From positions 1 through 57,259 of IMG/VR virus record IMGVR_UViG_3300022074_000044: a stretch of DNA of 57,259 nucleotides; one strand, 5' to 3'. Within the stretch, counting starts at the first letter, position 1, and every line of letters begins with the position of its first letter. This document shows, one piece after another, positions 1-57,259 of this stretch. Below the pieces are notes generated by a model. It was not told where the DNA came from. It made no database searches and was given only the letters and a program-made list of their open reading frames with translations. This stretch comes from a virus. The position numbers were made by a program, and so were the translations under genes.

Positions 1-363
1 TCCCAATACTGAACAAGTATCAGAATGATAAATTGATGTATTTGTAAAAACTCTACGATGAAAAACTTTTTCCGAATCTACTAGATCTATATCTTTCTTA
101 AATGAATTATTGGCAGTCTTCTTTGCAAATTCTATTGCTGGTTCAAATTTATCTAATAAACTTATATGATCACAAACATTCATAGCATACATTCCATACC
201 CTATAAACCCAGGCCCACTACACCATTCTAATATATGATGGACTCTACCATATTGTTCGATAACTAAGTTTAAATATTCTGTAAAGAAATAATCTCCACC
301 ACCATTTGTTTGTGGCGTATAGAAAATATCACACCCCTTAACTCTAAAAATATATTCTATCAC
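1..363 (-). CDS. SAM-dependent methyltransferase, partial (C-terminus beyond left edge)
   Basis: An open frame enters from a GTG codon at 363-361 and stays open to the window edge, giving 121 residues without the C-terminus. Residues 46-57 (EWCSGPGFIGYG) look like the glycine-rich motif I of a class I Rossmann methyltransferase, and the acidic residue at about 71 (LLDKFEPAIEFA) sits where the ribose-binding Asp/Glu is expected. The target is unknown. GTG overlaps the stop of the 70-residue gene as GTGA, a typical coupled junction, which is why this start is preferred. As the latest visible gene of the tailoring operon, it may methylate the same product as the sugar, carbamoyl and halogenase enzymes, but this is inferred only from position. 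A PrmC-like methyltransferase cannot be excluded. Confidence 0.7.
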   Translation of the reverse strand, partial: MIEYIFRVKGCDIFYTPQTNGGGDYFFTEYLNLVIEQYGRVHHILEWCSGPGFIGYGMYAMNVCDHISLLDKFEPAIEFAKKTANNSFKKDIDLVDSEKVFHRRVFTNTSIYHSDTCSVLG

Positions 364-572
364 TCTTCATCATCTTCAACTTCTACCATTTCTAAATCGT
401 GGATCATATCGTGAAATACTTCATGTTCACCAATTCGATAGAGGTGCTTCATCTCACCAGTGTTATCTTCTGATTCTCCTAAGTATGCGATATCTTCACA
501 TGTGTGTTCTCTTAGCCACGCCTGTAGCCTGAAGTGCATCAGATCTGCTTTGCTGGCGGTTAACTTGTCCAT
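360..572 (-). CDS. Small acidic hypothetical protein (70 aa)
   Basis: This 70-residue protein is soluble and acidic, ending in a run of Asp and Glu; I recognise no domain. The start is supported by a strong Shine-Dalgarno sequence (GGAGGAGGAC directly before ATG). It lies between the sugar kinase and the partial methyltransferase, overlapping the kinase reading frame by 77 bases and the methyltransferase start by 4. The strong ribosome site argues that it is translated despite the long overlap. Its function is unknown. Confidence 0.65.
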   Translation of the reverse strand: MDKLTASKADLMHFRLQAWLREHTCEDIAYLGESEDNTGEMKHLYRIGEHEVFHDMIHDLEMVEVEDDEE

Positions 573-1341
573 GTCCTCCTCCGAATAATGATTCTATGTC
601 ATCCTGATTTAGATAATAAGCGCCAGGATGTGTTACTGAAATTGCAGCAGCTCTATTTGCTAAATCAATAGACTTCTGCATGTTGGATGTTTTTAGAAAC
701 TCGTAAACTAAAGCGGCTAGAAATGTATCTCCAGCACCACAAACATCAAATACTTTGACTACCTGAGGCTTAAAGGTAAATCCACTCCACTTAACACCAC
801 GAGATCCAAGAGTGACAATCAGATGAGTGTCGTTAGGTAGATGGTTTTTGTCCAAGAGATCATATTCTTTCTTGTTTATTTTCCAGAATACATTATCTTT
901 ATGAAAAAGTCTACGCTTCTTAGTGTCTACGAACACTGGTCTGTTAAAATTGTGACACAGATGCCATAAATCATCATCAGTTATGTATCCTTTGTCATAA
1001 TCTGAAATAACAATTGCATCAGGATTCATGTGCATCATCGCCATCTTCACTTCAGCATTTGCAATCCTACTCACTTCTGGAGTTTCATCCAAACGCATCA
1101 ACTGATAACCACTATTTGTGTCTATGAATCTTGTTTTAGTAATCTCTTCCCTTTGTGAAAGTAGAACAGTATTAATACCAAATGCCTTGAGATTTAATTC
1201 AGTGTTTGCAGCCATGCCTGGCCTTTCTTCTATCTTAGTATGATCCAAGACAGGAACAGGTTGTTCTGGGCTGAGTCTATTACACTCCCCAAAAACGTAC
1301 TTATCTGTACACTTATCCCCTATAACAATTACGTTAGCCAC
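496..1341 (-). CDS. PfkB-family sugar kinase, HldE (RfaE) N-terminal-domain type
   Basis: The 281 residues resemble the kinase half of HldE, which phosphorylates D-glycero-D-manno-heptose 7-phosphate at C1. Visible motifs are the N-terminal VIVIGD strand, RLSPEQPVPV (22-31), ERPG (39-42), LMRLDE (81-86), VTLGSRG (176-182) and the PfkB signature GAGD (202-205), whose Asp is the usual catalytic base. Compared with HldE, about 25 residues of the lid/sugar-contact segment between roughly 60 and 70 are missing, so the substrate may differ. The last ~26 residues come from DNA that also encodes the next gene and do not look like family sequence. Eight bases overlap with the upstream adenylyltransferase; together they are a split HldE in reversed order. 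The true substrate is inferred. Confidence 0.82.
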   Translation of the reverse strand: MANVIVIGDKCTDKYVFGECNRLSPEQPVPVLDHTKIEERPGMAANTELNLKAFGINTVLLSQREEITKTRFIDTNSGYQLMRLDETPEVSRIANAEVKMAMMHMNPDAIVISDYDKGYITDDDLWHLCHNFNRPVFVDTKKRRLFHKDNVFWKINKKEYDLLDKNHLPNDTHLIVTLGSRGVKWSGFTFKPQVVKVFDVCGAGDTFLAALVYEFLKTSNMQKSIDLANRAAAISVTHPGAYYLNQDDIESLFGGGHGQVNRQQSRSDALQATGVAKRTHM

Positions 1342-1729
1342 GAATCTTTTTAATGATATCGGTTGTTGAATGATTTAGGCGAGGTAAGAACCTCACTTCT
1401 TTTGCAGCATACATACCAACTATGTCTCCACCTTTCCAATCATCACCCAGTAATAGTATATCAGGTGAATACAATTCTATCAACCCCTCTAGTTGTTTTC
1501 TATCATTGAAATATAATACTTCATCAATATATTTTATCGCTTGTAACATCGAAATTCTGTCACAAAGATTATTGACGGGCTTAGACGGACCCTTATCTTG
1601 ACGTATCTTTTCATCAGTATCCGTGGCGACTATGAGTTTGTCTCCTAAAGACTTTCCAACTTTGAATAATTCTATGTGGCCTGGGTGTAGGATATCGAAA
1701 GTTCCGTTGCACCATACTACTTTACTCAT
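1334..1729 (-). CDS. Cytidylyltransferase-fold nucleotidyltransferase, HldE C-terminal-domain type
   Basis: The 131-residue protein is a complete small nucleotidyltransferase. NGTFDILHPGH (8-18) holds the HxGH nucleotide-binding motif, and the KPVN...DRISML stretch, a GDDWKGGDIVG segment and the C-terminal STTDIIKKI (121-129) match the adenylyltransferase half of HldE (RfaE2). That enzyme turns heptose 1-phosphate and ATP into ADP-heptose. CTP:glycerol-3-phosphate cytidylyltransferase (TagD) shares the fold, but the STT-IIKKI ending and the neighbouring HldE-like kinase favour ADP-sugar synthesis. It overlaps the halogenase by ATGA and the kinase by 8 bases, so translation is probably coupled. 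Confidence 0.85.
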   Translation of the reverse strand: MSKVVWCNGTFDILHPGHIELFKVGKSLGDKLIVATDTDEKIRQDKGPSKPVNNLCDRISMLQAIKYIDEVLYFNDRKQLEGLIELYSPDILLLGDDWKGGDIVGMYAAKEVRFLPRLNHSTTDIIKKIRG

Positions 1730-3210
1730 AATGTATCTACATGTAAAAGATATTCAGAATGAGGAACAGAGTTCTTCTGATTTTCTGGTAAAGTTTTGTT
1801 TATAAAGTTTTTAAGTCTTGGCAGACAACTCACATCTTTTTTCCAATATTGTTTTGGATTAATTTCACCAGTCATCAGTTGACATAACCAAACTTGCCAA
1901 TTAGTTCCATCAAAGAAAGAACCCACTTTACCAGTTTGAATAGTTTGTCTGTGTTGATCTTGAATTTCCTGTTCAAAGAAAATCTGTGAAGGAGTTTTTT
2001 TGTATTTAGATCTCACAAAATCCCAGAACTTACCTTTTCTCTGGCAGTATGAATAGTGCATACTTACATAATCAACAGCAGTTTCAAAACTAGCTTTCAT
2101 CTTAGTATGAAAGAAAGATGGATCTATCTTAGAATTATAACTACACCCATAAATGGATTCCTCAAGATACTCAACACCTCTTATCATCAGTGCAAGTCCT
2201 GTACTTTCTAATGGTTCAATGAATCCAGCACTTAATCCTATTGGAACTACATTACCTTTCCAAAAACTTTGACTATACTGTGGTTTCCAATCTAACAATC
2301 TCATGTCATCTGGTTTTATTCTTCCTTCCCAATGATCAGAGAATGCCTGTGCAACTTCATCTGGATCTACAACATCTTGATTGAAACAATATCCTGTACC
2401 AATTCTAGATCTAGTAGGAATCTTCCATATCCAACCATGTTCCTGTGCTGGGCAAGCAGTGTATGGGTGTTGTTCTCCATGATGTTTATATTCAACTCTA
2501 GCAGCAAGAGCTGCATTTATAAACAATCTATCACTACAATCAACATTTTTCTTTCCTATCAACATCTGTTTCCAACCAGTACAATCTATGAATAGATCAC
2601 CAGTAATTTTTGATCCATCATCTAATACCAATTCTTTTATATTAGATTCAGTTAAATCATCAGCATTTCCATCTCTAATAACATCTACAACATCGGATTG
2701 AATATATTCTTTCAAGTGTGGTATAGTATTCATTTGTAAAAATTGTACTAATTTACCACAGTCAATTTGAAAGGCATATGAGTCATGTATATAATCTGTT
2801 TCTATTCTATTTTTCATAGAAGAAACGTACATTGGAGATATTTTTTTTATATCATACTCATCTTGATATGATGACCAGAGATCATACAAAGGTACTTTAG
2901 TATCCCCTACACTTGTAAATGAAAATGGATGCCATATTGTCTTATCTTCCTTACCCCAGCCTGGAAATAAAATACCAGATTTAAATGTTGCATCTATTTC
3001 TTTCATCCAATCGTTAGGTTTGTATCCCATTTGTCTCATGACATTTGGAAAACTTAAAAGAGTTGCTTCTCCTACACCTACTCTCTCTGGTTCTGATTTA
3101 TCAATTACAACTACATCCATCATCTTTCCCCATCTACGAGAAAACCAAGATGCAGTAATCCAACCAGCGGTTCCGCCACCAACAATAACTAGTCTTTTAA
3201 TTCTCTTCAT
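1726..3210 (-). CDS. prnA-like: Flavin-dependent tryptophan-halogenase family protein
   Basis: A full-length 494-residue member of the FADH2-dependent halogenase family, which uses flavin, oxygen and halide to chlorinate or brominate aromatic substrates. The FAD-binding GGGTAGW motif is at 11-17. The Lys corresponding to catalytic Lys79 of PrnA appears as K77 in FKSGI. The family's W-x-W-x-I-P signature is intact (260-265). FIEPLESTGLAL carries the expected active-site/FAD segment. A flavin reductase partner, which such enzymes need, is not encoded here and would come from the host or elsewhere. Overlaps by ATGA on both sides place it inside the tailoring operon. Substrate unknown: free tryptophan is typical, but peptide- or glycan-linked aromatics are possible. 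Confidence 0.9.
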   Translation of the reverse strand: MKRIKRLVIVGGGTAGWITASWFSRRWGKMMDVVVIDKSEPERVGVGEATLLSFPNVMRQMGYKPNDWMKEIDATFKSGILFPGWGKEDKTIWHPFSFTSVGDTKVPLYDLWSSYQDEYDIKKISPMYVSSMKNRIETDYIHDSYAFQIDCGKLVQFLQMNTIPHLKEYIQSDVVDVIRDGNADDLTESNIKELVLDDGSKITGDLFIDCTGWKQMLIGKKNVDCSDRLFINAALAARVEYKHHGEQHPYTACPAQEHGWIWKIPTRSRIGTGYCFNQDVVDPDEVAQAFSDHWEGRIKPDDMRLLDWKPQYSQSFWKGNVVPIGLSAGFIEPLESTGLALMIRGVEYLEESIYGCSYNSKIDPSFFHTKMKASFETAVDYVSMHYSYCQRKGKFWDFVRSKYKKTPSQIFFEQEIQDQHRQTIQTGKVGSFFDGTNWQVWLCQLMTGEINPKQYWKKDVSCLPRLKNFINKTLPENQKNSVPHSEYLLHVDTL

Positions 3211-3722
3211 CTTTGAAAAAATAAACTCAATGTAAATCTAAATTTTGGTGCCCTAACAGATTGTGGTCTTATCGCATGAGGTATAGATCCATCAAATAAA
3301 ATAATCCTGCCTGGCACATATAAAGATGTATGTGAAATTTCTTTTACATTATTCGGATTATAGAATATAGTTTCACCATGCCATCCATCTCTCCAATCTA
3401 GATTAACATAATATAGAGCAACTTGCAGATCATGATGTATGTGCATGTAATGTACATCATCAGGTCTAATTAAATTACAAACAACTGATTGAAGATTTTT
3501 ATTTACGAACCAATCAGTCTCATTTATACACTTAGTAATATGGGGAAATACATTAGTTGATACCAATTCCTTAGCAGTCCACTCACTGTAAATATTAAGA
3601 TCATATTTTTCTGGCACATCAGTATCTTCCCAACCTAATTTGAAAGTTGAGTTGACACAAAATTCCCACAAAACATCTCTTATATCGAATGGAACTTTAT
3701 CATCAAAAACACTCAAATTCAT
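3207..3722 (-). CDS. 2-oxoglutarate/Fe(II)-dependent oxygenase
   Basis: This 171-residue protein has the double-stranded beta-helix signature of Fe(II)/2-oxoglutarate oxygenases of the prolyl-hydroxylase type. HIHHD holds the H-x-D iron ligands (H96, D98), the distal His is H149 in SIPHAIRP, and the Arg that would bind 2-oxoglutarate is R162 in FRFTLSLFF. YVPGRIILFDG is the usual strand before the distal His. It presumably hydroxylates an unknown target. It overlaps the neighbouring oxygenase and halogenase genes by ATGA. Such oxygenases are frequent in marine T4-like phages; the pairing with a halogenase is the unusual part. Confidence 0.85.
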   Translation of the reverse strand: MNLSVFDDKVPFDIRDVLWEFCVNSTFKLGWEDTDVPEKYDLNIYSEWTAKELVSTNVFPHITKCINETDWFVNKNLQSVVCNLIRPDDVHYMHIHHDLQVALYYVNLDWRDGWHGETIFYNPNNVKEISHTSLYVPGRIILFDGSIPHAIRPQSVRAPKFRFTLSLFFQR

Positions 3723-4186
3723 ATTAGATTACCTGACAATACACATCTACCTTTATGATTACTAGGAGGTACACAATGTGGGAAATCACTATCCCATATC
3801 ACACAAATTCCTTGATTTGCATAGAAGAAAGTTGGTTCAATTGTTTCTGGATCTTCGCTAAAATGTAATGATGAACTACCCTCTGGAACCTGTATGTAGT
3901 AGGCAAATGAATATCTAAAATCTCCTTTATGTGTGTGCCATTTGATACCACCACCATCACGATACCAAACTCCCCATATACTTTCTAACTTAGTATCTGT
4001 TGTTTCTTCTATCCAGTTTATAAATTTTTGAACTGCTTGTGAACTTTCGACTCCTGTTGCTATGTGGCAATTATCTGATCTTTCTATGTAACTCTCTGTT
4101 ATAGTTGGTTGTGAATTAAGAATGGCCACCTTCAATTCACTGTTATCTTCTTGATATGGATATTCGTATTCTTTTATTTCTCTCAT
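3719..4186 (-). CDS. 2-oxoglutarate/Fe(II)-dependent oxygenase, phage PF13759-like
   Basis: A 155-residue protein resembling the short phage 2OG-Fe(II) oxygenases (PF13759 type). KWHTHKGD (residues 82-89) supplies proximal metal-ligand candidates H84/H86, followed by the typical FAYYIQVPEGSSSLHF strand pair, distal His H137 in WDSDFPHCVPP, and R147 shortly after as the co-substrate Arg. The usual Asp of an HxD motif is not obvious, so the exact ligand set is uncertain. Start ATG overlaps the carbamoyltransferase stop as TGATG. Substrate unknown; the context suggests work on the same product as its neighbours. Confidence 0.78.
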   Translation of the reverse strand: MREIKEYEYPYQEDNSELKVAILNSQPTITESYIERSDNCHIATGVESSQAVQKFINWIEETTDTKLESIWGVWYRDGGGIKWHTHKGDFRYSFAYYIQVPEGSSSLHFSEDPETIEPTFFYANQGICVIWDSDFPHCVPPSNHKGRCVLSGNLI

Positions 4187-5988
4187 CAGTTCTTTATTTC
4201 GATCATAAGACCGTACTCAGGTAGATAGAGGTATTCTATCAAACTATTTGCAAGAGTCCTTAGAGCGTCGTCTAGGGTCTCTACAAGAGGTTCTCCACCT
4301 AAGTTGAAAGATGTATTGAAAATTATAGGACATCCTGTCTTATCGTACCAAGCCTTAATTAAATTATAGTAATGAGGATTGACATCTTCTGTAACTGTTT
4401 GGATTCTACATGTATCATCAACGTGAATGATTGCTGGAATCTTTTCTTTGATTCCTTCCTGACATTTAACAGCATACATCATAAATGGTGTATCATCCAT
4501 ACCACGAAGATCAAACCATTCATGTACATATTCTTTCAATATTGATCCAGCAAACGGTCTGAAATATTCACGACGTTTGATAGTATTGACATGATCTTTT
4601 CCTTTTGGATCTCTAGGATCATACATGATAGATCTATTACCTAATGCACGAGGACCTGATTCTGATTTACCTTGGAACATTGCAACAATATTCTTTTTAG
4701 AAATCAGATCAATTGCATCTTCATGTGTAGCCTCGAAGATTCTAGTTGCATCGTAATAATTTGCAAGATCTGTAATATACTCAGGATCATATTCATGAAC
4801 AGGTCCGTAATATAGATCTTTCATGGGTGGGTGAACTTTCATATTCTTACTTACTTTCTGATAGTGCCAGTATGCAGCACCTATAGCTGTTCCAGCATCA
4901 TTACTTACTGGTTCTACAAATAAATTGATACCCTTTTCTTTCAGTTGAGGAAGATACCAATAGTTTGCAACACAGTTTAATCCATATCCACCAGAAAGAA
5001 CTACATTCTTTTCACCGCTTATCTCAACTGCTTTGAAGATAAGATCTAACACCATAGACTGTGATTCTGTTTGGATTGCATATGCCATATCTCTACGATT
5101 ATCTAACTGAGTTATATCTTTTACTGTACTTGGATCTTGAGGTTCTCTTAGTTCTAAGAATCTACCTTTGTTTACAACTGCACCATTAGGATAGGTAGGT
5201 ACAATAAGATCTCTATTAGTAGTGGCCCAATCACTTCTACCATCATAGTTTGTATAGATGTCTGGTATCTCACTATTCTCTTTTCCATATGGGAATAGTC
5301 CCATAGTCTTACCAGCTTCAATAGGAGCCCAACCACAGTATTGAGTAACTGCCTCATATGCTTTTACGATACCAGCAGAGTCATCTAATATTAATTCATG
5401 TGTTCCTTCTTCTCCTTCTCTGTCAGAAGTAAATTTATCAATTCTTACTGCACCCCAAGGACCTCTACCTCCTTGATGTTTATATAATGTCTTAAACTTA
5501 TCTGGATATTCACACTGGATGATAGTTTCCAACTCCCATGTCATTTCCTGTTCTCTATCAATCTCCATAGGGATAAATGTCCCTGCACCATCTACGATAA
5601 CAGATACAGCACTCTCAAATCCTGATCTAAAGAAAGCACAAGATGAATGGAGTTTATGGTGAATATGACTATAATCTACTACTTGTGGATGTTTGTAAAT
5701 ATCTGCTTTACGATCAATCAAACCTAGTTTTCTTGCAAGGGCAATGTAAATAGGTTCACCTGTAAAATCATTTGATCCAGCTTGATCGAGTGGCTGTGTA
5801 TGTGCAACCACAAGATAATCAAGTCTATCAGTATAGTCTAATATCTTGATCATGGATGCCAAAGGACCTCCATCATATTTTTTCCTAGATAACCTTTCTT
5901 CTTCAATCGAAAAGACCATCTCTCCATCTTTCAGTAAACAAACACCAGAGTTATGTCCTCTGGCAATTGCTGCAATCCACTGTGTCAT
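4186..5988 (-). CDS. O-carbamoyltransferase, NodU/CmcH/TobZ family
   Basis: This 600-residue protein is full length for the two-domain carbamoyltransferases that transfer a carbamoyl group from carbamoyl phosphate, via carbamoyl-adenylate, to a hydroxyl of a sugar or antibiotic. The N-terminal TsaD-like part shows HNSGVCLL, IEEERLSRKK, a His cluster HHKLH (110-114) for metal/substrate binding and VDGAG. Later come LSGGYGLNC and the C-terminal YrdC-like signatures SGPRALGNRSI (about 445-455) and FNTSFNLGGEPLVET. It starts one base past the stop of the GT9 gene, so it is in the same operon. In Pseudomonas a member of this family carbamoylates LPS heptose, which fits the ADP-heptose-type genes nearby, but that link is inference. 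Confidence 0.92.
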   Translation of the reverse strand: MTQWIAAIARGHNSGVCLLKDGEMVFSIEEERLSRKKYDGGPLASMIKILDYTDRLDYLVVAHTQPLDQAGSNDFTGEPIYIALARKLGLIDRKADIYKHPQVVDYSHIHHKLHSSCAFFRSGFESAVSVIVDGAGTFIPMEIDREQEMTWELETIIQCEYPDKFKTLYKHQGGRGPWGAVRIDKFTSDREGEEGTHELILDDSAGIVKAYEAVTQYCGWAPIEAGKTMGLFPYGKENSEIPDIYTNYDGRSDWATTNRDLIVPTYPNGAVVNKGRFLELREPQDPSTVKDITQLDNRRDMAYAIQTESQSMVLDLIFKAVEISGEKNVVLSGGYGLNCVANYWYLPQLKEKGINLFVEPVSNDAGTAIGAAYWHYQKVSKNMKVHPPMKDLYYGPVHEYDPEYITDLANYYDATRIFEATHEDAIDLISKKNIVAMFQGKSESGPRALGNRSIMYDPRDPKGKDHVNTIKRREYFRPFAGSILKEYVHEWFDLRGMDDTPFMMYAVKCQEGIKEKIPAIIHVDDTCRIQTVTEDVNPHYYNLIKAWYDKTGCPIIFNTSFNLGGEPLVETLDDALRTLANSLIEYLYLPEYGLMIEIKN

Positions 5989-5989
5989 A

Positions 5990-7240
5990 TTAAATAGATT
6001 TTTTTTCTATAGTAATTGCGTCTTCTTTATCTGACTTTAAGAGATTTTTAATTTCAGATTGAAAACCTTTTTTATTTTTTGGTTTTTTCTTAGTTTCCAT
6101 AGTGAAACTAGGTTTAGGAGCTCCTGTGAAAGAAGGAGCATTTGATGTTGGAGACCAAGTAGGAGTTGGGGGTCCTTGTCTAGGAACATCAGTTGTTGGA
6201 GCTGGTGATGCAATTCCCTGTCCTAGTGCTGGTTGTTGTTGAGGCGAACAAGATTGTCCCTGATCTTGTTGTGGAGGAACGAAAGTACCAGTATATGTTT
6301 TTGGTTTACCTAATCTCTTTCTACAAGATGCAACAATCTCATCAACTTGTTTCTTACTCAACTCCATCGCTTCATCATTAAAACGATCAACTCTTTCATC
6401 CATAGTGATTCTGATTGGAGCATATTCTCTACGACCATCACCGACATCAATAATATCAAATTCCTTATGGCCAGGATAACTGATATTTTCTGGATATGTG
6501 GAACCAACCACGACAGTTGCAGTTTTATCAAATGCTCTCGCAATATGTTGACCCACACTATCACATCCTAAGAAATGATCTGCAACATCAATAACAGCAG
6601 CCCATACTCTCATATCACTTATCTGTGGTCTAGCGATAGGATACTTATCTTCATTCTCCTCAGTTGCAAAGTGATGTTCACTCATAATGATTACTGCATA
6701 ATCTTTTTTGAGTTGATTGACAATATCAATAGCACCTATAAGAGACATGCTTCTTGAAGTTGGGTCTGCAATAAACTCTCCTATTTGTTGAACTGATCTC
6801 CCAAATGGTTGAATGACAATTACTTTATCTTTCTTAGTTGTTGCTTTAATTTCTTCTACGACATTATAACCAGTAATGATCTCCATCTTATTGAGTTCTA
6901 CTCTTGGTTTAGGTAGTTCTCTAGGTTCATCTAATCCGTTGATTGCGATATCATATGCCTGTGCGATACTACATTTCTGATTGTAATAATCCCATACTCT
7001 ATATGGTTCTGGAGTCTCGCAGTCTCTCTGTATTATATGTTCTTGAAAAAGATTTTTATGCCAGTGATCATATACTTTACCATCTAGTGTTGGGTGTCCC
7101 TTGAAGAAGTCTGTACCACCCTCACATACAATAATAAAGTCATCATGGTTCTCTGCATATTTTTCAAATGCAGGGATTGAACTTATTACTCTGCCTGCAC
7201 CACCATTAACAAAAAACGCTTTCGATCTCATAGTTTTCAT
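5990..7240 (-). CDS. Glycosyltransferase family 9-like (ADP-heptose:acceptor type) with a Pro/Gln-rich tail
   Basis: A 416-residue protein whose first ~310 residues look like a GT-B glycosyltransferase of family 9 (heptosyltransferases). The N-terminal NGGAGRVI loop, the IVIQPFGRS strand and the C-terminal nucleotide-sugar motif CDSVGQHIARAF (226-237) are visible. The remainder is atypical: residues ~315-380 are rich in Pro, Gln, Ser and Thr, and 383-416 are rich in Lys. The ATG is preceded by AGGAATT. With an HldE-like kinase and adenylyltransferase in the operon, ADP-heptose or a relative is the likely donor. Autotransporter protein heptosyltransferases also belong to this broader group, so a protein acceptor is possible. 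Confidence 0.72.
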   Translation of the reverse strand: MKTMRSKAFFVNGGAGRVISSIPAFEKYAENHDDFIIVCEGGTDFFKGHPTLDGKVYDHWHKNLFQEHIIQRDCETPEPYRVWDYYNQKCSIAQAYDIAINGLDEPRELPKPRVELNKMEIITGYNVVEEIKATTKKDKVIVIQPFGRSVQQIGEFIADPTSRSMSLIGAIDIVNQLKKDYAVIIMSEHHFATEENEDKYPIARPQISDMRVWAAVIDVADHFLGCDSVGQHIARAFDKTATVVVGSTYPENISYPGHKEFDIIDVGDGRREYAPIRITMDERVDRFNDEAMELSKKQVDEIVASCRKRLGKPKTYTGTFVPPQQDQGQSCSPQQQPALGQGIASPAPTTDVPRQGPPTPTWSPTSNAPSFTGAPKPSFTMETKKKPKNKKGFQSEIKNLLKSDKEDAITIEKKSI

Positions 7241-7258
7241 AATTCCTGTACTATATAG

Positions 7259-7921
7259 TCACATAAAAAATACCTGTGCCAGTCTGGGATATTCCTTAAA
7301 CATTGACCTGTTTAGGATAGCTCCATGAGTATGACGGCCTTCATATAATACCATTCTATTATATTTCATCTCACTTGTCCACTTTATGTCTTTTTTGATG
7401 TTGTAACCATTACCGTAGGGGTGATCTTCTATAAATTTATAGAAATCTGTGCCTCCATTACACTCATCTGGTTTGTTCAAATATACTAATGCAGCCCACT
7501 TAGTTTCCATATCATCTTTGTGGTGAGTATAACAAAATATATCTTTATTAAACTTTTCATTTATATCCTCATGTGTCGTATGGTTGACCATGAATTTCAT
7601 ATTGTCCCACCTATATTGGAACATTCCTTCAGAATATTCTATATTTTGCCACTCTTCATGTTGGCAGAGTTTGGTGAATACTGGTCGAAGATTGTCAATC
7701 ATCTCTTGATTTTCTTCTACCACTCTTGACCCTACAAGTCCACCACAATATTCTTTATCTGTTTTCAAATCACATGATAGAGCATAGTCTCTTATCTCAT
7801 CAGGATTTTTATAGAAGTCATCAATTACGAATACTTTTCGCCAACAATAACCAGCATCATTCCATCTAGAATGATCATAAACCCTGTATACCAAAGGATC
7901 TATAGAATTTATTTCAAACAT
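7259..7921 (-). CDS. DUF6445-like 2-oxoglutarate/Fe(II) oxygenase
   Basis: This 220-residue protein matches the pattern of DUF6445 phage/bacterial oxygenases. YTHHKD (131-136) gives the H-x-D ligands, followed by WAALVYLN and GGTDFYKF, the segment NRMVLYEGRHTHG with distal His (197 or 199), and R213 in PRLAQVFF. It is the first gene of the tailoring operon, 18 bases before the glycosyltransferase and just after an intrinsic terminator, so its transcription must start in the short gap after 7988 or read through the terminator. Substrate unknown. It is not closely similar to the other two oxygenases by eye, so these are probably three distinct activities. Confidence 0.75.
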   Translation of the reverse strand: MFEINSIDPLVYRVYDHSRWNDAGYCWRKVFVIDDFYKNPDEIRDYALSCDLKTDKEYCGGLVGSRVVEENQEMIDNLRPVFTKLCQHEEWQNIEYSEGMFQYRWDNMKFMVNHTTHEDINEKFNKDIFCYTHHKDDMETKWAALVYLNKPDECNGGTDFYKFIEDHPYGNGYNIKKDIKWTSEMKYNRMVLYEGRHTHGAILNRSMFKEYPRLAQVFFM

Positions 7922-7934
7922 AACCCCAGATAAT

Positions 7935-7960
7935 AAAAAAGATCCCCATAAGAGGATCTT
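7935..7960 (-). terminator. Intrinsic terminator after the chaperone-like gene
   Basis: Read on the minus strand, AAGATCCTC and GGGGATCTT pair with a TTAT loop and are followed by six T. It lies 28 bases past the stop of the 7988-8773 gene and before the tailoring operon, separating structural from tailoring genes. Confidence 0.85.
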
Positions 7961-7987
7961 GAATTAACTTATATATAAAAGTTTACT

Positions 7988-8773
7988 TTACGCTGCGTTA
8001 GGTGGCATCCATGATTCTGCCTCTGTTGCATCTGCGTCTGGCTGTTTTGGTGGATCAGTGAAGTTAGGTTCAGCTGGGAACATTAAGTCAGCAAAGTTAG
8101 GGTGAACTCCAGCAGCTTGCATTTTGCTTGGAAGATCTCTTAACTGTTGACGATATGTTTTCCACTGATCTTTAAGTGAATCAGGCATATCTTCTGCAAT
8201 CTGACCATCACTATTAGAAAGAACATTGTTTCTATGAGCTCTAACGTGATCCCATGTTTTGTCTAGGTCAACACCATTTAACTTTTCTTTTGGTGTGAAT
8301 TCTTTTATAGAAATGTCATCAGGGCCTGCACTGCCTGGATTTGCAACTGTGATACTCTCGTAGTTGTAAATGTCATCTGGGAAGAGTGTTGAAGAATATG
8401 AGAATCTGTCATATCCATCAGAAGTTAGATCTGGAGATCCAGCATGGAATACATCACTTCCAGCACCTCTGTCTTCTTCCTTCTCGTTAACAACTGGGCC
8501 TCTGAGTTGACAGATGAGTGTGTGAAGATTTGATCTAGCACAGTCTACTTCGTACCACTGTACAACGTCTAGTGGCTTGGGACGACCATCTGCAATGTCA
8601 TCTTCTGTGAGAGGACCATAAAGTTCTTTTCCATCTGCACCAATTTGTAGATAGATTTTGTCTGGACCATCATAAGTTTGGTCTCTATACTTTCCATCAC
8701 TAAATGAGTGATCTGTTAGAAAGTCATTAGGTAATGACAGTTGCCATCCCTGTTCGATAATTTTAGTTGCCAT
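7988..8773 (-). CDS. Tail-fibre/tail assembly chaperone-like protein
   Basis: This 261-residue protein carries at about 173-216 the pattern of the phage tail assembly chaperone domain (PF16778 type): W-x3-R-x2-RN-x2-L, then SD, a DMPDSL stretch, W-x2-YRQQLRDLP. The N-terminal 160 residues are not recognised; the C-terminus is Pro/Asp-rich. It has its own late promoter (TATAAATA at 8807-8814) and terminator, directly after the cysteine-rich adhesin-like triplet. This mirrors the adhesin-plus-chaperone pairing seen at the end of tail fibre loci, so it probably helps fold or attach those proteins. It could alternatively be a virion component. Confidence 0.6.
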   Translation of the reverse strand: MATKIIEQGWQLSLPNDFLTDHSFSDGKYRDQTYDGPDKIYLQIGADGKELYGPLTEDDIADGRPKPLDVVQWYEVDCARSNLHTLICQLRGPVVNEKEEDRGAGSDVFHAGSPDLTSDGYDRFSYSSTLFPDDIYNYESITVANPGSAGPDDISIKEFTPKEKLNGVDLDKTWDHVRAHRNNVLSNSDGQIAEDMPDSLKDQWKTYRQQLRDLPSKMQAAGVHPNFADLMFPAEPNFTDPPKQPDADATEAESWMPPNAA

Positions 8774-8806
8774 TTTGGATTTCTTCGGGTTTTCTCCTTC
8801 GATTAT

Positions 8807-8814
8807 TATTTATA
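8807..8814 (-). promoter_or_regulatory. T4 late-type promoter motif TATAAATA
   Basis: A perfect T4 late -10 box on the minus strand, 33 bases before the ATG at 8773. It begins a few bases after the T-run of the terminator at 8819-8839, so it restarts transcription for a single gene. Confidence 0.7.
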
Positions 8815-8839
8815 AAAAAAGAGGGTCTATGACCCCCTT
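8814..8839 (-). terminator. Intrinsic terminator after the cysteine-rich gene cluster
   Basis: On the minus strand AAGGGGGTC and GACCCTCTT form a nine-pair stem (one G-T) with an ATA loop, followed by a run of T. It lies 22 bases beyond the stop of the last cysteine-rich gene and abuts the late promoter at 8807. Confidence 0.85.
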
Positions 8840-8861
8840 TTCAGATATTTTCTTGTTCGGT

Positions 8862-9650
8862 TTAGACGTATGTGATCTTAACAAGTCCAGATCCACCTTG
8901 TCCGCCTTGTCCACAACATCTACCACAGTAGTTACTGTTAGCACCTTGTCCACCGTGTCCGTATGGAACTGTCCAACAACCACAACGCATCCAACACTCT
9001 CTTTGTCCGTAGGAAACACCAAGAGTTCCGATGAATGGAGCACCTGTTGGTAATCCTTCGTTATAGAAGCAGTGACAGTTAAATCCGTCAGGTCTGTATG
9101 ACTCACCACCGTGGTTGCCCATTCCGAAGTCTCCTCCGTGAGCGCCAGGTTGCATACAACAAGTCTCGAATTCTGAGTAACAGTTTGCAGACCAGTCACC
9201 AGTTGCACAACCTCTAGGACCACCTAAGGCACAGAAGTTAGAGAGGTTGTATCCGTTTACATAGGAGTTACATCCGCAACACCCTGTACACTCTCTAGAA
9301 CAACAACGGTAAACACCAGCAGCACATACAGTGTATGAACATCCGCCAGTCGTTGAAATAGTTTTTGTATTATAATATCCACCACCAGCACCGTGCCAGT
9401 TTTGACATCTGTTACATGAACATGCACCGTGACCATTTCCTCCAGCACCCCATATTTCCCAAGTAATTCTTGTTACTCCAGTGGGAACTTGCCAGTTGCA
9501 ACAACAGCCAGGTGTGCAGTAACATGGATGACCATATACCCATTTTACGCACCAGTTAGAGAAAGATCCACTCTGAACCGCAGACGAAGGTATCGTCGTG
9601 TCAGTGATCTGAGTGTTTTCTATTCTTTTGTAACTCGAATAATTTGCCAT
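8862..9650 (-). CDS. Cysteine/glycine-rich adhesin-like protein, copy 3
   Basis: A 262-residue protein with about 30 cysteines. A ~30-residue variable N-terminus leads into a body resembling the glycine-rich tail-fibre domain (a VPTGV strand, WGAGGNG turn, GGQGGSGLVKITYV end). Fixed cysteine blocks are CTPGCCCNW, ACSCNRC, YRCCSREC-GC-GC, CHC, ECWMRCGCW and YCGRCCGQGG. No signal peptide or membrane segment is present. The start is supported by GGGAAG eight bases upstream of ATG, nine bases after the previous gene's stop. It is probably a virion tip/adhesin protein; metal binding or disulfide locking are alternatives for the cysteines. Last gene before the terminator at 8814-8839. Confidence 0.7.
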   Translation of the reverse strand: MANYSSYKRIENTQITDTTIPSSAVQSGSFSNWCVKWVYGHPCYCTPGCCCNWQVPTGVTRITWEIWGAGGNGHGACSCNRCQNWHGAGGGYYNTKTISTTGGCSYTVCAAGVYRCCSRECTGCCGCNSYVNGYNLSNFCALGGPRGCATGDWSANCYSEFETCCMQPGAHGGDFGMGNHGGESYRPDGFNCHCFYNEGLPTGAPFIGTLGVSYGQRECWMRCGCWTVPYGHGGQGANSNYCGRCCGQGGQGGSGLVKITYV

Positions 9651-9658
9651 TGCTTCCC

Positions 9659-10453
9659 TTAGAAGTAAGTAATTTTAACTAGACCACCGCCACCAGTACC
9701 ACCTTGTCCACAACATCTACCACAATATGTAGTCATTGCGTTCTGTCCGCCGTGTCCATAAGGAACAATCCAGCAACCACAACGTACCCAACATTCTCTG
9801 ATAGACTGAGTGACTTGTGTACCAATCAAAGGTGCAGAGCCAGGTCTGTGACCATAGTGGTAACAGTGACACCAACCTCTGTAAGTATCATGTCTAGATG
9901 CGTTCCACACACCAGCATGATCTCCCATTCCAAAGTCTCCGTTGTTTGAGTTTGGACCTAAACAACAAGTATTAACTGATTGACAAGAGTTTGACCAACT
10001 TGGGTTGGCGTTTGCTCTACATCCACCGATAGCACAGAAGTTTGATAGGTTATATCCGTTCACATAAGATGAACAACCTGTGCAACCATAACATTCTCTA
10101 GAAAGACATCTATAAACACCAGCAGCACAAATACTGTATCCACAACCACCATTGGTTGTAATCATCTTGGAGTTATAGTATCCTCCACCAGAACTTGAGT
10201 AGTGTTGACATCTGTTACATGAACATGCACCAGTACCGTTTCCACCAGCACCCCAAGCCTGAATCCACATGTTCTGAACCCCTGTTGGGACTGACCAGTT
10301 ACAACAGCAACCAGCAGAACAACGACACATAATACCGAAAACCCATTTAACACCGTAGGTACAGTTCGGTGATTGACTGAAACTCGATGCCGATAAGACA
10401 TTCGATTCTAGTTGATCTCCGTGAACTTTTTTATATGATGAATAATTAGCCAT
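9659..10453 (-). CDS. Cysteine/glycine-rich adhesin-like protein, copy 2
   Basis: The 264-residue middle paralogue has about 28 cysteines. It keeps GCCCNW, ACSCNRC, YRC-SREC-GC-GC, SYVNGYNLSNFC, CHC, ECWVRCGCW and YCGRCCGQGG but has lost or moved some: YRCL replaces YRCC, and IMCRCSAG replaces HPCYCTPG. The segment ~175-215 is rich in His, Tyr and Arg and differs from both sisters. The end GGGGLVKITYF is as in glycine-rich tail-fibre domains. Fourteen bases separate it from copy 1 and eight from copy 3, so it is co-transcribed. Its role is probably receptor contact at the tail periphery; this is inferred from the domain type and neighbours. Confidence 0.7.
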   Translation of the reverse strand: MANYSSYKKVHGDQLESNVLSASSFSQSPNCTYGVKWVFGIMCRCSAGCCCNWSVPTGVQNMWIQAWGAGGNGTGACSCNRCQHYSSSGGGYYNSKMITTNGGCGYSICAAGVYRCLSRECYGCTGCSSYVNGYNLSNFCAIGGCRANANPSWSNSCQSVNTCCLGPNSNNGDFGMGDHAGVWNASRHDTYRGWCHCYHYGHRPGSAPLIGTQVTQSIRECWVRCGCWIVPYGHGGQNAMTTYCGRCCGQGGTGGGGLVKITYF

Positions 10454-10467
10454 TTTTTTTTAAATAC

Positions 10468-11253
10468 CTAGACGTAAGTGATTCTTACAACACCAGAGCC
10501 GCCTTGACCGCCCTGACCGCAACAACGACCACAATATGTAGTCATCGCACCTTGACCACCTGTTGCATAAGGAGCAGTCCAACAACCACATCTCATCCAA
10601 CACTGTTCCAAGAGGTTTTCAACACCATTCGTTGACAAGAACGGAGCACCTGATGACATTGTGTTTGCAACCGCACCAGTACAGTGACAGTTCCAGTGAC
10701 CTGACCAACCTTTTTGGTGAGGAGCCATTGCAAAGTCTCCACCCCATGTTCCAGGCGATGCACAACACCAGTTAGTTGAACTACATCTAATAGACCAGTC
10801 AGGGTTTGCACAACCTCTTGCACCACCGTGAGCACAGAAGTTACTTAAGTTGTAACCATTAACATATGAATTACATCCATTACATCCGTTACACTCTCTA
10901 GAACAACAACGGTAAACACCACCAGCGCATACAGTATATGAACAACCAGCAGTCGTACTGATTGTTTTAGTATTATATGCACCACCAGAAGCACCTCTGT
11001 AGTGATGGCATCTGTTACATGAACATGCACCATGTCCGTTACCCCCAGCACCCCAGACTTCGAGAGTTAATTTCTCAACTCCAGAAGGGACTTGCCAGTT
11101 GCAACAGCATCCAGGCGTACAGTAACATGGATGACCGTAGAACATCTTGACACAATAGCGAGGTGTCACCCCAGCTTCTAGCTTGTCGGGGTGAATATCA
11201 CCTGACGCTATTTGGTCAGATCTTACTTTTCGATATGATCTATAATTGGCCAT
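10468..11253 (-). CDS. Cysteine/glycine-rich adhesin-like protein, copy 1
   Basis: The 261-residue first paralogue of the triplet has about 29 cysteines. It shares HPCYCTPGCCCNWQVP, WGAGGNGHGACSCNRC, VYRCCSREC, SYVNGYNLSNFC, CHC, QCWMRCGCW and YCGRCCGQGG with copy 3. The N-terminal ~30 residues are polar and probably join it to the fibre or to another subunit. It follows the 1484-residue fibre gene by 54 bases. That gap holds no late-promoter box that I can see, so it is probably read from 16696 through the fibre genes. The cysteine density is far above other phage fibres I know, and disulfide or metal cross-linking is inferred. Confidence 0.7.
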   Translation of the reverse strand: MANYRSYRKVRSDQIASGDIHPDKLEAGVTPRYCVKMFYGHPCYCTPGCCCNWQVPSGVEKLTLEVWGAGGNGHGACSCNRCHHYRGASGGAYNTKTISTTAGCSYTVCAGGVYRCCSRECNGCNGCNSYVNGYNLSNFCAHGGARGCANPDWSIRCSSTNWCCASPGTWGGDFAMAPHQKGWSGHWNCHCTGAVANTMSSGAPFLSTNGVENLLEQCWMRCGCWTAPYATGGQGAMTTYCGRCCGQGGQGGSGVVRITYV

Positions 11254-11307
11254 TTATGATCCTAAAATTTGCGTTGTAAAAAATATCATAATATAGAGGA
11301 TCTCAAA

Positions 11308-14300
11308 TTAGATGGAGAAGATTCTCCAACCGTATGTTGAACCAGAGTATACAAGACTAAACGCAGCACCCTCTGTGTTAACAGTTAGGTTAGCAGTGTC
11401 ACCTTGGATTGGTCTACCATTCCTTGAAACGACTAGTGCGTTAGAGTCAAATGTCTTAGCAACGTCATAGAATGTAATTGTTGCACCTGTGTTAGGAGAT
11501 GCAGGGAGTGTTGCAGTTACCTGTCCACCACCAGTGTTAACGAAGTAGTGTTCTCCAGCATTAGGACTGAAGTTAGATGAAACTGTACTGTATGAAGTAA
11601 CACCAGGCTGAATCCACTGAGTTCCATCATAGTACTCAAGAGCACCGAGGTCTGTGTTGAATCTTAAACAACCAGTGTTGAATTCATCGTCAATGCCGCC
11701 AGGTCTTTGAGCGGTTGTACCTACAGGAGGTGTCATCGCCTTAGTACCCATTGAACCACGAGTTACGAATCCCTTAACAGCAAATTCAGTAGGACACGCA
11801 CCGTTGGAGTTACCAGCAAGTGCAGGGTCAGAGGAGAATTCAGAGATCGCCTCACCGACCTGACCTCCAAGAGAACCAAGTCTCAATTCTGTCAAACCAG
11901 ATAGGTTGAACGCAGAAGCATCCAATGTCGCACGACCAGTCAACTGGTCAACGGAGAAGAAGTCTCCAACTCTGAAGTTACCACCTTGGTCGGTTGATAC
12001 GAAGAACACCTTACCAGGCCCGAATACGTTAGTCTCGTTACCTTGAATAACGTTTGCCAAATTAACATTTGGATAACCAGTTTCTGTTTTGTTACCAGTA
12101 CCAACTGCGAGGAAGTCATGTCCTGTTAGTCTTGCCTGTGAGAACAGTGTTCTGATTGTAATTGTAGATCCATAAGAAACGTTGTCCGCATCTATGTTTC
12201 TAGTATCCCATGTACCAGTTGCTTTCTCTGGTGAGATCGATAACGTAGCACGATTATAGAATATCGTTGCGATACCAGCCGTCGATCCAGCCTGCCATTC
12301 ATAGTAGGTCTTAGCAACAGCGACGTTCGTTATAGTGTTAATAATGAAGAATCTATCAGTTGCACCATAGAGTGTGGTTGAGAATCCGATAGCATCACCG
12401 ACCAGTAGGGTTCCAGAAGTCTGGTCAATTTCCATAATTGTTCCTTTCTGTCCTGTGACTGAACTTGCGGCCGCTCCGACTGCAATCGAACCAATACCAG
12501 AACTCTGTTCTGCACCAGCACCGAACCAGATGGTCTCACCATCTACGAAACCAGTGGTTCCGATTCCAGCATTACCGTATCCAGACTGATACTTGAAGTA
12601 AATCTTATCAGCAGCGATTTGGTCATTCAAGAACCATGCAGTTGCCTTGGATGTAGTACCGAACATTGTAGCACCGATTGCAAGTGTTCCGCCCTTAGTT
12701 ACACCTTGAACTGTCATCATGTCACCGAAGAGTTTTGCTTCTCTTGGTACTTCATCAGTTGAGAAACCAGATGAGATAACACCGTAGTCTCCATAAGAGT
12801 TGTTTCCACCAACACCCCTGATTCTTGATCCACCACCTGAGTAGTAACCCCACTTAGCGTAGTATGTGAAACAGGAAACGATTTCAGCGATTGCACCCTT
12901 ATCAAGAATGTAACCAGCACCATCAGATGCAACGTGCGTAAACGCATCGAACACCATTGATTTCGCACCGACATCGTGTACTCCACCATCGATGAATACA
13001 CCGACACCACCACCACCGAATCTTGCAGGGATTGCCTCTGTAGCAGGGTCTGAGAAACAAGTACAATCCTTAACGTAAGGTGACTTGTTATTAATTGGTG
13101 AGTCTGGGTTCAATGAGATGAATACACCAGCAGCAGTTGTACCAATACCAGTTCTTAGGTTTGTATTGTCAAGAACTAGAGGAGCGTTAGGATCATAGTA
13201 GAATCCTTCCATTCCTTTCATGGAGATCGCCTGAATTGTTGTTGCATCAGACATCTTGAACATATGACTCCTGTTATTAGGAGTTGTTGAATCATCAGAT
13301 GTTCCAATTTTAGGTAGAACCTGTGAACCTCTAAGTGCGTTACCAACGATAGAAGTGAAAGGAGGAACTGTAACTGGTAACTGTTCGTAGAACTGAGACG
13401 CAGATAGTTTCAAGATAGCAGGTGTTAGGTCTGTAACTGTACCGCCTTCAACGTATGTGTGGTTGATAGATGAGATACCAACGTTAACCTTGAATGTCTG
13501 TGTATCAGGAACTTCAAGAACCTCATAGTAAGACTTAGATACCTTATCGGGATACTTGGTTGTTGTTAAACCAACGAACGCAGTACCACCAGAAACATAG
13601 AGGTAATCAGTAGTTGAAACACCTACGTTTAGAGTGATTGAGTTAGAGTCGGGTACACCTTGAACAACGAACTCATAAGTACCTTGAGTATGTACAGCAG
13701 GGAACTTACCAGTGATTGTTTGGTCATCAGATGCAGTACCAACGTTAATTGTAATTGTGTTGGTTGTAGTTGATGTAATATTAAGAGCAGTGTTATATGC
13801 AGGGTCTGGGTTTCCGTCTCCAGCAACAGCACGAGGATATGGGTGATCAGTTGTATAACCGTCCATTGAACAACGGAATGTCATACCTTCTGTTTCTAGT
13901 CTTACAGATGTACCAACTGTTAGTGAGTGAGCACCGATTGTGCAAACCATGTCACCAGTGTTCTCGTTATAAGAAACAGCAGTTGGTTCATGGTTAACGA
14001 TTGGAGAAGATCCAACGTTTATAGTGAATGTATCAGTTGTTGTACCTGTAATTGCTAATTGTTGTCCTACAGCAGGGTCTTTTCCAGCACGAGGATAAGT
14101 CTTCTGTGTGGCGTTGTTGTTCATTGTACATGTGAACGTAAACGCATCGTTGGAAATAGTAACTTTATCAGAAGTTGATAGACTATGACCAGCAAGGGTC
14201 ATTACGAAGTTACCATTTGAAGGATCGTATGTCGCACTTGTTGGAGTTATACCTGATCCACCAACAACTTGAACACCGTTTGTTGCACAACTGTTGAATG

Positions 14301-15762
14301 TGTGAACGTAGTCACCACCAGATTGGATAGCGTTAGCTAATGCACTCTTGAATGTATGAGCGAATCTTGCAGAACCTGTGTACTGAACACTTAAGTTTCT
14401 GATTCTAACAGTCGCACCGATTCCAATTTCGGGAGCACCACCAAGACCGATAGCAGTTATAGTTGCAAGTCCAACAGCCTTGTTGTATGTCATACCCAAG
14501 ACGTTGAATACATTACCTCCAGATAGACACTCAAACTGAATATCTTGTAACTGAACGAATGTACCAGTGTTTAATAGACCGTGACCAGCCGCAGTAACCG
14601 TTGCCACACCAGTGGAAGCGGTATACACCATATCAGTGATCGAAGTTTGTGGACGTGCAGCAATACAAGCCCTCTTAATAGTCTTAAACGCCAAGTTAGG
14701 TGCAAGACCATTGTTTGTGTCAACTCCATCCTCAGAGTCAACGTAGTAAATTCTAGTCTGGTTTCCTACAATCTCGTAACCAGGCATTCCGTTTGCCTGA
14801 ACTGCAAGAGCGTAACCTGTAGATCCAATACCAATTCTTACGTTACCTGAGTTGTAACTTAGTAAGTCACCCTTAGTGTTAAGAGCAGCGGATGAATCTC
14901 CTGATGCAAGTACTTCCCAGAATGTTCCGATTCCAGCAGTAGGAATAACGTTCTGATGAGAGTTACCAACAGAAACATATGAATCTGAACCGTATCTTGC
15001 AACATGGCCTGGATGATAGTTGAAGGTAGTGGAGAAGCCACCTTTAAAATCAAATCCTTTAACAAGTAAATCCCATACTTGTTCACCATTGTATGCTTCG
15101 GGGAAGATAGATCCAACACCAATTTGGAGTGGAGAAACGTTAGTTGTAACACCTATTGTGTGACGGTAAATGTTACCACCATACTGGATGAGGTCGCCTC
15201 TGTAGTATGAACCTTCTGTATATGTTACTGCAGCACCAGCAAGACCGTCAGATAAGATACTCCATTTTGCAGAAGGGTCTGTAGAAACACCCAAATACTG
15301 TGGAGGTTGGAATCCAGCAAGTGAAGTTGTTAGAGCAACGTAAGATGAACCATTGTAGTTAACAACGTCACCTGATTGGTATTCATTGTTCTGATCCCAA
15401 GTTCCTTCGTTTTGAAATCCTTTTACATACTCAGTAACTTTCGTCTCGTCGATGAAAGTTCCTTCTGATGTATGTGCAGTTGTTACTCTATAAACAACGT
15501 TACCGTATTTTACAATATCGTTGATACGATAGTAAACTCCAGCAGCCCATTGTCCTTTTTGTTCTAGACCTTCTATGTGAACATTCCAGTTTCCAAGGTC
15601 GTTAGAATAAAAGTCACTGGCATTTGCGGTGGATGTGTGGTTTGTGATCGCCACATAAGTATTGCCACCAAACTTAACGATGTCGTCAATTAAGTAGCTT
15701 TTGGATACTGCCCAGTCACCTGTCCAGTTGAATTTTACTCTTCCAAGTCTAAACTCAGCCAT
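11308..15762 (-). CDS. Large tail-fibre protein with carbohydrate-binding-like modules
   Basis: This 1484-residue virion protein begins with about five ~50-residue repeats (residues 3-285) of the form W-x-YxxGDxVxYxGxxY, like chitin-binding type 3 (CBM5/12) modules. After these comes YYVDSEDGVDTNNG, typical of pectate-lyase-like beta-helix fibres. Two YPR modules (about 540-680) are shared with the 2997-residue protein at 32870-41863. A glycine-rich region around 870-980 looks like a right-handed beta-helix. It ends in a small C-terminal domain (YYDGTQWIQPG). It probably contacts the host surface polysaccharide; no catalytic residues can be assigned. ATG is preceded by GGAG at good spacing. 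It is followed by the cysteine-rich triplet, so the two may form one appendage. Confidence 0.8.
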   Translation of the reverse strand: MAEFRLGRVKFNWTGDWAVSKSYLIDDIVKFGGNTYVAITNHTSTANASDFYSNDLGNWNVHIEGLEQKGQWAAGVYYRINDIVKYGNVVYRVTTAHTSEGTFIDETKVTEYVKGFQNEGTWDQNNEYQSGDVVNYNGSSYVALTTSLAGFQPPQYLGVSTDPSAKWSILSDGLAGAAVTYTEGSYYRGDLIQYGGNIYRHTIGVTTNVSPLQIGVGSIFPEAYNGEQVWDLLVKGFDFKGGFSTTFNYHPGHVARYGSDSYVSVGNSHQNVIPTAGIGTFWEVLASGDSSAALNTKGDLLSYNSGNVRIGIGSTGYALAVQANGMPGYEIVGNQTRIYYVDSEDGVDTNNGLAPNLAFKTIKRACIAARPQTSITDMVYTASTGVATVTAAGHGLLNTGTFVQLQDIQFECLSGGNVFNVLGMTYNKAVGLATITAIGLGGAPEIGIGATVRIRNLSVQYTGSARFAHTFKSALANAIQSGGDYVHTFNSCATNGVQVVGGSGITPTSATYDPSNGNFVMTLAGHSLSTSDKVTISNDAFTFTCTMNNNATQKTYPRAGKDPAVGQQLAITGTTTDTFTINVGSSPIVNHEPTAVSYNENTGDMVCTIGAHSLTVGTSVRLETEGMTFRCSMDGYTTDHPYPRAVAGDGNPDPAYNTALNITSTTTNTITINVGTASDDQTITGKFPAVHTQGTYEFVVQGVPDSNSITLNVGVSTTDYLYVSGGTAFVGLTTTKYPDKVSKSYYEVLEVPDTQTFKVNVGISSINHTYVEGGTVTDLTPAILKLSASQFYEQLPVTVPPFTSIVGNALRGSQVLPKIGTSDDSTTPNNRSHMFKMSDATTIQAISMKGMEGFYYDPNAPLVLDNTNLRTGIGTTAAGVFISLNPDSPINNKSPYVKDCTCFSDPATEAIPARFGGGGVGVFIDGGVHDVGAKSMVFDAFTHVASDGAGYILDKGAIAEIVSCFTYYAKWGYYSGGGSRIRGVGGNNSYGDYGVISSGFSTDEVPREAKLFGDMMTVQGVTKGGTLAIGATMFGTTSKATAWFLNDQIAADKIYFKYQSGYGNAGIGTTGFVDGETIWFGAGAEQSSGIGSIAVGAAASSVTGQKGTIMEIDQTSGTLLVGDAIGFSTTLYGATDRFFIINTITNVAVAKTYYEWQAGSTAGIATIFYNRATLSISPEKATGTWDTRNIDADNVSYGSTITIRTLFSQARLTGHDFLAVGTGNKTETGYPNVNLANVIQGNETNVFGPGKVFFVSTDQGGNFRVGDFFSVDQLTGRATLDASAFNLSGLTELRLGSLGGQVGEAISEFSSDPALAGNSNGACPTEFAVKGFVTRGSMGTKAMTPPVGTTAQRPGGIDDEFNTGCLRFNTDLGALEYYDGTQWIQPGVTSYSTVSSNFSPNAGEHYFVNTGGGQVTATLPASPNTGATITFYDVAKTFDSNALVVSRNGRPIQGDTANLTVNTEGAAFSLVYSGSTYGWRIFSI

Positions 15763-15796
15763 TTTTTCTCCGTGTAATTATCTGAGGGGGATTTTT

Positions 15797-16201
15797 TTAC
15801 TTAGGTCCGATGCTGTTGTAAGCATAGTCGGGACCGTTGAATCTTATGACGAAAAAGCCATCATCATCTATGTAATAGTATAAGTTTCTGCGGTCAAAGC
15901 GAATCTGTTGGTATTTATCATTCGGATCATCTACAAGTTTTTTAACAGTTGCGATATCATTACGGATAACAGATGTTTTACCAACACCAACATCATATGT
16001 ACCATAATCTAAACCATCACCGAATTCTGGTATAGCAGTTCCATCGTTACGATAGAATTCTCCCATTTCTGTTGAAGCAGCACTAACTTTTGAAAATAAT
16101 AGCATGTCGTCTGCATCTCTTCTGAGTGCATACACGAAAAAACCCGACGATTCGGAGGGGTCAAAATTTCCAGAAATTGAGTTACTTAGCGTAAGTGCCA
16201 T
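15797..16201 (-). CDS. Putative structural protein (134 aa)
   Basis: A soluble 134-residue protein with no recognised domain: an N-terminal TLSNSISGNFDP segment, a stretch mentioning YRNDG and YDVGVGKTSV, and an aromatic ending RRNLYYYIDDDGFFVIRF. It starts two bases after the stop of the Mtd_N-type gene and 34 bases before the large fibre, so it is co-transcribed with them. It is probably a small virion or fibre-associated subunit, inferred from position only. Confidence 0.6.
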   Translation of the reverse strand: MALTLSNSISGNFDPSESSGFFVYALRRDADDMLLFSKVSAASTEMGEFYRNDGTAIPEFGDGLDYGTYDVGVGKTSVIRNDIATVKKLVDDPNDKYQQIRFDRRNLYYYIDDDGFFVIRFNGPDYAYNSIGPK

Positions 16202-16203
16202 TG

Positions 16204-16662
16204 TTAACTTGCCCTATTGTTGAATACTTTCCAAAGAGTTCCATTCCAAATAAAGGTCACTGACGCACCCGACACGTCCATGATGAAAGGTGAAGATTCT
16301 CTAACTAAGTGTCCATTTTCAAAACTGTAAACAGATGTCACACTAACAGGGTTGATACTGAAGAAATTCGCAAAGTCTTCGATCCATACCCAGTCACCAA
16401 CCGCACGAGGAGTTGGCATAGTTAGACTGTAACCACCAGATGTATTTTGGGAGTCTACTGTATACTTTTGGTTTGTACCAAGAGAATACGCTCCAGACAC
16501 GAAAGTCCATCTTGCTTTCGCAAGTTCAAATCCGCCAGGAGTTGATCCGTCGTGAACAACCGCCGTATTCTTGTCTGTATCTACCGTTATCTCTGCTAGA
16601 GCTCCAGTAAAGTTAAAGTGTTCAGCTGTCGTTCCTTTTCTGAATTGAACCTGCTTTGTCAT
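16204..16662 (-). CDS. Mtd N-terminal-domain-type fibre protein
   Basis: The first ~50 residues (VQFRKGTTAEH...EITVDTDKNTAVVHDG) match the pattern of the major tropism determinant N-terminal domain that anchors trimeric receptor-binding proteins. The remaining ~100 residues are beta-rich, end in TFIWNGTLWKVFNN, and do not show the C-type lectin fold of classical Mtd. The protein is 152 residues. A perfect TATAAATA box sits 34 bases before ATG. It heads the unit that continues through the 134-residue protein, the large fibre and the cysteine-rich triplet. Likely role: trimeric adhesin or fibre-base subunit. Confidence 0.7.
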   Translation of the reverse strand: MTKQVQFRKGTTAEHFNFTGALAEITVDTDKNTAVVHDGSTPGGFELAKARWTFVSGAYSLGTNQKYTVDSQNTSGGYSLTMPTPRAVGDWVWIEDFANFFSINPVSVTSVYSFENGHLVRESSPFIMDVSGASVTFIWNGTLWKVFNNRAS

Positions 16663-16695
16663 GAGCTAGATGTCAAATAGTTATGCTTCTCCATT

Positions 16696-16703
16696 TATTT
16701 ATA
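16696..16703 (-). promoter_or_regulatory. T4 late-type promoter motif TATAAATA
   Basis: Perfect late box on the minus strand between the stop of the 1546-residue gene (16708) and the ATG at 16662. It probably drives the fibre/cysteine-rich unit down to the terminator at 8814-8839. Confidence 0.7.
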
Positions 16704-16707
16704 GGAA

Positions 16708-19700
16708 TTAAATAATGACAACATAGGTTCTACCTTCCTCAATGACTGCATACTCTGTTTGAGCAATACCGAAGGAGTTAACCTGACCAATACCAACGTA
16801 AGTTGCACGAGCTTGAGATTCCTTAGCTCCTGCAAGTCCCTTGAAGAATCCTTGAGTCGTGTAATTGCCTTTCGTGACTGATTCGAGAGCAGATCCACTG
16901 GTCTTGTAAAGAACTGCAACACCAATACCAATCGAAGGTGTGTAATCGACGAATGGATGTACAAGAGAAGTATTCGATATTGTAAATGTTCCTGATGGAA
17001 CGAAGTCTTGGAATACTTGGAAGTATCTGGTCGCTGCATCTCCAAATATAGTTGTGATACCAGATGTGCCTGGATCTCTGTCGTCTCCATAGTATCCGTA
17101 TACTTGATTGAGAGCGGTAAGTGCAGAAGCGCCTTTTGTGTCGAAGAGGACTGTACCCTCGACGGAATCGGCTGTAAATCTGACAACTGATGCACCAGAG
17201 AATGTAGCAATACCAACTCCAATCTCTCTGAAGAATCCTTTCTCGTCGGCAGTTCCAGATATAGTAACATTTCCAATACCAGTGTATGCTGGTGTGTAGT
17301 CGATATCTGGATGTGTAAGTTCTCCAGATATTGTGAATGTACCAGATGGAACGAAGTCTTGGAAGACTGCCAATGTTCTTGTGTCTGCATCTCCACTGAT
17401 TCTTGTAAGAATTGCACTTGCAGCAGATGGTTCGACTGTTGCCTCTGCAGCAGATCCAAGTGCAAAGAGAGAACCAGATCCAGTAGCTGACAGACGAACA
17501 CCAGATAGAACAACGTTGTCTCTTCTGAGTGTAATAGTTCCAGATCCATCGAACTCTCGTAGGCGGAAGGCGACACTTTCTCCAGATAGTGTAAGTGTTG
17601 CAGTATTCTCTGGAGTCTGAGCGATGAATGATTCTTCTGCCGTTCCGTTGAATATTGATGTACCAGCAACAAGTTCTGCACTTGTCTTGGTCTCCGATAT
17701 ACCACCGATTGCGAATAGAGATCCACCACCGACTTCGGAGAATGTTGTTGCTTCGTCTTGACCAGCACCACTGTAAGTGAATGTGCCAGATCCGACTTCT
17801 GGAACGACGAATTTCTCGATTGTGAGAATACCACCTTCCTGACGAACTGTAAATCCACCAGATGTGCCTGGATCGTTGTCGTCTCCATAGTATCCAAAGA
17901 CTTGAACTGGCCTTGCTTCTGCTCCAGTTGTCTGGAAGTCGAATAGGAGAGATCCAGCACCAAACTCGGTAGCGGGAACAAATCTTTCCTTCGCACCGAA
18001 TTCGACTCCTTCGAGATCTCCTTCCTCGTCTGGGCCTCCAACACCGTTTCCAGCAGTACCAATACCAAGAATGTAGATAACACCGTGAGTTGATATAGGT
18101 GCGTTTGTTCTGGATATTGAACGACCATCGAGTTTGAGGACAGGACCAACAGATGGATATTTCGGAATGAACCTTGTGGTAACAATGCCAGGATCTCCGT
18201 ATTCCCCTCCAGAACTTCCAGGCTTGAGTGTAAGTCCAGTCTCGATACCAATGTTCCTTTCGATACCATAATGAGGTGTGTAGTCGATATCTGGATGCTG
18301 TAGATCTCCGATAAGACGTAGAACAGCCTTCTCTGATTGTGAAGCGTAAGTAGCTTTGAGATCTGTGTATCCACCACCGTAGATGTGTAGGTAAGTTCCC
18401 TCTGGAGGATCGAAGCTGGACTTGACAACTGCACTGCCTCTGAATGTCTGAATACCAACAGGAGAAATGTGATCGATAACTCTTGCGTATGTTGATATTC
18501 CAATACCCCTTGTAAGAGGTAGAGTTCCAGATCCAACAAAGTCTCTTGTGCGACTGTAAGTGGTAATTCCAGATGTCTCGAATAGAACAGTTCCTTCTGG
18601 AGTCTGAGCAATGTATCTTTCTTTTGCACCACTAACGAAGTCGAATAGAGATGTTGTACTACTTGCAACAGCAACTTTCTCTCCGCCAGTTCCAGAAATG
18701 GTGATTGTACCAGAACCACGGTAGAATGGGAAGAATATTGGAACCCCTGATGTGATTCCTCCAGTGAAGTTGACACTTCCATATGGGAATATAGCTTCCT
18801 GTGGAGTGGTTTCATCGACCCAACCATAATCAGTGAATCCTCTATTAACATTCTGTTGAGTGAATCCGTTATCCCAAGGATATGTTCTAGTGTATGGACG
18901 ACCACCGCCAGAAGATACTCCAATAATTCCGTAATCTTCTCCGATTTCATTGGAACTAAAGTTGATGTTATATTGATTAGTTTTATCGAATGAAGGTACA
19001 AGACCAGTACCACTAACTGCCTCGTCGTATGTAAGACCACCAGTATTTTCATTATCAAAGGTGATTGCACCATCATCAAGAGACTCGACACTTGGCATAC
19101 CAGCTCCTTGCTGGTTGAATCCAAATCCTTGAGCAACATCAAGTTCACTAATGAGACCGTAATCTTCGTTCTCTGTTCCCCTAAAGATAGAGAATTGATT
19201 GTAGGAATCTGTATTCTTCTCAAAGATATCCTTACCACTGAAGAATAATGTTCCACCAAACTCATCTTCTGGGTGTTGGATAACTCGTGCATATGTCTGA
19301 CCCTCTTCTCTGCCAGTTGTAAGAGTAACATCGAGAGTGGATGATATATGTGGAGCAAAGTTGACGTTTGCAGCACCAGTAAGTGACTGATAAGAACCAA
19401 CGAGGTATTCCTTGACAGAAGCCTCTACCGCACCACCAAACTTGAATAGTGAACCTGATCCCTCTGGTATGAATGGAGTAATAGACTCATTACCAGTGCC
19501 AAGGATACTGAATTGACCTTCTTCACCGAATACTGTGTGTTGTGGAGCCTGACTGAACCAGTTTGCACCGAAGATGTTGATGCCAGCCTTGTATGTGGCA
19601 ATACCAGTAATACCAGAGGACTCGTATTGAATTGCAGCTGCAACATCGAGATCTTCTGAAAGTAGGAAGGTTGCCGTTCCTGTAACTCCAACAGTTTGTT

Positions 19701-21348
19701 TGGTAAATGAAGTTTCTCCAAGAGAGAATGTAATTTCTCTGTTGGGATAATGTTGACCACCAATCTGAGCGTAGTTGAAGTTTGGAAGTAAGAATCCCCA
19801 GTTCTCTGCTGACTTGGGTATAGTCTCGTCGTTTGTATTGATGACACCCCAATCTTCGTAAGACTGAGTTGGAGTGGCAGTAATAAGACCCCAATCGACT
19901 TCTTCTGTTTTTTGATCTCCAAGAGGTGATACCCAAGAAGGAGTGTAAACAGGAATACCCTGTTGCATCTCTCCAGAGATATCGAATAGGTTTGTATTCT
20001 CGTAATCCTTCGCAACTTGAATATTGGTTGCAGCACCACTAACATGTAAGGTAACTGTCTGTTCGTCACCCTGTTTAACAAGTTTGATGTCAGATACAGA
20101 ACCAGAAGGTCTGATAAGAGCCTTCCTAGTTGGAGGTATAGAAACTGCAGCATCCGAACCAGTTCCAGATATATCAAAGAGAACTGTACTGATGATACCA
20201 GCAGGGACGAATGATTCGTTTGCACTACCAGATGCAGTAATCGTATCACCGACACCGAATATTGTACTCTGTGGAGCCTGACTGAAGAAGTTGGTTCCAG
20301 AGAATGTTCCTGTACCAGATCCAGAGTATGCAAAGAGTGATTCTTCTGCCGCAGTGCCTTCTTTCTTGAATGTACCAGCACCAGCATATCCCCTGACGAT
20401 AGCATCTCTACCACCAACAAATGTTGACTGATACTCGTCAAGGAATATTCCACCTTGTAATTGTTGTTCTATTACACCGTAATCTTCAGCAGATGTAGGT
20501 GTGTCTAATATACTTCCGTAACTTACAAATTCAACCTGATCTTCGTCAGAGAATGATCTCTCCTTCGCAAGAGGATCTGTGATGGTCTCGTCAAATGTGA
20601 CATTGAGATCATCGAAGGACGCACCTTCCCTAACTGTAATTGTTCCGTTATCTTCTTTCTCGAATACGTCAGACTCAGATCTGGCGTAGTTGTATATGAC
20701 TTTCTCAACGTCAAACAGCCTGGTATCTCCACCCTTCGCTCTAAATGCGTTTTTAATTACAGGGAGATATGCCTGATCATAAGGTGTTGTAGTTGTACCA
20801 CTTAGAGTTACACTACCACTACCATTATAAGGATAAACTTGGTCTAGATCGGTTGCAGATACGCCTGACTTGGCAATCGTACCAACACCATCATAATTTC
20901 CTCTAGATATAGATTCTTCTGCGGTCCCAGATGGGATGAAGATGACAGCCCCTGCCGCTCCGAGATCTGGTATAACAATCCTTTCGAGACCAGAACCGAT
21001 CTCGTGAATTGTACCAGTACCAACCCAAGGAGTTACTGCTGACTCTAGTGCAGAGTCATTTACATCAAATAGTACGGTATTTGCGTTCTCTGGAATCCAT
21101 TGAGATCTAGATCTACCTAGTGCATCTCTTCCATCTACTACATTTATTGGGCCAAACGGTACTATATCTGCTGTAGCGGTGATAAGTCCGTGGTCATTTA
21201 CAAAGAACCAATCTCCATCTCTTTCTGGTTCTACATGTTGATTTATGTCGCCATAGTCAATATTCTCGCTAGATCCCACGGTGATATCTCCACCGTTAAA
21301 TGTAGTGAATACATCTATCTTTGCATTGTCGTAGGTGTATACGGTCAA
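16708..21348 (-). CDS. Large repetitive virion protein (1546 aa)
   Basis: This protein of 1546 residues is built from irregular Gly/Ser/Thr-rich repeats. Short D-(Y/W)-G-x-I elements recur in the first half (IDYGDI, EDYGVI, VDWGLI, EDYGLI, EDYGII). A GSGT(I/F)T(I/L)SG beta-strand unit recurs throughout. Longer duplications near the C-terminus include HPDIDYTP and YYGDD-DPGTSG. No enzyme motif is visible; a fibrous tail protein is likely. The start is TTG, because no ATG or GTG exists between it and the upstream in-frame stop, with only a weak GGGA upstream. Another frame on the same strand is also open for long stretches (16695-19400, 19425-20453), which I attribute to repeat composition. Confidence 0.8.
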   Translation of the reverse strand: MTVYTYDNAKIDVFTTFNGGDITVGSSENIDYGDINQHVEPERDGDWFFVNDHGLITATADIVPFGPINVVDGRDALGRSRSQWIPENANTVLFDVNDSALESAVTPWVGTGTIHEIGSGLERIVIPDLGAAGAVIFIPSGTAEESISRGNYDGVGTIAKSGVSATDLDQVYPYNGSGSVTLSGTTTTPYDQAYLPVIKNAFRAKGGDTRLFDVEKVIYNYARSESDVFEKEDNGTITVREGASFDDLNVTFDETITDPLAKERSFSDEDQVEFVSYGSILDTPTSAEDYGVIEQQLQGGIFLDEYQSTFVGGRDAIVRGYAGAGTFKKEGTAAEESLFAYSGSGTGTFSGTNFFSQAPQSTIFGVGDTITASGSANESFVPAGIISTVLFDISGTGSDAAVSIPPTRKALIRPSGSVSDIKLVKQGDEQTVTLHVSGAATNIQVAKDYENTNLFDISGEMQQGIPVYTPSWVSPLGDQKTEEVDWGLITATPTQSYEDWGVINTNDETIPKSAENWGFLLPNFNYAQIGGQHYPNREITFSLGETSFTKQTVGVTGTATFLLSEDLDVAAAIQYESSGITGIATYKAGINIFGANWFSQAPQHTVFGEEGQFSILGTGNESITPFIPEGSGSLFKFGGAVEASVKEYLVGSYQSLTGAANVNFAPHISSTLDVTLTTGREEGQTYARVIQHPEDEFGGTLFFSGKDIFEKNTDSYNQFSIFRGTENEDYGLISELDVAQGFGFNQQGAGMPSVESLDDGAITFDNENTGGLTYDEAVSGTGLVPSFDKTNQYNINFSSNEIGEDYGIIGVSSGGGRPYTRTYPWDNGFTQQNVNRGFTDYGWVDETTPQEAIFPYGSVNFTGGITSGVPIFFPFYRGSGTITISGTGGEKVAVASSTTSLFDFVSGAKERYIAQTPEGTVLFETSGITTYSRTRDFVGSGTLPLTRGIGISTYARVIDHISPVGIQTFRGSAVVKSSFDPPEGTYLHIYGGGYTDLKATYASQSEKAVLRLIGDLQHPDIDYTPHYGIERNIGIETGLTLKPGSSGGEYGDPGIVTTRFIPKYPSVGPVLKLDGRSISRTNAPISTHGVIYILGIGTAGNGVGGPDEEGDLEGVEFGAKERFVPATEFGAGSLLFDFQTTGAEARPVQVFGYYGDDNDPGTSGGFTVRQEGGILTIEKFVVPEVGSGTFTYSGAGQDEATTFSEVGGGSLFAIGGISETKTSAELVAGTSIFNGTAEESFIAQTPENTATLTLSGESVAFRLREFDGSGTITLRRDNVVLSGVRLSATGSGSLFALGSAAEATVEPSAASAILTRISGDADTRTLAVFQDFVPSGTFTISGELTHPDIDYTPAYTGIGNVTISGTADEKGFFREIGVGIATFSGASVVRFTADSVEGTVLFDTKGASALTALNQVYGYYGDDRDPGTSGITTIFGDAATRYFQVFQDFVPSGTFTISNTSLVHPFVDYTPSIGIGVAVLYKTSGSALESVTKGNYTTQGFFKGLAGAKESQARATYVGIGQVNSFGIAQTEYAVIEEGRTYVVII

Positions 21349-21361
21349 AGGGATTCCCGAA

Positions 21362-21396
21362 TAAAAAGACCCTGCCTTAGTTATAAAGCAGAGTCC
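21362..21396 (-). terminator. Intrinsic terminator or leader hairpin
   Basis: On the minus strand GACTCTGCTT pairs with AAGGCAGGGTC (ten pairs, two G-T) around a TATAACT loop, followed by TTTTTAT. It follows the gene ending at 21421 and precedes the TTG start at 21348. A late-box-like ACTAAATA lies just upstream (21406-21413), so the hairpin may also form the 5' end of a transcript. Confidence 0.75.
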
Positions 21397-21405
21397 ACAT
21401 ATTGA

Positions 21406-21413
21406 TATTTAGT
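21406..21413 (-). promoter_or_regulatory. Late-promoter-like box ACTAAATA
   Basis: The same octamer as at 32860-32867, in the 72-base gap between two structural genes. Its position upstream of a terminator-like hairpin makes it less certain than the TATAAATA sites. Confidence 0.4.
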
Positions 21414-21420
21414 GTTTCTA

Positions 21421-22428
21421 TTAGTCGAGTGCGACGTTTAGAGTAATCTTGATTTGGTCTCCGTTGTTCTGAATGTTGTAAGGACCGTTTGTGAATCTTT
21501 CAGCGTACATGATAGAACTGTAAAGAGTCGCAGTGTTAAGTCCAAGAACACCGTTTGATGTAGCAGTCATAGATGGAGTTGTTACAAACTCATCTGCGTT
21601 TGGTACATTGAAGACAGTGTAAACATTAGATTCGAGAGTTGTATTACCAGTACCAGCGTTAACGTAAAGGATGTCTCCAGCCTTAAGTCCGTGGTTAGTA
21701 ATAGAAATTTTACCGAAACTGAATGTGACTGATGGGTCAGTCGCAACCTGTATGTTATCGACTAGAGGTTTGTCGAGGTAAATCGTTCTATACGCTCTGT
21801 CAATACCTATAATCTTCGTTCCTGTTGCAACACCAGCGTTACCAGCAACGAACTGTCCAAGAGTTAGATCATCGATACTAACCTGTGGGTCGATAGTGAT
21901 GTAAGAGTTACCAACAACACCGATAGTTGGGTCAGTGTTATTACCTTTAGTAACTGTAGTTCCAATACCAACACTTGCACCGTGTACAACACCCTGTACA
22001 GCAACAGGCATGTTATTTGCACGAGTCACATAGTAACCGTAGATGTTACCAGCAGGACCTGTGAAAGTGAAAGTTTGTTCTGGGTATGTTGCAGTTGTTC
22101 CAGATCCAACGTTCTTAATTACCCATCTTGCTCCGTTTAACAGAATACCGTACTGCTGGTTGTAATCCTGATCTCCTCTGTTGTTTACACAAACAGGATA
22201 ACCAGTATTTGCAGTAGTACCGTAACCATTAACGTTTCCGTCAATATATGGTTCAAAGTATGATGTTGCAGACGGAACATCTCCCTCGGCAGGGGTTGTG
22301 TTACTTGTGAAAAGTTTTAACACAAGATTTCGCGGTGATGTATCTTCTAAATCTGCGACAAAGTTATTCTGAGCGATCAGATAACGTAGCGACTCAATTT
22401 CACCAATATTAGGAACGAGTAATGCCAT
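21421..22428 (-). CDS. Virion structural protein (335 aa), cyanophage type
   Basis: The protein starts MALLVPNIGEIESLRYL and continues with LVLKLFTSNTTPAEGD, a beginning I associate with conserved cyanophage structural proteins, but no characterised domain is recognised. The middle and C-terminal parts are beta-rich with GIGTT and GNAGVATGTKI strings; the end (IMYAERFTNGPYNIQNNGDQIKITL) looks like a jelly-roll strand pair. TATAAATA lies 44 bases before ATG and an AGAGG ribosome site is present. A terminator follows at 21362-21396, so it may be a single-gene unit. It is probably a baseplate-rim or fibre subunit. Confidence 0.7.
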   Translation of the reverse strand: MALLVPNIGEIESLRYLIAQNNFVADLEDTSPRNLVLKLFTSNTTPAEGDVPSATSYFEPYIDGNVNGYGTTANTGYPVCVNNRGDQDYNQQYGILLNGARWVIKNVGSGTTATYPEQTFTFTGPAGNIYGYYVTRANNMPVAVQGVVHGASVGIGTTVTKGNNTDPTIGVVGNSYITIDPQVSIDDLTLGQFVAGNAGVATGTKIIGIDRAYRTIYLDKPLVDNIQVATDPSVTFSFGKISITNHGLKAGDILYVNAGTGNTTLESNVYTVFNVPNADEFVTTPSMTATSNGVLGLNTATLYSSIMYAERFTNGPYNIQNNGDQIKITLNVALD

Positions 22429-22471
22429 TGAAAAACTACCTCTAGGGGCTATAAGTCTTAAGAACTATTGT

Positions 22472-22479
22472 TATTTATA
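22472..22479 (-). promoter_or_regulatory. T4 late-type promoter motif TATAAATA
   Basis: Perfect late box on the minus strand. It overlaps the last Leu codon and stop codon of the 224-residue gene ending at 22475 and lies 44 bases before the ATG at 22428. Confidence 0.7.
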
Positions 22480-23149
22480 ATTTTAATTTTAGAGAGACTA
22501 ATATCCTTCTAATATTATTCACACTTACTACGTTAAAGTTGAGAATATCTCCAGCATTTATCGTAGTCGTCCAACTATTTAGGACATCATCAAAGTATTT
22601 ATCCGAATTGACTAATTGAACTCTCGCACCACTAGTAATACTAGTGAAATTCGGATAATCTGCGAAAGAACATTTAGATATATCAAAAACAATATCACCA
22701 GTCTGATCAGATAAAACTCTGACATTTTCTATGACTCCAGTGACATCTATTGTCAATTTTCCTTTATCTCCAGCTTGCATGGGGAGACTACCACTATCTA
22801 TAACATAGTTCACAGTCCTTGTTAAGTCTGCTGCTGCAGCAAGGGCAATCATTACTATATCATCATTTGCTGTTGGAGGAGTTGTAAATACAACTTTATC
22901 CCCAGAGATGGTATAGTCGTTTGATGGATCTAGGAAAAGACCATTCTTAGTCACAATAAGTTGTTGACTATTGTTGGGACTATATGGAGCTCCTTGATCA
23001 GTTAAGGAAAACGTTGTTTCAGTGCCGTCTTGTGCTGGTGTCTTACCAATAATGATGTTACCATATTGGATCGACTTCGAGGGAATCTCGTAGTCAACAC
23101 CGACATTGTATTTGCCAGGCTCGTTAAGGGTGACTAAGTAATCTGCCAT
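22475..23149 (-). CDS. Putative fibre/baseplate structural protein (224 aa)
   Basis: A beta-rich, soluble 224-residue protein with a segment LIVTKNGLFLDPSNDYTI, the 'N-G-x-x-L-xP-xxDYTI' pattern common in phage fibre proteins, between about 85 and 105. No enzyme motif is visible. ATG overlaps the stop of the BppU-like gene as TAATG. Read from the GATAAATA promoter at 23508 together with that gene. Role inferred as a fibre or baseplate connector. Confidence 0.65.
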   Translation of the reverse strand: MADYLVTLNEPGKYNVGVDYEIPSKSIQYGNIIIGKTPAQDGTETTFSLTDQGAPYSPNNSQQLIVTKNGLFLDPSNDYTISGDKVVFTTPPTANDDIVMIALAAAADLTRTVNYVIDSGSLPMQAGDKGKLTIDVTGVIENVRVLSDQTGDIVFDISKCSFADYPNFTSITSGARVQLVNSDKYFDDVLNSWTTTINAGDILNFNVVSVNNIRRILVSLKLKL

Positions 23150-23487
23150 TATAATCGTGTTACGCCTGGAATTACAAGAAGGTTTCCTTGTATGGGTCTA
23201 GTCTTATACGCATTGGGCGAAGTTAGAACTAAATCATACACATATCTCCCACCTTCTATGACACTTGTGATTGTAGATGCCATAGCAACTTTTATCTGAC
23301 CATTCACCCTATTTGGGAATGAGACGACAAATGGAGTTGATTTAGATGCTTCTGGATGTTTCCGTAGTTGAGCAGATCCAGTGTATCCAGTCAGATTTAA
23401 AGAACTTGCATCTTCATTTCTGATAGTGAAAGTTGCTTCAAAGTCTACGCCCTGATCTAAAACTAGGTTTATGTTCCTTGCTGTCAT
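23149..23487 (-). CDS. BppU N-terminal-like baseplate protein (112 aa)
   Basis: A 112-residue protein with the pattern of small phage baseplate/upper-baseplate proteins: an N-terminal NINLVLDQGVDFEATF strand, LNLTGYTGSAQLRK, a central strand pair with VNGQIKVAM, then GGRYVYDLVLTSP and a C-terminal LVIPGVTR. Such domains attach receptor-binding parts to baseplates. GATAAATA lies 21 bases upstream, inside the end of the preceding gene. Its stop is joined to the next start as TAATG. Confidence 0.65.
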   Translation of the reverse strand: MTARNINLVLDQGVDFEATFTIRNEDASSLNLTGYTGSAQLRKHPEASKSTPFVVSFPNRVNGQIKVAMASTITSVIEGGRYVYDLVLTSPNAYKTRPIQGNLLVIPGVTRL

Positions 23488-23506
23488 CTGTCAAAGGGGG
23501 TTTTAG

Positions 23507-23716
23507 TTATTTATCTAATTTACTTAAAATGAGTTTCATCATTGATTTTAACTCATCAACATCATCTTTCAACTTATCCATTTCGTTGACTTCTTGCATT
23601 TTTTTCTGCTTCAACTTTAGATAACTATCATACTCAGAGTCAGAACAATTTAAGATTGCACCAGATTGTTCGTCTCTATAAAGAGACCCACTATCTTTTA
23701 CCTTAATCTTATCCAT
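23507..23716 (-). CDS. Small coiled-coil protein (69 aa)
   Basis: The 69-residue protein has an N-terminal KVKDSGSLYRDEQSGAI part resembling small cyanophage structural proteins and a C-terminal heptad-like helix (about 30-68, MDKLKDDVDELKSMMKLIL) likely to form a coiled coil. It couples by TAATG to the stop of the 2505-residue protein. Its last codons GAT AAA TAA are also a late-promoter box for the next unit. It may act as an oligomerising adaptor; function not known. Confidence 0.65.
   Translation of the reverse strand: MDKIKVKDSGSLYRDEQSGAILNCSDSEYDSYLKLKQKKMQEVNEMDKLKDDVDELKSMMKLILSKLDK
23508..23515 (-). promoter_or_regulatory. Late-promoter box GATAAATA, inside the end of a gene
   Basis: On the minus strand GATAAATA spans the Asp, Lys and stop codons of the 69-residue gene and lies 21 bases before the ATG at 23487. 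The same arrangement recurs at 54612-54619. Confidence 0.6.
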
Positions 23717-26700
23717 TAGATTGATGCTATTGCTCTTAGGTCACGAATCTTAGGAACGTAAGCGTAGTTAGTTCCTGACATCACAATTTTGATTTGGAAT
23801 CCATTGAACTGTGGTAGGTTCTTAGCATTGAATTCGTATTCTTTATAATCACGTTCAGTAGATGAAGAAAGTATTCTCCTATCTGGTTTACCATTATTCT
23901 TAGCCGAATCTATGACTCTTCCTTCAGAATCTAGGTTTTCAAAGCCTGGGAATAGTTCAAATAACTGATACTGTGGTGGAGCATCTATTCTGAATATCCT
24001 GTAAAGAACTCTGATATCATTAGTTGAGTGTCTGTAGGCATCAAACATAACCTTCAATCCATCAGCTGACTTCTCTAGATTTACAATCTTAGATAAGTAG
24101 ATTGCAGCACTAGGATCTTGGTCAACAGAATTAACCCTACGATCTGAAGCATAATCTGATATCTTAGAGTTAAGTCTATCCATGACCGTAATCATGTTAA
24201 CTCTATCCAAGTCAATGAAAGGACTTACTTTAGGATCATCTGTAGTCAGAGTTGTTTGTAATGTAAATGACTTTCTGCCTGGGAAGTCAGTCAGTTTTTG
24301 AAGTTCATTTGTCTTAGATGCAACGACTCTTGGAGTTGTTAGATAATTATTACTGTTTAAAGATACATCTTCGTAACCCTGATCAACATATGCCTTAAGA
24401 CTTCCATCAGGACTGTTACCACTAAACGTTCTTACCTTAGCAGCAATCTCAGTTCCTTCTGGTAAAAGAGTAGCAACATTAGGTCTGACAATATTGAATG
24501 GGATATTCTGAGTTGCCATAGGACCGTATGCGTTACTTACTTGTACATATTGTTGATCGTAACTACCACCAGATTTATTCTCACTAAAGAATAGTTCTGG
24601 GAATCCATTAGCATTTCCAGTAGCTCTGTCTACTCCACGACTTGAAACTCCAACCTTAATCCAGTAATGATCGACATCAATAGGATACTTGGCATCATTT
24701 GTAGGTAAGAAACTATGAGATGCGTTGATTCTTCTTAGAGAAACTCCATTCAACTCATACTTAAATATCTTATCATTGATTGCATAATCACCAGCCTTAG
24801 TATCATCTATGGATCTAGTAATGTTATTCAGAGTAGAAGTTGTAGTTGTAACACCAGTGTATTTGATAATCTCATTTCCTAGTTTGACGTAGCCTGGGTT
24901 TGAAGTATTTACTTCTAAGTTTTCAAATGATGTAAAGATTCCAATTGCAGTCACAGTCATATCTTCTGTACTTGTGGAATCAACTGTGGATGTTAACTTC
25001 TCTGGTTTAACGTCAGCCTCAACACCAGATAGTATAACCTGATCTTCAGCAGAGTACATACCATGATTGGAATGTCTTACACGGAAATGTAATCCATCAG
25101 TCACGTTTTGTAAGTATGTAATAGGAGCTCCGTTTACAACACTTGTTCCACCACCACCAACATATACGATAGAAGATGAAGAATCCACTTTAGGTACACC
25201 TTGGATATTATCAAGAACTAAAGTGTTGAACGCACTAATAACACCGACATTGTTTGGAATTGTTAGTCTCAAGTCTTTTCCGAATCCACCTGTATTATCG
25301 GCAGATACAGTAAGTACGTCACCAGCAGAGTATCCTGTTCCACCAATGGAAACCGTTGCAGCAACAGCTACTCTGTTTGAAACAGTTAAGTTCACAGTTG
25401 CACCAGTTCCTTTACCGAACTGAGATATAAGAGGTATGTTAGGGTAAACAACGGATGTTGCAGCAAAACCACTACCACCGTTTGTAATTACTAGATCGCT
25501 ACCAATACCTATTGCACCAAGAACTTTATTTAAGTTTGCCTTAAAGTTTGGATTTGACTGTTGGTATATTGTAGTTCCTTCTGTCAGTCCAGCTTGTTCT
25601 GATACAGTCAAACTCTTACCTAAACCAACCACTGCGTTATAGGCAAGCATATCAATGGGGTTAGGTGCAAGAGAAACAATCTGTCTGTTTCCTATATCTA
25701 AATCTGGGTTATAGAAGTTGACTCTACCAGATGTTGATGTGAAGTTAGCCCTATAAAGATTGAACTTAAGATCTTCCAACTGACTAGGATCCCATGTGGC
25801 ACCGTTCTGTGATTTGAACAGTGAACCAAGTAAAGGTTGTTGAGATACAATTATCTTCTCAGAATCTGCAGCATTGACTGTTGTAATATCTTCTTCACCC
25901 ATCCTAGAGATGTAGACAAAGTATTCGTTAGATGCAGATAGAAGAACAAGTGCAAACTCTCCTCCACCCTCACAATATACGGGCGATGGGAATGTAAATG
26001 TAGTTGGTTTAGAACCATCAGCTGATAATACAACTTGATCAGGATCAAGAATACACTCACCAAATGGCAAGATTTCTTGAGTAGGTAAACCAGTTTGAAG
26101 TGTTCTTACTTGTAAGGTAACAGGTAATTCATTTGTGTCTTTCGCTTGGAAGTAAACGTCACATTTAGTAAGGAATACACCATTGATGTCGGGAACTTCA
26201 AATGATTGAGCAAGAGGGTCAACCCACCTAGTCTGAGTTGTAGATCTGTTTGCAAAGGTATTCTCAATTGTCAATCTCTTACTTTCGTCAGTCAGAGTTC
26301 TATCAGCAGACTGTGGTATTCTCTGTACATCTGCATTTCTTGTCCTAAGAGTTGAAGACTCTACAGTTTGTAATGTACCAGATGATGTGAAGTTAGCCTC
26401 ACCAGAACTATCTGTAAATCCAGAGATAGTTGAGTTTACAGGAGATGATGACAGAGTGAATGTCTTAGTACCAGTATTGAAAGATGGAGCAGATGGAATT
26501 GTAGGATCAGGTAAGAATAATGATCCGATAAGTGTTCCTGACTTATCTGTAATTAATCTAATTGCAGATACAGTTGCAATAGCACCACTAGACTGTCCAA
26601 TCAACTTCATACCAGTGGTGATGTATCCGTAGAAACCAGATGCAGACTGGAGTTCTAGAGATGCAGTATCTACATTTAATAATGAAGTGGTAGATGAATA

Positions 26701-29700
26701 TGTGGATGAGATACTAGATGCAGGGTCATATGGATTTTGTTTATAAACCTGATTAGGATTGTTATAAGGACCATATTTGTGATTCTGATTTGCCAATCTG
26801 AATCTAATTGCATCATTGTTAGAGTTAGCACGACTTCCTTCTACAATTTCACCAGCACCAAATGTACCAGATACCATTGTAATCTCGATAAGTTTTGGTA
26901 CAACAAACCTTGACATATCAATATTATCAAAGAATGGGTATAATCTTGTATTTGGCTTGAGTCTTCTAGTAACAAATTCAATGTTCCTAGATCTCATTGT
27001 AGCAATGACTTCTGTATTTACAACCTTATCACCAAGACTTGTAGTGTCAAATCTCTCACCAACACGGAACTGAATACCCTGTCTTGTTTGGTTTGTAGTA
27101 GTTGTGGTTGTTTGCTCTTTGAAATCGTATGTTGTATCAAGGAAGTTAGTTGTTGTAGTAATTGGAATACCACGCCTCTTAACATACTTTCCTCTCTTAG
27201 AACTCTTACCAGTAACTTCGGTATCAGTTCTACTGAATAAACTTGGTCCTGTATCGATACTTGATCCTGTCCAAGTTGTTTCCCATGATCCCCAATCAAT
27301 AGGTGAAAGACCAGTATTACTATCAGCGCCAGTAATACCCATAGTGGAATTGAAACTACCTTCTATATCATAAGTAGCAGCAGTTCTTCTAGTTTCTATC
27401 CATGTGTCAGTGCCTGGATTTAATTCAACCTGACCAATCCAGTTTACAACAGCGAATGGGTTTACGTTCTCAATACGAGTTGCAAAGTTGTTTTCTAAGT
27501 AAACAGTATCACTGTAATTCAAACAAACAACGTCACCAATTCTCTTGACGTTTGTATCACCAAGATCTTCTACAAATCTGTAATCAGCAGATGGATTTGA
27601 AGATGTTGCAGCACCCACAATCGCTTCTGATCCAAGTAAAAGATCAATAGATGTTGTGTAGTGTTGAGGTCTTAATCTACCTTCTATAGAGTCAATAGAT
27701 GATTTGTACTGACTATTGTTTATGTCACCACCAGTAACAGATTTAAAGTTATCTACGAAGAATCCAGACTTGAATCTTTCCAAGTTAGTCTGTGGATCAC
27801 GAAGAGACATGTTTGATGTCTCTACTTCAAGTAGTGATAGTGATGTGTAATATTCAATATTCTTAATTCTATTCTCAAGAGTCACGATATCTTTCATTCG
27901 GAATCTCTTGTGTTTAGCTACTGTAATACCAGCATCAGATGGATCAAATAAGTATGGTGGAAGTGAAATAGTAGCAACTTCTAAAGCATTATCAATGGTG
28001 TTTGGAAGTTTAGGTAATTCTGATGGAACACCCTGAGATAAAGTAAAGATACCTTCTTTACTTAAGAATAACTTGTCAATTCTTCCAAGATAGTATTCGT
28101 ATGATAAGTTAAATGATTTGTCTTTTGCAACGATATGTGATGAAGATGATGTGCCAGCATTGAACTGTCTCGCTTCAAATTCCCAAGGAGCTTTACCAGC
28201 AATAGTAGATGTAACTCTAGGTCTTAAGTCAATAACATCTGCAGCACTTCTACCATTGATGAATGGAATTGCAGCACCATATAAACTTCTTGCATAAGAG
28301 TTAACAGTTACGAAATCGCCTGGATCTGCCGCATCAATAACGAAGTTATTGTATACAACTGTGAGTCTTCTTGTTGGTGCCTCTGTTCCTTCTTTTCTGA
28401 CGATTGCAGAGAAATCAACGTAGTCTAATCTTTGGCCTGGATCAAACTCATAGTTATTTCTAATATCTCTATCGCCTGGAATGAAGGTCTGAACTGTACC
28501 AGCAACTTGAGTTTCTTCAAATACAACTTCTTCACCTATCTCAAAGGAGTTTTCATTTTGAGAAACAAATTCTACTTCGTTAGATCCATTAGTTGCAGTA
28601 AACACAGCAGCTGCACCAGATGTCTTACCGACTATAGTTTCACCAACTATAGCATTAAGAATGTTAGAGTTTAGATTTGTAAGTTGTAATATTGGGAACT
28701 GTGCATCATCAGTAGATGAAGATTCTAATACTGCAATAACCTCTGCAACATCACAAGCACCTAGAGATATTCTCTGATCTTGAACTCTGTTTCCGTATGC
28801 TGTATCATATGTCAAACCATCATTCAACTTCATCAATCCTGTCCCAGATTGAGTCTTATTAGACTTATTGATTGTATATGTTGTCGCTCTCTTAAATACC
28901 TTTGCCTTTGGTTTTACATTTATCTTCTTCCAAGTTACTGTCAATATAGCAGCACCTGATGCTGTATCTAATCCAGATAGAGTTACTGTTCTGCCACTGA
29001 CTGTAAGTTTTTGATTAGTTAAATTTTCTGTCTTACCAGATGTCTTAAATGAAAGGTTGTAATCCTCTTCATCAAATGGTTCTAAAGTTAAGTCTGCATC
29101 AGTTTCTAAAGTTCCACTGAAAGCATTACTTGCAACTGTTATACTGTATGACTTCTTGAATAGGATGTCAGCACCATTAGTATCTACAGTTGAAACAAAA
29201 GGTTTTGTAAGTTCACTGAATAAAAATGCTTTAGAGTTGTTTTGAACTTCTAAAGTAACTTTAAACAAGTCATTCACATTTGTATCAGATGTTGGTAATG
29301 CACCAGAACATACGTTTTCAACATCTACTGTTGCTTCTAGACTAATTCCAATAGCATTTGCAGCTGTAACTTTGTTGTATGTGGGAACTGAATTACCAGA
29401 CAAACTATACTGAATGATGTCACCTGTCTTGATACCAGAGTTAACAAAACTTGCACTGGGAGATGATATTGTAGATGCAGCACCAGATGCAGCACTTATA
29501 GTAAACTGTGTTGCAACAGGAGCAATCAAATGACCTAGACTTAGGATAGGATCTGCTGTAAATGGATAGTTAGTCATATCATTACTGACTAACTGTTTTA
29601 CATCATCTATGCCATAGTCTTCCACTTCTGTGATACTTCTATTCGCAGTAACACCGTTGATAAAGAACTCCTCACCTACTTGGAATTGACCAGATACCTG

Positions 29701-31233
29701 ATACAAAGTAAGTTGTGTAGATCCATTTGAAGATGTATAAGCATATCCAGAAGCATTACTGTTTTGTCCAACGATATATGCTGGGAGATTTACAGTCGCT
29801 TTTGTGTTTAGTTGTAGATATGTGAATGTCTGAATATCATATAAAGACGATTCAAATATTGTAGAAGAATCTGCATAACCAACATTCTTCAATTTCATAT
29901 CATATACTCTGGCAACACCAACTTGTTCACCGTTTGGTGTGCCTACAGTAGAAGTTCTTTCGTTGAATAGTTTTACATAAGAACTAGTGCTGACACCAAT
30001 TAGAGGTGAACCATAGACGTTATTAAGTTCTATCTGTCTACCTACACTGAATGGTAATGACTCGTTAACTATTTTTTGTGTAGTACGAGGTTTTGGAACA
30101 TCAACAGTCGTAGTGTTAAGTGTTTCTATCTCGTATCCCTTAACGTATGCTTTTCCAGGCCCTATAGACAAACACATCAAATCTTCTATCGGTGTATTGC
30201 CTTGTTGTGTTAATTGATTAGAATAGTAAGCACCATTATTTCCTATCCTGTCATTTAGACACTCTTTAGGTGATAGTGGGAATGGTTTGATATAATAATG
30301 ACCAGACTCATCAAATGTTCTTCTTGCTAACTCATCACGAATTAGATCATCAACTTTAGTTCCAGATTTTACAAACTTTCTGAGAATACCATTTTCAATT
30401 CTCATCAACTCTACAAAGTTTTCATCATTTAGATCAGTAAGAGACTTCTTGATTAGAGATGTAGAAATCTTGAGTCTATCAGCACCAGGCGCTGCAAAGT
30501 TTGAGAATCCTCTTGCATTATCATATAAGTCATTATCTGAGGAAGATGCTGTTACTAATTCTTCTTTGATTAGTAAACCTACTCTGTATGATGGTTTGTT
30601 ACTGTACTGATCCAAGATAACTGTAGAATCAGCAACAGTTACGAAGAATCCTCTAATGAAATAAACACCAGTAGCTATCTTTGCTGCAGCACCTGTTGCA
30701 GTCGCATTTGATATTAATGTTGTTGCAAAACTAGCCCCAGATCTAATACTTGATAGAGAATAATTCATATCCTCTTGTAGTAGTAAGTTCTCTCCGTCTG
30801 CAAAACTGTTTCTAGAGAAATCAGAATCACTAGAACTCTGATATTTGATGTATAAAGTATATGCCCCTTTTGTTGATTCTCTATTTGTAATATAAGTTTC
30901 TACCTTAGCAGTAACACCACTAGTTTCACCTTTAATTTTTTTACCTATTAAATTCTCTAGGTATATGGATACTGGAATACCTAAGTGACTGTCATCGATT
31001 TGAACAGCAGTATACTCAGAATCATAAGCAATCTGGCCTGGAATTACAACAGAACCCTCTTTGAAGAAGTGCTTACCAAATTTTTCAACCTGATTCTGTA
31101 GAATCGATTGAAGTGTTGTAAGTTCTCTAGACTGTACAGGTAAACCTGGCTTGAATAGTACCCTCTGATAATTCTTTAACTCATTAAAATCATCAAAGTA
31201 CGGAGATGAATTTAAGTTGGTATTTTGTGGCAT
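23716..31233 (-). CDS. DUF4815-type virion structural protein (2505 aa)
   Basis: The N-terminus (SPYFDDFNELKNYQRVLF, then KPGLPVQSRELTTLQSIL) matches the DUF4815 family of T4-like cyanophage structural proteins. The central part is long and beta-rich. At about 1673-1700 comes a WVDPLAQSFEVP...GVFLTKCDVYF segment, a recurrent jelly-roll-like domain of phage tail proteins. Two G-x-GF/GY modules lie near 1918-1964. The C-terminus (YKEYEFNAKNLPQFNGFQIKI) resembles the FQIKI endings of related proteins. In position it replaces T4 gp9/gp10, so a baseplate periphery or tail-pin role is plausible, but direct homology to gp10 is not visible. It follows gp8 by six bases in the same unit. Confidence 0.82.
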   Translation of the reverse strand: MPQNTNLNSSPYFDDFNELKNYQRVLFKPGLPVQSRELTTLQSILQNQVEKFGKHFFKEGSVVIPGQIAYDSEYTAVQIDDSHLGIPVSIYLENLIGKKIKGETSGVTAKVETYITNRESTKGAYTLYIKYQSSSDSDFSRNSFADGENLLLQEDMNYSLSSIRSGASFATTLISNATATGAAAKIATGVYFIRGFFVTVADSTVILDQYSNKPSYRVGLLIKEELVTASSSDNDLYDNARGFSNFAAPGADRLKISTSLIKKSLTDLNDENFVELMRIENGILRKFVKSGTKVDDLIRDELARRTFDESGHYYIKPFPLSPKECLNDRIGNNGAYYSNQLTQQGNTPIEDLMCLSIGPGKAYVKGYEIETLNTTTVDVPKPRTTQKIVNESLPFSVGRQIELNNVYGSPLIGVSTSSYVKLFNERTSTVGTPNGEQVGVARVYDMKLKNVGYADSSTIFESSLYDIQTFTYLQLNTKATVNLPAYIVGQNSNASGYAYTSSNGSTQLTLYQVSGQFQVGEEFFINGVTANRSITEVEDYGIDDVKQLVSNDMTNYPFTADPILSLGHLIAPVATQFTISAASGAASTISSPSASFVNSGIKTGDIIQYSLSGNSVPTYNKVTAANAIGISLEATVDVENVCSGALPTSDTNVNDLFKVTLEVQNNSKAFLFSELTKPFVSTVDTNGADILFKKSYSITVASNAFSGTLETDADLTLEPFDEEDYNLSFKTSGKTENLTNQKLTVSGRTVTLSGLDTASGAAILTVTWKKINVKPKAKVFKRATTYTINKSNKTQSGTGLMKLNDGLTYDTAYGNRVQDQRISLGACDVAEVIAVLESSSTDDAQFPILQLTNLNSNILNAIVGETIVGKTSGAAAVFTATNGSNEVEFVSQNENSFEIGEEVVFEETQVAGTVQTFIPGDRDIRNNYEFDPGQRLDYVDFSAIVRKEGTEAPTRRLTVVYNNFVIDAADPGDFVTVNSYARSLYGAAIPFINGRSAADVIDLRPRVTSTIAGKAPWEFEARQFNAGTSSSSHIVAKDKSFNLSYEYYLGRIDKLFLSKEGIFTLSQGVPSELPKLPNTIDNALEVATISLPPYLFDPSDAGITVAKHKRFRMKDIVTLENRIKNIEYYTSLSLLEVETSNMSLRDPQTNLERFKSGFFVDNFKSVTGGDINNSQYKSSIDSIEGRLRPQHYTTSIDLLLGSEAIVGAATSSNPSADYRFVEDLGDTNVKRIGDVVCLNYSDTVYLENNFATRIENVNPFAVVNWIGQVELNPGTDTWIETRRTAATYDIEGSFNSTMGITGADSNTGLSPIDWGSWETTWTGSSIDTGPSLFSRTDTEVTGKSSKRGKYVKRRGIPITTTTNFLDTTYDFKEQTTTTTTNQTRQGIQFRVGERFDTTSLGDKVVNTEVIATMRSRNIEFVTRRLKPNTRLYPFFDNIDMSRFVVPKLIEITMVSGTFGAGEIVEGSRANSNNDAIRFRLANQNHKYGPYNNPNQVYKQNPYDPASSISSTYSSTTSLLNVDTASLELQSASGFYGYITTGMKLIGQSSGAIATVSAIRLITDKSGTLIGSLFLPDPTIPSAPSFNTGTKTFTLSSSPVNSTISGFTDSSGEANFTSSGTLQTVESSTLRTRNADVQRIPQSADRTLTDESKRLTIENTFANRSTTQTRWVDPLAQSFEVPDINGVFLTKCDVYFQAKDTNELPVTLQVRTLQTGLPTQEILPFGECILDPDQVVLSADGSKPTTFTFPSPVYCEGGGEFALVLLSASNEYFVYISRMGEEDITTVNAADSEKIIVSQQPLLGSLFKSQNGATWDPSQLEDLKFNLYRANFTSTSGRVNFYNPDLDIGNRQIVSLAPNPIDMLAYNAVVGLGKSLTVSEQAGLTEGTTIYQQSNPNFKANLNKVLGAIGIGSDLVITNGGSGFAATSVVYPNIPLISQFGKGTGATVNLTVSNRVAVAATVSIGGTGYSAGDVLTVSADNTGGFGKDLRLTIPNNVGVISAFNTLVLDNIQGVPKVDSSSSIVYVGGGGTSVVNGAPITYLQNVTDGLHFRVRHSNHGMYSAEDQVILSGVEADVKPEKLTSTVDSTSTEDMTVTAIGIFTSFENLEVNTSNPGYVKLGNEIIKYTGVTTTTSTLNNITRSIDDTKAGDYAINDKIFKYELNGVSLRRINASHSFLPTNDAKYPIDVDHYWIKVGVSSRGVDRATGNANGFPELFFSENKSGGSYDQQYVQVSNAYGPMATQNIPFNIVRPNVATLLPEGTEIAAKVRTFSGNSPDGSLKAYVDQGYEDVSLNSNNYLTTPRVVASKTNELQKLTDFPGRKSFTLQTTLTTDDPKVSPFIDLDRVNMITVMDRLNSKISDYASDRRVNSVDQDPSAAIYLSKIVNLEKSADGLKVMFDAYRHSTNDIRVLYRIFRIDAPPQYQLFELFPGFENLDSEGRVIDSAKNNGKPDRRILSSSTERDYKEYEFNAKNLPQFNGFQIKIVMSGTNYAYVPKIRDLRAIASI

Positions 31234-31239
31234 TTGCTT

Positions 31240-32835
31240 TTAGAACTCCAGCACGATTTTGATGTCTTCTTTTTGACTTGCCGATCTAGGAATCGCAGTC
31301 CTGTTATCAATGTAAATTACTTCACCTGATTTAGTATTGAATTCTGCTGATGAAATACCAGAACTAAAACTCATACCAAGTTGATATACTTTATTATTTA
31401 TTGAGGTACTAACACCGTTATAGTTAGTATCAACAGAGAGAAGTGAACCAACCACAGATGAACCTTGAATGGTAACTCCATATCCAGTGTCAGGATTTGA
31501 AGTGAACGGAATAATCTTATATCCAGTTTCACTAGATGCAAGACCCATTGGTTGATAATATTTCAACACTCCAGTAACTTTATCCCATGCTGCTACATAT
31601 CCAACCGCAGTTGATCCTAAACCAACTGTTTGTGTAATTTCAGAGTCAACAGCGTAGGTTGTTGCTGTAGTGACCCCAGTTAATTTCAATGCTTTCAGTC
31701 CACTCACCATTGCGGTATCTAGTAATTCTGTACTACTACCAAACACGGTGGGGTTTTTTATTAGTCCAACCCTAGCAAAGTCATTGCCTTCAATTATGTC
31801 GGGGTTAGTTTCTAGTGTCTCAAATCTGGAATATAGTAATGCTCTGTATGCTCCTAATTCTCTGTAGATGTCATATCCATGTCCACCTTTAGGTGGGATA
31901 ATCACACTGAACCCAGCAACAGATGTAGTTCCTATTCCTGTATTGGTAAGGTTAGCAAGAACACCCCCAGACTCACTGCCAGGAGCGCCTGGAAAGAATT
32001 GTATAGATCCGTGGGTATATCCTTCTCCTCCATCAGTAACAAATACCTCAGATACCTTTCCGAAAGAATCAATCGTAATTGTTGCCTTTCCGCCTGCTCC
32101 ATCTCCGAGAATCGGAACATTAGCAAAAGATGTAGAGATCGGTTGATAGTTAGAGCCTCTATCATTAACAACAACAACTTCGATCTTTCCATCTATAGCA
32201 TTAGCCTTTGTTGCAACAGTCTCGCCTTCGTTGCCCCAGTTTTCGGGCACTGGTATGTATTCAATAGAGTCAAACTTAACGATTTCGGATGGCTTAATCG
32301 TATAAAGGTATTTCCAAACGTAACCATCGCCACTAGTGCCAGCTGCCCTTGGTTCAAGGTCAACAAATGTGGGTTGGTCATATGAAGGCCTACCCTTTGA
32401 GTTTTCAGGGTCTGATCCATTTTGTAGACAGATGTAAACTTTCAAGTCTTCATTCACTATGTAGTAATTTGAATCATACAAACTTCCCTGACTAGTAATA
32501 GGTGTGAGATTGTAGATATTATAGTCGTGTCTGTACATCTCATAAGTTGTACCAGCAACCCAACTAACTTTCCTGACAAGTCTGCGAACATCCTTATCAG
32601 TTACCTTTTTCATAGCAATGATAGATTCTTTTATTGAATACTCCTCTTCAAATCCATCTAGAGGAGAGGGAGTATCAGTTGCCCATGTGGCAGTACCACC
32701 CGCCTTTGGTTCTATGGAATTGGGTAATCCCATAAAAGCGTAGTATTTGTTAACAGTAGATCCGACTCCGACAAAACTTTTAACAAAGGTCTCGGCATTT
32801 AAAATTCTAAACTGTTCGGATATTATGGCAGGCAT
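31240..32835 (-). CDS. 8: Baseplate wedge subunit gp8
   Basis: The first ~200 residues match T4-like gp8: FRILNAETFVKSF, YYAFMGLP, a DTPSPLDGF segment, a MKKVTDKDVRRLVRKVSW region, TYEMYRHDYN, YYIVNEDLKVYICLQN and GYVWKYLYTI. T4 gp8 has 334 residues; this one has 531. The extra length is partly two GG-x-GY modules at about 223 and 268 and a C-terminal beta region. gp8 is a dimeric wedge protein that binds gp7 and gp10 in the T4 baseplate. ACTAAATA lies 25 bases upstream of ATG. Gene order gp25-gp6-gp7-(fibres)-gp8 supports the call. Confidence 0.85.
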   Translation of the reverse strand: MPAIISEQFRILNAETFVKSFVGVGSTVNKYYAFMGLPNSIEPKAGGTATWATDTPSPLDGFEEEYSIKESIIAMKKVTDKDVRRLVRKVSWVAGTTYEMYRHDYNIYNLTPITSQGSLYDSNYYIVNEDLKVYICLQNGSDPENSKGRPSYDQPTFVDLEPRAAGTSGDGYVWKYLYTIKPSEIVKFDSIEYIPVPENWGNEGETVATKANAIDGKIEVVVVNDRGSNYQPISTSFANVPILGDGAGGKATITIDSFGKVSEVFVTDGGEGYTHGSIQFFPGAPGSESGGVLANLTNTGIGTTSVAGFSVIIPPKGGHGYDIYRELGAYRALLYSRFETLETNPDIIEGNDFARVGLIKNPTVFGSSTELLDTAMVSGLKALKLTGVTTATTYAVDSEITQTVGLGSTAVGYVAAWDKVTGVLKYYQPMGLASSETGYKIIPFTSNPDTGYGVTIQGSSVVGSLLSVDTNYNGVSTSINNKVYQLGMSFSSGISSAEFNTKSGEVIYIDNRTAIPRSASQKEDIKIVLEF

Positions 32836-32859
32836 TTTAAAAAACTAGTCTTTTTGTTT

Positions 32860-32867
32860 TATTTAGT
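32860..32867 (-). promoter_or_regulatory. Late-promoter-like box ACTAAATA
   Basis: Located in the 34-base gap between the stop of the 2997-residue gene and the gp8 ATG; it differs from TATAAATA at two of eight positions. Likely start of the gp8-DUF4815 unit. Confidence 0.5.
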
Positions 32868-32869
32868 GG

Positions 32870-35800
32870 TTAAGTTAATGGTTTGGTTCTGGAAACCACG
32901 GCAGCAGTAGATAATCCTACGTTTCCGTTCATAGTATTGACTAAGAAATTAGTTGGATTACCAGCACCACGATTCTGATAACCAAAGAATTTACCCCAAC
33001 TGTATTTACCCCAGAAGGTATCCATGTTTGATGTTACACCAAGACCAACTTGGATTGTATTATTTCCATAAGGTGTTGGGCCAGGTAAGAAAGCACATGT
33101 AACAGTAGCAAGTCCAGAGATTGCATCACCAACAGTCACTTCTTCTACTCTGAATACACCACCAAGATAATCACCAGAAGTTACCATACCGACAGGTTGA
33201 TTTGAACCACTTGAGGTTGTAATACCAGTCAGTGCATGGCCAACAACTAAAGAACTATCATAGATGGTGAAGAAATCACCTTTCTGAAGTCCAGTATATT
33301 CAACTCCTAGTGCGTTCAAGGAAGAATAACCATAACCTAAGTTTGAGTTATCGTTATACTGTGACTTGAGTGTAAATGCTAATCTAGGTAGTACACCAGC
33401 AGTGCCAGGTAGCCATGTATTTATTCCTACAATATCACCAAAGTCTCCGACTGCGTTGACCGAGAATATATCTTCTTTCTTAGTCCTATCTGCTTCGACT
33501 ATTACTGGAGGATTACTACCCACTTCATAACCAAATCCACCATCAGTGATACTAACACTTGTGATAACACCAGCAGTCACAGATGCAGTTGCAGTCGCTC
33601 TATTGATTACTGGATCTGCATAGAAAGTAGTTGTTCCTGATCCAACTGTGATAACTCTTCTACTTGAGAAATCGCCGTATGGAGTATCCACTAAGTCACG
33701 AATCTGATTAGGATGACTTATGGTTCTTAGGTTCCAATTAGCAAGATCAAATGAGTAGTATAGTTGACCTACTGTAGAAATACCAATATACAAGTTATCA
33801 AAGAACTTAATCTTAGCAAAGTCAAATGTAGCAGGGTGTTGTGTTCCAGCTGGTAACTGTTGACTCCAAGGTTGCCAGAAGTTCTTATTGGTTGAAATAC
33901 CAATCGTACCACTATCACCAACAACAATGAATCTATTACCGTCATAGATGATATCATTCAAGTCAAAGTTAGTGTTACTTGTTTTATCTCCCCATCCCGT
34001 TCCATCAGTGGAAGCAAGGATAACACCACCATTACCAACTGCAATGAACTCCGACTGACCATAACATACTGCATTTAGTTGTTGGAAAGTTCCTGAGTAT
34101 TGACTGAACGCAGCTGCTGTTGTAAGACCTACAGCAGTAAAGATTGATCCACCAGCACCAACAGAAACCCATGTATTTCTAGTTCCTTCCCAGATAGTGT
34201 CTTGGAAGTTACCTTCGTATGTACTGTCTAGTGTTTGAACTTGACCGATAGCAGGTATTTGTCTCTGTTCTAGTAGATCTATTGCAGTCCATGTACTGAT
34301 ACTGTTACCAATCGAAACTGCTCTTGCCATAGATCCAAAGTCACCAACTGCCATGATATGAACATCAGATGTTCCACTGTTACCAACACCAACTCCGTTG
34401 AATGTTATAGTTCCACCAAATCCAATTCTACCTCTTTCCCAGAATGTTCCACTCTTAGTATTGATGTAGAAACTACTTGCACCAACAGCAACATATGGAT
34501 CTTCCTTTGTAATCGCTCTGAACTCTACCGCTGATGTAATACCAGTAATTGCATCGAACTCCCATGCAGATATTGGATCTTTACGTCCTATCAATGCACT
34601 TGATATTGCAACAGTAGGATTAGTTAGATTTGCATATCCAGTTCCACCATCACTTATAGTCAAAGATGAAATACTGGATGATGTGGAAACTAGAGATGTT
34701 ATGATTCCAGGCTGAATAGTCAAGTCCTCAAATATTTGGATATTTCTTTCAGACTGTATTAATTTGTCTATAGCATTGAATACTGGGAAAGCATTATTGA
34801 CATAGAAACTATCGTCTAGTTGACCAACATTTTTAATGATTCTGGTTGTTGGTAGAACTCTACTCTTCAATGCTGGTCTAGACTTAGGAATTAGAACACC
34901 AGAAAGAACTTGATCTTTTCTCTGTTTCTCCCATGAAAGAGGTCTTTCTGCATCCTGAGCAGTGTTGACTCCAATACTGTTGTAAGAGAATGTTTCTAAT
35001 ACATCAGAAGCAACAATTCTCTTAGTTGTTCTATCAAACTGATCTGTGTCAAGTGGATCAAGTCTATTTTCATTAATCCTTACAATATCACCAGGCTTGA
35101 CTGATGCTACTGGTTCTACAGTTTCGACATCTCTCTTAGATCCTCTGAAGTAAAATACAGAACATTTAGAGTTAGCCTTAGGTGCTTCAGTAAAGATTAC
35201 TCTACTACCTTTGAATGTGTAAGATGAAATTGGAGTCTGTAAAATGTCATTGATGTAGATAAAGATATTGTTACTAATATCCATATCACTACCAGGCAAA
35301 GTCTTAAGACTTAGAATCTCTGTTACACCACTAGTTGTTACAGATAAAGTAAACTTCTTACGAATATCATTAAAGAATGGTGCTATATCATCAAACAAGA
35401 TGAACTGGCCTGGATAGAATCCAGAGAATTTGTCGTTCTCAAGTTCTTGAACTTTCAATGTAAATTCTGTATTGACACCTACTCTTGGGTCTGTAGCAAT
35501 ACCGCTGACTGTTAGTACATCATCAACCTTGTAAGCAATTCCTTCTTCAGTAAGGTTAAACTCACTAATATTACCATCTACATTGATGCGGAAATCAACT
35601 ACTGCATCTGTTCCAAGACCAGTAGAACCAGAAACATATTCTAGACCAGTATTGAAGTATGGATTTGGAGCAGCAATGTCAAGGTAAACTGGTTTATCCA
35701 ATCTACCACCTCTCTTGAAGAGAGCTTTTTCTGTAGTAACACCAGCGTTGATTCTGAATCTGGCAGCATCTAATTTCTCGATTACATCAAATCCAGAGAA

Positions 35801-38800
35801 TCCTTTTTCGATAGATGATGCAATTCTCTTACCTTGTTGTGAAATTCCAGCTCTAGCATAGTTGTGATCCACAGTTGAAATACCAACATTAACAACATAT
35901 GTCTTACTGTCAATAATCTTATCAACAAATGTACCACCAGCGGCAAAATCTTGACCACTGAGTGAGTTGTTTCTAAGTCTAGGTGCAAGTATAACACCTT
36001 GAATCTTACCACCAGAGTTATAGAAACTAGGTGTGGTAGATGGGCCTACCTGAGTTTCAATCTGAGTATTATTGATAACTCTAGTAATCAGTGAACCATT
36101 GTAATAAGGATCTCCGCCTTTTGGATAGAATTGTTTTGTGGCATAGTTGTCTTGTGAACAGGAGAACAATATTCCTTCAGTTTTCAACTTGACATTTCTA
36201 CCTACTCCAGCAGCAGTTGTAATACCATGAACTGATGGTAAGAACATAGTCATGATACCAATAGACTCATGGTAATCTGCATGGTTAATATTGTATTCTA
36301 CTCTGGTAGAAACTCCGACGTTAACAACTACATTATTAGATGTTACTGATATTGGGTATAATGAAGTATTGTGTGCAGGGTCTGTGGTTCTAGGATATGC
36401 GTGTTCAGTAGCGTTCTGATCCATGTCACATGTGTACACGAATCCATTTGTTGCCAATCCAATAGCTGTTGTAGTTGACAATCCATGAGATGAATCAGTC
36501 GTCATAGTCACTAATCCACTGTTAGGATCATATGTGGCATTAGTTACATTGAACTTGATTCTTGATGTGATACCTACGTTAATTGTGAATGTATCTATAG
36601 TTGAAGTTACAATGCCGACCTCTACATTGTGTATAGGATCAGTGATTCTAGGATATGTGTGATCTGTTGCATAGTTGTCCTGAGAACATCTCCATGTATA
36701 GGAGTCTGTTGCAAGACCTATTGTGTCTCTAGCAACTAACATTGAATCTAGGTCTGCGTTCTCGAATGTGTGTATGTAATTACCGCCACTGATAACAGAG
36801 TTGGCATTTGCAGAAACAAAGATGTGTGCTGATTGGTTAGATGACTTACCTACGTCCAGAGTAATTGTGGTATCTGTAGTAGAAGTAATCTTAACAGCAG
36901 TATTGTAAGCAGGATCTGGGCCAGATATGCCAGATTTCCTTGGGTAATAGTGGAATGACGCATGATTATCTAAAGCACAAGTAAATTTGAATCCATTTGT
37001 TTTAAGTTTTACGGAGGTTCCTTTTTGTAGTGTATGTGATCCAATGTCTACAGTCATCAATCCAGTGAAAGGATCATATGATCCACTTGTGGGACTATGG
37101 TAGACAAGGGGTGAGGTTCCTACGTTTACAGAGAACTTATCAAGGTCAACAGTTGTGACTGATAACCATTGTTGATCTGATGGATCTTTTCTTCTTGGAT
37201 AACTCTTGATAGTTTTCCTTTGATCCATTTGGCATCTGAATCTAATGGAATCTCTCTTGAATGTAACTCTGTTACCAGTTGTCAATCCGTGATTAGCAGA
37301 AGTAACTGTCATGATACCACTACCAGCATCATAAGTTGCAAACGTAACTATCTTATCATCTAATGCACCATTGAAACCATGAACATTAGAGAACACAGTC
37401 ATAATACCTGTGCTTGCAGTGTAGGCTGCAGTAGTAATTGCAGAGTTTACAATCGTTGATACACCAACATTGATTGTAATTGTAGTTGCTGAAGTAGATC
37501 CAATACCAACAGAAACATTACCACCTATAGGATCATCAGGACGAGGATATGCGTGTTCTGTTGCAAAATTATCTCTAGCACATGTGAAGTTGATAGATGC
37601 AGTATTGATACCAACAGTGTCTCTAGCCTTCTTAAGACCACCAGTAGTTGCACTTTGGAACCAATGTGTATTTACAATAGTGGATACACCAACAAATACA
37701 GAGAAGGTATTAACACCAACATTATAAATTGGCAACCACTCATTCAAGTATGGATCAGAATATCTTGGATATGCCTTGTCGGCAGTGTATCCATCTTTAT
37801 CACATTTGAATGTAATTGATTCTAAATCAAACTTGACGTACTCACCAGAAACAAAACCATGATTTGCAATAGTTGGTTCTAGTACACCAGTACTAGCATT
37901 ATAAGTTGCCGTCGAAATTGTATGAGCTGACTCATTGATGTATGAGTGTCCAGCACCAACATTAAGCACAAGTTCACCTGTACCAGCATTGTATGTGGAT
38001 GTTGATATGGAACGTTCTTCAATTGTAGATACACCAACCCTTACTTCAAAGGTGTTTGTTGTTGCAGAAACGATTCCAAGATTAGTATTGTATGCTGGGT
38101 CTGTATTACGAGGATAGGCATGTTCAGTTGCATAGTTATCCTTAGCACACTTGAATGTCAATGCACCCTCTGCTATTTGTATCTGTGTTGATGGTCTCTC
38201 TACACCATTTGTATTTGCAGAAACAAAAACATAAGGAGTATAATCTCCACCACCAGTAATAACTGCATCGGTTCCAATACCAGATAAACTATATGGATAA
38301 TCACCACCAGAGATAACTGCCTCAACAGCAACACCCTGATTAGGAACAAATTGGTATATGTTTGCTCCACCAGTAGATCCCACATCAACTGTAAAGGTTG
38401 TACCAGCAGAACCCACAATCTCTACTGGTTTATCGTAGTATGGGTCACTTGTTCTTGGATAGAAGTGATTAGTTTGATATCCATCCTGTTCACATTTGAA
38501 TACAATAGATCCAGGCTTGAACTTAATAGATTCTCCAACTTGGAAATTATGCAACCTTTCAACAGAAACGGTCATAATACCTGACGCTGGAGTGTAATCA
38601 GCGAATCTTATGTTATACTTAACAATAGTTGAGATACCAGCGTTGACTGTAATAGTCGTCCCAGCTACACCTGTGATTGGAACGGCAGTATTGTAAGTTG
38701 GATCTTTTGTTCTTGGATAATATTTTGTTACAGTATTTTGGTCAGCAGTACATGTAAATCCTAATGAATTAGGTCTAAACTTGATACTTTGTCCAGTCAT

Positions 38801-41800
38801 CAAATCATGAGTTCCAATACTCATAGTCATAACACCCACAGAAGGTGTGTAGTCCGCTCCAGATACTGTGTAATCCACTCTAGTGGTAATACCAGCAAAG
38901 ACCTCAAAAGTGTCTGTTGTCTTGTTTGAGATGGGTATCCAACTATCACTGATTGGATCTGTAGATCTTGGATAGTATTTGGTTGATGTAAATGCGTCTA
39001 ATGAACACTTCCAACCAATAGAACCATCTGCAATTTTAACCTGATCGCCATTTGAGAAACCATGACTAGGAATAGTCACAGTCATAATACCCACAATTGG
39101 GTTGTAATTTGCAGTTGTGATTGAATGTTGACTAGGCCCAGATAAACCATGATTCGCAATAGTCAAAACTAGTGAACCAGTGCTAGGAGTATAGTCAGCA
39201 TTTGTTGGAGTGGTTGTTCCACCACCAACTACAGTAATACCATTGGGAGTTGTTTTTGCAGGGACAAAGGTGTGTGCATAATCACCACCAACCTTGATTG
39301 TTTTCTCTTTAGAACTTACATAAGTGTGTGCATAGTCTCCACCAGAGAATGTTGATGTTGCAGTTGCACTGTAGAAAGCATGTAAGAAAGGTCCTCCAGT
39401 TAGTAAAGCACCTTCGGTTGCACGAACAAAAGTATGGTCATAATCACCACCATATATCAACGCACCGTTGATTGCCTCTTCAAATCTATGAACATATTGA
39501 TTCTTAACACGAGATATACCAACATCTATTGCAAGTGCAGTGCCAGCATAACCTGTGATAGGAAGTGAAGTATCATATGCAGTTGACCTACTTCTTGGAT
39601 AGTAATGATCTCTTGCACCATTGTCTATAGCACAGGTAAATGCAAGACCAGATAGTATCACATCTTTACCTACCTTGTACCCATGAGGTGCGGCAGTGGT
39701 TACAGTTAGAACTCCAGTTATGTTATCATATAATGCACTAGAAACTCCTAGTGCAGGGTCATAGTCGCAAGTAAAGGCAATACCAGAAAGTATTACACAA
39801 TCATCTTCTGTCAGATTGTGATTCTTTCTTGTAGTGATGGTTGCAATACCAGATGTTTCATCATACTCAACATGACCAACTTGAACGGAAGGAGCACTTG
39901 TGAATGTAACTGCAACACCAGTAACATTAACAAAGTCATCAGTTTCTAAACCATGACCATCAAAAGGTATGAACGAACCAACTCCAGCAGCTGCAGTGTG
40001 TATACCTGTTGTGGTCATTGCAGCACCAATATTCACACTAAAGTTAAATGCACTTATGATTCCTGTAACACCAAAATATCTTTGTGAATCTGATGGGAAT
40101 GTAATATCACCAATGCCTGTTTGGAATTGGATACCAGATAATTTAACAACATTTGCAGTTGTCAATCCATGAGCAGTGTTACAACTGATTGTTGCAATAC
40201 CAGAGAATGACTCATAAATTACTTCTCCAATGTCAATTGATGCACCAGTTGTTTGACCTATTGCAGTAACAGTGGTGATTCCCTCAGAAGGAGTGTCACT
40301 GAGGTATTGGATAGTTCTAGGTGCAAAGAAACCAGTTCCACCTTCTACAATACTAAAGTCTGTTATGATACCAGCTTCTGCTCTGTTTACTACACCACCA
40401 GTAACATACTGATGAGCAAATGTGGAGATACCAACAAACGTTCTGAATGTATTTGCAGTGTGACCACTTAATACATCAAAACCAGTTACGTTTCTACCTT
40501 CTAAGATTGCAGTGTCAACGCCTGCTTGCACCAATCCCCCGCTAACATAGGTTAATGGTTGCGTACTAACACCACAATCTATTAATACGTTAAGATTATC
40601 AATGACATCTACAATTGGATATGCGTCTTCTCTGAAAGTAAATGTAGATATTCCTTCGGTAACTTGAACCTGTTTTATAAGTAAATTTCTACTTCTATTT
40701 CTTCCTGTTCCAATATAATGACCACCTGTTACACCAATAGTTGTAATACCAGTGATATAGTCGTATCCAAAGGTATTGATATTCCTTAATGCTGATACTG
40801 GGGTGAATGTGAATCCAGCACCTGTGACTCTTACCCTATCACCTTCTACAAATCCATGAGAGTTGGCTGTAAAAGTACAGATACCAGCAATGTGGTTGTA
40901 ATCTGCTGTAGAAATTGCAACTGCACTACCAGCTGATGTTCCTAAAACTGCACCGATACTTGCACCATATCCCTGAGAAGATCTTACAGTAATTTCTGGT
41001 AACTCTCTATATCCTTGTCCCTTTCCTGTTAATTGAATAGTCTCAAGACTACCAGTTGATCCTACACCTACTCTTGCAGAAGCTTTAATTGGTAAGTAGT
41101 ATCCAGCACCTGTTTGTAGACCCACTTTATTGATTCTACCAGCTCTAGGAACTCCACTTAAAAAGTTAATCTTATTATCATCTGCATCAATTACTTCAAA
41201 ATCTAAGCCAGGAGTTTGAACAACATTATTGATTAATATGAATGGATTATTATTGATGTCTACGCCTGTGTTGACACTATTGTAAAGAGCAGTAACTACA
41301 CCTAAGTTTTCTGTTAGTGTAAATTGTGTGCCTGCAATACCTGTAAATTCTAAGGATATATCATCAAGAATTACGTTTTTATCTTTCTCATCAAATGGAT
41401 CTAATTTTCTAGAGAATAATCTACCAGAGAAAGAAGAACTTGTTTTTAATCCAGCAGGTCCTGCATTACCATAAGGTGCATCTGTAAAGAATATATTATC
41501 GTCTACAATATTGTAATCACCAGAAAATATTGAAGAAAGTCCAGTGCCATGACTTGTAGCAATACTACCAAAAGCACCTCTCTCCACAACAACCTGTGAA
41601 CTAGTGGTTGTACTGAATACTGGGTAATACCCAACACCAGAGTTAAAGATAATAACCTGAGATATTGTGCCGACACCACTGATTATAGGGTAAAACACAC
41701 CTTCTGTTTGAGGTGTTGCTGTACCTTCAATAGTAATCTTTGGGGGGTCTGTTTTAGCATACCCTGACCCACCGTCTAAAACTTCAATTTGGCTAACACC

Positions 41801-41863
41801 ATACGATGAATTAAAAGACGGTCTGAATAGAGCTCCTTCTCCTGGCGTTTCTCTAGTAGACAT
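32870..41863 (-). CDS. Giant repeat-containing virion protein with YPR modules and a beta-propeller-like region (2997 aa)
   Basis: This 2997-residue protein has several layers. Residues 20-300 contain G-x-GY modules. About 750-870 holds short GGDY-x-HTFV repeats. About 730-1960 holds twelve ~90-residue modules with the pattern (F/W/Y)-x-C-x2-D-x6-H/K-x-YPR-x2-DP-(x)n-TINVG(V/I)ST. Around 2430-2735 are F-x-AVG-x-GG-x-I-x-x-S-x-D-x-W repeats like Ycf48/BNR propeller blades. A GG-x-GY module follows near 2774. No signal or membrane segments are visible. It is likely a long tail fibre or baseplate appendage; the repeats are probably trimeric beta modules. It follows the 340-residue protein by seven bases. 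Similar YPR modules occur in the 11308-15762 fibre. Confidence 0.8.
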   Translation of the reverse strand: MSTRETPGEGALFRPSFNSSYGVSQIEVLDGGSGYAKTDPPKITIEGTATPQTEGVFYPIISGVGTISQVIIFNSGVGYYPVFSTTTSSQVVVERGAFGSIATSHGTGLSSIFSGDYNIVDDNIFFTDAPYGNAGPAGLKTSSSFSGRLFSRKLDPFDEKDKNVILDDISLEFTGIAGTQFTLTENLGVVTALYNSVNTGVDINNNPFILINNVVQTPGLDFEVIDADDNKINFLSGVPRAGRINKVGLQTGAGYYLPIKASARVGVGSTGSLETIQLTGKGQGYRELPEITVRSSQGYGASIGAVLGTSAGSAVAISTADYNHIAGICTFTANSHGFVEGDRVRVTGAGFTFTPVSALRNINTFGYDYITGITTIGVTGGHYIGTGRNRSRNLLIKQVQVTEGISTFTFREDAYPIVDVIDNLNVLIDCGVSTQPLTYVSGGLVQAGVDTAILEGRNVTGFDVLSGHTANTFRTFVGISTFAHQYVTGGVVNRAEAGIITDFSIVEGGTGFFAPRTIQYLSDTPSEGITTVTAIGQTTGASIDIGEVIYESFSGIATISCNTAHGLTTANVVKLSGIQFQTGIGDITFPSDSQRYFGVTGIISAFNFSVNIGAAMTTTGIHTAAAGVGSFIPFDGHGLETDDFVNVTGVAVTFTSAPSVQVGHVEYDETSGIATITTRKNHNLTEDDCVILSGIAFTCDYDPALGVSSALYDNITGVLTVTTAAPHGYKVGKDVILSGLAFTCAIDNGARDHYYPRSRSTAYDTSLPITGYAGTALAIDVGISRVKNQYVHRFEEAINGALIYGGDYDHTFVRATEGALLTGGPFLHAFYSATATSTFSGGDYAHTYVSSKEKTIKVGGDYAHTFVPAKTTPNGITVVGGGTTTPTNADYTPSTGSLVLTIANHGLSGPSQHSITTANYNPIVGIMTVTIPSHGFSNGDQVKIADGSIGWKCSLDAFTSTKYYPRSTDPISDSWIPISNKTTDTFEVFAGITTRVDYTVSGADYTPSVGVMTMSIGTHDLMTGQSIKFRPNSLGFTCTADQNTVTKYYPRTKDPTYNTAVPITGVAGTTITVNAGISTIVKYNIRFADYTPASGIMTVSVERLHNFQVGESIKFKPGSIVFKCEQDGYQTNHFYPRTSDPYYDKPVEIVGSAGTTFTVDVGSTGGANIYQFVPNQGVAVEAVISGGDYPYSLSGIGTDAVITGGGDYTPYVFVSANTNGVERPSTQIQIAEGALTFKCAKDNYATEHAYPRNTDPAYNTNLGIVSATTNTFEVRVGVSTIEERSISTSTYNAGTGELVLNVGAGHSYINESAHTISTATYNASTGVLEPTIANHGFVSGEYVKFDLESITFKCDKDGYTADKAYPRYSDPYLNEWLPIYNVGVNTFSVFVGVSTIVNTHWFQSATTGGLKKARDTVGINTASINFTCARDNFATEHAYPRPDDPIGGNVSVGIGSTSATTITINVGVSTIVNSAITTAAYTASTGIMTVFSNVHGFNGALDDKIVTFATYDAGSGIMTVTSANHGLTTGNRVTFKRDSIRFRCQMDQRKTIKSYPRRKDPSDQQWLSVTTVDLDKFSVNVGTSPLVYHSPTSGSYDPFTGLMTVDIGSHTLQKGTSVKLKTNGFKFTCALDNHASFHYYPRKSGISGPDPAYNTAVKITSTTDTTITLDVGKSSNQSAHIFVSANANSVISGGNYIHTFENADLDSMLVARDTIGLATDSYTWRCSQDNYATDHTYPRITDPIHNVEVGIVTSTIDTFTINVGITSRIKFNVTNATYDPNSGLVTMTTDSSHGLSTTTAIGLATNGFVYTCDMDQNATEHAYPRTTDPAHNTSLYPISVTSNNVVVNVGVSTRVEYNINHADYHESIGIMTMFLPSVHGITTAAGVGRNVKLKTEGILFSCSQDNYATKQFYPKGGDPYYNGSLITRVINNTQIETQVGPSTTPSFYNSGGKIQGVILAPRLRNNSLSGQDFAAGGTFVDKIIDSKTYVVNVGISTVDHNYARAGISQQGKRIASSIEKGFSGFDVIEKLDAARFRINAGVTTEKALFKRGGRLDKPVYLDIAAPNPYFNTGLEYVSGSTGLGTDAVVDFRINVDGNISEFNLTEEGIAYKVDDVLTVSGIATDPRVGVNTEFTLKVQELENDKFSGFYPGQFILFDDIAPFFNDIRKKFTLSVTTSGVTEILSLKTLPGSDMDISNNIFIYINDILQTPISSYTFKGSRVIFTEAPKANSKCSVFYFRGSKRDVETVEPVASVKPGDIVRINENRLDPLDTDQFDRTTKRIVASDVLETFSYNSIGVNTAQDAERPLSWEKQRKDQVLSGVLIPKSRPALKSRVLPTTRIIKNVGQLDDSFYVNNAFPVFNAIDKLIQSERNIQIFEDLTIQPGIITSLVSTSSSISSLTISDGGTGYANLTNPTVAISSALIGRKDPISAWEFDAITGITSAVEFRAITKEDPYVAVGASSFYINTKSGTFWERGRIGFGGTITFNGVGVGNSGTSDVHIMAVGDFGSMARAVSIGNSISTWTAIDLLEQRQIPAIGQVQTLDSTYEGNFQDTIWEGTRNTWVSVGAGGSIFTAVGLTTAAAFSQYSGTFQQLNAVCYGQSEFIAVGNGGVILASTDGTGWGDKTSNTNFDLNDIIYDGNRFIVVGDSGTIGISTNKNFWQPWSQQLPAGTQHPATFDFAKIKFFDNLYIGISTVGQLYYSFDLANWNLRTISHPNQIRDLVDTPYGDFSSRRVITVGSGTTTFYADPVINRATATASVTAGVITSVSITDGGFGYEVGSNPPVIVEADRTKKEDIFSVNAVGDFGDIVGINTWLPGTAGVLPRLAFTLKSQYNDNSNLGYGYSSLNALGVEYTGLQKGDFFTIYDSSLVVGHALTGITTSSGSNQPVGMVTSGDYLGGVFRVEEVTVGDAISGLATVTCAFLPGPTPYGNNTIQVGLGVTSNMDTFWGKYSWGKFFGYQNRGAGNPTNFLVNTMNGNVGLSTAAVVSRTKPLT
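36050..39720 (-). repeat. Array of twelve YPR modules in a coding region
   Basis: Twelve degenerate ~250-270-base direct repeats, visible at protein level as C-x2-D-x6-(H/K)-x-YPR/YPK-x2-DP followed by a NVG(V/I)ST strand. The copies are too diverged for a simple DNA repeat but keep frame and spacing. The last copy reads YPK instead of YPR. Confidence 0.85.
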
Positions 41864-41870
41864 TTATTCC

Positions 41871-42893
41871 TTAAATGATGTTAATAGAACTACTGCAATA
41901 GACTCTGGTAACTCCAGTGCTATCACGGACGATACTAAACGTGAGTATATCGTCATTTGCAGTGGAAGGCGGAGGATTACCACCGACCCATTTTACTCCA
42001 GTTGCAATAGGAGAACCGTTTACTGTACATGAATCACCATAAGTATATCCGATTCCAGCATTGTTGATGATAGTTACTGTGGTTGCCTTACTGTTTTGAC
42101 CACTGACATTTGTAAATGCCCATGAAGTAACTGATGTAGATAGTCCACCCAACACAACAGATCCCTGCGAAACGTCAACTGTGAATGTACCACCAGCACT
42201 TACACTAAACGTATCACTAAAGTTTCCTAAGACCTTCTCTGTAATGTCGGAGTTGAAGTTTACCTGATCCATCAGGGTACTTGCACCACTGACTAAAATA
42301 TCACCCTGTACATCTAATCGACATGTAGGAGCGGTAGAACCAATACCAGTATATGCCTCATTAGTAACAACGAATGACTTAGAATCAGTTACTGCTGCAT
42401 CGGATACTCGTAATCCTTGTCCATTACCTTTAGCAACTGCCCAAATAGTTGGTCTTTCATTCGAGAATGATGCAACTTCTAGTTGTGAAGTAGGTAACGA
42501 TGTTCCAATGCCGACCATACCGTCTGCTTTGATTCTGAACATTGTTGTTGCAGTTCCAACCTCAATAGGGCCATCTGCAATCGCACCAGGCTGTTGAATT
42601 GTAATCTTACCAACATCTGCATAACTTGTTGTAACAACACCAGATGTATTGATATCAATGTTATCTGTAACACTGGATGCAAGACCAGCAAGAACAGAGG
42701 TTGATGCAATACCACAGTTAGTGGAATACCCAGCAGTGCTAGCAAAAGAAACAAAACTTACAAGGTTAGTACCATCTCCGAAAATATCATATATCTCGTT
42801 AAAGTTATTATTAATCTTAATAGTCCCTGCCAATAGGGTATCGCCCGTCCCATCATTAGGAGCCGAACCTGTACTAATCCCTTGTTTAGACAT
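41871..42893 (-). CDS. Putative fibre/structural protein (340 aa)
   Basis: The N-terminus GISTGSAPNDGTGDTLLAG, followed by KINNNFNEIYDIFGDG, is a leader common to T4-like marine phage fibre proteins. Then come beta-helix-like segments (VGIGTSLPTSQLEV, LDVQGDILVSG) similar to the region preceding chaperone/intramolecular fibre domains, and a C-terminal beta domain ending RDSTGVTRVYCSSSINII. A clean TATAAATA lies 22 bases upstream of ATG. It starts the unit that continues into the 2997-residue protein. Its role as a fibre subunit is inferred. Confidence 0.7.
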   Translation of the reverse strand: MSKQGISTGSAPNDGTGDTLLAGTIKINNNFNEIYDIFGDGTNLVSFVSFASTAGYSTNCGIASTSVLAGLASSVTDNIDINTSGVVTTSYADVGKITIQQPGAIADGPIEVGTATTMFRIKADGMVGIGTSLPTSQLEVASFSNERPTIWAVAKGNGQGLRVSDAAVTDSKSFVVTNEAYTGIGSTAPTCRLDVQGDILVSGASTLMDQVNFNSDITEKVLGNFSDTFSVSAGGTFTVDVSQGSVVLGGLSTSVTSWAFTNVSGQNSKATTVTIINNAGIGYTYGDSCTVNGSPIATGVKWVGGNPPPSTANDDILTFSIVRDSTGVTRVYCSSSINII

Positions 42894-42914
42894 TACTTAA
42901 AAACGTTTTTTCTT

Positions 42915-42922
42915 TATTTATA
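42915..42922 (-). promoter_or_regulatory. T4 late-type promoter motif TATAAATA
   Basis: Perfect late box in the 30-base gap after the gp7-like gene; 22 bases before the ATG at 42893. Confidence 0.75.
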
Positions 42923-42923
42923 G

Positions 42924-45900
42924 TTAATATGGAGGGTTATCATCCATAGTGACACTTGTATCGTCAATTCTAATAACAGAAGAGTTAGCTCTGTTGGTAT
43001 CATAGTAGAAAGCAGTAGCTACTGTATTTCTAGCAATAGCGGTCTTTGCCTGTGCAAATGTAGTGTCACCAATTTGTTTTACCTTCAGTAATTCATCATC
43101 TAATTTAATAATATCACCTTTGGTTATAGAACCTAAACCAACTGAGACATTCACCCCTTGGTCTGATTCACTAACTGAGTCAGCTATAACCACATTTAAC
43201 TTCTTGTTCTTAATAGGAGTTTGAATAATATTGTCAATCAAAATCAAAGCCTGTTTATTTGGATCTTGAACTTTAAGAACATGAGTTCCAGTTCCCAAAC
43301 TAGTAAATGTAAATGGAAGTGAAGTTGAGAATCCAGATATTCTGAATTTAACATCATCTAATTTTTGAACGAACAATTCATCAGGCATAACACTTGTTCC
43401 ACACTCCACAGGAGTTAATTCAATATTGTTGCCTGGGGTAGCACCACCGATGTATGTGCCTGCAATGGATATTGTGTTTGTAACAGCATATCCAGTTCCA
43501 CCAGTCACGACTTCAACAGTAGAAATATCTAAGTTAGCATCTCTAGTAACATTGAATGTTGCACCACTACCACCACCATTATTTGTCGATGGAACATTAG
43601 AATATGTACCTTGACTTCCGATTCTTGATCCTGTTGTTTTAGTAACAGGGAATAACAAATCATTAGCTGGTGATGCACCACCAAGGAATGTACCAGCAAT
43701 ACCTACAGTATCACCAACAATGTAACCACCTCCACCAACAGTTAGAGTTATTGCAGTTGATATACATTGACCTGTAGTTGGATCAAAGTCAAACTTAACT
43801 TGGAATCTAGCACCAGTTCCAGTTGTGGTAAAGCCTGGAACACCACCTTCTGCATTTCCAAATCCATATAATCTAAAGATTGAGCCTGGAGGATTCTCTG
43901 TTACAGCAATTCCTGTTACTGGGCCTGGAATTTGTTGGTTATATCCATTTTCAAATAGTGAACTTCCACCCACACCAGCAGTTACAACAGACATAACAAT
44001 GTCCTTATCTCCTGTAGTATGAGATGTAGTTGCAATACCAATCTTAGTACCACCCTGAGTATCTAATTTTACAGCCTGTCCAGTCTGGAAGTTATGATTC
44101 TGAATACTGAGTAAGTTAAGTCCAAGATCAACATTAGCAGTTGCAGCTGCATTGTATGTTTTCTTGAATACAGGTTCACCACCAACTGTAAGTCCGAACT
44201 GTTTACTACCAACCAGTGTTCCTGTTCTATCGTGTGATCCATTGAAACCAGAGGAAATATCATCAAGATTCAAAACCTTGTTGGTCTTGTTCATAATGAA
44301 ACTCTTAATGGGTCTACCTTCTGGGAAGAATATTCTTTGTACAGATCCATCTGGTAATGCGTCATCTTCAGTTACCATGGCAAAGTTATCTCTCTTACCC
44401 ATGTATATCTCATTATCGATATTGAGGATGAGATCAACTTTAGTATCTACTGCCTGAACCTTCATGTTAGTAGACTTAGCGATTCCTACAGTAGCAGTAT
44501 TAGCAATAGGATCACTCTCTATGATGAGATCCGAGAACTCTAAGAAACCTGATGGGTGAACAATAGATCTTACAGGTTCTTTCCATGTGGTATATGGTAA
44601 CTTACTCTTGATTGAATATGAGAACTTCTGGAAGTAGAAGTTGTCGGATAGTCTTTGGCTGAAGTCATTAAGAATACCGACATTCATGTCGTTCTTAGAA
44701 ACTTTGTCTCTAGTAGATCCTAGTGTAGTTCTAACACTAAATCTGTTTACATCTCTTACACGACCATTCAACTTAGATATCTGACCGAATAGATTATCTC
44801 CAGATCTTAGAGTTCCTATTGTATCTCTCAATCTAAGTTGACTGATATTGACATTCCAACCATTCTCAGCAACAAATCCTTCAAACTTAGATGATGTTAC
44901 TTTTTCACCAGATAAGAACTTAGCATCATTGATGATTGTCATATTGAACTTCGCCATATCGTTGAAGTTGACAATAGAACCTAATGTAAAGTCATCATCA
45001 TATGTACCTAATGTGACAGTAGAAATGCCAGGAGCATTTTCCATACTGAACGTGACAGTGGCATTTGAAGTGCTTACACCAGTGACATCATAGAATGAGA
45101 AGTCATAATCGGCAGAGTTAAAGTTACCCTGTCCAGCAAGAATTGAATCTGGTTTAAGTCTGCAATTCTCAACAAATACTTTATCACCTATAGCAAATGG
45201 TAACTTAGTTTCTGTAGATCCAAATCCAGTAGTTACTGGAATATTGAACTGTGCATCCAAAAGAAGTTCAACTGTGACATCTGTACCACTATGAGATACG
45301 GCATCAATGTCATAACCATTGGAGTTATTAGTTGTAATAATACTAAGTGGTTCACTGAACTCAAAAGCATTTTGAATAATATCAACTTTATCTACAGATC
45401 CACCTGATACAGTTGCAGAAATTTGTACACTGTCATTACCACGAACTGCAAGTGTAGGAGCTTGATTGTACCTTGTACCACCGTCTACCACTTGGATCTC
45501 ATCCATTCGTGCAATACCACTTACGTCAACAATGGCAGGGACACTTAGGAATGGTAGAAGTGTAGGATCAGTTGGATAATCAAATCCATCTTTAATCCTT
45601 TCTATAATATCAATCTTACCAATATCAGGAGATGAAACTTTTACAATAGCATCTTGACCCTGTGTGCTTGCAAAACCAATAACTCTAGGTAGGATAGTAT
45701 ATCCCTTGCCTGGGAAATTGATCTTAGTAGAGTTGATAGGCCCTCTTGCATTTGAAGACTGAGTACTATATGTGATTGTACTTACACCAGCTCTTGATAT
45801 AACTTTTTGTGGTTCAAGAGGTTTTTCTATTAGGTTGAAACTGAATGAAGTATCACTAGACTTAATAATCGAGTGATCTGTCTTAAGAACAACATCCTTG

Positions 45901-48900
45901 AAAGTAATGTTATTTCTACCAGTAACTTCTGCATCAGATGTTCCATATAACTTTCTAGCATCAGAAGGAACAACAGGAGTTAAATTATAGAATGATTTAC
46001 TTGGCCAACCAGTTGTTCTGATAGTTACTGTGGCATCTACATTTCCAGAAATACCATCTCTAGAAATATTGAATCCAGTATCGTTTGTACCGTTGACATC
46101 AAGTTTTTCTCTGAATGATGAATCTTCAAAGAAGTCAAGTCTCATATCCAATAGACTTTGATCAGATACATCAAATGTAACTGTATTACCACTAGTGAAC
46201 TCTAGAGGTGGATTGATCTTAGCAAGGTAACTTAAATTATTAGCAGATGCTTCAGTTACAGTAGATATCGATACTATGTTAGCCTCAAGTACATCTGACT
46301 TGTACTTACATAGTTTGATTGCATCAGTGTTTAATCTAAGAACAAAGTATGTCTCATTATTCACCAAACCAGCAATTGTATTTCCGCCATTGTAAAATAC
46401 AACCTTATCACCACTTTGTAGAGATTCATCTGGTATTGTAATTTCAGTCAAGTCTGATGAGAAGGCAGATACCGCAAATCCTATTTTACCTGTGGTAACT
46501 TTAGCAAGAACTGGATCATATCTTATTTCAGTTGTTTCGGTTGATTGTGGTATAGCATCTAGTGTTACTATGTCACCAGTTAGCAATCCGTGAGCAGAAG
46601 TAAGTCCTACATCACCAAAGAACCTTTCTACCTTTGTAGTTACTTTGGGGAAGTTAGTAGTAAAGGATTGTGCAAACCCAGAGTTGGATGCTACTTCGTA
46701 GAACCATATTGCATCTCCAGTTGTAGGAATACCAGTAGTTGATAATCCAATGAAGTCTGGTTCAAAATTTATTGCATATACGTCACTCTGATCAATAAGA
46801 ACTTCTGTACCAACACCAGATGTTGCACCAGCAGATACCTTCGCCCATACAAGTGAAGTTCCACCAATACCCATGTTATAAGTCAATTTCTGGCCAGTAA
46901 AGAAGGTATGATCTTTAATGTAAATTCTCTGTTGAGGAACGAACCTATTCTCAACTGTTTGTACTGTGCTTAATCCAGTAAGAGGTAAAGTATAGTGTGT
47001 TCCAGTAGAACCAACACCAACTGTCTGTTGAGGGTTGAAGAAGACGACTTTGTTCTCAAAAGTAAATCTGGTTATGGTTGAGAAACCAACTGGGAAAGTA
47101 AACTTGGTTGGTTTTAAATTAACGTTGTTTGTTCCAGCCGCATGAGTCATTGCAGCACCAACAAAGTTTTCTCTGTTTACAAACAGTCTATTGAACTGAG
47201 AATCAATGGCGGTGATAGTAAGTGACTCAGTTCCAATTCCAATGATGTCATTTGTTTCAAATCCTGTTACATCAGTAACAAAGATAGAAGTGTTTACACC
47301 AGTTGCAGTTACATTGTCTAAGTACTGAGAAAGACCAACTGATCTTTGTTTAACATTGACTTTCTTAGGTCCGTTGAACTCTGCAAAGGAAGAAGTGCTA
47401 ATACCACTAAGAATTAGTGTTTCTTGATCTGCAACTCCATGTGGAAAACTTGTAATACCAGTAATAGTGTTTTTTGTCTTTACAATCTCTGTATTAGCGA
47501 AAGTAGAGACTCCGATCTGCACTGAGGTGACAGGTTTACCTAAAACAGATCCAACTACGATATTTGCTCCGCTTCCATTGGTTCCTGTGTTGTCTAGAGT
47601 CAATGTATCGTCAACTTTGTATCCATCACCTCTAGAGAAGATAGTTACAGAAGAAATACCAGAACTCTTAGTCTTGATGACTTCAAATTCTTGTTTTAGG
47701 GCATCTTTAACATCGTCAATCAATTCATAGTCAGAATTACCAAATGAGAGAGAATATGGAGCTACGTTTCTTGTAAGTTCTCTAGATGATATGTCAATAT
47801 CCTGATTGAAGAAAGTTACGAAGTTTTCTTCGATAGGAGTGTCTTTAAATGAACCACCAAGCAGATATGGGAATTTTGGTTTAGCAACACCACTAGAATC
47901 AACATCTACACTGTAGAAGTAAGCATATACACCATCTGGGTACTGTGGAGTCACACAATAACGTCCACCATGCACGTCTAGGTCGCCTGAGTTGTCAAAA
48001 AGGTAATCATTGGTAAAGTATCCAAAAGCAAAGCCAGGTGGTCTTAAACCTGATCTAAGAGTCGTATCAAGAATGTATCCTGACTGCAATCTCTTGATTG
48101 CCCCTCCTGTTGCGTTCTGATATCCATAAGGACCGTAAATTGGGTTGCCGTCATAAGCAAATCCAAGTATAGGTGAGTGGAAAGCGTTTGGTGTCTCTAA
48201 ATTAGCAGAGTCAATGTTGTCTCCAAGTTGGAATCTAAGTTTTTGTGGAGGATAGATACCAATTGTCTGTAATTGGAAAGCAGGGTTCGTACTTGGCTTG
48301 GTAAGTAGAGAATCTTCGTTACTGATGATGGCATCATTCTTCTGAACTTGGTTTATCTTCCACTCTTTTACATCTGCTATGAATTTAGCAGATTTACCTC
48401 TGTTTTGTAAAGTTAGAGTTGTATCACTTGCGTTGTAATTGATACCACCGTCAAGAATAGTAACACCACTAATTTTGTCTCCAGTAATGATTGGTTTTAC
48501 GTCTGCAAAGCTACCAGTAGGACTTGTGATGATAATATCGGAGTCTTCACGGTATCCTTTACCAGAGGCGAGTATCTGAACATCTACTATCGATCCATCA
48601 ATGATGATTGGCTTCAAAAGAGCGTTAAAGACAACAGTTGAGATACCAACATCGGGTCTTCTATGGAAATCCATGATATTAGTACAACCATAACCAATAC
48701 CACCTTCTTCTAGGTAAACACTCTCAATACTTCCCAACACTAGAGGGTCAAGCTCAGGTTTGATGATAGTTGTGCTACCAATAGCAGATAAACTTTCTAC
48801 GTTTACTACTATAGGAGGATATTTTATAGTATGTTTTCCAGATCCGATTCCACGAATTACGACTGATTTATTTTTGTTATAATTCTTTAAATTTCTTTGT

Positions 48901-51900
48901 GAGGAAACACCAACATCACATAATCTGAATCTATTACTGTCAATTTTCTTAATAGCGTACTGTGTGGTTGTAGAAAGACCATTTGCAACTGTTCCATCAG
49001 TAGAGTATTCTACTATTTCTCCATTATGGAAATTATGGTTGTATGCTAGTATGTAATCATCAGATGTGCTAATACCAGACTGTGTATCTCCGTTTGTTGG
49101 TCTACCCTGAACAACTACCTTCTTATTTGAGTATCCTGAACCAGAGTTTTTAACATAAATCTTGGTTATGGTATTTTTAGCATTAAGTGAAGTAAACTTA
49201 TGGAAACCAAAACTGATATTACCAATATCAACAGTGTTGATACCAGCTTTAGCATCTTCTGGTGTTTTGTGTAACTTAATTTTCTTATCATTGATTACAC
49301 CAGCGAAATAAGTTGCACCATCAGTGACGTTAACAATAGGAGTGTTACCTCTAGAGTCATATACGATACCTTCACCTATTTCAAAGTTATGTCTTTCTGG
49401 AAAAGTGATACTTTCATCAAATGTGTCAACAGCTGATCCATCTGCTTTGAAATTGGCAACAATGCTTCCTCTAACTAGATTAGACTCAAGGACGGCACCA
49501 GTTCCGTTACCACCTTCAACAGTAATCTTGGGTTTTTCTTGATATCCGATGCCAGGAGCAACCAACTTAACTTCTCTGAATGATCCAGATACGTTAGCAT
49601 AAGCAACACCACCACTACCTTGTGCGTCGTTAATGACGAGTGGAGGTCCTGTGATAACATCATAATCTTTGCCTGGATTGGTGACTGTAATCTCTGTAAT
49701 ATCACCGTGGAAGATCTGTTCATCAAAAACGGTAGGTGGGAAGACCTCAACACCGTTTGCCATCAATCCTACGGCTCTGTTATTGACTAATCTTTCGTTT
49801 GGATCGTCAAAAAGATTTTTTTGTTTGTAGAAAGGATACTTTCTAAGAATCTTCTGGTTCTTGAGTGTTTTGTTCTCCCAACCAGACTTGTAGATGTACT
49901 GACCAGGCGTTCCTGTTCTAACAGCAATATATTTCTTAGCAAATACATCAGATCCACTAAATGAAAGATAAAACTCAGTTTGGTTGATTGCAGTTACAAA
50001 GTATATACCAGTATTGATTCCACTATTGGTTGTGTTGTCCCAATAGATCTTATCTCCAGTTACATAGTTGTGATTTAGGAGTGTACCAGCGGATGCTGCA
50101 GGGTCGAAGGCGGGGTCAAACGATTGAATGGTATAAGTAAACCCACCACCAAGTAAAGGTGTCCCAGAACCGTCTACAACCTCTGATGTACTAGTTTTTA
50201 CAAATACTTTATTGTCAGTTGCAAAAATAGGGTAGTTTGGTAAACCAGAAGAAGCGATGTAGAAGAATTCTTCTGACTTATCAAGGTAACTATTCTGTAC
50301 ACCAACAGGAAACGCATCTACACCTGTAAAGTAATTAGAATTATGTTCTGCCTTTGTAACAGTCTTTGTAATTGTAATTGCATTAGCTGGAAGTGTAGTA
50401 GCTGTCTGAACAACGATAGTATTAGCATAAACTTTAGAGAGATTGGTTGCATCATACTCAATATCTTTGATAGTGACTGTTGATGAATCTCCAAATTGGT
50501 TTTTAACAATTAATATCTCATCAACGTAGAAAACAACTGCATCAAATAAAACAATTCTGAAAGTATTGACGTTTACTTGGTTTACAGAAGCAATATTGTG
50601 AGTAGATGGTATGTTGTAAATCCAATTATTGAATTGTGGCGAATCTCCTAAGTCTCTACCGAAAGAAAGTAACTTAAGACTATCACCAACTTGCATATTG
50701 GTAGATGCACTTGTATCAACTTCATCAATAACATTAACAAGTCTGAATTCCATCAATGATGTCTGTCCGAATCCAGCATAAGCATATGCAAGCTTGTTTT
50801 CTAGAACATCAGCACCAAAAACTAATGATGTAGTAACACCAGATACTCCTAAGAACTGGTTTACTGTTTTGTCAGTGTAACTAAAGGTTAAAAAGTTAGC
50901 ACCTTCTCTAGGTCTTACTAATAGTGTTCCACTTTGACCAAATCCGACTGTAGAGTCAACTACAATACTGGTAGAGTTCTCTGGTGTGATTTCTAATGCC
51001 TTTGTTTTACCAGGCACAGAGAATGTACCATCAAATGATGTAGAGTCAAGAGACATCTCGTAGAAGTCAACCTGATTGATTGGTCTGTACTCAACATTGT
51101 AGATAGAAGCACTTACAGTACCAATACCACTAACGTCTTGATACAAGAAGTTACCAATAGACTCTAGAGGTTGTGCAGCTGGAGTTAAGTTCTCAAGTAG
51201 AACGTGTTTAGTTTTGAAATATACGTTTGCAGAAGGTACGATTGTTTGTTCAATCGGTTTTAAGAGTTCAATGTCTTCACCGTAGAGAAGTTTGAAAAGA
51301 ATCTGATATGAAGAGTCAGTTCCCTTTGACATATAGAAGTCTTTTGCCCTAGTCAGGATGTTTGTGATAGATGTTCCAGTTATGAAACTTCTATTTTCAA
51401 ATCCAGGCAAGAACTCTTCTTTGAACTTGGTGAAAAATGTTTGTAAGAAAAGATTACTTAAGTTAGTAACTACAGATCCAGATACATGTTGTGCAGCATT
51501 GGTGGATTGGAAGTTTAAGAACTCTGCATCGTCTTCTTTTGATATCTGATCGATACCACTGAATCCTCTAGAACATCCAGTAAACGATGTAGCAGTTTTA
51601 CCAGTATATGTGATTATCTCATCATCTATCTTAAGTAGACCATATGTATCTGGCCATCCAACAGTAGAAGCTACCTGTATTGTTCTGTCAGCAGCGAAAA
51701 CATCATCTGTAAGAGTCGTTGATGTAGCTAAAGTCTCTGAATTGAAAGCACCGATCTTTCGATACTCAGGAAGATTGTTCGCTAAGTCAGCTGTACCAGA
51801 TTTATGTTCCTGTGATTCGTAATATTGATTTAAAAAGCTCGCAAAAAGAGGTGATTCCTGATTTAGAAATTCTGGAATCTGAGATTGTATGACATGAGAG

Positions 51901-51926
51901 ACTTTTACTCTTTTAATATCTGTCAT
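42924..51926 (-). CDS. 7: Baseplate wedge gp7-like protein with a YHYH domain (3000 aa)
   Basis: It directly follows gp6 with no gap, the place of gp7 in T4. The N-terminal ~240 residues (VKVSHVIQSQIPEFLNQE, ASFLNQYYES, a TSITNILTRAKDFYMSKG stretch, YQILFKLLYGE) look like a baseplate wedge domain of T4-like marine phages. At about 1245-1340 lies a YHYH domain: YDGNPIYGPYGY, GYFTNDY, SGDLDVHGGR, TPQYPDGVYAYF. At least ten G-x-GY beta modules are spread from ~745 to ~2810. T4 gp7 has 1032 residues, so this is nearly three times longer. It probably starts wedge assembly and also exposes surface domains. The gp7 name rests on position and N-terminus, less on overall similarity. Confidence 0.72.
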   Translation of the reverse strand: MTDIKRVKVSHVIQSQIPEFLNQESPLFASFLNQYYESQEHKSGTADLANNLPEYRKIGAFNSETLATSTTLTDDVFAADRTIQVASTVGWPDTYGLLKIDDEIITYTGKTATSFTGCSRGFSGIDQISKEDDAEFLNFQSTNAAQHVSGSVVTNLSNLFLQTFFTKFKEEFLPGFENRSFITGTSITNILTRAKDFYMSKGTDSSYQILFKLLYGEDIELLKPIEQTIVPSANVYFKTKHVLLENLTPAAQPLESIGNFLYQDVSGIGTVSASIYNVEYRPINQVDFYEMSLDSTSFDGTFSVPGKTKALEITPENSTSIVVDSTVGFGQSGTLLVRPREGANFLTFSYTDKTVNQFLGVSGVTTSLVFGADVLENKLAYAYAGFGQTSLMEFRLVNVIDEVDTSASTNMQVGDSLKLLSFGRDLGDSPQFNNWIYNIPSTHNIASVNQVNVNTFRIVLFDAVVFYVDEILIVKNQFGDSSTVTIKDIEYDATNLSKVYANTIVVQTATTLPANAITITKTVTKAEHNSNYFTGVDAFPVGVQNSYLDKSEEFFYIASSGLPNYPIFATDNKVFVKTSTSEVVDGSGTPLLGGGFTYTIQSFDPAFDPAASAGTLLNHNYVTGDKIYWDNTTNSGINTGIYFVTAINQTEFYLSFSGSDVFAKKYIAVRTGTPGQYIYKSGWENKTLKNQKILRKYPFYKQKNLFDDPNERLVNNRAVGLMANGVEVFPPTVFDEQIFHGDITEITVTNPGKDYDVITGPPLVINDAQGSGGVAYANVSGSFREVKLVAPGIGYQEKPKITVEGGNGTGAVLESNLVRGSIVANFKADGSAVDTFDESITFPERHNFEIGEGIVYDSRGNTPIVNVTDGATYFAGVINDKKIKLHKTPEDAKAGINTVDIGNISFGFHKFTSLNAKNTITKIYVKNSGSGYSNKKVVVQGRPTNGDTQSGISTSDDYILAYNHNFHNGEIVEYSTDGTVANGLSTTTQYAIKKIDSNRFRLCDVGVSSQRNLKNYNKNKSVVIRGIGSGKHTIKYPPIVVNVESLSAIGSTTIIKPELDPLVLGSIESVYLEEGGIGYGCTNIMDFHRRPDVGISTVVFNALLKPIIIDGSIVDVQILASGKGYREDSDIIITSPTGSFADVKPIITGDKISGVTILDGGINYNASDTTLTLQNRGKSAKFIADVKEWKINQVQKNDAIISNEDSLLTKPSTNPAFQLQTIGIYPPQKLRFQLGDNIDSANLETPNAFHSPILGFAYDGNPIYGPYGYQNATGGAIKRLQSGYILDTTLRSGLRPPGFAFGYFTNDYLFDNSGDLDVHGGRYCVTPQYPDGVYAYFYSVDVDSSGVAKPKFPYLLGGSFKDTPIEENFVTFFNQDIDISSRELTRNVAPYSLSFGNSDYELIDDVKDALKQEFEVIKTKSSGISSVTIFSRGDGYKVDDTLTLDNTGTNGSGANIVVGSVLGKPVTSVQIGVSTFANTEIVKTKNTITGITSFPHGVADQETLILSGISTSSFAEFNGPKKVNVKQRSVGLSQYLDNVTATGVNTSIFVTDVTGFETNDIIGIGTESLTITAIDSQFNRLFVNRENFVGAAMTHAAGTNNVNLKPTKFTFPVGFSTITRFTFENKVVFFNPQQTVGVGSTGTHYTLPLTGLSTVQTVENRFVPQQRIYIKDHTFFTGQKLTYNMGIGGTSLVWAKVSAGATSGVGTEVLIDQSDVYAINFEPDFIGLSTTGIPTTGDAIWFYEVASNSGFAQSFTTNFPKVTTKVERFFGDVGLTSAHGLLTGDIVTLDAIPQSTETTEIRYDPVLAKVTTGKIGFAVSAFSSDLTEITIPDESLQSGDKVVFYNGGNTIAGLVNNETYFVLRLNTDAIKLCKYKSDVLEANIVSISTVTEASANNLSYLAKINPPLEFTSGNTVTFDVSDQSLLDMRLDFFEDSSFREKLDVNGTNDTGFNISRDGISGNVDATVTIRTTGWPSKSFYNLTPVVPSDARKLYGTSDAEVTGRNNITFKDVVLKTDHSIIKSSDTSFSFNLIEKPLEPQKVISRAGVSTITYSTQSSNARGPINSTKINFPGKGYTILPRVIGFASTQGQDAIVKVSSPDIGKIDIIERIKDGFDYPTDPTLLPFLSVPAIVDVSGIARMDEIQVVDGGTRYNQAPTLAVRGNDSVQISATVSGGSVDKVDIIQNAFEFSEPLSIITTNNSNGYDIDAVSHSGTDVTVELLLDAQFNIPVTTGFGSTETKLPFAIGDKVFVENCRLKPDSILAGQGNFNSADYDFSFYDVTGVSTSNATVTFSMENAPGISTVTLGTYDDDFTLGSIVNFNDMAKFNMTIINDAKFLSGEKVTSSKFEGFVAENGWNVNISQLRLRDTIGTLRSGDNLFGQISKLNGRVRDVNRFSVRTTLGSTRDKVSKNDMNVGILNDFSQRLSDNFYFQKFSYSIKSKLPYTTWKEPVRSIVHPSGFLEFSDLIIESDPIANTATVGIAKSTNMKVQAVDTKVDLILNIDNEIYMGKRDNFAMVTEDDALPDGSVQRIFFPEGRPIKSFIMNKTNKVLNLDDISSGFNGSHDRTGTLVGSKQFGLTVGGEPVFKKTYNAAATANVDLGLNLLSIQNHNFQTGQAVKLDTQGGTKIGIATTSHTTGDKDIVMSVVTAGVGGSSLFENGYNQQIPGPVTGIAVTENPPGSIFRLYGFGNAEGGVPGFTTTGTGARFQVKFDFDPTTGQCISTAITLTVGGGGYIVGDTVGIAGTFLGGASPANDLLFPVTKTTGSRIGSQGTYSNVPSTNNGGGSGATFNVTRDANLDISTVEVVTGGTGYAVTNTISIAGTYIGGATPGNNIELTPVECGTSVMPDELFVQKLDDVKFRISGFSTSLPFTFTSLGTGTHVLKVQDPNKQALILIDNIIQTPIKNKKLNVVIADSVSESDQGVNVSVGLGSITKGDIIKLDDELLKVKQIGDTTFAQAKTAIARNTVATAFYYDTNRANSSVIRIDDTSVTMDDNPPY

Positions 51927-53801
51927 TTACCTTGTGTAAATTGATTCGCTAGCGTAACTAGAGGTTGTGACGTATGCAGTAGCAGATGTATTCTCACCAG
52001 AGGATACAACATCAGGAAGTGCATTAACTGTACTGTTCGCAACGTCTAATTGAAGGTACAGATCTTTAAGTGCAATAACATCATTAGAATCAGGTATTGC
52101 TTCAACTTGAATCAATCCATTTGCTAATGTAGATCCTGTTATATTTACCACATCCAAATTAATCTCTCCGTGAACGTAATCCACTGTCCCAGCATCATTC
52201 TTAACGATAAGGGGAAGGTTGTTTACAAGTTTGAAGAAAACAAGTTTACCAAAGTCAGTTCCAGCGGTAGGAATATCGCCCAGATATAGAACTCCATCTA
52301 TACCACTCACAGTAAATCCTGTAGAACGTATGCCATATCCGTTTGGTTGGTCATAAAAGGCATTTCCGTAGCAAAGTTCATAAGTTGCAAAAGTATTGAG
52401 TTCAGGCGCAATGTCTCTTCTCATTTTAACTCTTGTAATGTTGGAAGTTACACCTCTTGCAGAGGCATCAATCAATCCAAGAACTTTACTGTACTTAAAT
52501 CTGCCACCAAAGTCATTGATGTCTGATGATTTGGAATATTGTGTAAGTGCTGTTGTTACTGATGTAAGTAATTCAGTTGTATCTGAAACTGAGTTCGTGT
52601 TATAGTAAACAGAAGTATCAACTTCAACGTAAAGATACTTGAGGTCAATAATCTCTGGTTTGATACCAGCGATTGAATATTGTTTGAGTTGCCTAGAGAT
52701 ATCATCCTTTGTAATCTGTGAAAGGAATGAACCGTTTCTTGGTTTGATGGAAATAAACACTTTTCCATACTCAGGTGGATCAAGTTCCTCTCCACCGTAG
52801 GCGGTCACAGACTCTACGTTAGGATATACGAATGGAATGATACCAGAGTAGTCACTTGCCGTTACTGCACGGTATTGTGAGGAGTATATACGAGGTGCAA
52901 GGTATTTGATGGAACTGATGTCTTCAATATTGTCTCCCATTGAAGCTCTGTTCGCAGTTGAGATAACTGAGATACCTTGAGTGATAGCTAAACTTTGGTC
53001 ATCCTGTAAAATACCAACAAATGAGAAATTCTTAGCATCATTTCCAAGTCTTCCGTTGGTTACAATGTAAGTTGCGGTAACAATTGCTCCAGCAGGCGGT
53101 TTTTTACCTAAAATTCCATCTCCAAACAAGATTTCATATTGTTCATCTTCGATTTCTTGAATTAAGAAGAGTTTTGACGTAGCATCAACTCTTAAAATGT
53201 TGTCATACAGCGTATAAATCTCAGAAGTCGTGGATTCAACTGTAACACGGATAGAAGTTGTGTCAATATTCGAGTTTGGAAGAATAAAACGCTGATTTGG
53301 TTGAGAATAATCAATCTGAAAAGTCTTTTGAAGGTAAACTCCTTCGTAAATATTCAAATTATTGAAAACTGCAATATTATTATCACCAGTTGTAGCAACA
53401 AAGTCGTCTGGAATTGAAAAAATGTAAGATCCACCGACTTGATTACCCAATGCAACCTGTCCAGCCTTCAAAGTTACGATTCTTGTGTCGTTAGTTCCTA
53501 AGTCAACGCTAAAATTAACAGTTGCCATCGCAGATCTGCTTGATCTTGGCACATATCCGATATTTCTAGCAAGTGAAACAACGTTTTCACGCAAAGTTGC
53601 ACTGTCAAGGAAACATTCATTGACTGCCATGTTGGTATTGTAGGCAGTAATGTAAGTATTGTATGCTAAAAGGTCAATCAGAGTCGAAAAGTTCGATCCC
53701 TCAAAGTCAAAATCAGCAAAATCACTGTTGACTCGAAGATAATCTTTAATTTGTGCTCTTAGATCTGCAAAATCTAAGTTTGTGAACTGGTTAAACGACA
53801 T
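51927..53801 (-). CDS. 6: Baseplate wedge subunit gp6
   Basis: This 624-residue protein matches T4-like gp6 (660 in T4). Typical segments are FTNLDFADLRAQIKDYL, a SNFSTLIDLLAYNTYITAYN stretch, NECFLDSATLRENVVSLAR, IGYVPRSSRSAMA, ILFGDGILGKKP, a RAVTASDYSGIIPFVYPN segment and KVFISIKPRNG. gp6 forms the iris-like dimer joining neighbouring wedges in the baseplate. The start overlaps the gp25 stop as TAATG and the stop abuts gp7 exactly, so the wedge proteins are translated as a coupled set. Confidence 0.93.
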   Translation of the reverse strand: MSFNQFTNLDFADLRAQIKDYLRVNSDFADFDFEGSNFSTLIDLLAYNTYITAYNTNMAVNECFLDSATLRENVVSLARNIGYVPRSSRSAMATVNFSVDLGTNDTRIVTLKAGQVALGNQVGGSYIFSIPDDFVATTGDNNIAVFNNLNIYEGVYLQKTFQIDYSQPNQRFILPNSNIDTTSIRVTVESTTSEIYTLYDNILRVDATSKLFLIQEIEDEQYEILFGDGILGKKPPAGAIVTATYIVTNGRLGNDAKNFSFVGILQDDQSLAITQGISVISTANRASMGDNIEDISSIKYLAPRIYSSQYRAVTASDYSGIIPFVYPNVESVTAYGGEELDPPEYGKVFISIKPRNGSFLSQITKDDISRQLKQYSIAGIKPEIIDLKYLYVEVDTSVYYNTNSVSDTTELLTSVTTALTQYSKSSDINDFGGRFKYSKVLGLIDASARGVTSNITRVKMRRDIAPELNTFATYELCYGNAFYDQPNGYGIRSTGFTVSGIDGVLYLGDIPTAGTDFGKLVFFKLVNNLPLIVKNDAGTVDYVHGEINLDVVNITGSTLANGLIQVEAIPDSNDVIALKDLYLQLDVANSTVNALPDVVSSGENTSATAYVTTSSYASESIYTR

Positions 53802-54217
53802 TATATTCTAGTTGATTGGAGAATGAAGTCTATATTTTGTCTGGGCGATGTGATTCCAACGATGTCGTAGGAAATTTCTACTGTTAAGTCGTTAGTATCC
53901 ATCGGATATATGATCTTAACACCTATATTTGTGACTCTGGGTTCAAAGTTATCAAGTAAAAGTTCAATATCATCCTCTAATTCCATGGCCATAGAGGAAT
54001 CTGCGACTTCAAACATCTGATCTTCGATTTTACTACCTACGAGTGGGTTGTAAAAGCGCTCACCAAGACGAGTTCTGACCAAATTCATGACAGCACGTTT
54101 GATAGAGTTCTCATTTGTGAAGACTCCAATGTCATCTGTAACAGGATGTCTAGCAAATGATAAGCTAATATCCTTAAAAGGTTGACTTTGATTCAGTTGT
54201 TCGTCAATACTTGGCAT
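53801..54217 (-). CDS. 25: Baseplate wedge subunit gp25
   Basis: A 138-residue protein (132 in T4) of the GPW/gp25 family. SLSFARHPVTDDIG, the SIKRAVMNLVRTRLGERFY stretch and the conserved EPR motif (92-94, in DNFEPRVTN) are visible. gp25 is related to the TssE and contractile-system sheath-initiator subunit that links baseplate and sheath. Start and stop both sit in TAATG junctions, with a 46-residue gene before and gp6 after. Confidence 0.95.
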   Translation of the reverse strand: MPSIDEQLNQSQPFKDISLSFARHPVTDDIGVFTNENSIKRAVMNLVRTRLGERFYNPLVGSKIEDQMFEVADSSMAMELEDDIELLLDNFEPRVTNIGVKIIYPMDTNDLTVEISYDIVGITSPRQNIDFILQSTRI

Positions 54218-54357
54218 TAATCGTTAGATTCGTTTAAGTTTTGCTTCCTTTTACCATCGTTAGTATCGTCACCGACAACTTCACGCAATACATTCTCTTC
54301 TTTTTTAGGGTTAATGTAAAAATCTTCGTAAGATTTATCCCAATCCTCTAATCTCAT
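54217..54357 (-). CDS. Small hypothetical protein upstream of gp25 (46 aa)
   Basis: A short open frame beginning MRLEDWDKSYEDFYINPKK and ending NLNESND. It is acidic and soluble with no known domain. Support comes from its TAATG junction with gp25, a late-type TCTAAATA box 25 bases before ATG, and the absence of any other use for this stretch. No clear Shine-Dalgarno is present. It is the first gene of the wedge unit, perhaps only a leader that feeds ribosomes into gp25. Confidence 0.55.
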   Translation of the reverse strand: MRLEDWDKSYEDFYINPKKEENVLREVVGDDTNDGKRKQNLNESND

Positions 54358-54381
54358 CAGACTAATATACTATTCAAATTC

Positions 54382-54389
54382 TATTTAGA
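54382..54389 (-). promoter_or_regulatory. Late-promoter-like box TCTAAATA
   Basis: Just after the T-run of the terminator at 54393-54418 and 25 bases before the ATG of the 46-residue gene. It probably starts the gp25-gp6-gp7 unit. Confidence 0.5.
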
Positions 54390-54392
54390 CAC

Positions 54393-54418
54393 AAAAAAAG
54401 ACCCTTTGAGGGGTCTTT
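54393..54418 (-). terminator. Intrinsic terminator after the 51-aa gene
   Basis: On the minus strand AAAGACCC and GGGTCTTT form an eight-pair stem with a CTCAAA loop, followed by seven T. It lies 20 bases past the stop of the 51-residue gene and separates it from the baseplate unit. Confidence 0.9.
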
Positions 54419-54437
54419 AGAGTTTTTTAGATGTTTT

Positions 54438-54593
54438 TTAACCAGCAGCGAGTGGAGATTGTGCTTCATTTGTGTTTGCGGCAGCTTTTTTTCTTGCTTG
54501 AGCACTCACATCATACTGTCCTTTTACACTTCCACTAGCAAATCCCTGACTTTCGACATTATGGGGTGCTAATTTTGGATTGGAATCTGCCAT
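54438..54593 (-). CDS. Small protein in a single-gene late unit (51 aa)
   Basis: The open frame reads MADSNPKLAPHNVESQGFAS and ends in QARKKAAANTNEAQSPLAAG; it is Ala/Asn/Ser-rich and probably flexible. I do not recognise a domain. It has a GATAAATA late box 19 bases before ATG and a strong terminator after its stop, which argues for a separately controlled, possibly abundant product such as a minor virion or head-associated protein. Confidence 0.65.
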   Translation of the reverse strand: MADSNPKLAPHNVESQGFASGSVKGQYDVSAQARKKAAANTNEAQSPLAAG

Positions 54594-54610
54594 TTTTAAC
54601 CGTTTTCTTT

Positions 54611-54796
54611 TTATTTATCTAGAACAGCTCTTAATCTATCCTTAGAAACACCTTCGCCAAGGTAAAATTCCAATCTAACCTTTGCATTTTCTTGAGATAG
54701 TCCTTTATCTCTTTTATCATCTTGAACTTCCCACCCCTGAGTGGTGAGTTCTTCAACTCGCCACACATTGAGTGCTCCAAATTGGTCTAAAGTCAT
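54611..54796 (-). CDS. Small hypothetical protein (61 aa)
   Basis: A 61-residue soluble protein, MTLDQFGALNVWRVEELTTQ to LRAVLDK, with a helical C-terminal half (SQENAKVRLEFYLGEGVSKDR). Unknown function. Its start is coupled to the glycosyltransferase stop as TAATG. Its last codons GAT AAA TAA form a late-promoter box for the 51-residue gene. Confidence 0.65.
   Translation of the reverse strand: MTLDQFGALNVWRVEELTTQGWEVQDDKRDKGLSQENAKVRLEFYLGEGVSKDRLRAVLDK
54612..54619 (-). promoter_or_regulatory. Late-promoter box GATAAATA, inside the end of a gene
   Basis: The box spans the Asp-Lys-stop codons of the 61-residue gene, 19 bases before the ATG at 54593. It repeats the arrangement at 23508-23515. 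Confidence 0.6.
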
Positions 54797-55554
54797 TAGA
54801 TAATCCTCGTTTTCTCGTGACCAACACGGATCTTAGGATCAATCCAGATCTCCATACCCGCTTCTTTTGCATCGAGACAGAATGAAACATCTTCTCCACA
54901 CATATCTTGTACTTCACCTGAGTCAAATACTTGCATCTTAGGTGCAAACCAAGGATACTTCATATCTTTGTGCTCGAATACACCGTTCTTGACGAGTAAC
55001 CAACCGAAACCAGTGTAGTCAACTGTGAATGGTTTACGTCTACGAGAGATAGACTCAATAGTTTCGTGATTCATCACTCCGCCATTCTTTGCAAAGTCCT
55101 CTTCTTCTAACCAGTGTGCAACAGATGTTGTCTTACCATCTTCTGTGCAGTACCAACCACCAGCGATATCCTTTTGCATCCATACTAAACGATAGAACTT
55201 CTCTGTATCGAATACAATATCAGAGTCGATCCATAACTGCCAGTCGTACTTAAGTTTTCCATCCCAAGGAATCTGATCTGGTCCTCTGAGAACGTTCGCA
55301 CCTAGGCACTTACACCTTGCGAAGTTCACCATTGAACTGTAGTCCTGTGAGATCTGAATGGAACTACCATTCTGAACTAGGTCAAAGCATAGTTGTACGA
55401 AGTTCTTTAGGAAAATATAAGAAACTCCTCGGCCTGGCAGGCAGAATACTATTGCTTTACCCTTTGCTAATGCTTTTGCTTCCTCTAGATTAAAGTCATC
55501 TTCAACTTTCTTCGCTTTCGGAGCATTAGCTTTTACTGTAAATCCTTTTGCCAT
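54796..55554 (-). CDS. GT-A type glycosyltransferase-like protein (252 aa)
   Basis: A 252-residue protein with features of GT-A fold glycosyltransferases: an AIVFCLPGRGVSYIFL first strand, the metal-binding D-x-D in LWIDSDIVF (D110, D112), a GFGWLLVKNGVF segment and CGEDVSFCLDAKEAGMEIWI followed by H246, like the ED...H acceptor/metal motif of this fold. The N-terminal ~30 residues are Lys-rich. Donor and acceptor are unknown; modification of virion protein, DNA or host glycan are all open. No clear Shine-Dalgarno is visible. A sigma-70-like extended -10 (TGGTATACT) precedes it at 55577-55585. Confidence 0.72.
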   Translation of the reverse strand: MAKGFTVKANAPKAKKVEDDFNLEEAKALAKGKAIVFCLPGRGVSYIFLKNFVQLCFDLVQNGSSIQISQDYSSMVNFARCKCLGANVLRGPDQIPWDGKLKYDWQLWIDSDIVFDTEKFYRLVWMQKDIAGGWYCTEDGKTTSVAHWLEEEDFAKNGGVMNHETIESISRRRKPFTVDYTGFGWLLVKNGVFEHKDMKYPWFAPKMQVFDSGEVQDMCGEDVSFCLDAKEAGMEIWIDPKIRVGHEKTRII

Positions 55555-55576
55555 AACATGTTGTAATTACATAGTA

Positions 55577-55585
55577 AGTATACCA
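55577..55585 (-). promoter_or_regulatory. Possible extended -10 promoter (TGGTATACT)
   Basis: Minus-strand TG-G-TATACT matches a host sigma-70 extended -10 with one mismatch, 22 bases before the glycosyltransferase ATG. No good -35 is visible. It is unlike the late boxes used by the structural genes. Confidence 0.3.
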
Positions 55586-55626
55586 CGGTCAAACCAATTT
55601 GTCCATAGTGTTATATTATATAGTCT

Positions 55627-55782
55627 CTAATTCTTAACAACTTTTATTTCTTGAGTACGGAGATCATCACTAGGATAATGGCGAAAGTATTCGGTTATGT
55701 ATTCTAGTTTATGTTTAATGTCAGTATCGGGAACTTTCTCCATAATTAAGTTCTCGCCAATGTAGACGTTATAGGTACTCAT
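55627..55782 (-). CDS. Small hypothetical protein (51 aa)
   Basis: A 51-residue frame, MSTYNVYIGENLIMEKVPDT to EIKVVKN. It resembles in layout the 66-residue protein at 56495-56695 (a Y-x-(V/I)-Y strand, a short loop, then a helix starting after an acidic turn), so the two may be distant relatives; this is a by-eye impression. It overlaps the 55-residue gene upstream by 14 bases; a purine-rich GGAA/GGGAAG stretch precedes ATG. Function unknown. Confidence 0.55.
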   Translation of the reverse strand: MSTYNVYIGENLIMEKVPDTDIKHKLEYITEYFRHYPSDDLRTQEIKVVKN

Positions 55783-55936
55783 CTTCCCATTCCGCAAGCA
55801 TATCTTCTAGATCTTTGCGAATATCAGGATGGTATAATAGATGATTATCATTTTCGAGGCGAAACTGAATTGATTCGTAGATGTATTCCAGTTCCTTGAC
55901 CTCTAGGTCTAGGTGCATTGTTTCAAGTTTTTCCAT
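55769..55936 (-). CDS. Small acidic hypothetical protein (55 aa)
   Basis: A 55-residue frame, MEKLETMHLDLEVKELEYIY to MLAEWEDEYL, acidic and probably all-helical. Unknown function. It is supported by its overlap with the next small gene, the lack of competing frames and the dense packing of the region. Ribosome site weak. Confidence 0.5.
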   Translation of the reverse strand: MEKLETMHLDLEVKELEYIYESIQFRLENDNHLLYHPDIRKDLEDMLAEWEDEYL

Positions 55937-55961
55937 GTCACGCTATCTATAAAAATTAAAT

Positions 55962-55983
55962 GTTCACTTTGAACGTTACGTTC
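55962..55983 (-). other. Two overlapping inverted repeats in an intergenic gap
   Basis: GTTCACTTTGAAC (962-974) and GAACGTTACGTTC (971-983) are two inverted repeats that share the GAAC arm, so only one hairpin can form at a time. They lie in the gap between the 168-residue gene and the 55-residue gene, with A-rich DNA on one side and, on the minus strand, ATTTAATTTTTAT after. They could be a weak terminator, an operator or a switch. Confidence 0.35.
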
Positions 55984-55992
55984 GGATTTTTT

Positions 55993-56499
55993 TTATATTC
56001 CATCTATCTTCTTTCTGAATCTTCTGCGTCCATTGACCATCATTTCCATCTGTTGTTCACAATAACGATTATTATAATATCCCTGTTCCTCCAGCTTACG
56101 ACTCCCATTGTCCAAAACGGTAATTTTTTGAACCATGACTATCGTAAAAAGATTATCCATCTTCGGTACAACCCATAAGTCTCTTCCCATTGCATTAAGA
56201 AAAGAGTTCATTGCATCGACACTCCCTCCCATGTTGCCTGGATTCACAATCTCATAGTTCGTATGAGCTACAACAATATGAACATCACAACTGTCATCAA
56301 ACCCCTGTATGACTTCTGATACGGCATTCCAGTAATCATACGCAGAGAGATAGTCATATACCTTTTTAAACTTGAGACGTTTCTCTTCCCTAACCTTCTT
56401 TGCAAAAGGACACCGAAAGATACCACTCGGAGTTGGCTCCTGTAGGTGTTCTACCCACTTATCAATATATTCATCAAGTACATCAAGTGGGTGACTAAT
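55993..56499 (-). CDS. Conserved-looking hypothetical protein, probable ATT start (168 aa)
   Basis: The frame is open from a stop at 56514-56512 and has no ATG, GTG or TTG before a GTG at 56247, yet the upstream codons are clearly protein-like (LDVLDEYIDKWVEHL, TPSGIFRCPFAKKVREEK, AYDYWNAV). The best start is ATT at 56499-56497, seven bases after AGGAG, overlapping the previous gene's TAG as ATTAG. The product would be soluble, with a CPFA motif near residue 31 and GRDLWVVPK further on, a layout I associate with small cyanophage proteins of unknown function. Starting at the GTG would discard half the protein. Confidence 0.65.
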   Translation of the reverse strand: MSHPLDVLDEYIDKWVEHLQEPTPSGIFRCPFAKKVREEKRLKFKKVYDYLSAYDYWNAVSEVIQGFDDSCDVHIVVAHTNYEIVNPGNMGGSVDAMNSFLNAMGRDLWVVPKMDNLFTIVMVQKITVLDNGSRKLEEQGYYNNRYCEQQMEMMVNGRRRFRKKIDGI

Positions 56500-56695
56500 A
56501 ACTCTGCTCCTCTAACTTACACTCATCTCCCACACAAGAAGAGAACGACAAACTATCTGTATGATACGAACGATATAACTTCGCCCATATCAAATCAAAC
56601 TCTTCCTCAGTTAAGTTCTTAAACAAACACTTATCCTCGAAATAAATGTGATAAGACTTTACTCCTTTATCCGTTGTGGCACTTGAATAGTCCAT
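56495..56695 (-). CDS. Small hypothetical protein (66 aa), cyanophage type
   Basis: A 66-residue protein whose core KSYHIYFEDKCLFKNLTEEEF and following helix (DLIWAKLYRSYH) resemble small proteins of cyanophage genomes; no function is known to me. A strong AGGAGGGTC-ATG ribosome site supports this start although it overlaps the upstream gene by 37 bases. The stop overlaps the probable ATT start of the next gene. Confidence 0.7.
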   Translation of the reverse strand: MDYSSATTDKGVKSYHIYFEDKCLFKNLTEEEFDLIWAKLYRSYHTDSLSFSSCVGDECKLEEQSY

Positions 56696-56982
56696 GACCC
56701 TCCTTTTAAATCTACCATCTTGAACTTCTTCTTGTTACGCTCGATCTCCAATAACCAACTCTCATTCATTGTACTACCATACTCTATTGGATTCATACCT
56801 ACAAAATCAAGTATTGCAGTATCTACCATAAAGTATAAACTATCCCATGTCAGAGTATGCTGTAATGCACTCGCTATCTGTTCAACTTCATACTCAGATA
56901 GTTCCTGTCCAGTGACTTTTACTCGACATTCAACTAACTCAGTGAGATCAATAACAATCCTGTTATTCTTATATATCGCCAT
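56659..56982 (-). CDS. Hypothetical protein (107 aa), paralogue of its upstream neighbour
   Basis: A 107-residue soluble protein with AGAGGAC before its ATG. Its part from about 27 to 83 (LSEYEVEQIASAL...VDTAILDFV...NESWLLEIE) lines up with the partial protein at 57003-57259 (LTEKQVAEIAHDI...VDRSIMRYV...KEHWVEEKL), which suggests a tandem duplication. Function unknown; the C-terminal ~25 residues are not shared. Confidence 0.65.
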   Translation of the reverse strand: MAIYKNNRIVIDLTELVECRVKVTGQELSEYEVEQIASALQHTLTWDSLYFMVDTAILDFVGMNPIEYGSTMNESWLLEIERNKKKFKMVDLKGGSWTIQVPQRIKE

Positions 56983-57002
56983 AATGTCCTCTTTACAATT
57001 CC

Positions 57003-57259
57003 TTAATCAAAAGATATACCTTCTTCATCAGGAAGATCAAGTAGTTTCTCTTCAACCCAATGCTCTTTATTATCAATACCAGCTGCTTCTACATACCGCA
57101 TGATAGATCTATCCACTTGCTTGTAAATGGGATGTAAGTCAATATCCATTCTGATATCATGTGCTATCTCTGCCACTTGCTTCTCTGTTAAACAATGATC
57201 AGGATGAAGAAGATCACAACAAGGGATCCTCTTCTCAATCAACTGATTAATGTTTATAC
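57003..57259 (-). CDS. Hypothetical protein, 5' end probably beyond right edge
   Basis: The frame is open to the window edge. A TTG lies at 57242 but the codons before it (I-N-I-N-Q) are also open and no ribosome site is seen there, so the true start is probably outside. The visible part has CCDLLHPDHC, a helix LTEKQVAEIAHDI and an acidic end. It is similar to the next gene (56659-56982). Unknown function. Confidence 0.6.
   Translation of the reverse strand, partial: ININQLIEKRIPCCDLLHPDHCLTEKQVAEIAHDIRMDIDLHPIYKQVDRSIMRYVEAAGIDNKEHWVEEKLLDLPDEEGISFD

Follow-up and report, generated by a model that had tools for sequence, protein, structure and literature searches.

The window, the whole stretch of 57,259 nt that was analyzed, is a fragment of a T4-like cyanophage whose nearest relative is S-SSM7. 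It contains a tightly coupled run of genes on the minus strand (7240-496) that encodes, in order, a GT9-like protein, a NodU/TobZ-type carbamoyltransferase, two 2OG-Fe oxygenases, a flavin halogenase, an HldE-type nucleotidyltransferase and an HldE-type kinase, with junctions that touch or overlap (1341/1334, 1729/1726, 3210/3207, 3722/3719, 4186/4186 and 5988/5990). The original prediction had placed the kinase, nucleotidyltransferase, carbamoyltransferase and GT9-like enzyme in one operon, and we found all four on this strand, coupled and with intact frames. The cassette is truncated by the contig edge, which breaks off the gene following position 496 and leaves the start of a small methyltransferase gene (1-363, minus strand; phrog_35227, 5e-55). 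A second contig, L024, represents the same phage (99.95% identity across window positions 1-17240, 17.2 kb) and supplied the remaining pathway genes. There the methyltransferase gene is followed by ORFs for a HAD phosphatase (GC306, 17570-17905) and a small cupin (GC307, 17883-18284), and then by a 2OG oxygenase gene and the HldD epimerase gene (GC308, 18859-19668), the last of which lies on the strand opposite to the rest of the cassette and precedes the neck gene gp13. The run is not a chance grouping, since S-SSM7, P-SSM2, S-CAM1, S-CAM3, Sf-FS3 and many IMG/VR contigs carry the core genes in an unchanged order. Its upstream flank, also on the minus strand, consists of genes for a 2OG-Fe/DUF6445-type protein (7259-7921) and a tail fibre assembly chaperone (7988-8773; PF16778, 7e-10), the latter of which places the cassette within the tail-fibre module. 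A scan of the window for late promoters gave 4 exact occurrences of TATAAATA, a number equal to chance, and we therefore make no claim on expression timing.

HldE is the best family match for both the kinase and the nucleotidyltransferase, as had been proposed for them. The kinase, GC305 (496-1341, minus strand; 281 aa, GTG start), matches HldE domain I (TIGR02198, 5.5e-40) at 137 bits, short of the equivalog cut-off of 345 bits, compared with 51 bits for ribokinase (9e-14) and an E-value of 4e-16 for PfkB. It is 30% identical to Escherichia coli HldE over 247 columns, keeps the HldE-specific motifs RLSPEQPVPV (RLSPExPVPV in HldE), INKKE and GAGDTF, and has HldA (4e84) as its top PDB match. 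The nucleotidyltransferase, GC304 (1334-1729, minus strand; 131 aa), scores 101.5 bits against HldE domain II (TIGR02199, 3.5e-29), where the equivalog cut-off is 181.5 bits, and 77 bits against TagD (1.3e-21); its identity to the C-terminal domain of E. coli HldE is 41% over 132 columns. GC304 contains the HPGH (HxGH) and STT motifs with an Arg near STT, and both HPGH and R117 are unchanged across 9 phage homologues. Of the three genes that had been suggested as worth looking for elsewhere in the genome, hldD was found just past the window edge. Its product, GC308, is homologous to E. coli HldD over its full length (39% identity), and the catalytic residues S116, Y140, K144 and K178 are aligned. 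The HldD protein of S-SSM7 matches TIGR02197 with 212 bits as opposed to 42 for GalE, below the equivalog cut-off of 274.6 bits and with a length about 45 aa short of the model, and the top PDB matches are exclusively HldD. Since C6 epimerization by HldD needs a heptose, this supports the heptose reading of the cassette, and on sequence grounds the assignment of a heptose as the predicted sugar is strongly supported.

For gmhB, the second of these genes, a phosphatase is present in the form of GC306, which carries the HAD motifs DIDGT, T47, K90 and DD and resembles the EcbF/BcbF phosphatases. We did not encounter a canonical GmhB in the window's phage; it is confined to a second variant of the cassette in related phages, where GmhB (140 bits) takes the place of GC306, and the two never occur together. 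GmhB was found in 10/10 records whose GC302 loci lacked GC304-308 and in 0/11 with the full set. Similarly, all 28 of the HldD loci found with GC302 had the HAD protein and the cupin, and all 29 of those found with GmhB had GmhB and the cupin. The weight of this exclusion is limited, as no more than 2-3 changes on the tree underlie the exchange between HAD and GmhB. The GenBank label of GC306 as an isomerase ("phosphoheptose isomerase") is ruled out by the HAD motifs. These exchanges also bear on the idea that a different sugar is the substrate of the kinase, nucleotidyltransferase and epimerase, whose likeness to HldE and HldD would then reflect distant homology only. Although none of the matches of the run's proteins reached the NCBIfam curated equivalog cut-offs, and GC304 also resembles TagD, three independent families indicate the same pathway, the HldD residues are conserved, and in sister phages canonical GmhB and a fused HldE stand in for parts of the set. 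We consider action on another sugar improbable.

The third gene, gmhA, is where the pathway departs from the canonical one: SIS-type GmhA (PF13580) was detected in 0 of 41 related viral records, among them 9 complete genomes, in a search in which the controls were detected. The cupin, in turn, is present in all 57 of the distinct HldD loci that were not selected by cupin. Counts that include loci picked by the cupin query (116/116) are biased and were excluded as evidence in favor of those from other queries. GC307, which GenBank labels a cysteine dioxygenase, has a metal site formed by H54, H56, E61 and H102 (HxH...E...H) that is invariant in 36 sequences. Its closest folds are D-lyxose/D-mannose isomerases, which perform the same ketose-to-manno-aldose chemistry and so support a role as an isomerase; the match to PF07385 is below cut-off. 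Against this stands the promiscuity of the cupin superfamily, with 834 PDB chains matched at E ≤ 0.001. Contiguous operons of the type HldE-HldD-cupin-GmhB or HldE-cupin-GmhB-HldD occur in contigs L256 and L242, L106 has the operon GmhB-cupin-nucleotidyltransferase-kinase-HldD, and in L244 the cupin is fused to the nucleotidyltransferase; together these arrangements leave the isomerase step as the only one without an assigned enzyme. Alternatively, the host GmhA may carry out the isomerization while the cupin does other work, such as reshaping of the NDP-heptose or action on the acceptor. Cupins do have many activities, GmhA could come from the host, and a single MAG contig, L021, encodes a weak SIS/GmhA-like protein alongside the cupin. 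Nevertheless, the other four pathway steps are all phage-encoded, the cupin accompanies every HldE variant as well as every HldD locus counted above, and its 3His-1Glu metal site differs from that of RmlC-type epimerases, so that we regard a host isomerase as rather unlikely. We infer instead that GC307 would be a non-orthologous sedoheptulose-7-phosphate isomerase replacing GmhA. No paper on a phosphoheptose isomerase of the cupin type turned up in the literature available for searching. When genome contigs were searched with the cupin, matches came from MAG contigs only, and as some of these are clearly phage-like we make no claim of cellular homologues.

The GT9-like protein, GC302 (5990-7240, minus strand; 416 aa; phrog_8954, 1e-163), gave no match to Pfam and a sole family match to heptosyltransferase III (6e-4), and a search of PDB sequences with its profile returned nothing. 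Profile alignment with WaaC/F/Q covered only the C-terminal 80 columns, with a probability of 44%, and a comparison at the level of fold was therefore needed. In the AlphaFold2 model, residues 1-320 are ordered (pLDDT mostly >85) and are followed from about residue 320 by a disordered Pro/Gln-rich tail. The best 30 PDB fold matches (Foldseek) are all TibC, WaaC, WaaF or GT9 proteins, with TM-scores of only 0.4-0.55, consistent with the heptosyltransferase-like enzyme first proposed; TibC ranks first by a small margin over WaaC. The GC302 motif D227-S-x-G-Q-H232 lines up with the D261...H266 region of WaaC. A point against the heptosyltransferase reading is that in a manual motif alignment R17 (36/36 sequences) occupies the position of the WaaC catalytic Asp13. 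Membership in the TibC-type BAHT group was rejected, since GC302 has neither the four-Cys iron finger nor the N-terminal beta-barrel and its only invariant Cys is C90.

The adjacent carbamoyltransferase, GC303 (4186-5988, minus strand; 600 aa), has both domains of the NodU/TobZ type, with PF16861 (8e-59) and PF02543 (8e-24) over cut-off, profile matches to the carbamoyltransferase 7xb6 (2e-70) and TobZ (2e-59), and an invariant catalytic H110xxxH114 and D364. The three genes between 1726 and 4186, which the original prediction did not mention, cannot readily be placed in a heptose pathway. They encode a 2OG-Fe(II) oxygenase-like protein that is accessory and absent from some cassettes (3719-4186, minus strand; PF13759 just below cut-off at 1.4e-5; phrog_81, 1e-14), a second such protein (3207-3722, minus strand; FlmC-family 2OG-Fe, 1.3e-12; PF13640, 0.0012), whose family is mislabeled "DNA endonuclease V" in phage records, and an accessory protein of the flavin-dependent (tryptophan) halogenase family (1726-3210, minus strand; PF04820, 1e-82; WIWKIP motif). 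The two Pfam families of GC303 also include carbamoyltransferases that modify cytosine in phage DNA, acting on 5hmC (PMC8670742), and the run might accordingly modify nucleic acid (e.g., to 5-carbamoyloxymethylcytosine) or a small molecule; in S-RIM44 a carbamoyltransferase adjoins thymidylate synthase, and the halogenase of the run is of the natural-product type. In nearly all loci, however, the partner of GC303 is GC302 and not a hydroxymethylase, and base modification has no use for the HldE/HldD enzymes encoded alongside. We thus rejected DNA modification as the main function and consider this explanation, including its small-molecule form, very improbable. A sugar target has a precedent in the O-carbamoylated heptose of Pseudomonas LPS (PMC8005017).

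Taken together, the run is probably most of a conserved cyanomyovirus cassette through which an NDP-manno-heptose is made during infection, transferred by GC302 and O-carbamoylated by GC303. The core of the original prediction, an activated-heptose operon with heptosyltransferase-like and carbamoyltransferase-like enzymes, gains support from HldD, the phosphatase and the GC302 fold. Sedoheptulose 7-phosphate is an intermediate of the Calvin cycle and the pentose-phosphate pathway. In the proposed pathway GC307, standing in for GmhA, would isomerize it to D,D-manno-heptose 7-phosphate (step 1), and GC305 would phosphorylate the product at O1 (step 2); the 7-phosphate would be removed by GC306, or by canonical GmhB in sister phages (step 3), a nucleotide added by GC304 to give the ADP, possibly also the CDP or UDP, sugar (step 4), and C6 inverted by GC308/HldD (step 5). 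The heptose would then be transferred by GC302 (step 6) and carbamoylated by GC303 (step 7). The protein families and their linkage come from sequence and structure, while the catalytic steps are predictions throughout, above all steps 1, 3 and 7.

Among possible acceptors we favor a virion protein (tail fibre or adhesin) as the likeliest, because the genes sit inside the tail-fibre/neck module. The main alternative, that the surface polysaccharide of the host (LPS or O-antigen) is the target, for instance as a means of blocking superinfection, is a real possibility. WaaC and WaaF act on LPS, and in S-SM2, P-TIM68, S-T4 and Sf-CH8 the heptose genes are clustered with many glycosyltransferase genes at a distance from the tail genes; cyanophage heptose genes were also previously read as LPS genes (PMC3037559). 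In annotated relatives, on the other hand, the cassette with GC302 and GC303 lies between tail-fibre and later structural (neck) genes, the GmhB variant likewise adjoins tail-fibre-like genes, and TibC, the closest fold to GC302, glycosylates a protein (PMC4358343). The stronger proposal of a complete NDP-heptose pathway that combines a new cupin isomerase unrelated to GmhA with carbamoylated heptose on the phage's own tail adhesins is more tentative, and we regard it as possible but doubtful. If heptose does decorate tail fibres, this would have a bearing on phage host choice.

The statement that this is not a described phage system was too strong. Co-occurrence of T4-GC 304, 305, 307 and 308 as "LPS" genes was noted in 2010 by Sullivan et al. 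(PMC3037559), genes for heptose were listed by name for cyanophage SynMITS9220M01 (PMC7378029), and active viral NDP-heptose biosynthetic enzymes were described by Tang et al. in 2024, according to a commentary (PMC11461863). The new elements are the pathway in its complete form, the enzyme substitutions and the carbamoyltransferase as a constant partner. This places a gene set of many cyanomyoviruses, left in 2010 as "LPS genes, perhaps stuffer DNA", in a concrete pathway, corrects two repeated GenBank labels (GC306 being a HAD phosphatase and GC307 an isomerase-like cupin), supplies phosphatases reported missing from viral heptose pathways and predicts a new class of phosphoheptose isomerase.

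Compared with the bacterial GmhA-HldE-GmhB-HldD pathway, the phage kinase, nucleotidyltransferase and C6-epimerase are homologous to HldE and HldD, and GmhB itself occurs in sister phages; in contrast, the kinase and nucleotidyltransferase are split, with the kinase shortened, a cupin is present and GmhA is not, an EcbF/BcbF-type HAD stands in for GmhB, and an Arg lies beside the STT motif of the nucleotidyltransferase. The cyanophage "LPS" clusters of P-SSM2, S-SM2 and S-SSM7 comprise the same gene families, although PMC3037559, as far as its available portion goes, contains no pathway assignment, no GmhB variant and no link to GC302 and GC303 as heptosyl- and carbamoyltransferase. The viral enzymes of Tang et al. 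were said, in the commentary PMC11461863, to lack a phosphatase, whereas two phosphatase types and no GmhA are found here. GC302 shares the GT-B fold with TibC/AAH and WaaC/WaaF (GT9) but differs from them in having no Pfam-level match, beta-barrel or iron finger and in carrying Arg for the WaaC catalytic Asp. GC303 has both domains of NodU/TobZ and of Pseudomonas WapO with a divergent sequence, and WapO provides the precedent of a 7-O-carbamoyl-heptose for what is in GC303 a putative substrate.

The four enzymes from which a phage operon for a possibly carbamoylated, ADP-heptose-type sugar had been predicted are all present in one minus-strand run (7240-496) of this 57-kb IMG/VR record from a T4-like cyanophage, whose positions 1-12000 share 81.5% identity with S-SSM7/S-SSM6a, which infect Synechococcus WH8109. 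The run comprises a GT9-like protein (gene cluster GC302), a carbamoyltransferase (GC303), two 2OG-Fe(II) oxygenase-like proteins, a flavin halogenase, an HldE-C-type nucleotidyltransferase (GC304) and an HldE-N-type kinase (GC305), with neighbouring genes abutting or overlapping; the halogenase and the two oxygenases were absent from the original prediction. The window truncates the cassette, as base 1 falls within the next gene. Locus L024 matches window 1-17240 at 99.95% identity and thus represents the same phage; there the run continues with a small methyltransferase, a HAD protein (GC306, 111 aa), a cupin (GC307, 133 aa) and a 2OG oxygenase, followed further on by GC308 and another 2OG protein on the opposite strand and then the gp13 neck gene. 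S-SSM7, P-SSM2, S-CAM1, S-CAM3 and Sf-FS3 have the same annotated core order, inside the tail-fibre/structural region. The halogenase of the cassette (1726-3210) carries a WIWKIP motif, and two halogenase genes adjoin HldE in a contig of the GmhB variant described below (L104, 13936-16390). Halogenases together with several 2OG-Fe oxygenases look like a protein-modification operon. One 2OG-Fe protein of relatives is mislabelled denV in GenBank records.

An hldD gene was indeed found beyond the window. GC308 scores 212 bits against TIGR02197 (HldD) versus 42 bits against GalE, its top PDB matches are HldD without exception, and it is 39% identical to E. coli HldD, with S116, Y140, K144 and K178 lining up; we therefore classify it, by sequence, as a predicted HldD. 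Because HldD works on heptose C6, a stereocentre absent in hexoses, GC308 points to heptose more strongly than any other single feature. GC306 is labelled phosphoheptose isomerase in GenBank (L003 19055-19390 and homologues in P-SSM2, S-CAM1, S-CAM3 and S-SM2). This identity is ruled out: family profile comparison found no SIS domain, the profile match is to EcbF/BcbF capsule HAD phosphatases with HAD motifs kept, and the PDB relatives are 9iqw and 1xpj, all indicating a HAD phosphatase. The GC307 labels, "cysteine dioxygenase" or "nucleotidyltransferase", were likewise set aside, the protein being a small cupin.

The gmhA gene expected of such a pathway did not appear: PF13580 (SIS, GmhA fold) was absent from nine complete cyanophage genomes and 32 further viral records, in which controls were detected. 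With kinase, phosphatase, nucleotidyltransferase and epimerase assigned, the isomerase is the sole remaining step and the cupin the sole remaining protein, making GC307 a candidate phosphoheptose isomerase. Its metal site (HxH-x4-E...H) is invariant in the alignment, and the best PDB fold matches of its AlphaFold model (pLDDT 92) are D-lyxose/D-mannose isomerases. These enzymes interconvert ketoses and manno/lyxo aldoses, a stereochemistry that would, by analogy, be that of sedoheptulose 7-phosphate to manno-heptose 7-phosphate. Cupins match one another widely, so the fold by itself proves little. A MAG contig (L021) is a warning for this assignment, as its cupin is accompanied by a weak SIS/GmhA-like protein that adjoins an apparent GHMP kinase; the cluster (8386-10563), which also includes an HldE-like kinase/nucleotidyltransferase, perhaps combines two heptose routes. 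Transketolase-like genes lie close to the heptose kinase in S-SM2-type clusters (L017 2974-4082, split; L009 6984-8192; L010 7844-8989) and might either provide sedoheptulose 7-phosphate or work on a different sugar.

Of the 36 viral loci that extend 9.5 kb or more beyond GC302, 26 had all seven genes (GC302-308) and 10 had GC302 and GC303 only. The expected gmhB was confined to this sister variant, with a canonical GmhB-type phosphatase in 10/10 of its records and in 0/11 complete-cassette records searched. The GmhB-type protein of one contig (L097) reached 140 bits against D,D-heptose 1,7-bisphosphate 7-phosphatase and shares 36% identity with E. coli GmhB across 157 residues. Further along, GmhB-type contigs encode HldD, a cupin with about 37% identity to GC307, and HldE either as a fusion or in two parts. 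In several contigs these genes form a single operon, ordered HldE-cupin-GmhB-HldD (L242), HldE-HldD-cupin-GmhB (L256) or GmhB-cupin-nucleotidyltransferase-kinase-HldD (L106); in L244 (12123-12905, minus strand) cupin and HldE-C-type nucleotidyltransferase form a natural 261-aa fusion. Counting only distinct HldD loci not chosen by cupin query, those found with GC302 had cupin and HAD without GmhB (28/28), and those found with GmhB had cupin and GmhB without HAD (29/29). On the carbamoyltransferase tree 2-3 changes suffice for this exchange, which thus reflects a few independent swaps rather than dozens.

GC302 had no match in Pfam. The best 30 matches of its AlphaFold model (residues 1-320) in the whole PDB were heptosyltransferases/GT9 enzymes (TibC, WaaC, WaaF and a Veillonella GT9), and its C-lobe motif D-S-x-G-Q-H lines up with WaaC D261...H266. 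However, the position of the WaaC catalytic Asp13 is Arg17 in all 36 GC302 homologues (manual motif alignment), and both the iron finger and the barrel of TibC are missing. Fold, as modelled, and neighbourhood thus point to a divergent heptosyltransferase-type protein. GC303 is, by sequence families, a full NodU/TobZ-type enzyme, near or adjoining GC302 in nearly all loci, and from this pairing we infer heptose as its substrate; WapO is the source of carbamoylated heptose in Pseudomonas LPS (PMC8005017). A second carbamoyltransferase with the N-terminal domain only occurs in S-SSM7 and Sf-FS3 (L003 13854-14963, L006 13267-14424) and is missing at the corresponding place in the window phage.

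Since the cassette lies within the tail-fibre module, the more likely acceptor is a virion protein. Beside it lie three tandem Gly-/Cys-rich paralogues (phrog_4205; 8862-9650, 9659-10453 and 10468-11253) that look adhesin-like and on which the modifying enzymes might act. Alternatively, the acceptor may be a host surface glycan, as S-SM2, P-TIM68, S-T4 and Sf-CH8 have their heptose genes, which GC302/303 do not adjoin there, in glycosyltransferase-rich clusters.

The sugar nucleotide itself may not be ADP-heptose only. For viral heptose enzymes reported as active in 2024, CTP/UTP promiscuity is ascribed to an Arg that we place, by our own interpretation, five residues ahead of the STT motif (PMC11461863). 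Arg occupies this site in 9/9 aligned phage GC304 proteins, four residues ahead of STT in the window phage and S-SSM7 owing to a one-residue gap.

Parts of this system were known before. The co-occurrence of GC304, 305, 307 and 308 was pointed out by Sullivan et al. (2010), who raised the question whether these genes have a function or are stuffer DNA (PMC3037559), and heptose genes were already named in cyanophage SynMITS9220M01 (PMC7378029). Whereas the phosphatase was stated to be absent in viruses when viral heptose enzymes were assayed in 2024 (PMC11461863), the cyanophage cassettes here carry two predicted phosphatase types. As far as we searched the literature, what is new is an apparently complete pathway with two interchangeable phosphatases and a candidate cupin isomerase, its constant association with a carbamoyltransferase and a protein of heptosyltransferase fold, the correction of two annotations, and the full cassette of the window phage.

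Follow-up and report, generated by a model that had tools for sequence, protein, structure and literature searches.

What do three consecutive viral genes beside a tail-fibre gene build, when each encodes a protein with about 11% cysteine, and why are there three of them? Cysteine is normally scarce in phage virion proteins, and phage fibre tips are usually homotrimers. The question is raised by a marine cyanobacterial virus, IMG/VR record IMGVR_UViG_3300022074_000044, whose entire stretch of 57,259 nt is called the window here and supplies the coordinates used below. The three products are most likely a cysteine-stapled, three-gene version of the known TNF-like/glycine-rich fibre tip. Our literature search found no paper on cysteine-rich cyanophage tail fibres, nor on such a cysteine-stapled three-gene tip.

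The gene triplet and its cysteine load

The genes lie on the minus strand and are read from slot 1 to slot 3, starting with the one at 10468-11253. This first putative tip protein (P0003) has 261 aa and 29 cysteines (11.1%). It is followed by slot 2 (P0002, 9659-10453), with 264 aa and 28 cysteines (10.6%), and by slot 3 (P0001, 8862-9650), with 262 aa and 30 cysteines (11.5%), both also of putative tip function. The open reading frames thus bear out the preliminary description, which listed three tandem proteins of 261-264 residues with 28-30 cysteines, about 11%, leaving the strand unstated; the motifs that it quoted (CCC, CSCNRC, RCGCW, and GRCCG) are present in all three. Each protein also contains 16-18% glycine. 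The remaining genes of the window have a mean cysteine content of 0.63% (107/17,103 residues), the structural proteins adjoining the triplet contain 0-0.8%, and the binomial probability of at least 28 cysteines in 262 residues is 2e-25. The sharpest contrast within the window is a 1546-aa open reading frame with a TTG start at 16708-21348, which has no cysteine at all. The cysteine-rich triplet family is both unusual and real, and since dN/dS is 0.12-0.21 (measured against Synechococcus phage S-SSM7 and locus L018), its genes are under purifying selection.

All three proteins match phrog_4205 over their full length (2e-63, 5e-57, and 1e-68 for slots 1, 2, and 3), a family whose function is listed as unknown. 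Together with phrog_35878, also matched over its full length, it corresponds to the cysteine-rich family described here (s/c type and P-SSM2 type, respectively), and the PHROG library attaches no function to either. The Pfam family PF21722 (Gly_rich_2; curated cut-off 24.3 bits) is reached by P0003 at 34.9 bits, while P0001 stays below the cut-off at 21.8 bits and P0002 has no match; half of the family members (65/130) match it at E <=0.001.

Relatives and copy number

Scanning viral contigs yielded 78 loci; the window and two phages bring this type, called s type, to 81 loci. Every one (81/81) has exactly three tandem copies in a fixed order, although in L004 the third copy is cut by the sequence end, leaving 80 complete triplets, 66 of them distinct. 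In a tree of 189 sequences the slot labels need 5 changes, where the minimum is 2 and shuffled labels need 89.9. The copies are thus, as judged by sequence, largely orthologous by position, but slot monophyly is imperfect in the s type, where the clade L068-L074 is mixed.

Two further types exist. In the second (S-CAM1, S-CAM3, and IMG/VR loci), the genes again come as a triplet, encoding proteins of about 300-330 aa with 24-38 cysteines; the exceptions are two loci truncated by a contig end. The triplet of this second type forms a clade of its own, within which every slot is monophyletic. The third (P-SSM2, AG-345-F15, and IMG/VR loci) keeps two copies, of about 350-360 aa and 27-36 cysteines, separated by a gene for a 225-aa protein whose match to phrog_9740 (E 0.017) ties it weakly, if at all, to the chaperone family. 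The arrangement of two cysteine-rich copies around the 225-aa gene, instead of three followed by a chaperone, recurs at L084:8716-11582, L114, and L116-L122. Searches of the complete genomes revealed no additional strong copy, and the "other cysteine-rich" open reading frames noticed in the loci were rejected, as they look like out-of-frame readings. In the deep tree, whose long branches call for caution, each type groups by itself, which would mean that two lineages arrived at the triplet state, or had it homogenised, independently of each other.

Predicted fold

An AlphaFold2 model of slot 1 built with 130 relatives (mean pLDDT 82.1, pTM 0.78) shows a TNF-like sandwich with glycine-rich inserts. 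According to the domain limits that we read off the DSSP string, the sandwich strands occupy residues 34-67, 93-111, 129-141, and 255-260, and the inserts (68-92, 112-128, and 142-254) hold 20 of the 29 cysteines. The best solved match is the fibre of cyanophage Pam3 (7ypx; Foldseek E 2e-7; VIA Z 17.1 over 216 aligned residues at an rmsd of 6.7), Pam3 fibre matches scoring Z 17.1 and 16.4. Next comes the Bxb1 tail tip, with Z 11.9 and an rmsd of 3.4 over 172 residues, and after it the TNF-like/glycine-rich region of ALK/LTK (Z about 8-10). A sequence-only PDB search with a profile found no relative. With good confidence, the triplet proteins can be assigned the TNF-like/glycine-rich fibre-tip fold on the strength of this model, and the fibre-like frame seen in the preliminary description gains support from the match to the Pam3 tip.

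Pam3 gp24 is a trimer with TNF-like and glycine-rich receptor-binding domains; its glycine-rich end is the proposed receptor binder, and it is folded by the adjacent chaperone gp25 (PMC9608196). The triplet proteins share with it (PDB 7YPX/7YFW) the TNF-like domain, here a predicted one, the projecting glycine-rich domain, the variable end, the adjacent chaperone gene, and a cyanophage origin. However, Pam3 uses one gene and a homotrimer whose tip is 39% glycine, whereas the triplet consists of three paralogues whose inserts have about 21% glycine and 13% cysteine, and sequence identity between the two is about 17%. A long N-terminal shaft helix is another feature of the gp24 kind, but residues 1-33 of the slot 1 model are of low confidence and form only short helices.

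Variable segments

Collecting homologues and mapping their variability, as proposed at the outset, yielded the 81 s-type loci and a conservation and entropy profile of 111 sequences. Entropy averages 2.2-2.4 bits over residues 11-30; most of 151-220 has about 1.9-2.45 bits, and the remainder of the protein about 0.4-1.5. The two variable segments of the preliminary description therefore exist, but its proposal that both serve recognition would suit one of them better than the other. In the model, segment 149-216 is part of a glycine-rich insert, a place in keeping with a recognition tip. For residues ~10-33, docking or partner choice is more likely than recognition, because they belong to the lead-in, which is modelled with low confidence.

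Slot identity is strongest in these same regions, the N-terminal 33 residues and 149-216. The core shows mild homogenisation within genomes: paralogues that share a genome resemble each other slightly more than expected, so some gene conversion among the copies is likely. Between the three slots, divergence in the variable regions is correlated (r 0.86-0.91), and none of 2016 locus pairs is discordant. Co-divergence of the variable loops is equally strong with the chaperone, so that simple linkage could also explain the correlation.

One mixed tip or three

The fixed number, the fixed order, the orthology of slots, and the co-divergence without swapping point to a single obligate assembly. That the triplet forms one hetero-oligomer is, on these grounds, somewhat the better bet. 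Our leading, still tentative reading goes further: the three proteins would be subunits of one tail-fibre-tip adhesin with disulfide-stapled loops, most likely a 1:1:1 heterotrimer. In the assembly that we infer, the short variable N-terminal lead-in of each chain would serve docking and partner choice, and the TNF-like beta-sandwiches would pack around a three-fold axis. The glycine-rich inserts would point outwards, and the variable loops at their ends would presumably touch the cyanobacterial surface and bind a receptor there. In this triplet family, cysteine takes the place of a large part of the insert glycine, and it would form disulfides, chiefly intrachain ones, stapling the extended loops. 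Finally, the adjoining chaperone would fold the tip and register it at the long fibre's end.

A precedent for such a mixed trimer comes from the virophage DSLV2, in which three consecutive paralogous tail genes fall into clades by position and their products co-purify as an approximately 1:1:1 heterotrimer (PMC12724248). The likeness lies in the exactly three consecutive paralogues and in the position clades, which are nearly clean in the s type; here it concerns the genes alone. The DSLV2 proteins are of an unrelated family, gp37-like with a collar domain (PF07484) and located on a virophage capsid, and the paper makes no mention of cysteine or disulfides (PMC12724248).

The strongest competitor, which we nevertheless hold to be unlikely, is that each copy forms its own homotrimer, giving three different cysteine-stapled tips for three receptors or three virion positions, much as in the preliminary description but with a fixed set in place of an interchangeable one. 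The closest structural relative, Pam3 gp24, is indeed a homotrimer, and the places where the copies differ most, the N-terminus and 149-216, could equip each copy for its own docking site or receptor. Moreover, two copies suffice in the P-SSM2 type, so three is not universal; this is the main difficulty for the reading as one assembly, although the P-SSM2-type pair could be either a 2:1 trimer or two homotrimers. Against separate tips, copy number is fixed per type and is never one or four, no copy is seen lost or out of order, none has its variable loops replaced on its own, and one fibre gene and one chaperone gene serve the set. It is solely by evolutionary comparison that we would choose between hetero- and homotrimers.

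In its boldest form, which we regard as speculative, the mixed-tip reading would have the fibre capped by a C1q-like asymmetric heterotrimer with an exceptionally dense disulfide network in its receptor-binding loops, made after or despite the reducing cytoplasm and reached separately in two cyanophage lineages. If true, many marine cyanophages would, with their fixed trio of paralogues at 11% cysteine, have another way of making a receptor-binding head that is stable and can diversify. One would then have to ask how a phage built in the cyanobacterial cytoplasm acquires dozens of disulfides (or metal sites). The reading also provides a functional hypothesis for two PHROG families listed as unknown, and it is directly testable in the isolated phages S-SSM7, S-CAM1, S-CAM3, and P-SSM2.

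Disulfides or metal

In the preliminary description, cysteines not conserved across homologues were to count against its reading. The opposite is found: no residue type is better conserved among the relatives than cysteine (mean 0.90, with glycine at 0.85), and 20 cysteine columns are at least 95% conserved in the 111 sequences. Only 8 of the 23 commonly kept columns reach at least 80% in S-CAM-type sequences, yet the total there is still 24-38, and across types cysteine is, at the level of the alignments, conserved in amount more than in site. Changes at positions 104 and 134 look like an exchange of partners: the two are never both cysteine, and there are 6 same-branch swaps where 0.3 are expected (0/20,000 simulations). 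Pair-like co-occurrence of cysteines is found in slots 1 and 3 (34/148) in parallel to slot 2 (31/145), mainly at clade level, and apart from 104/134 the pair signals are mostly single-clade events. An odd number of cysteines occurs in 98/189 proteins. The inserts contain 21% glycine and 13% cysteine, and a cysteine-poor glycine-rich protein of P-SSM2 contains 42% and 0.4%, respectively. This protein (L115:1673-3130), encoded two genes away from the terminase gene gp17, offers a contrast within the same genome.

The partner-like swaps, the amount of cysteine kept while sites move, and the partial replacement of glycine by cysteine lead us to infer disulfide stapling. The cysteines probably are mostly disulfides, and stapling would take over part of the role of polyglycine packing. 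Assembly in the cytoplasm takes place under reducing conditions, which counts against this reading. A search for a phage-encoded sulfhydryl oxidase (PF04777) gave no match, but the control search was blank as well; thioredoxin PF00085 had no match in six relatives (with a positive control). Glutaredoxins occur in 6/6 relatives, 1-3 in each, and are ordinary in such phages. Virion disulfides have a precedent in the contractile Agrobacterium phage Milano, which has many (PMC10811340). There, cysteine amounts to 2.1% of the structural proteins, with links in sheath, tube, and baseplate, whereas the candidate disulfides of the triplet would be concentrated in three small proteins with about 11%.

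Alternatively, the cysteines might bind a structural metal (Zn, Fe, or Fe-S), giving a metal-knotted tip able to assemble in the reducing cytoplasm. We consider this improbable, although the conserved spacings CxCxxC, CxC, and CxxCxxC (also CxxC) would suit it. Histidine makes up 7.9% of the replacements at majority-cysteine columns compared with 3.0% in the background, a modest enrichment, and in a sequence-only PDB search with P0003, a LIM zinc domain weakly matched residues 87-136 at E 0.027, a similarity that is probably cysteine-driven. However, cysteines change by single swaps and in pairs instead of in sets of four, a pattern that also speaks against a metallothionein or zinc-cluster identity, and the low retention of columns in S-CAM-type sequences despite their high totals argues the same way. 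As far as a term search of its text goes, the Pam3 paper gives neither cysteines nor metal a part in the fold (PMC9608196). Where the preliminary description left metal clusters and disulfides side by side, the pattern of changes (the pairs and the 104/134 swap) thus indirectly favours disulfides, and metals less so.

Location and neighbourhood

On the coding strand, the order is long tail fibre, slots 1, 2, and 3, probable chaperone, terminator-like hairpin, and a 2OG-Fe(II)-oxygenase-like gene. The fibre gene (11308-15762, minus strand; 1484 aa, 11 cysteines) lies directly upstream of the triplet. Its C-terminal domain (aa 1387-1480, phrog_31104) matches a separate 108-aa protein of S-CAM3, encoded just before the triplet (L086:6533-6859), and may be an adaptor that holds the tip. 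The probable tail-fibre assembly chaperone (7988-8773, minus strand; 261 aa, 2 cysteines) matches PF16778 (Phage_tail_APC) at 39 bits, above the cut-off of 26.6, and also phrog_9740 and phrog_4912 ("tail fiber assembly"). Its homologues adjoin the triplet in nearly all s-type loci. A fibre-assembly chaperone next door recalls Pam3, but a fold search of the PDB with the predicted chaperone model found no match, and kinship to gp25 is thus unproven.

This setting bears on whether the triplet proteins belong to the tip at all. That they form another accessory structure (e.g., baseplate or neck whiskers), or stay outside the virion, seems to us very improbable. S-SSM7 annotates its triplet genes as hypothetical proteins, and the virion proteomics sets in the comparison paper are those of S-SM1, S-PM2, and Syn9, both of which leave room for this reading. 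But the predicted fold matches a fibre tip, in both s- and c-type phages the genes are flanked by those for the fibre and its chaperone, and the variable loops fall in the glycine-rich insert. As for interchangeable adhesin cassettes, the "set of alternative adhesins" of the preliminary description, they find no support and were rejected: in the 81 s-type loci copy number is fixed, the slots are largely orthologous by position, and no swap of a copy between lineages is seen.

The terminator-like hairpin (7939-7960, minus strand) just after the chaperone gene suggests, weakly, that the fibre, triplet, and chaperone genes form one transcription unit; 5 such sites were found in the scanned region where 2.5 are expected, a weak signal. 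The 2OG-Fe(II)-oxygenase-like gene (DUF6445; 7259-7921) directly follows the chaperone gene, and a similar gene follows in Sf-FS3. Beyond it come a weakly GT9-like gene and a carbamoyltransferase gene, the latter recognised by synteny with S-SSM7. The same gene order occurs in Synechococcus phages S-SSM7 (Kyanoviridae), whose DNA is 84% identical across the triplet, and Sf-FS3. The S-SSM7 triplet corresponds to SSSM7_114-116 and its chaperone to SSSM7_118. In S-SSM7, the annotated gene SSSM7_117 (L001:16347-16676) overlaps slot 3 and is probably a spurious call.
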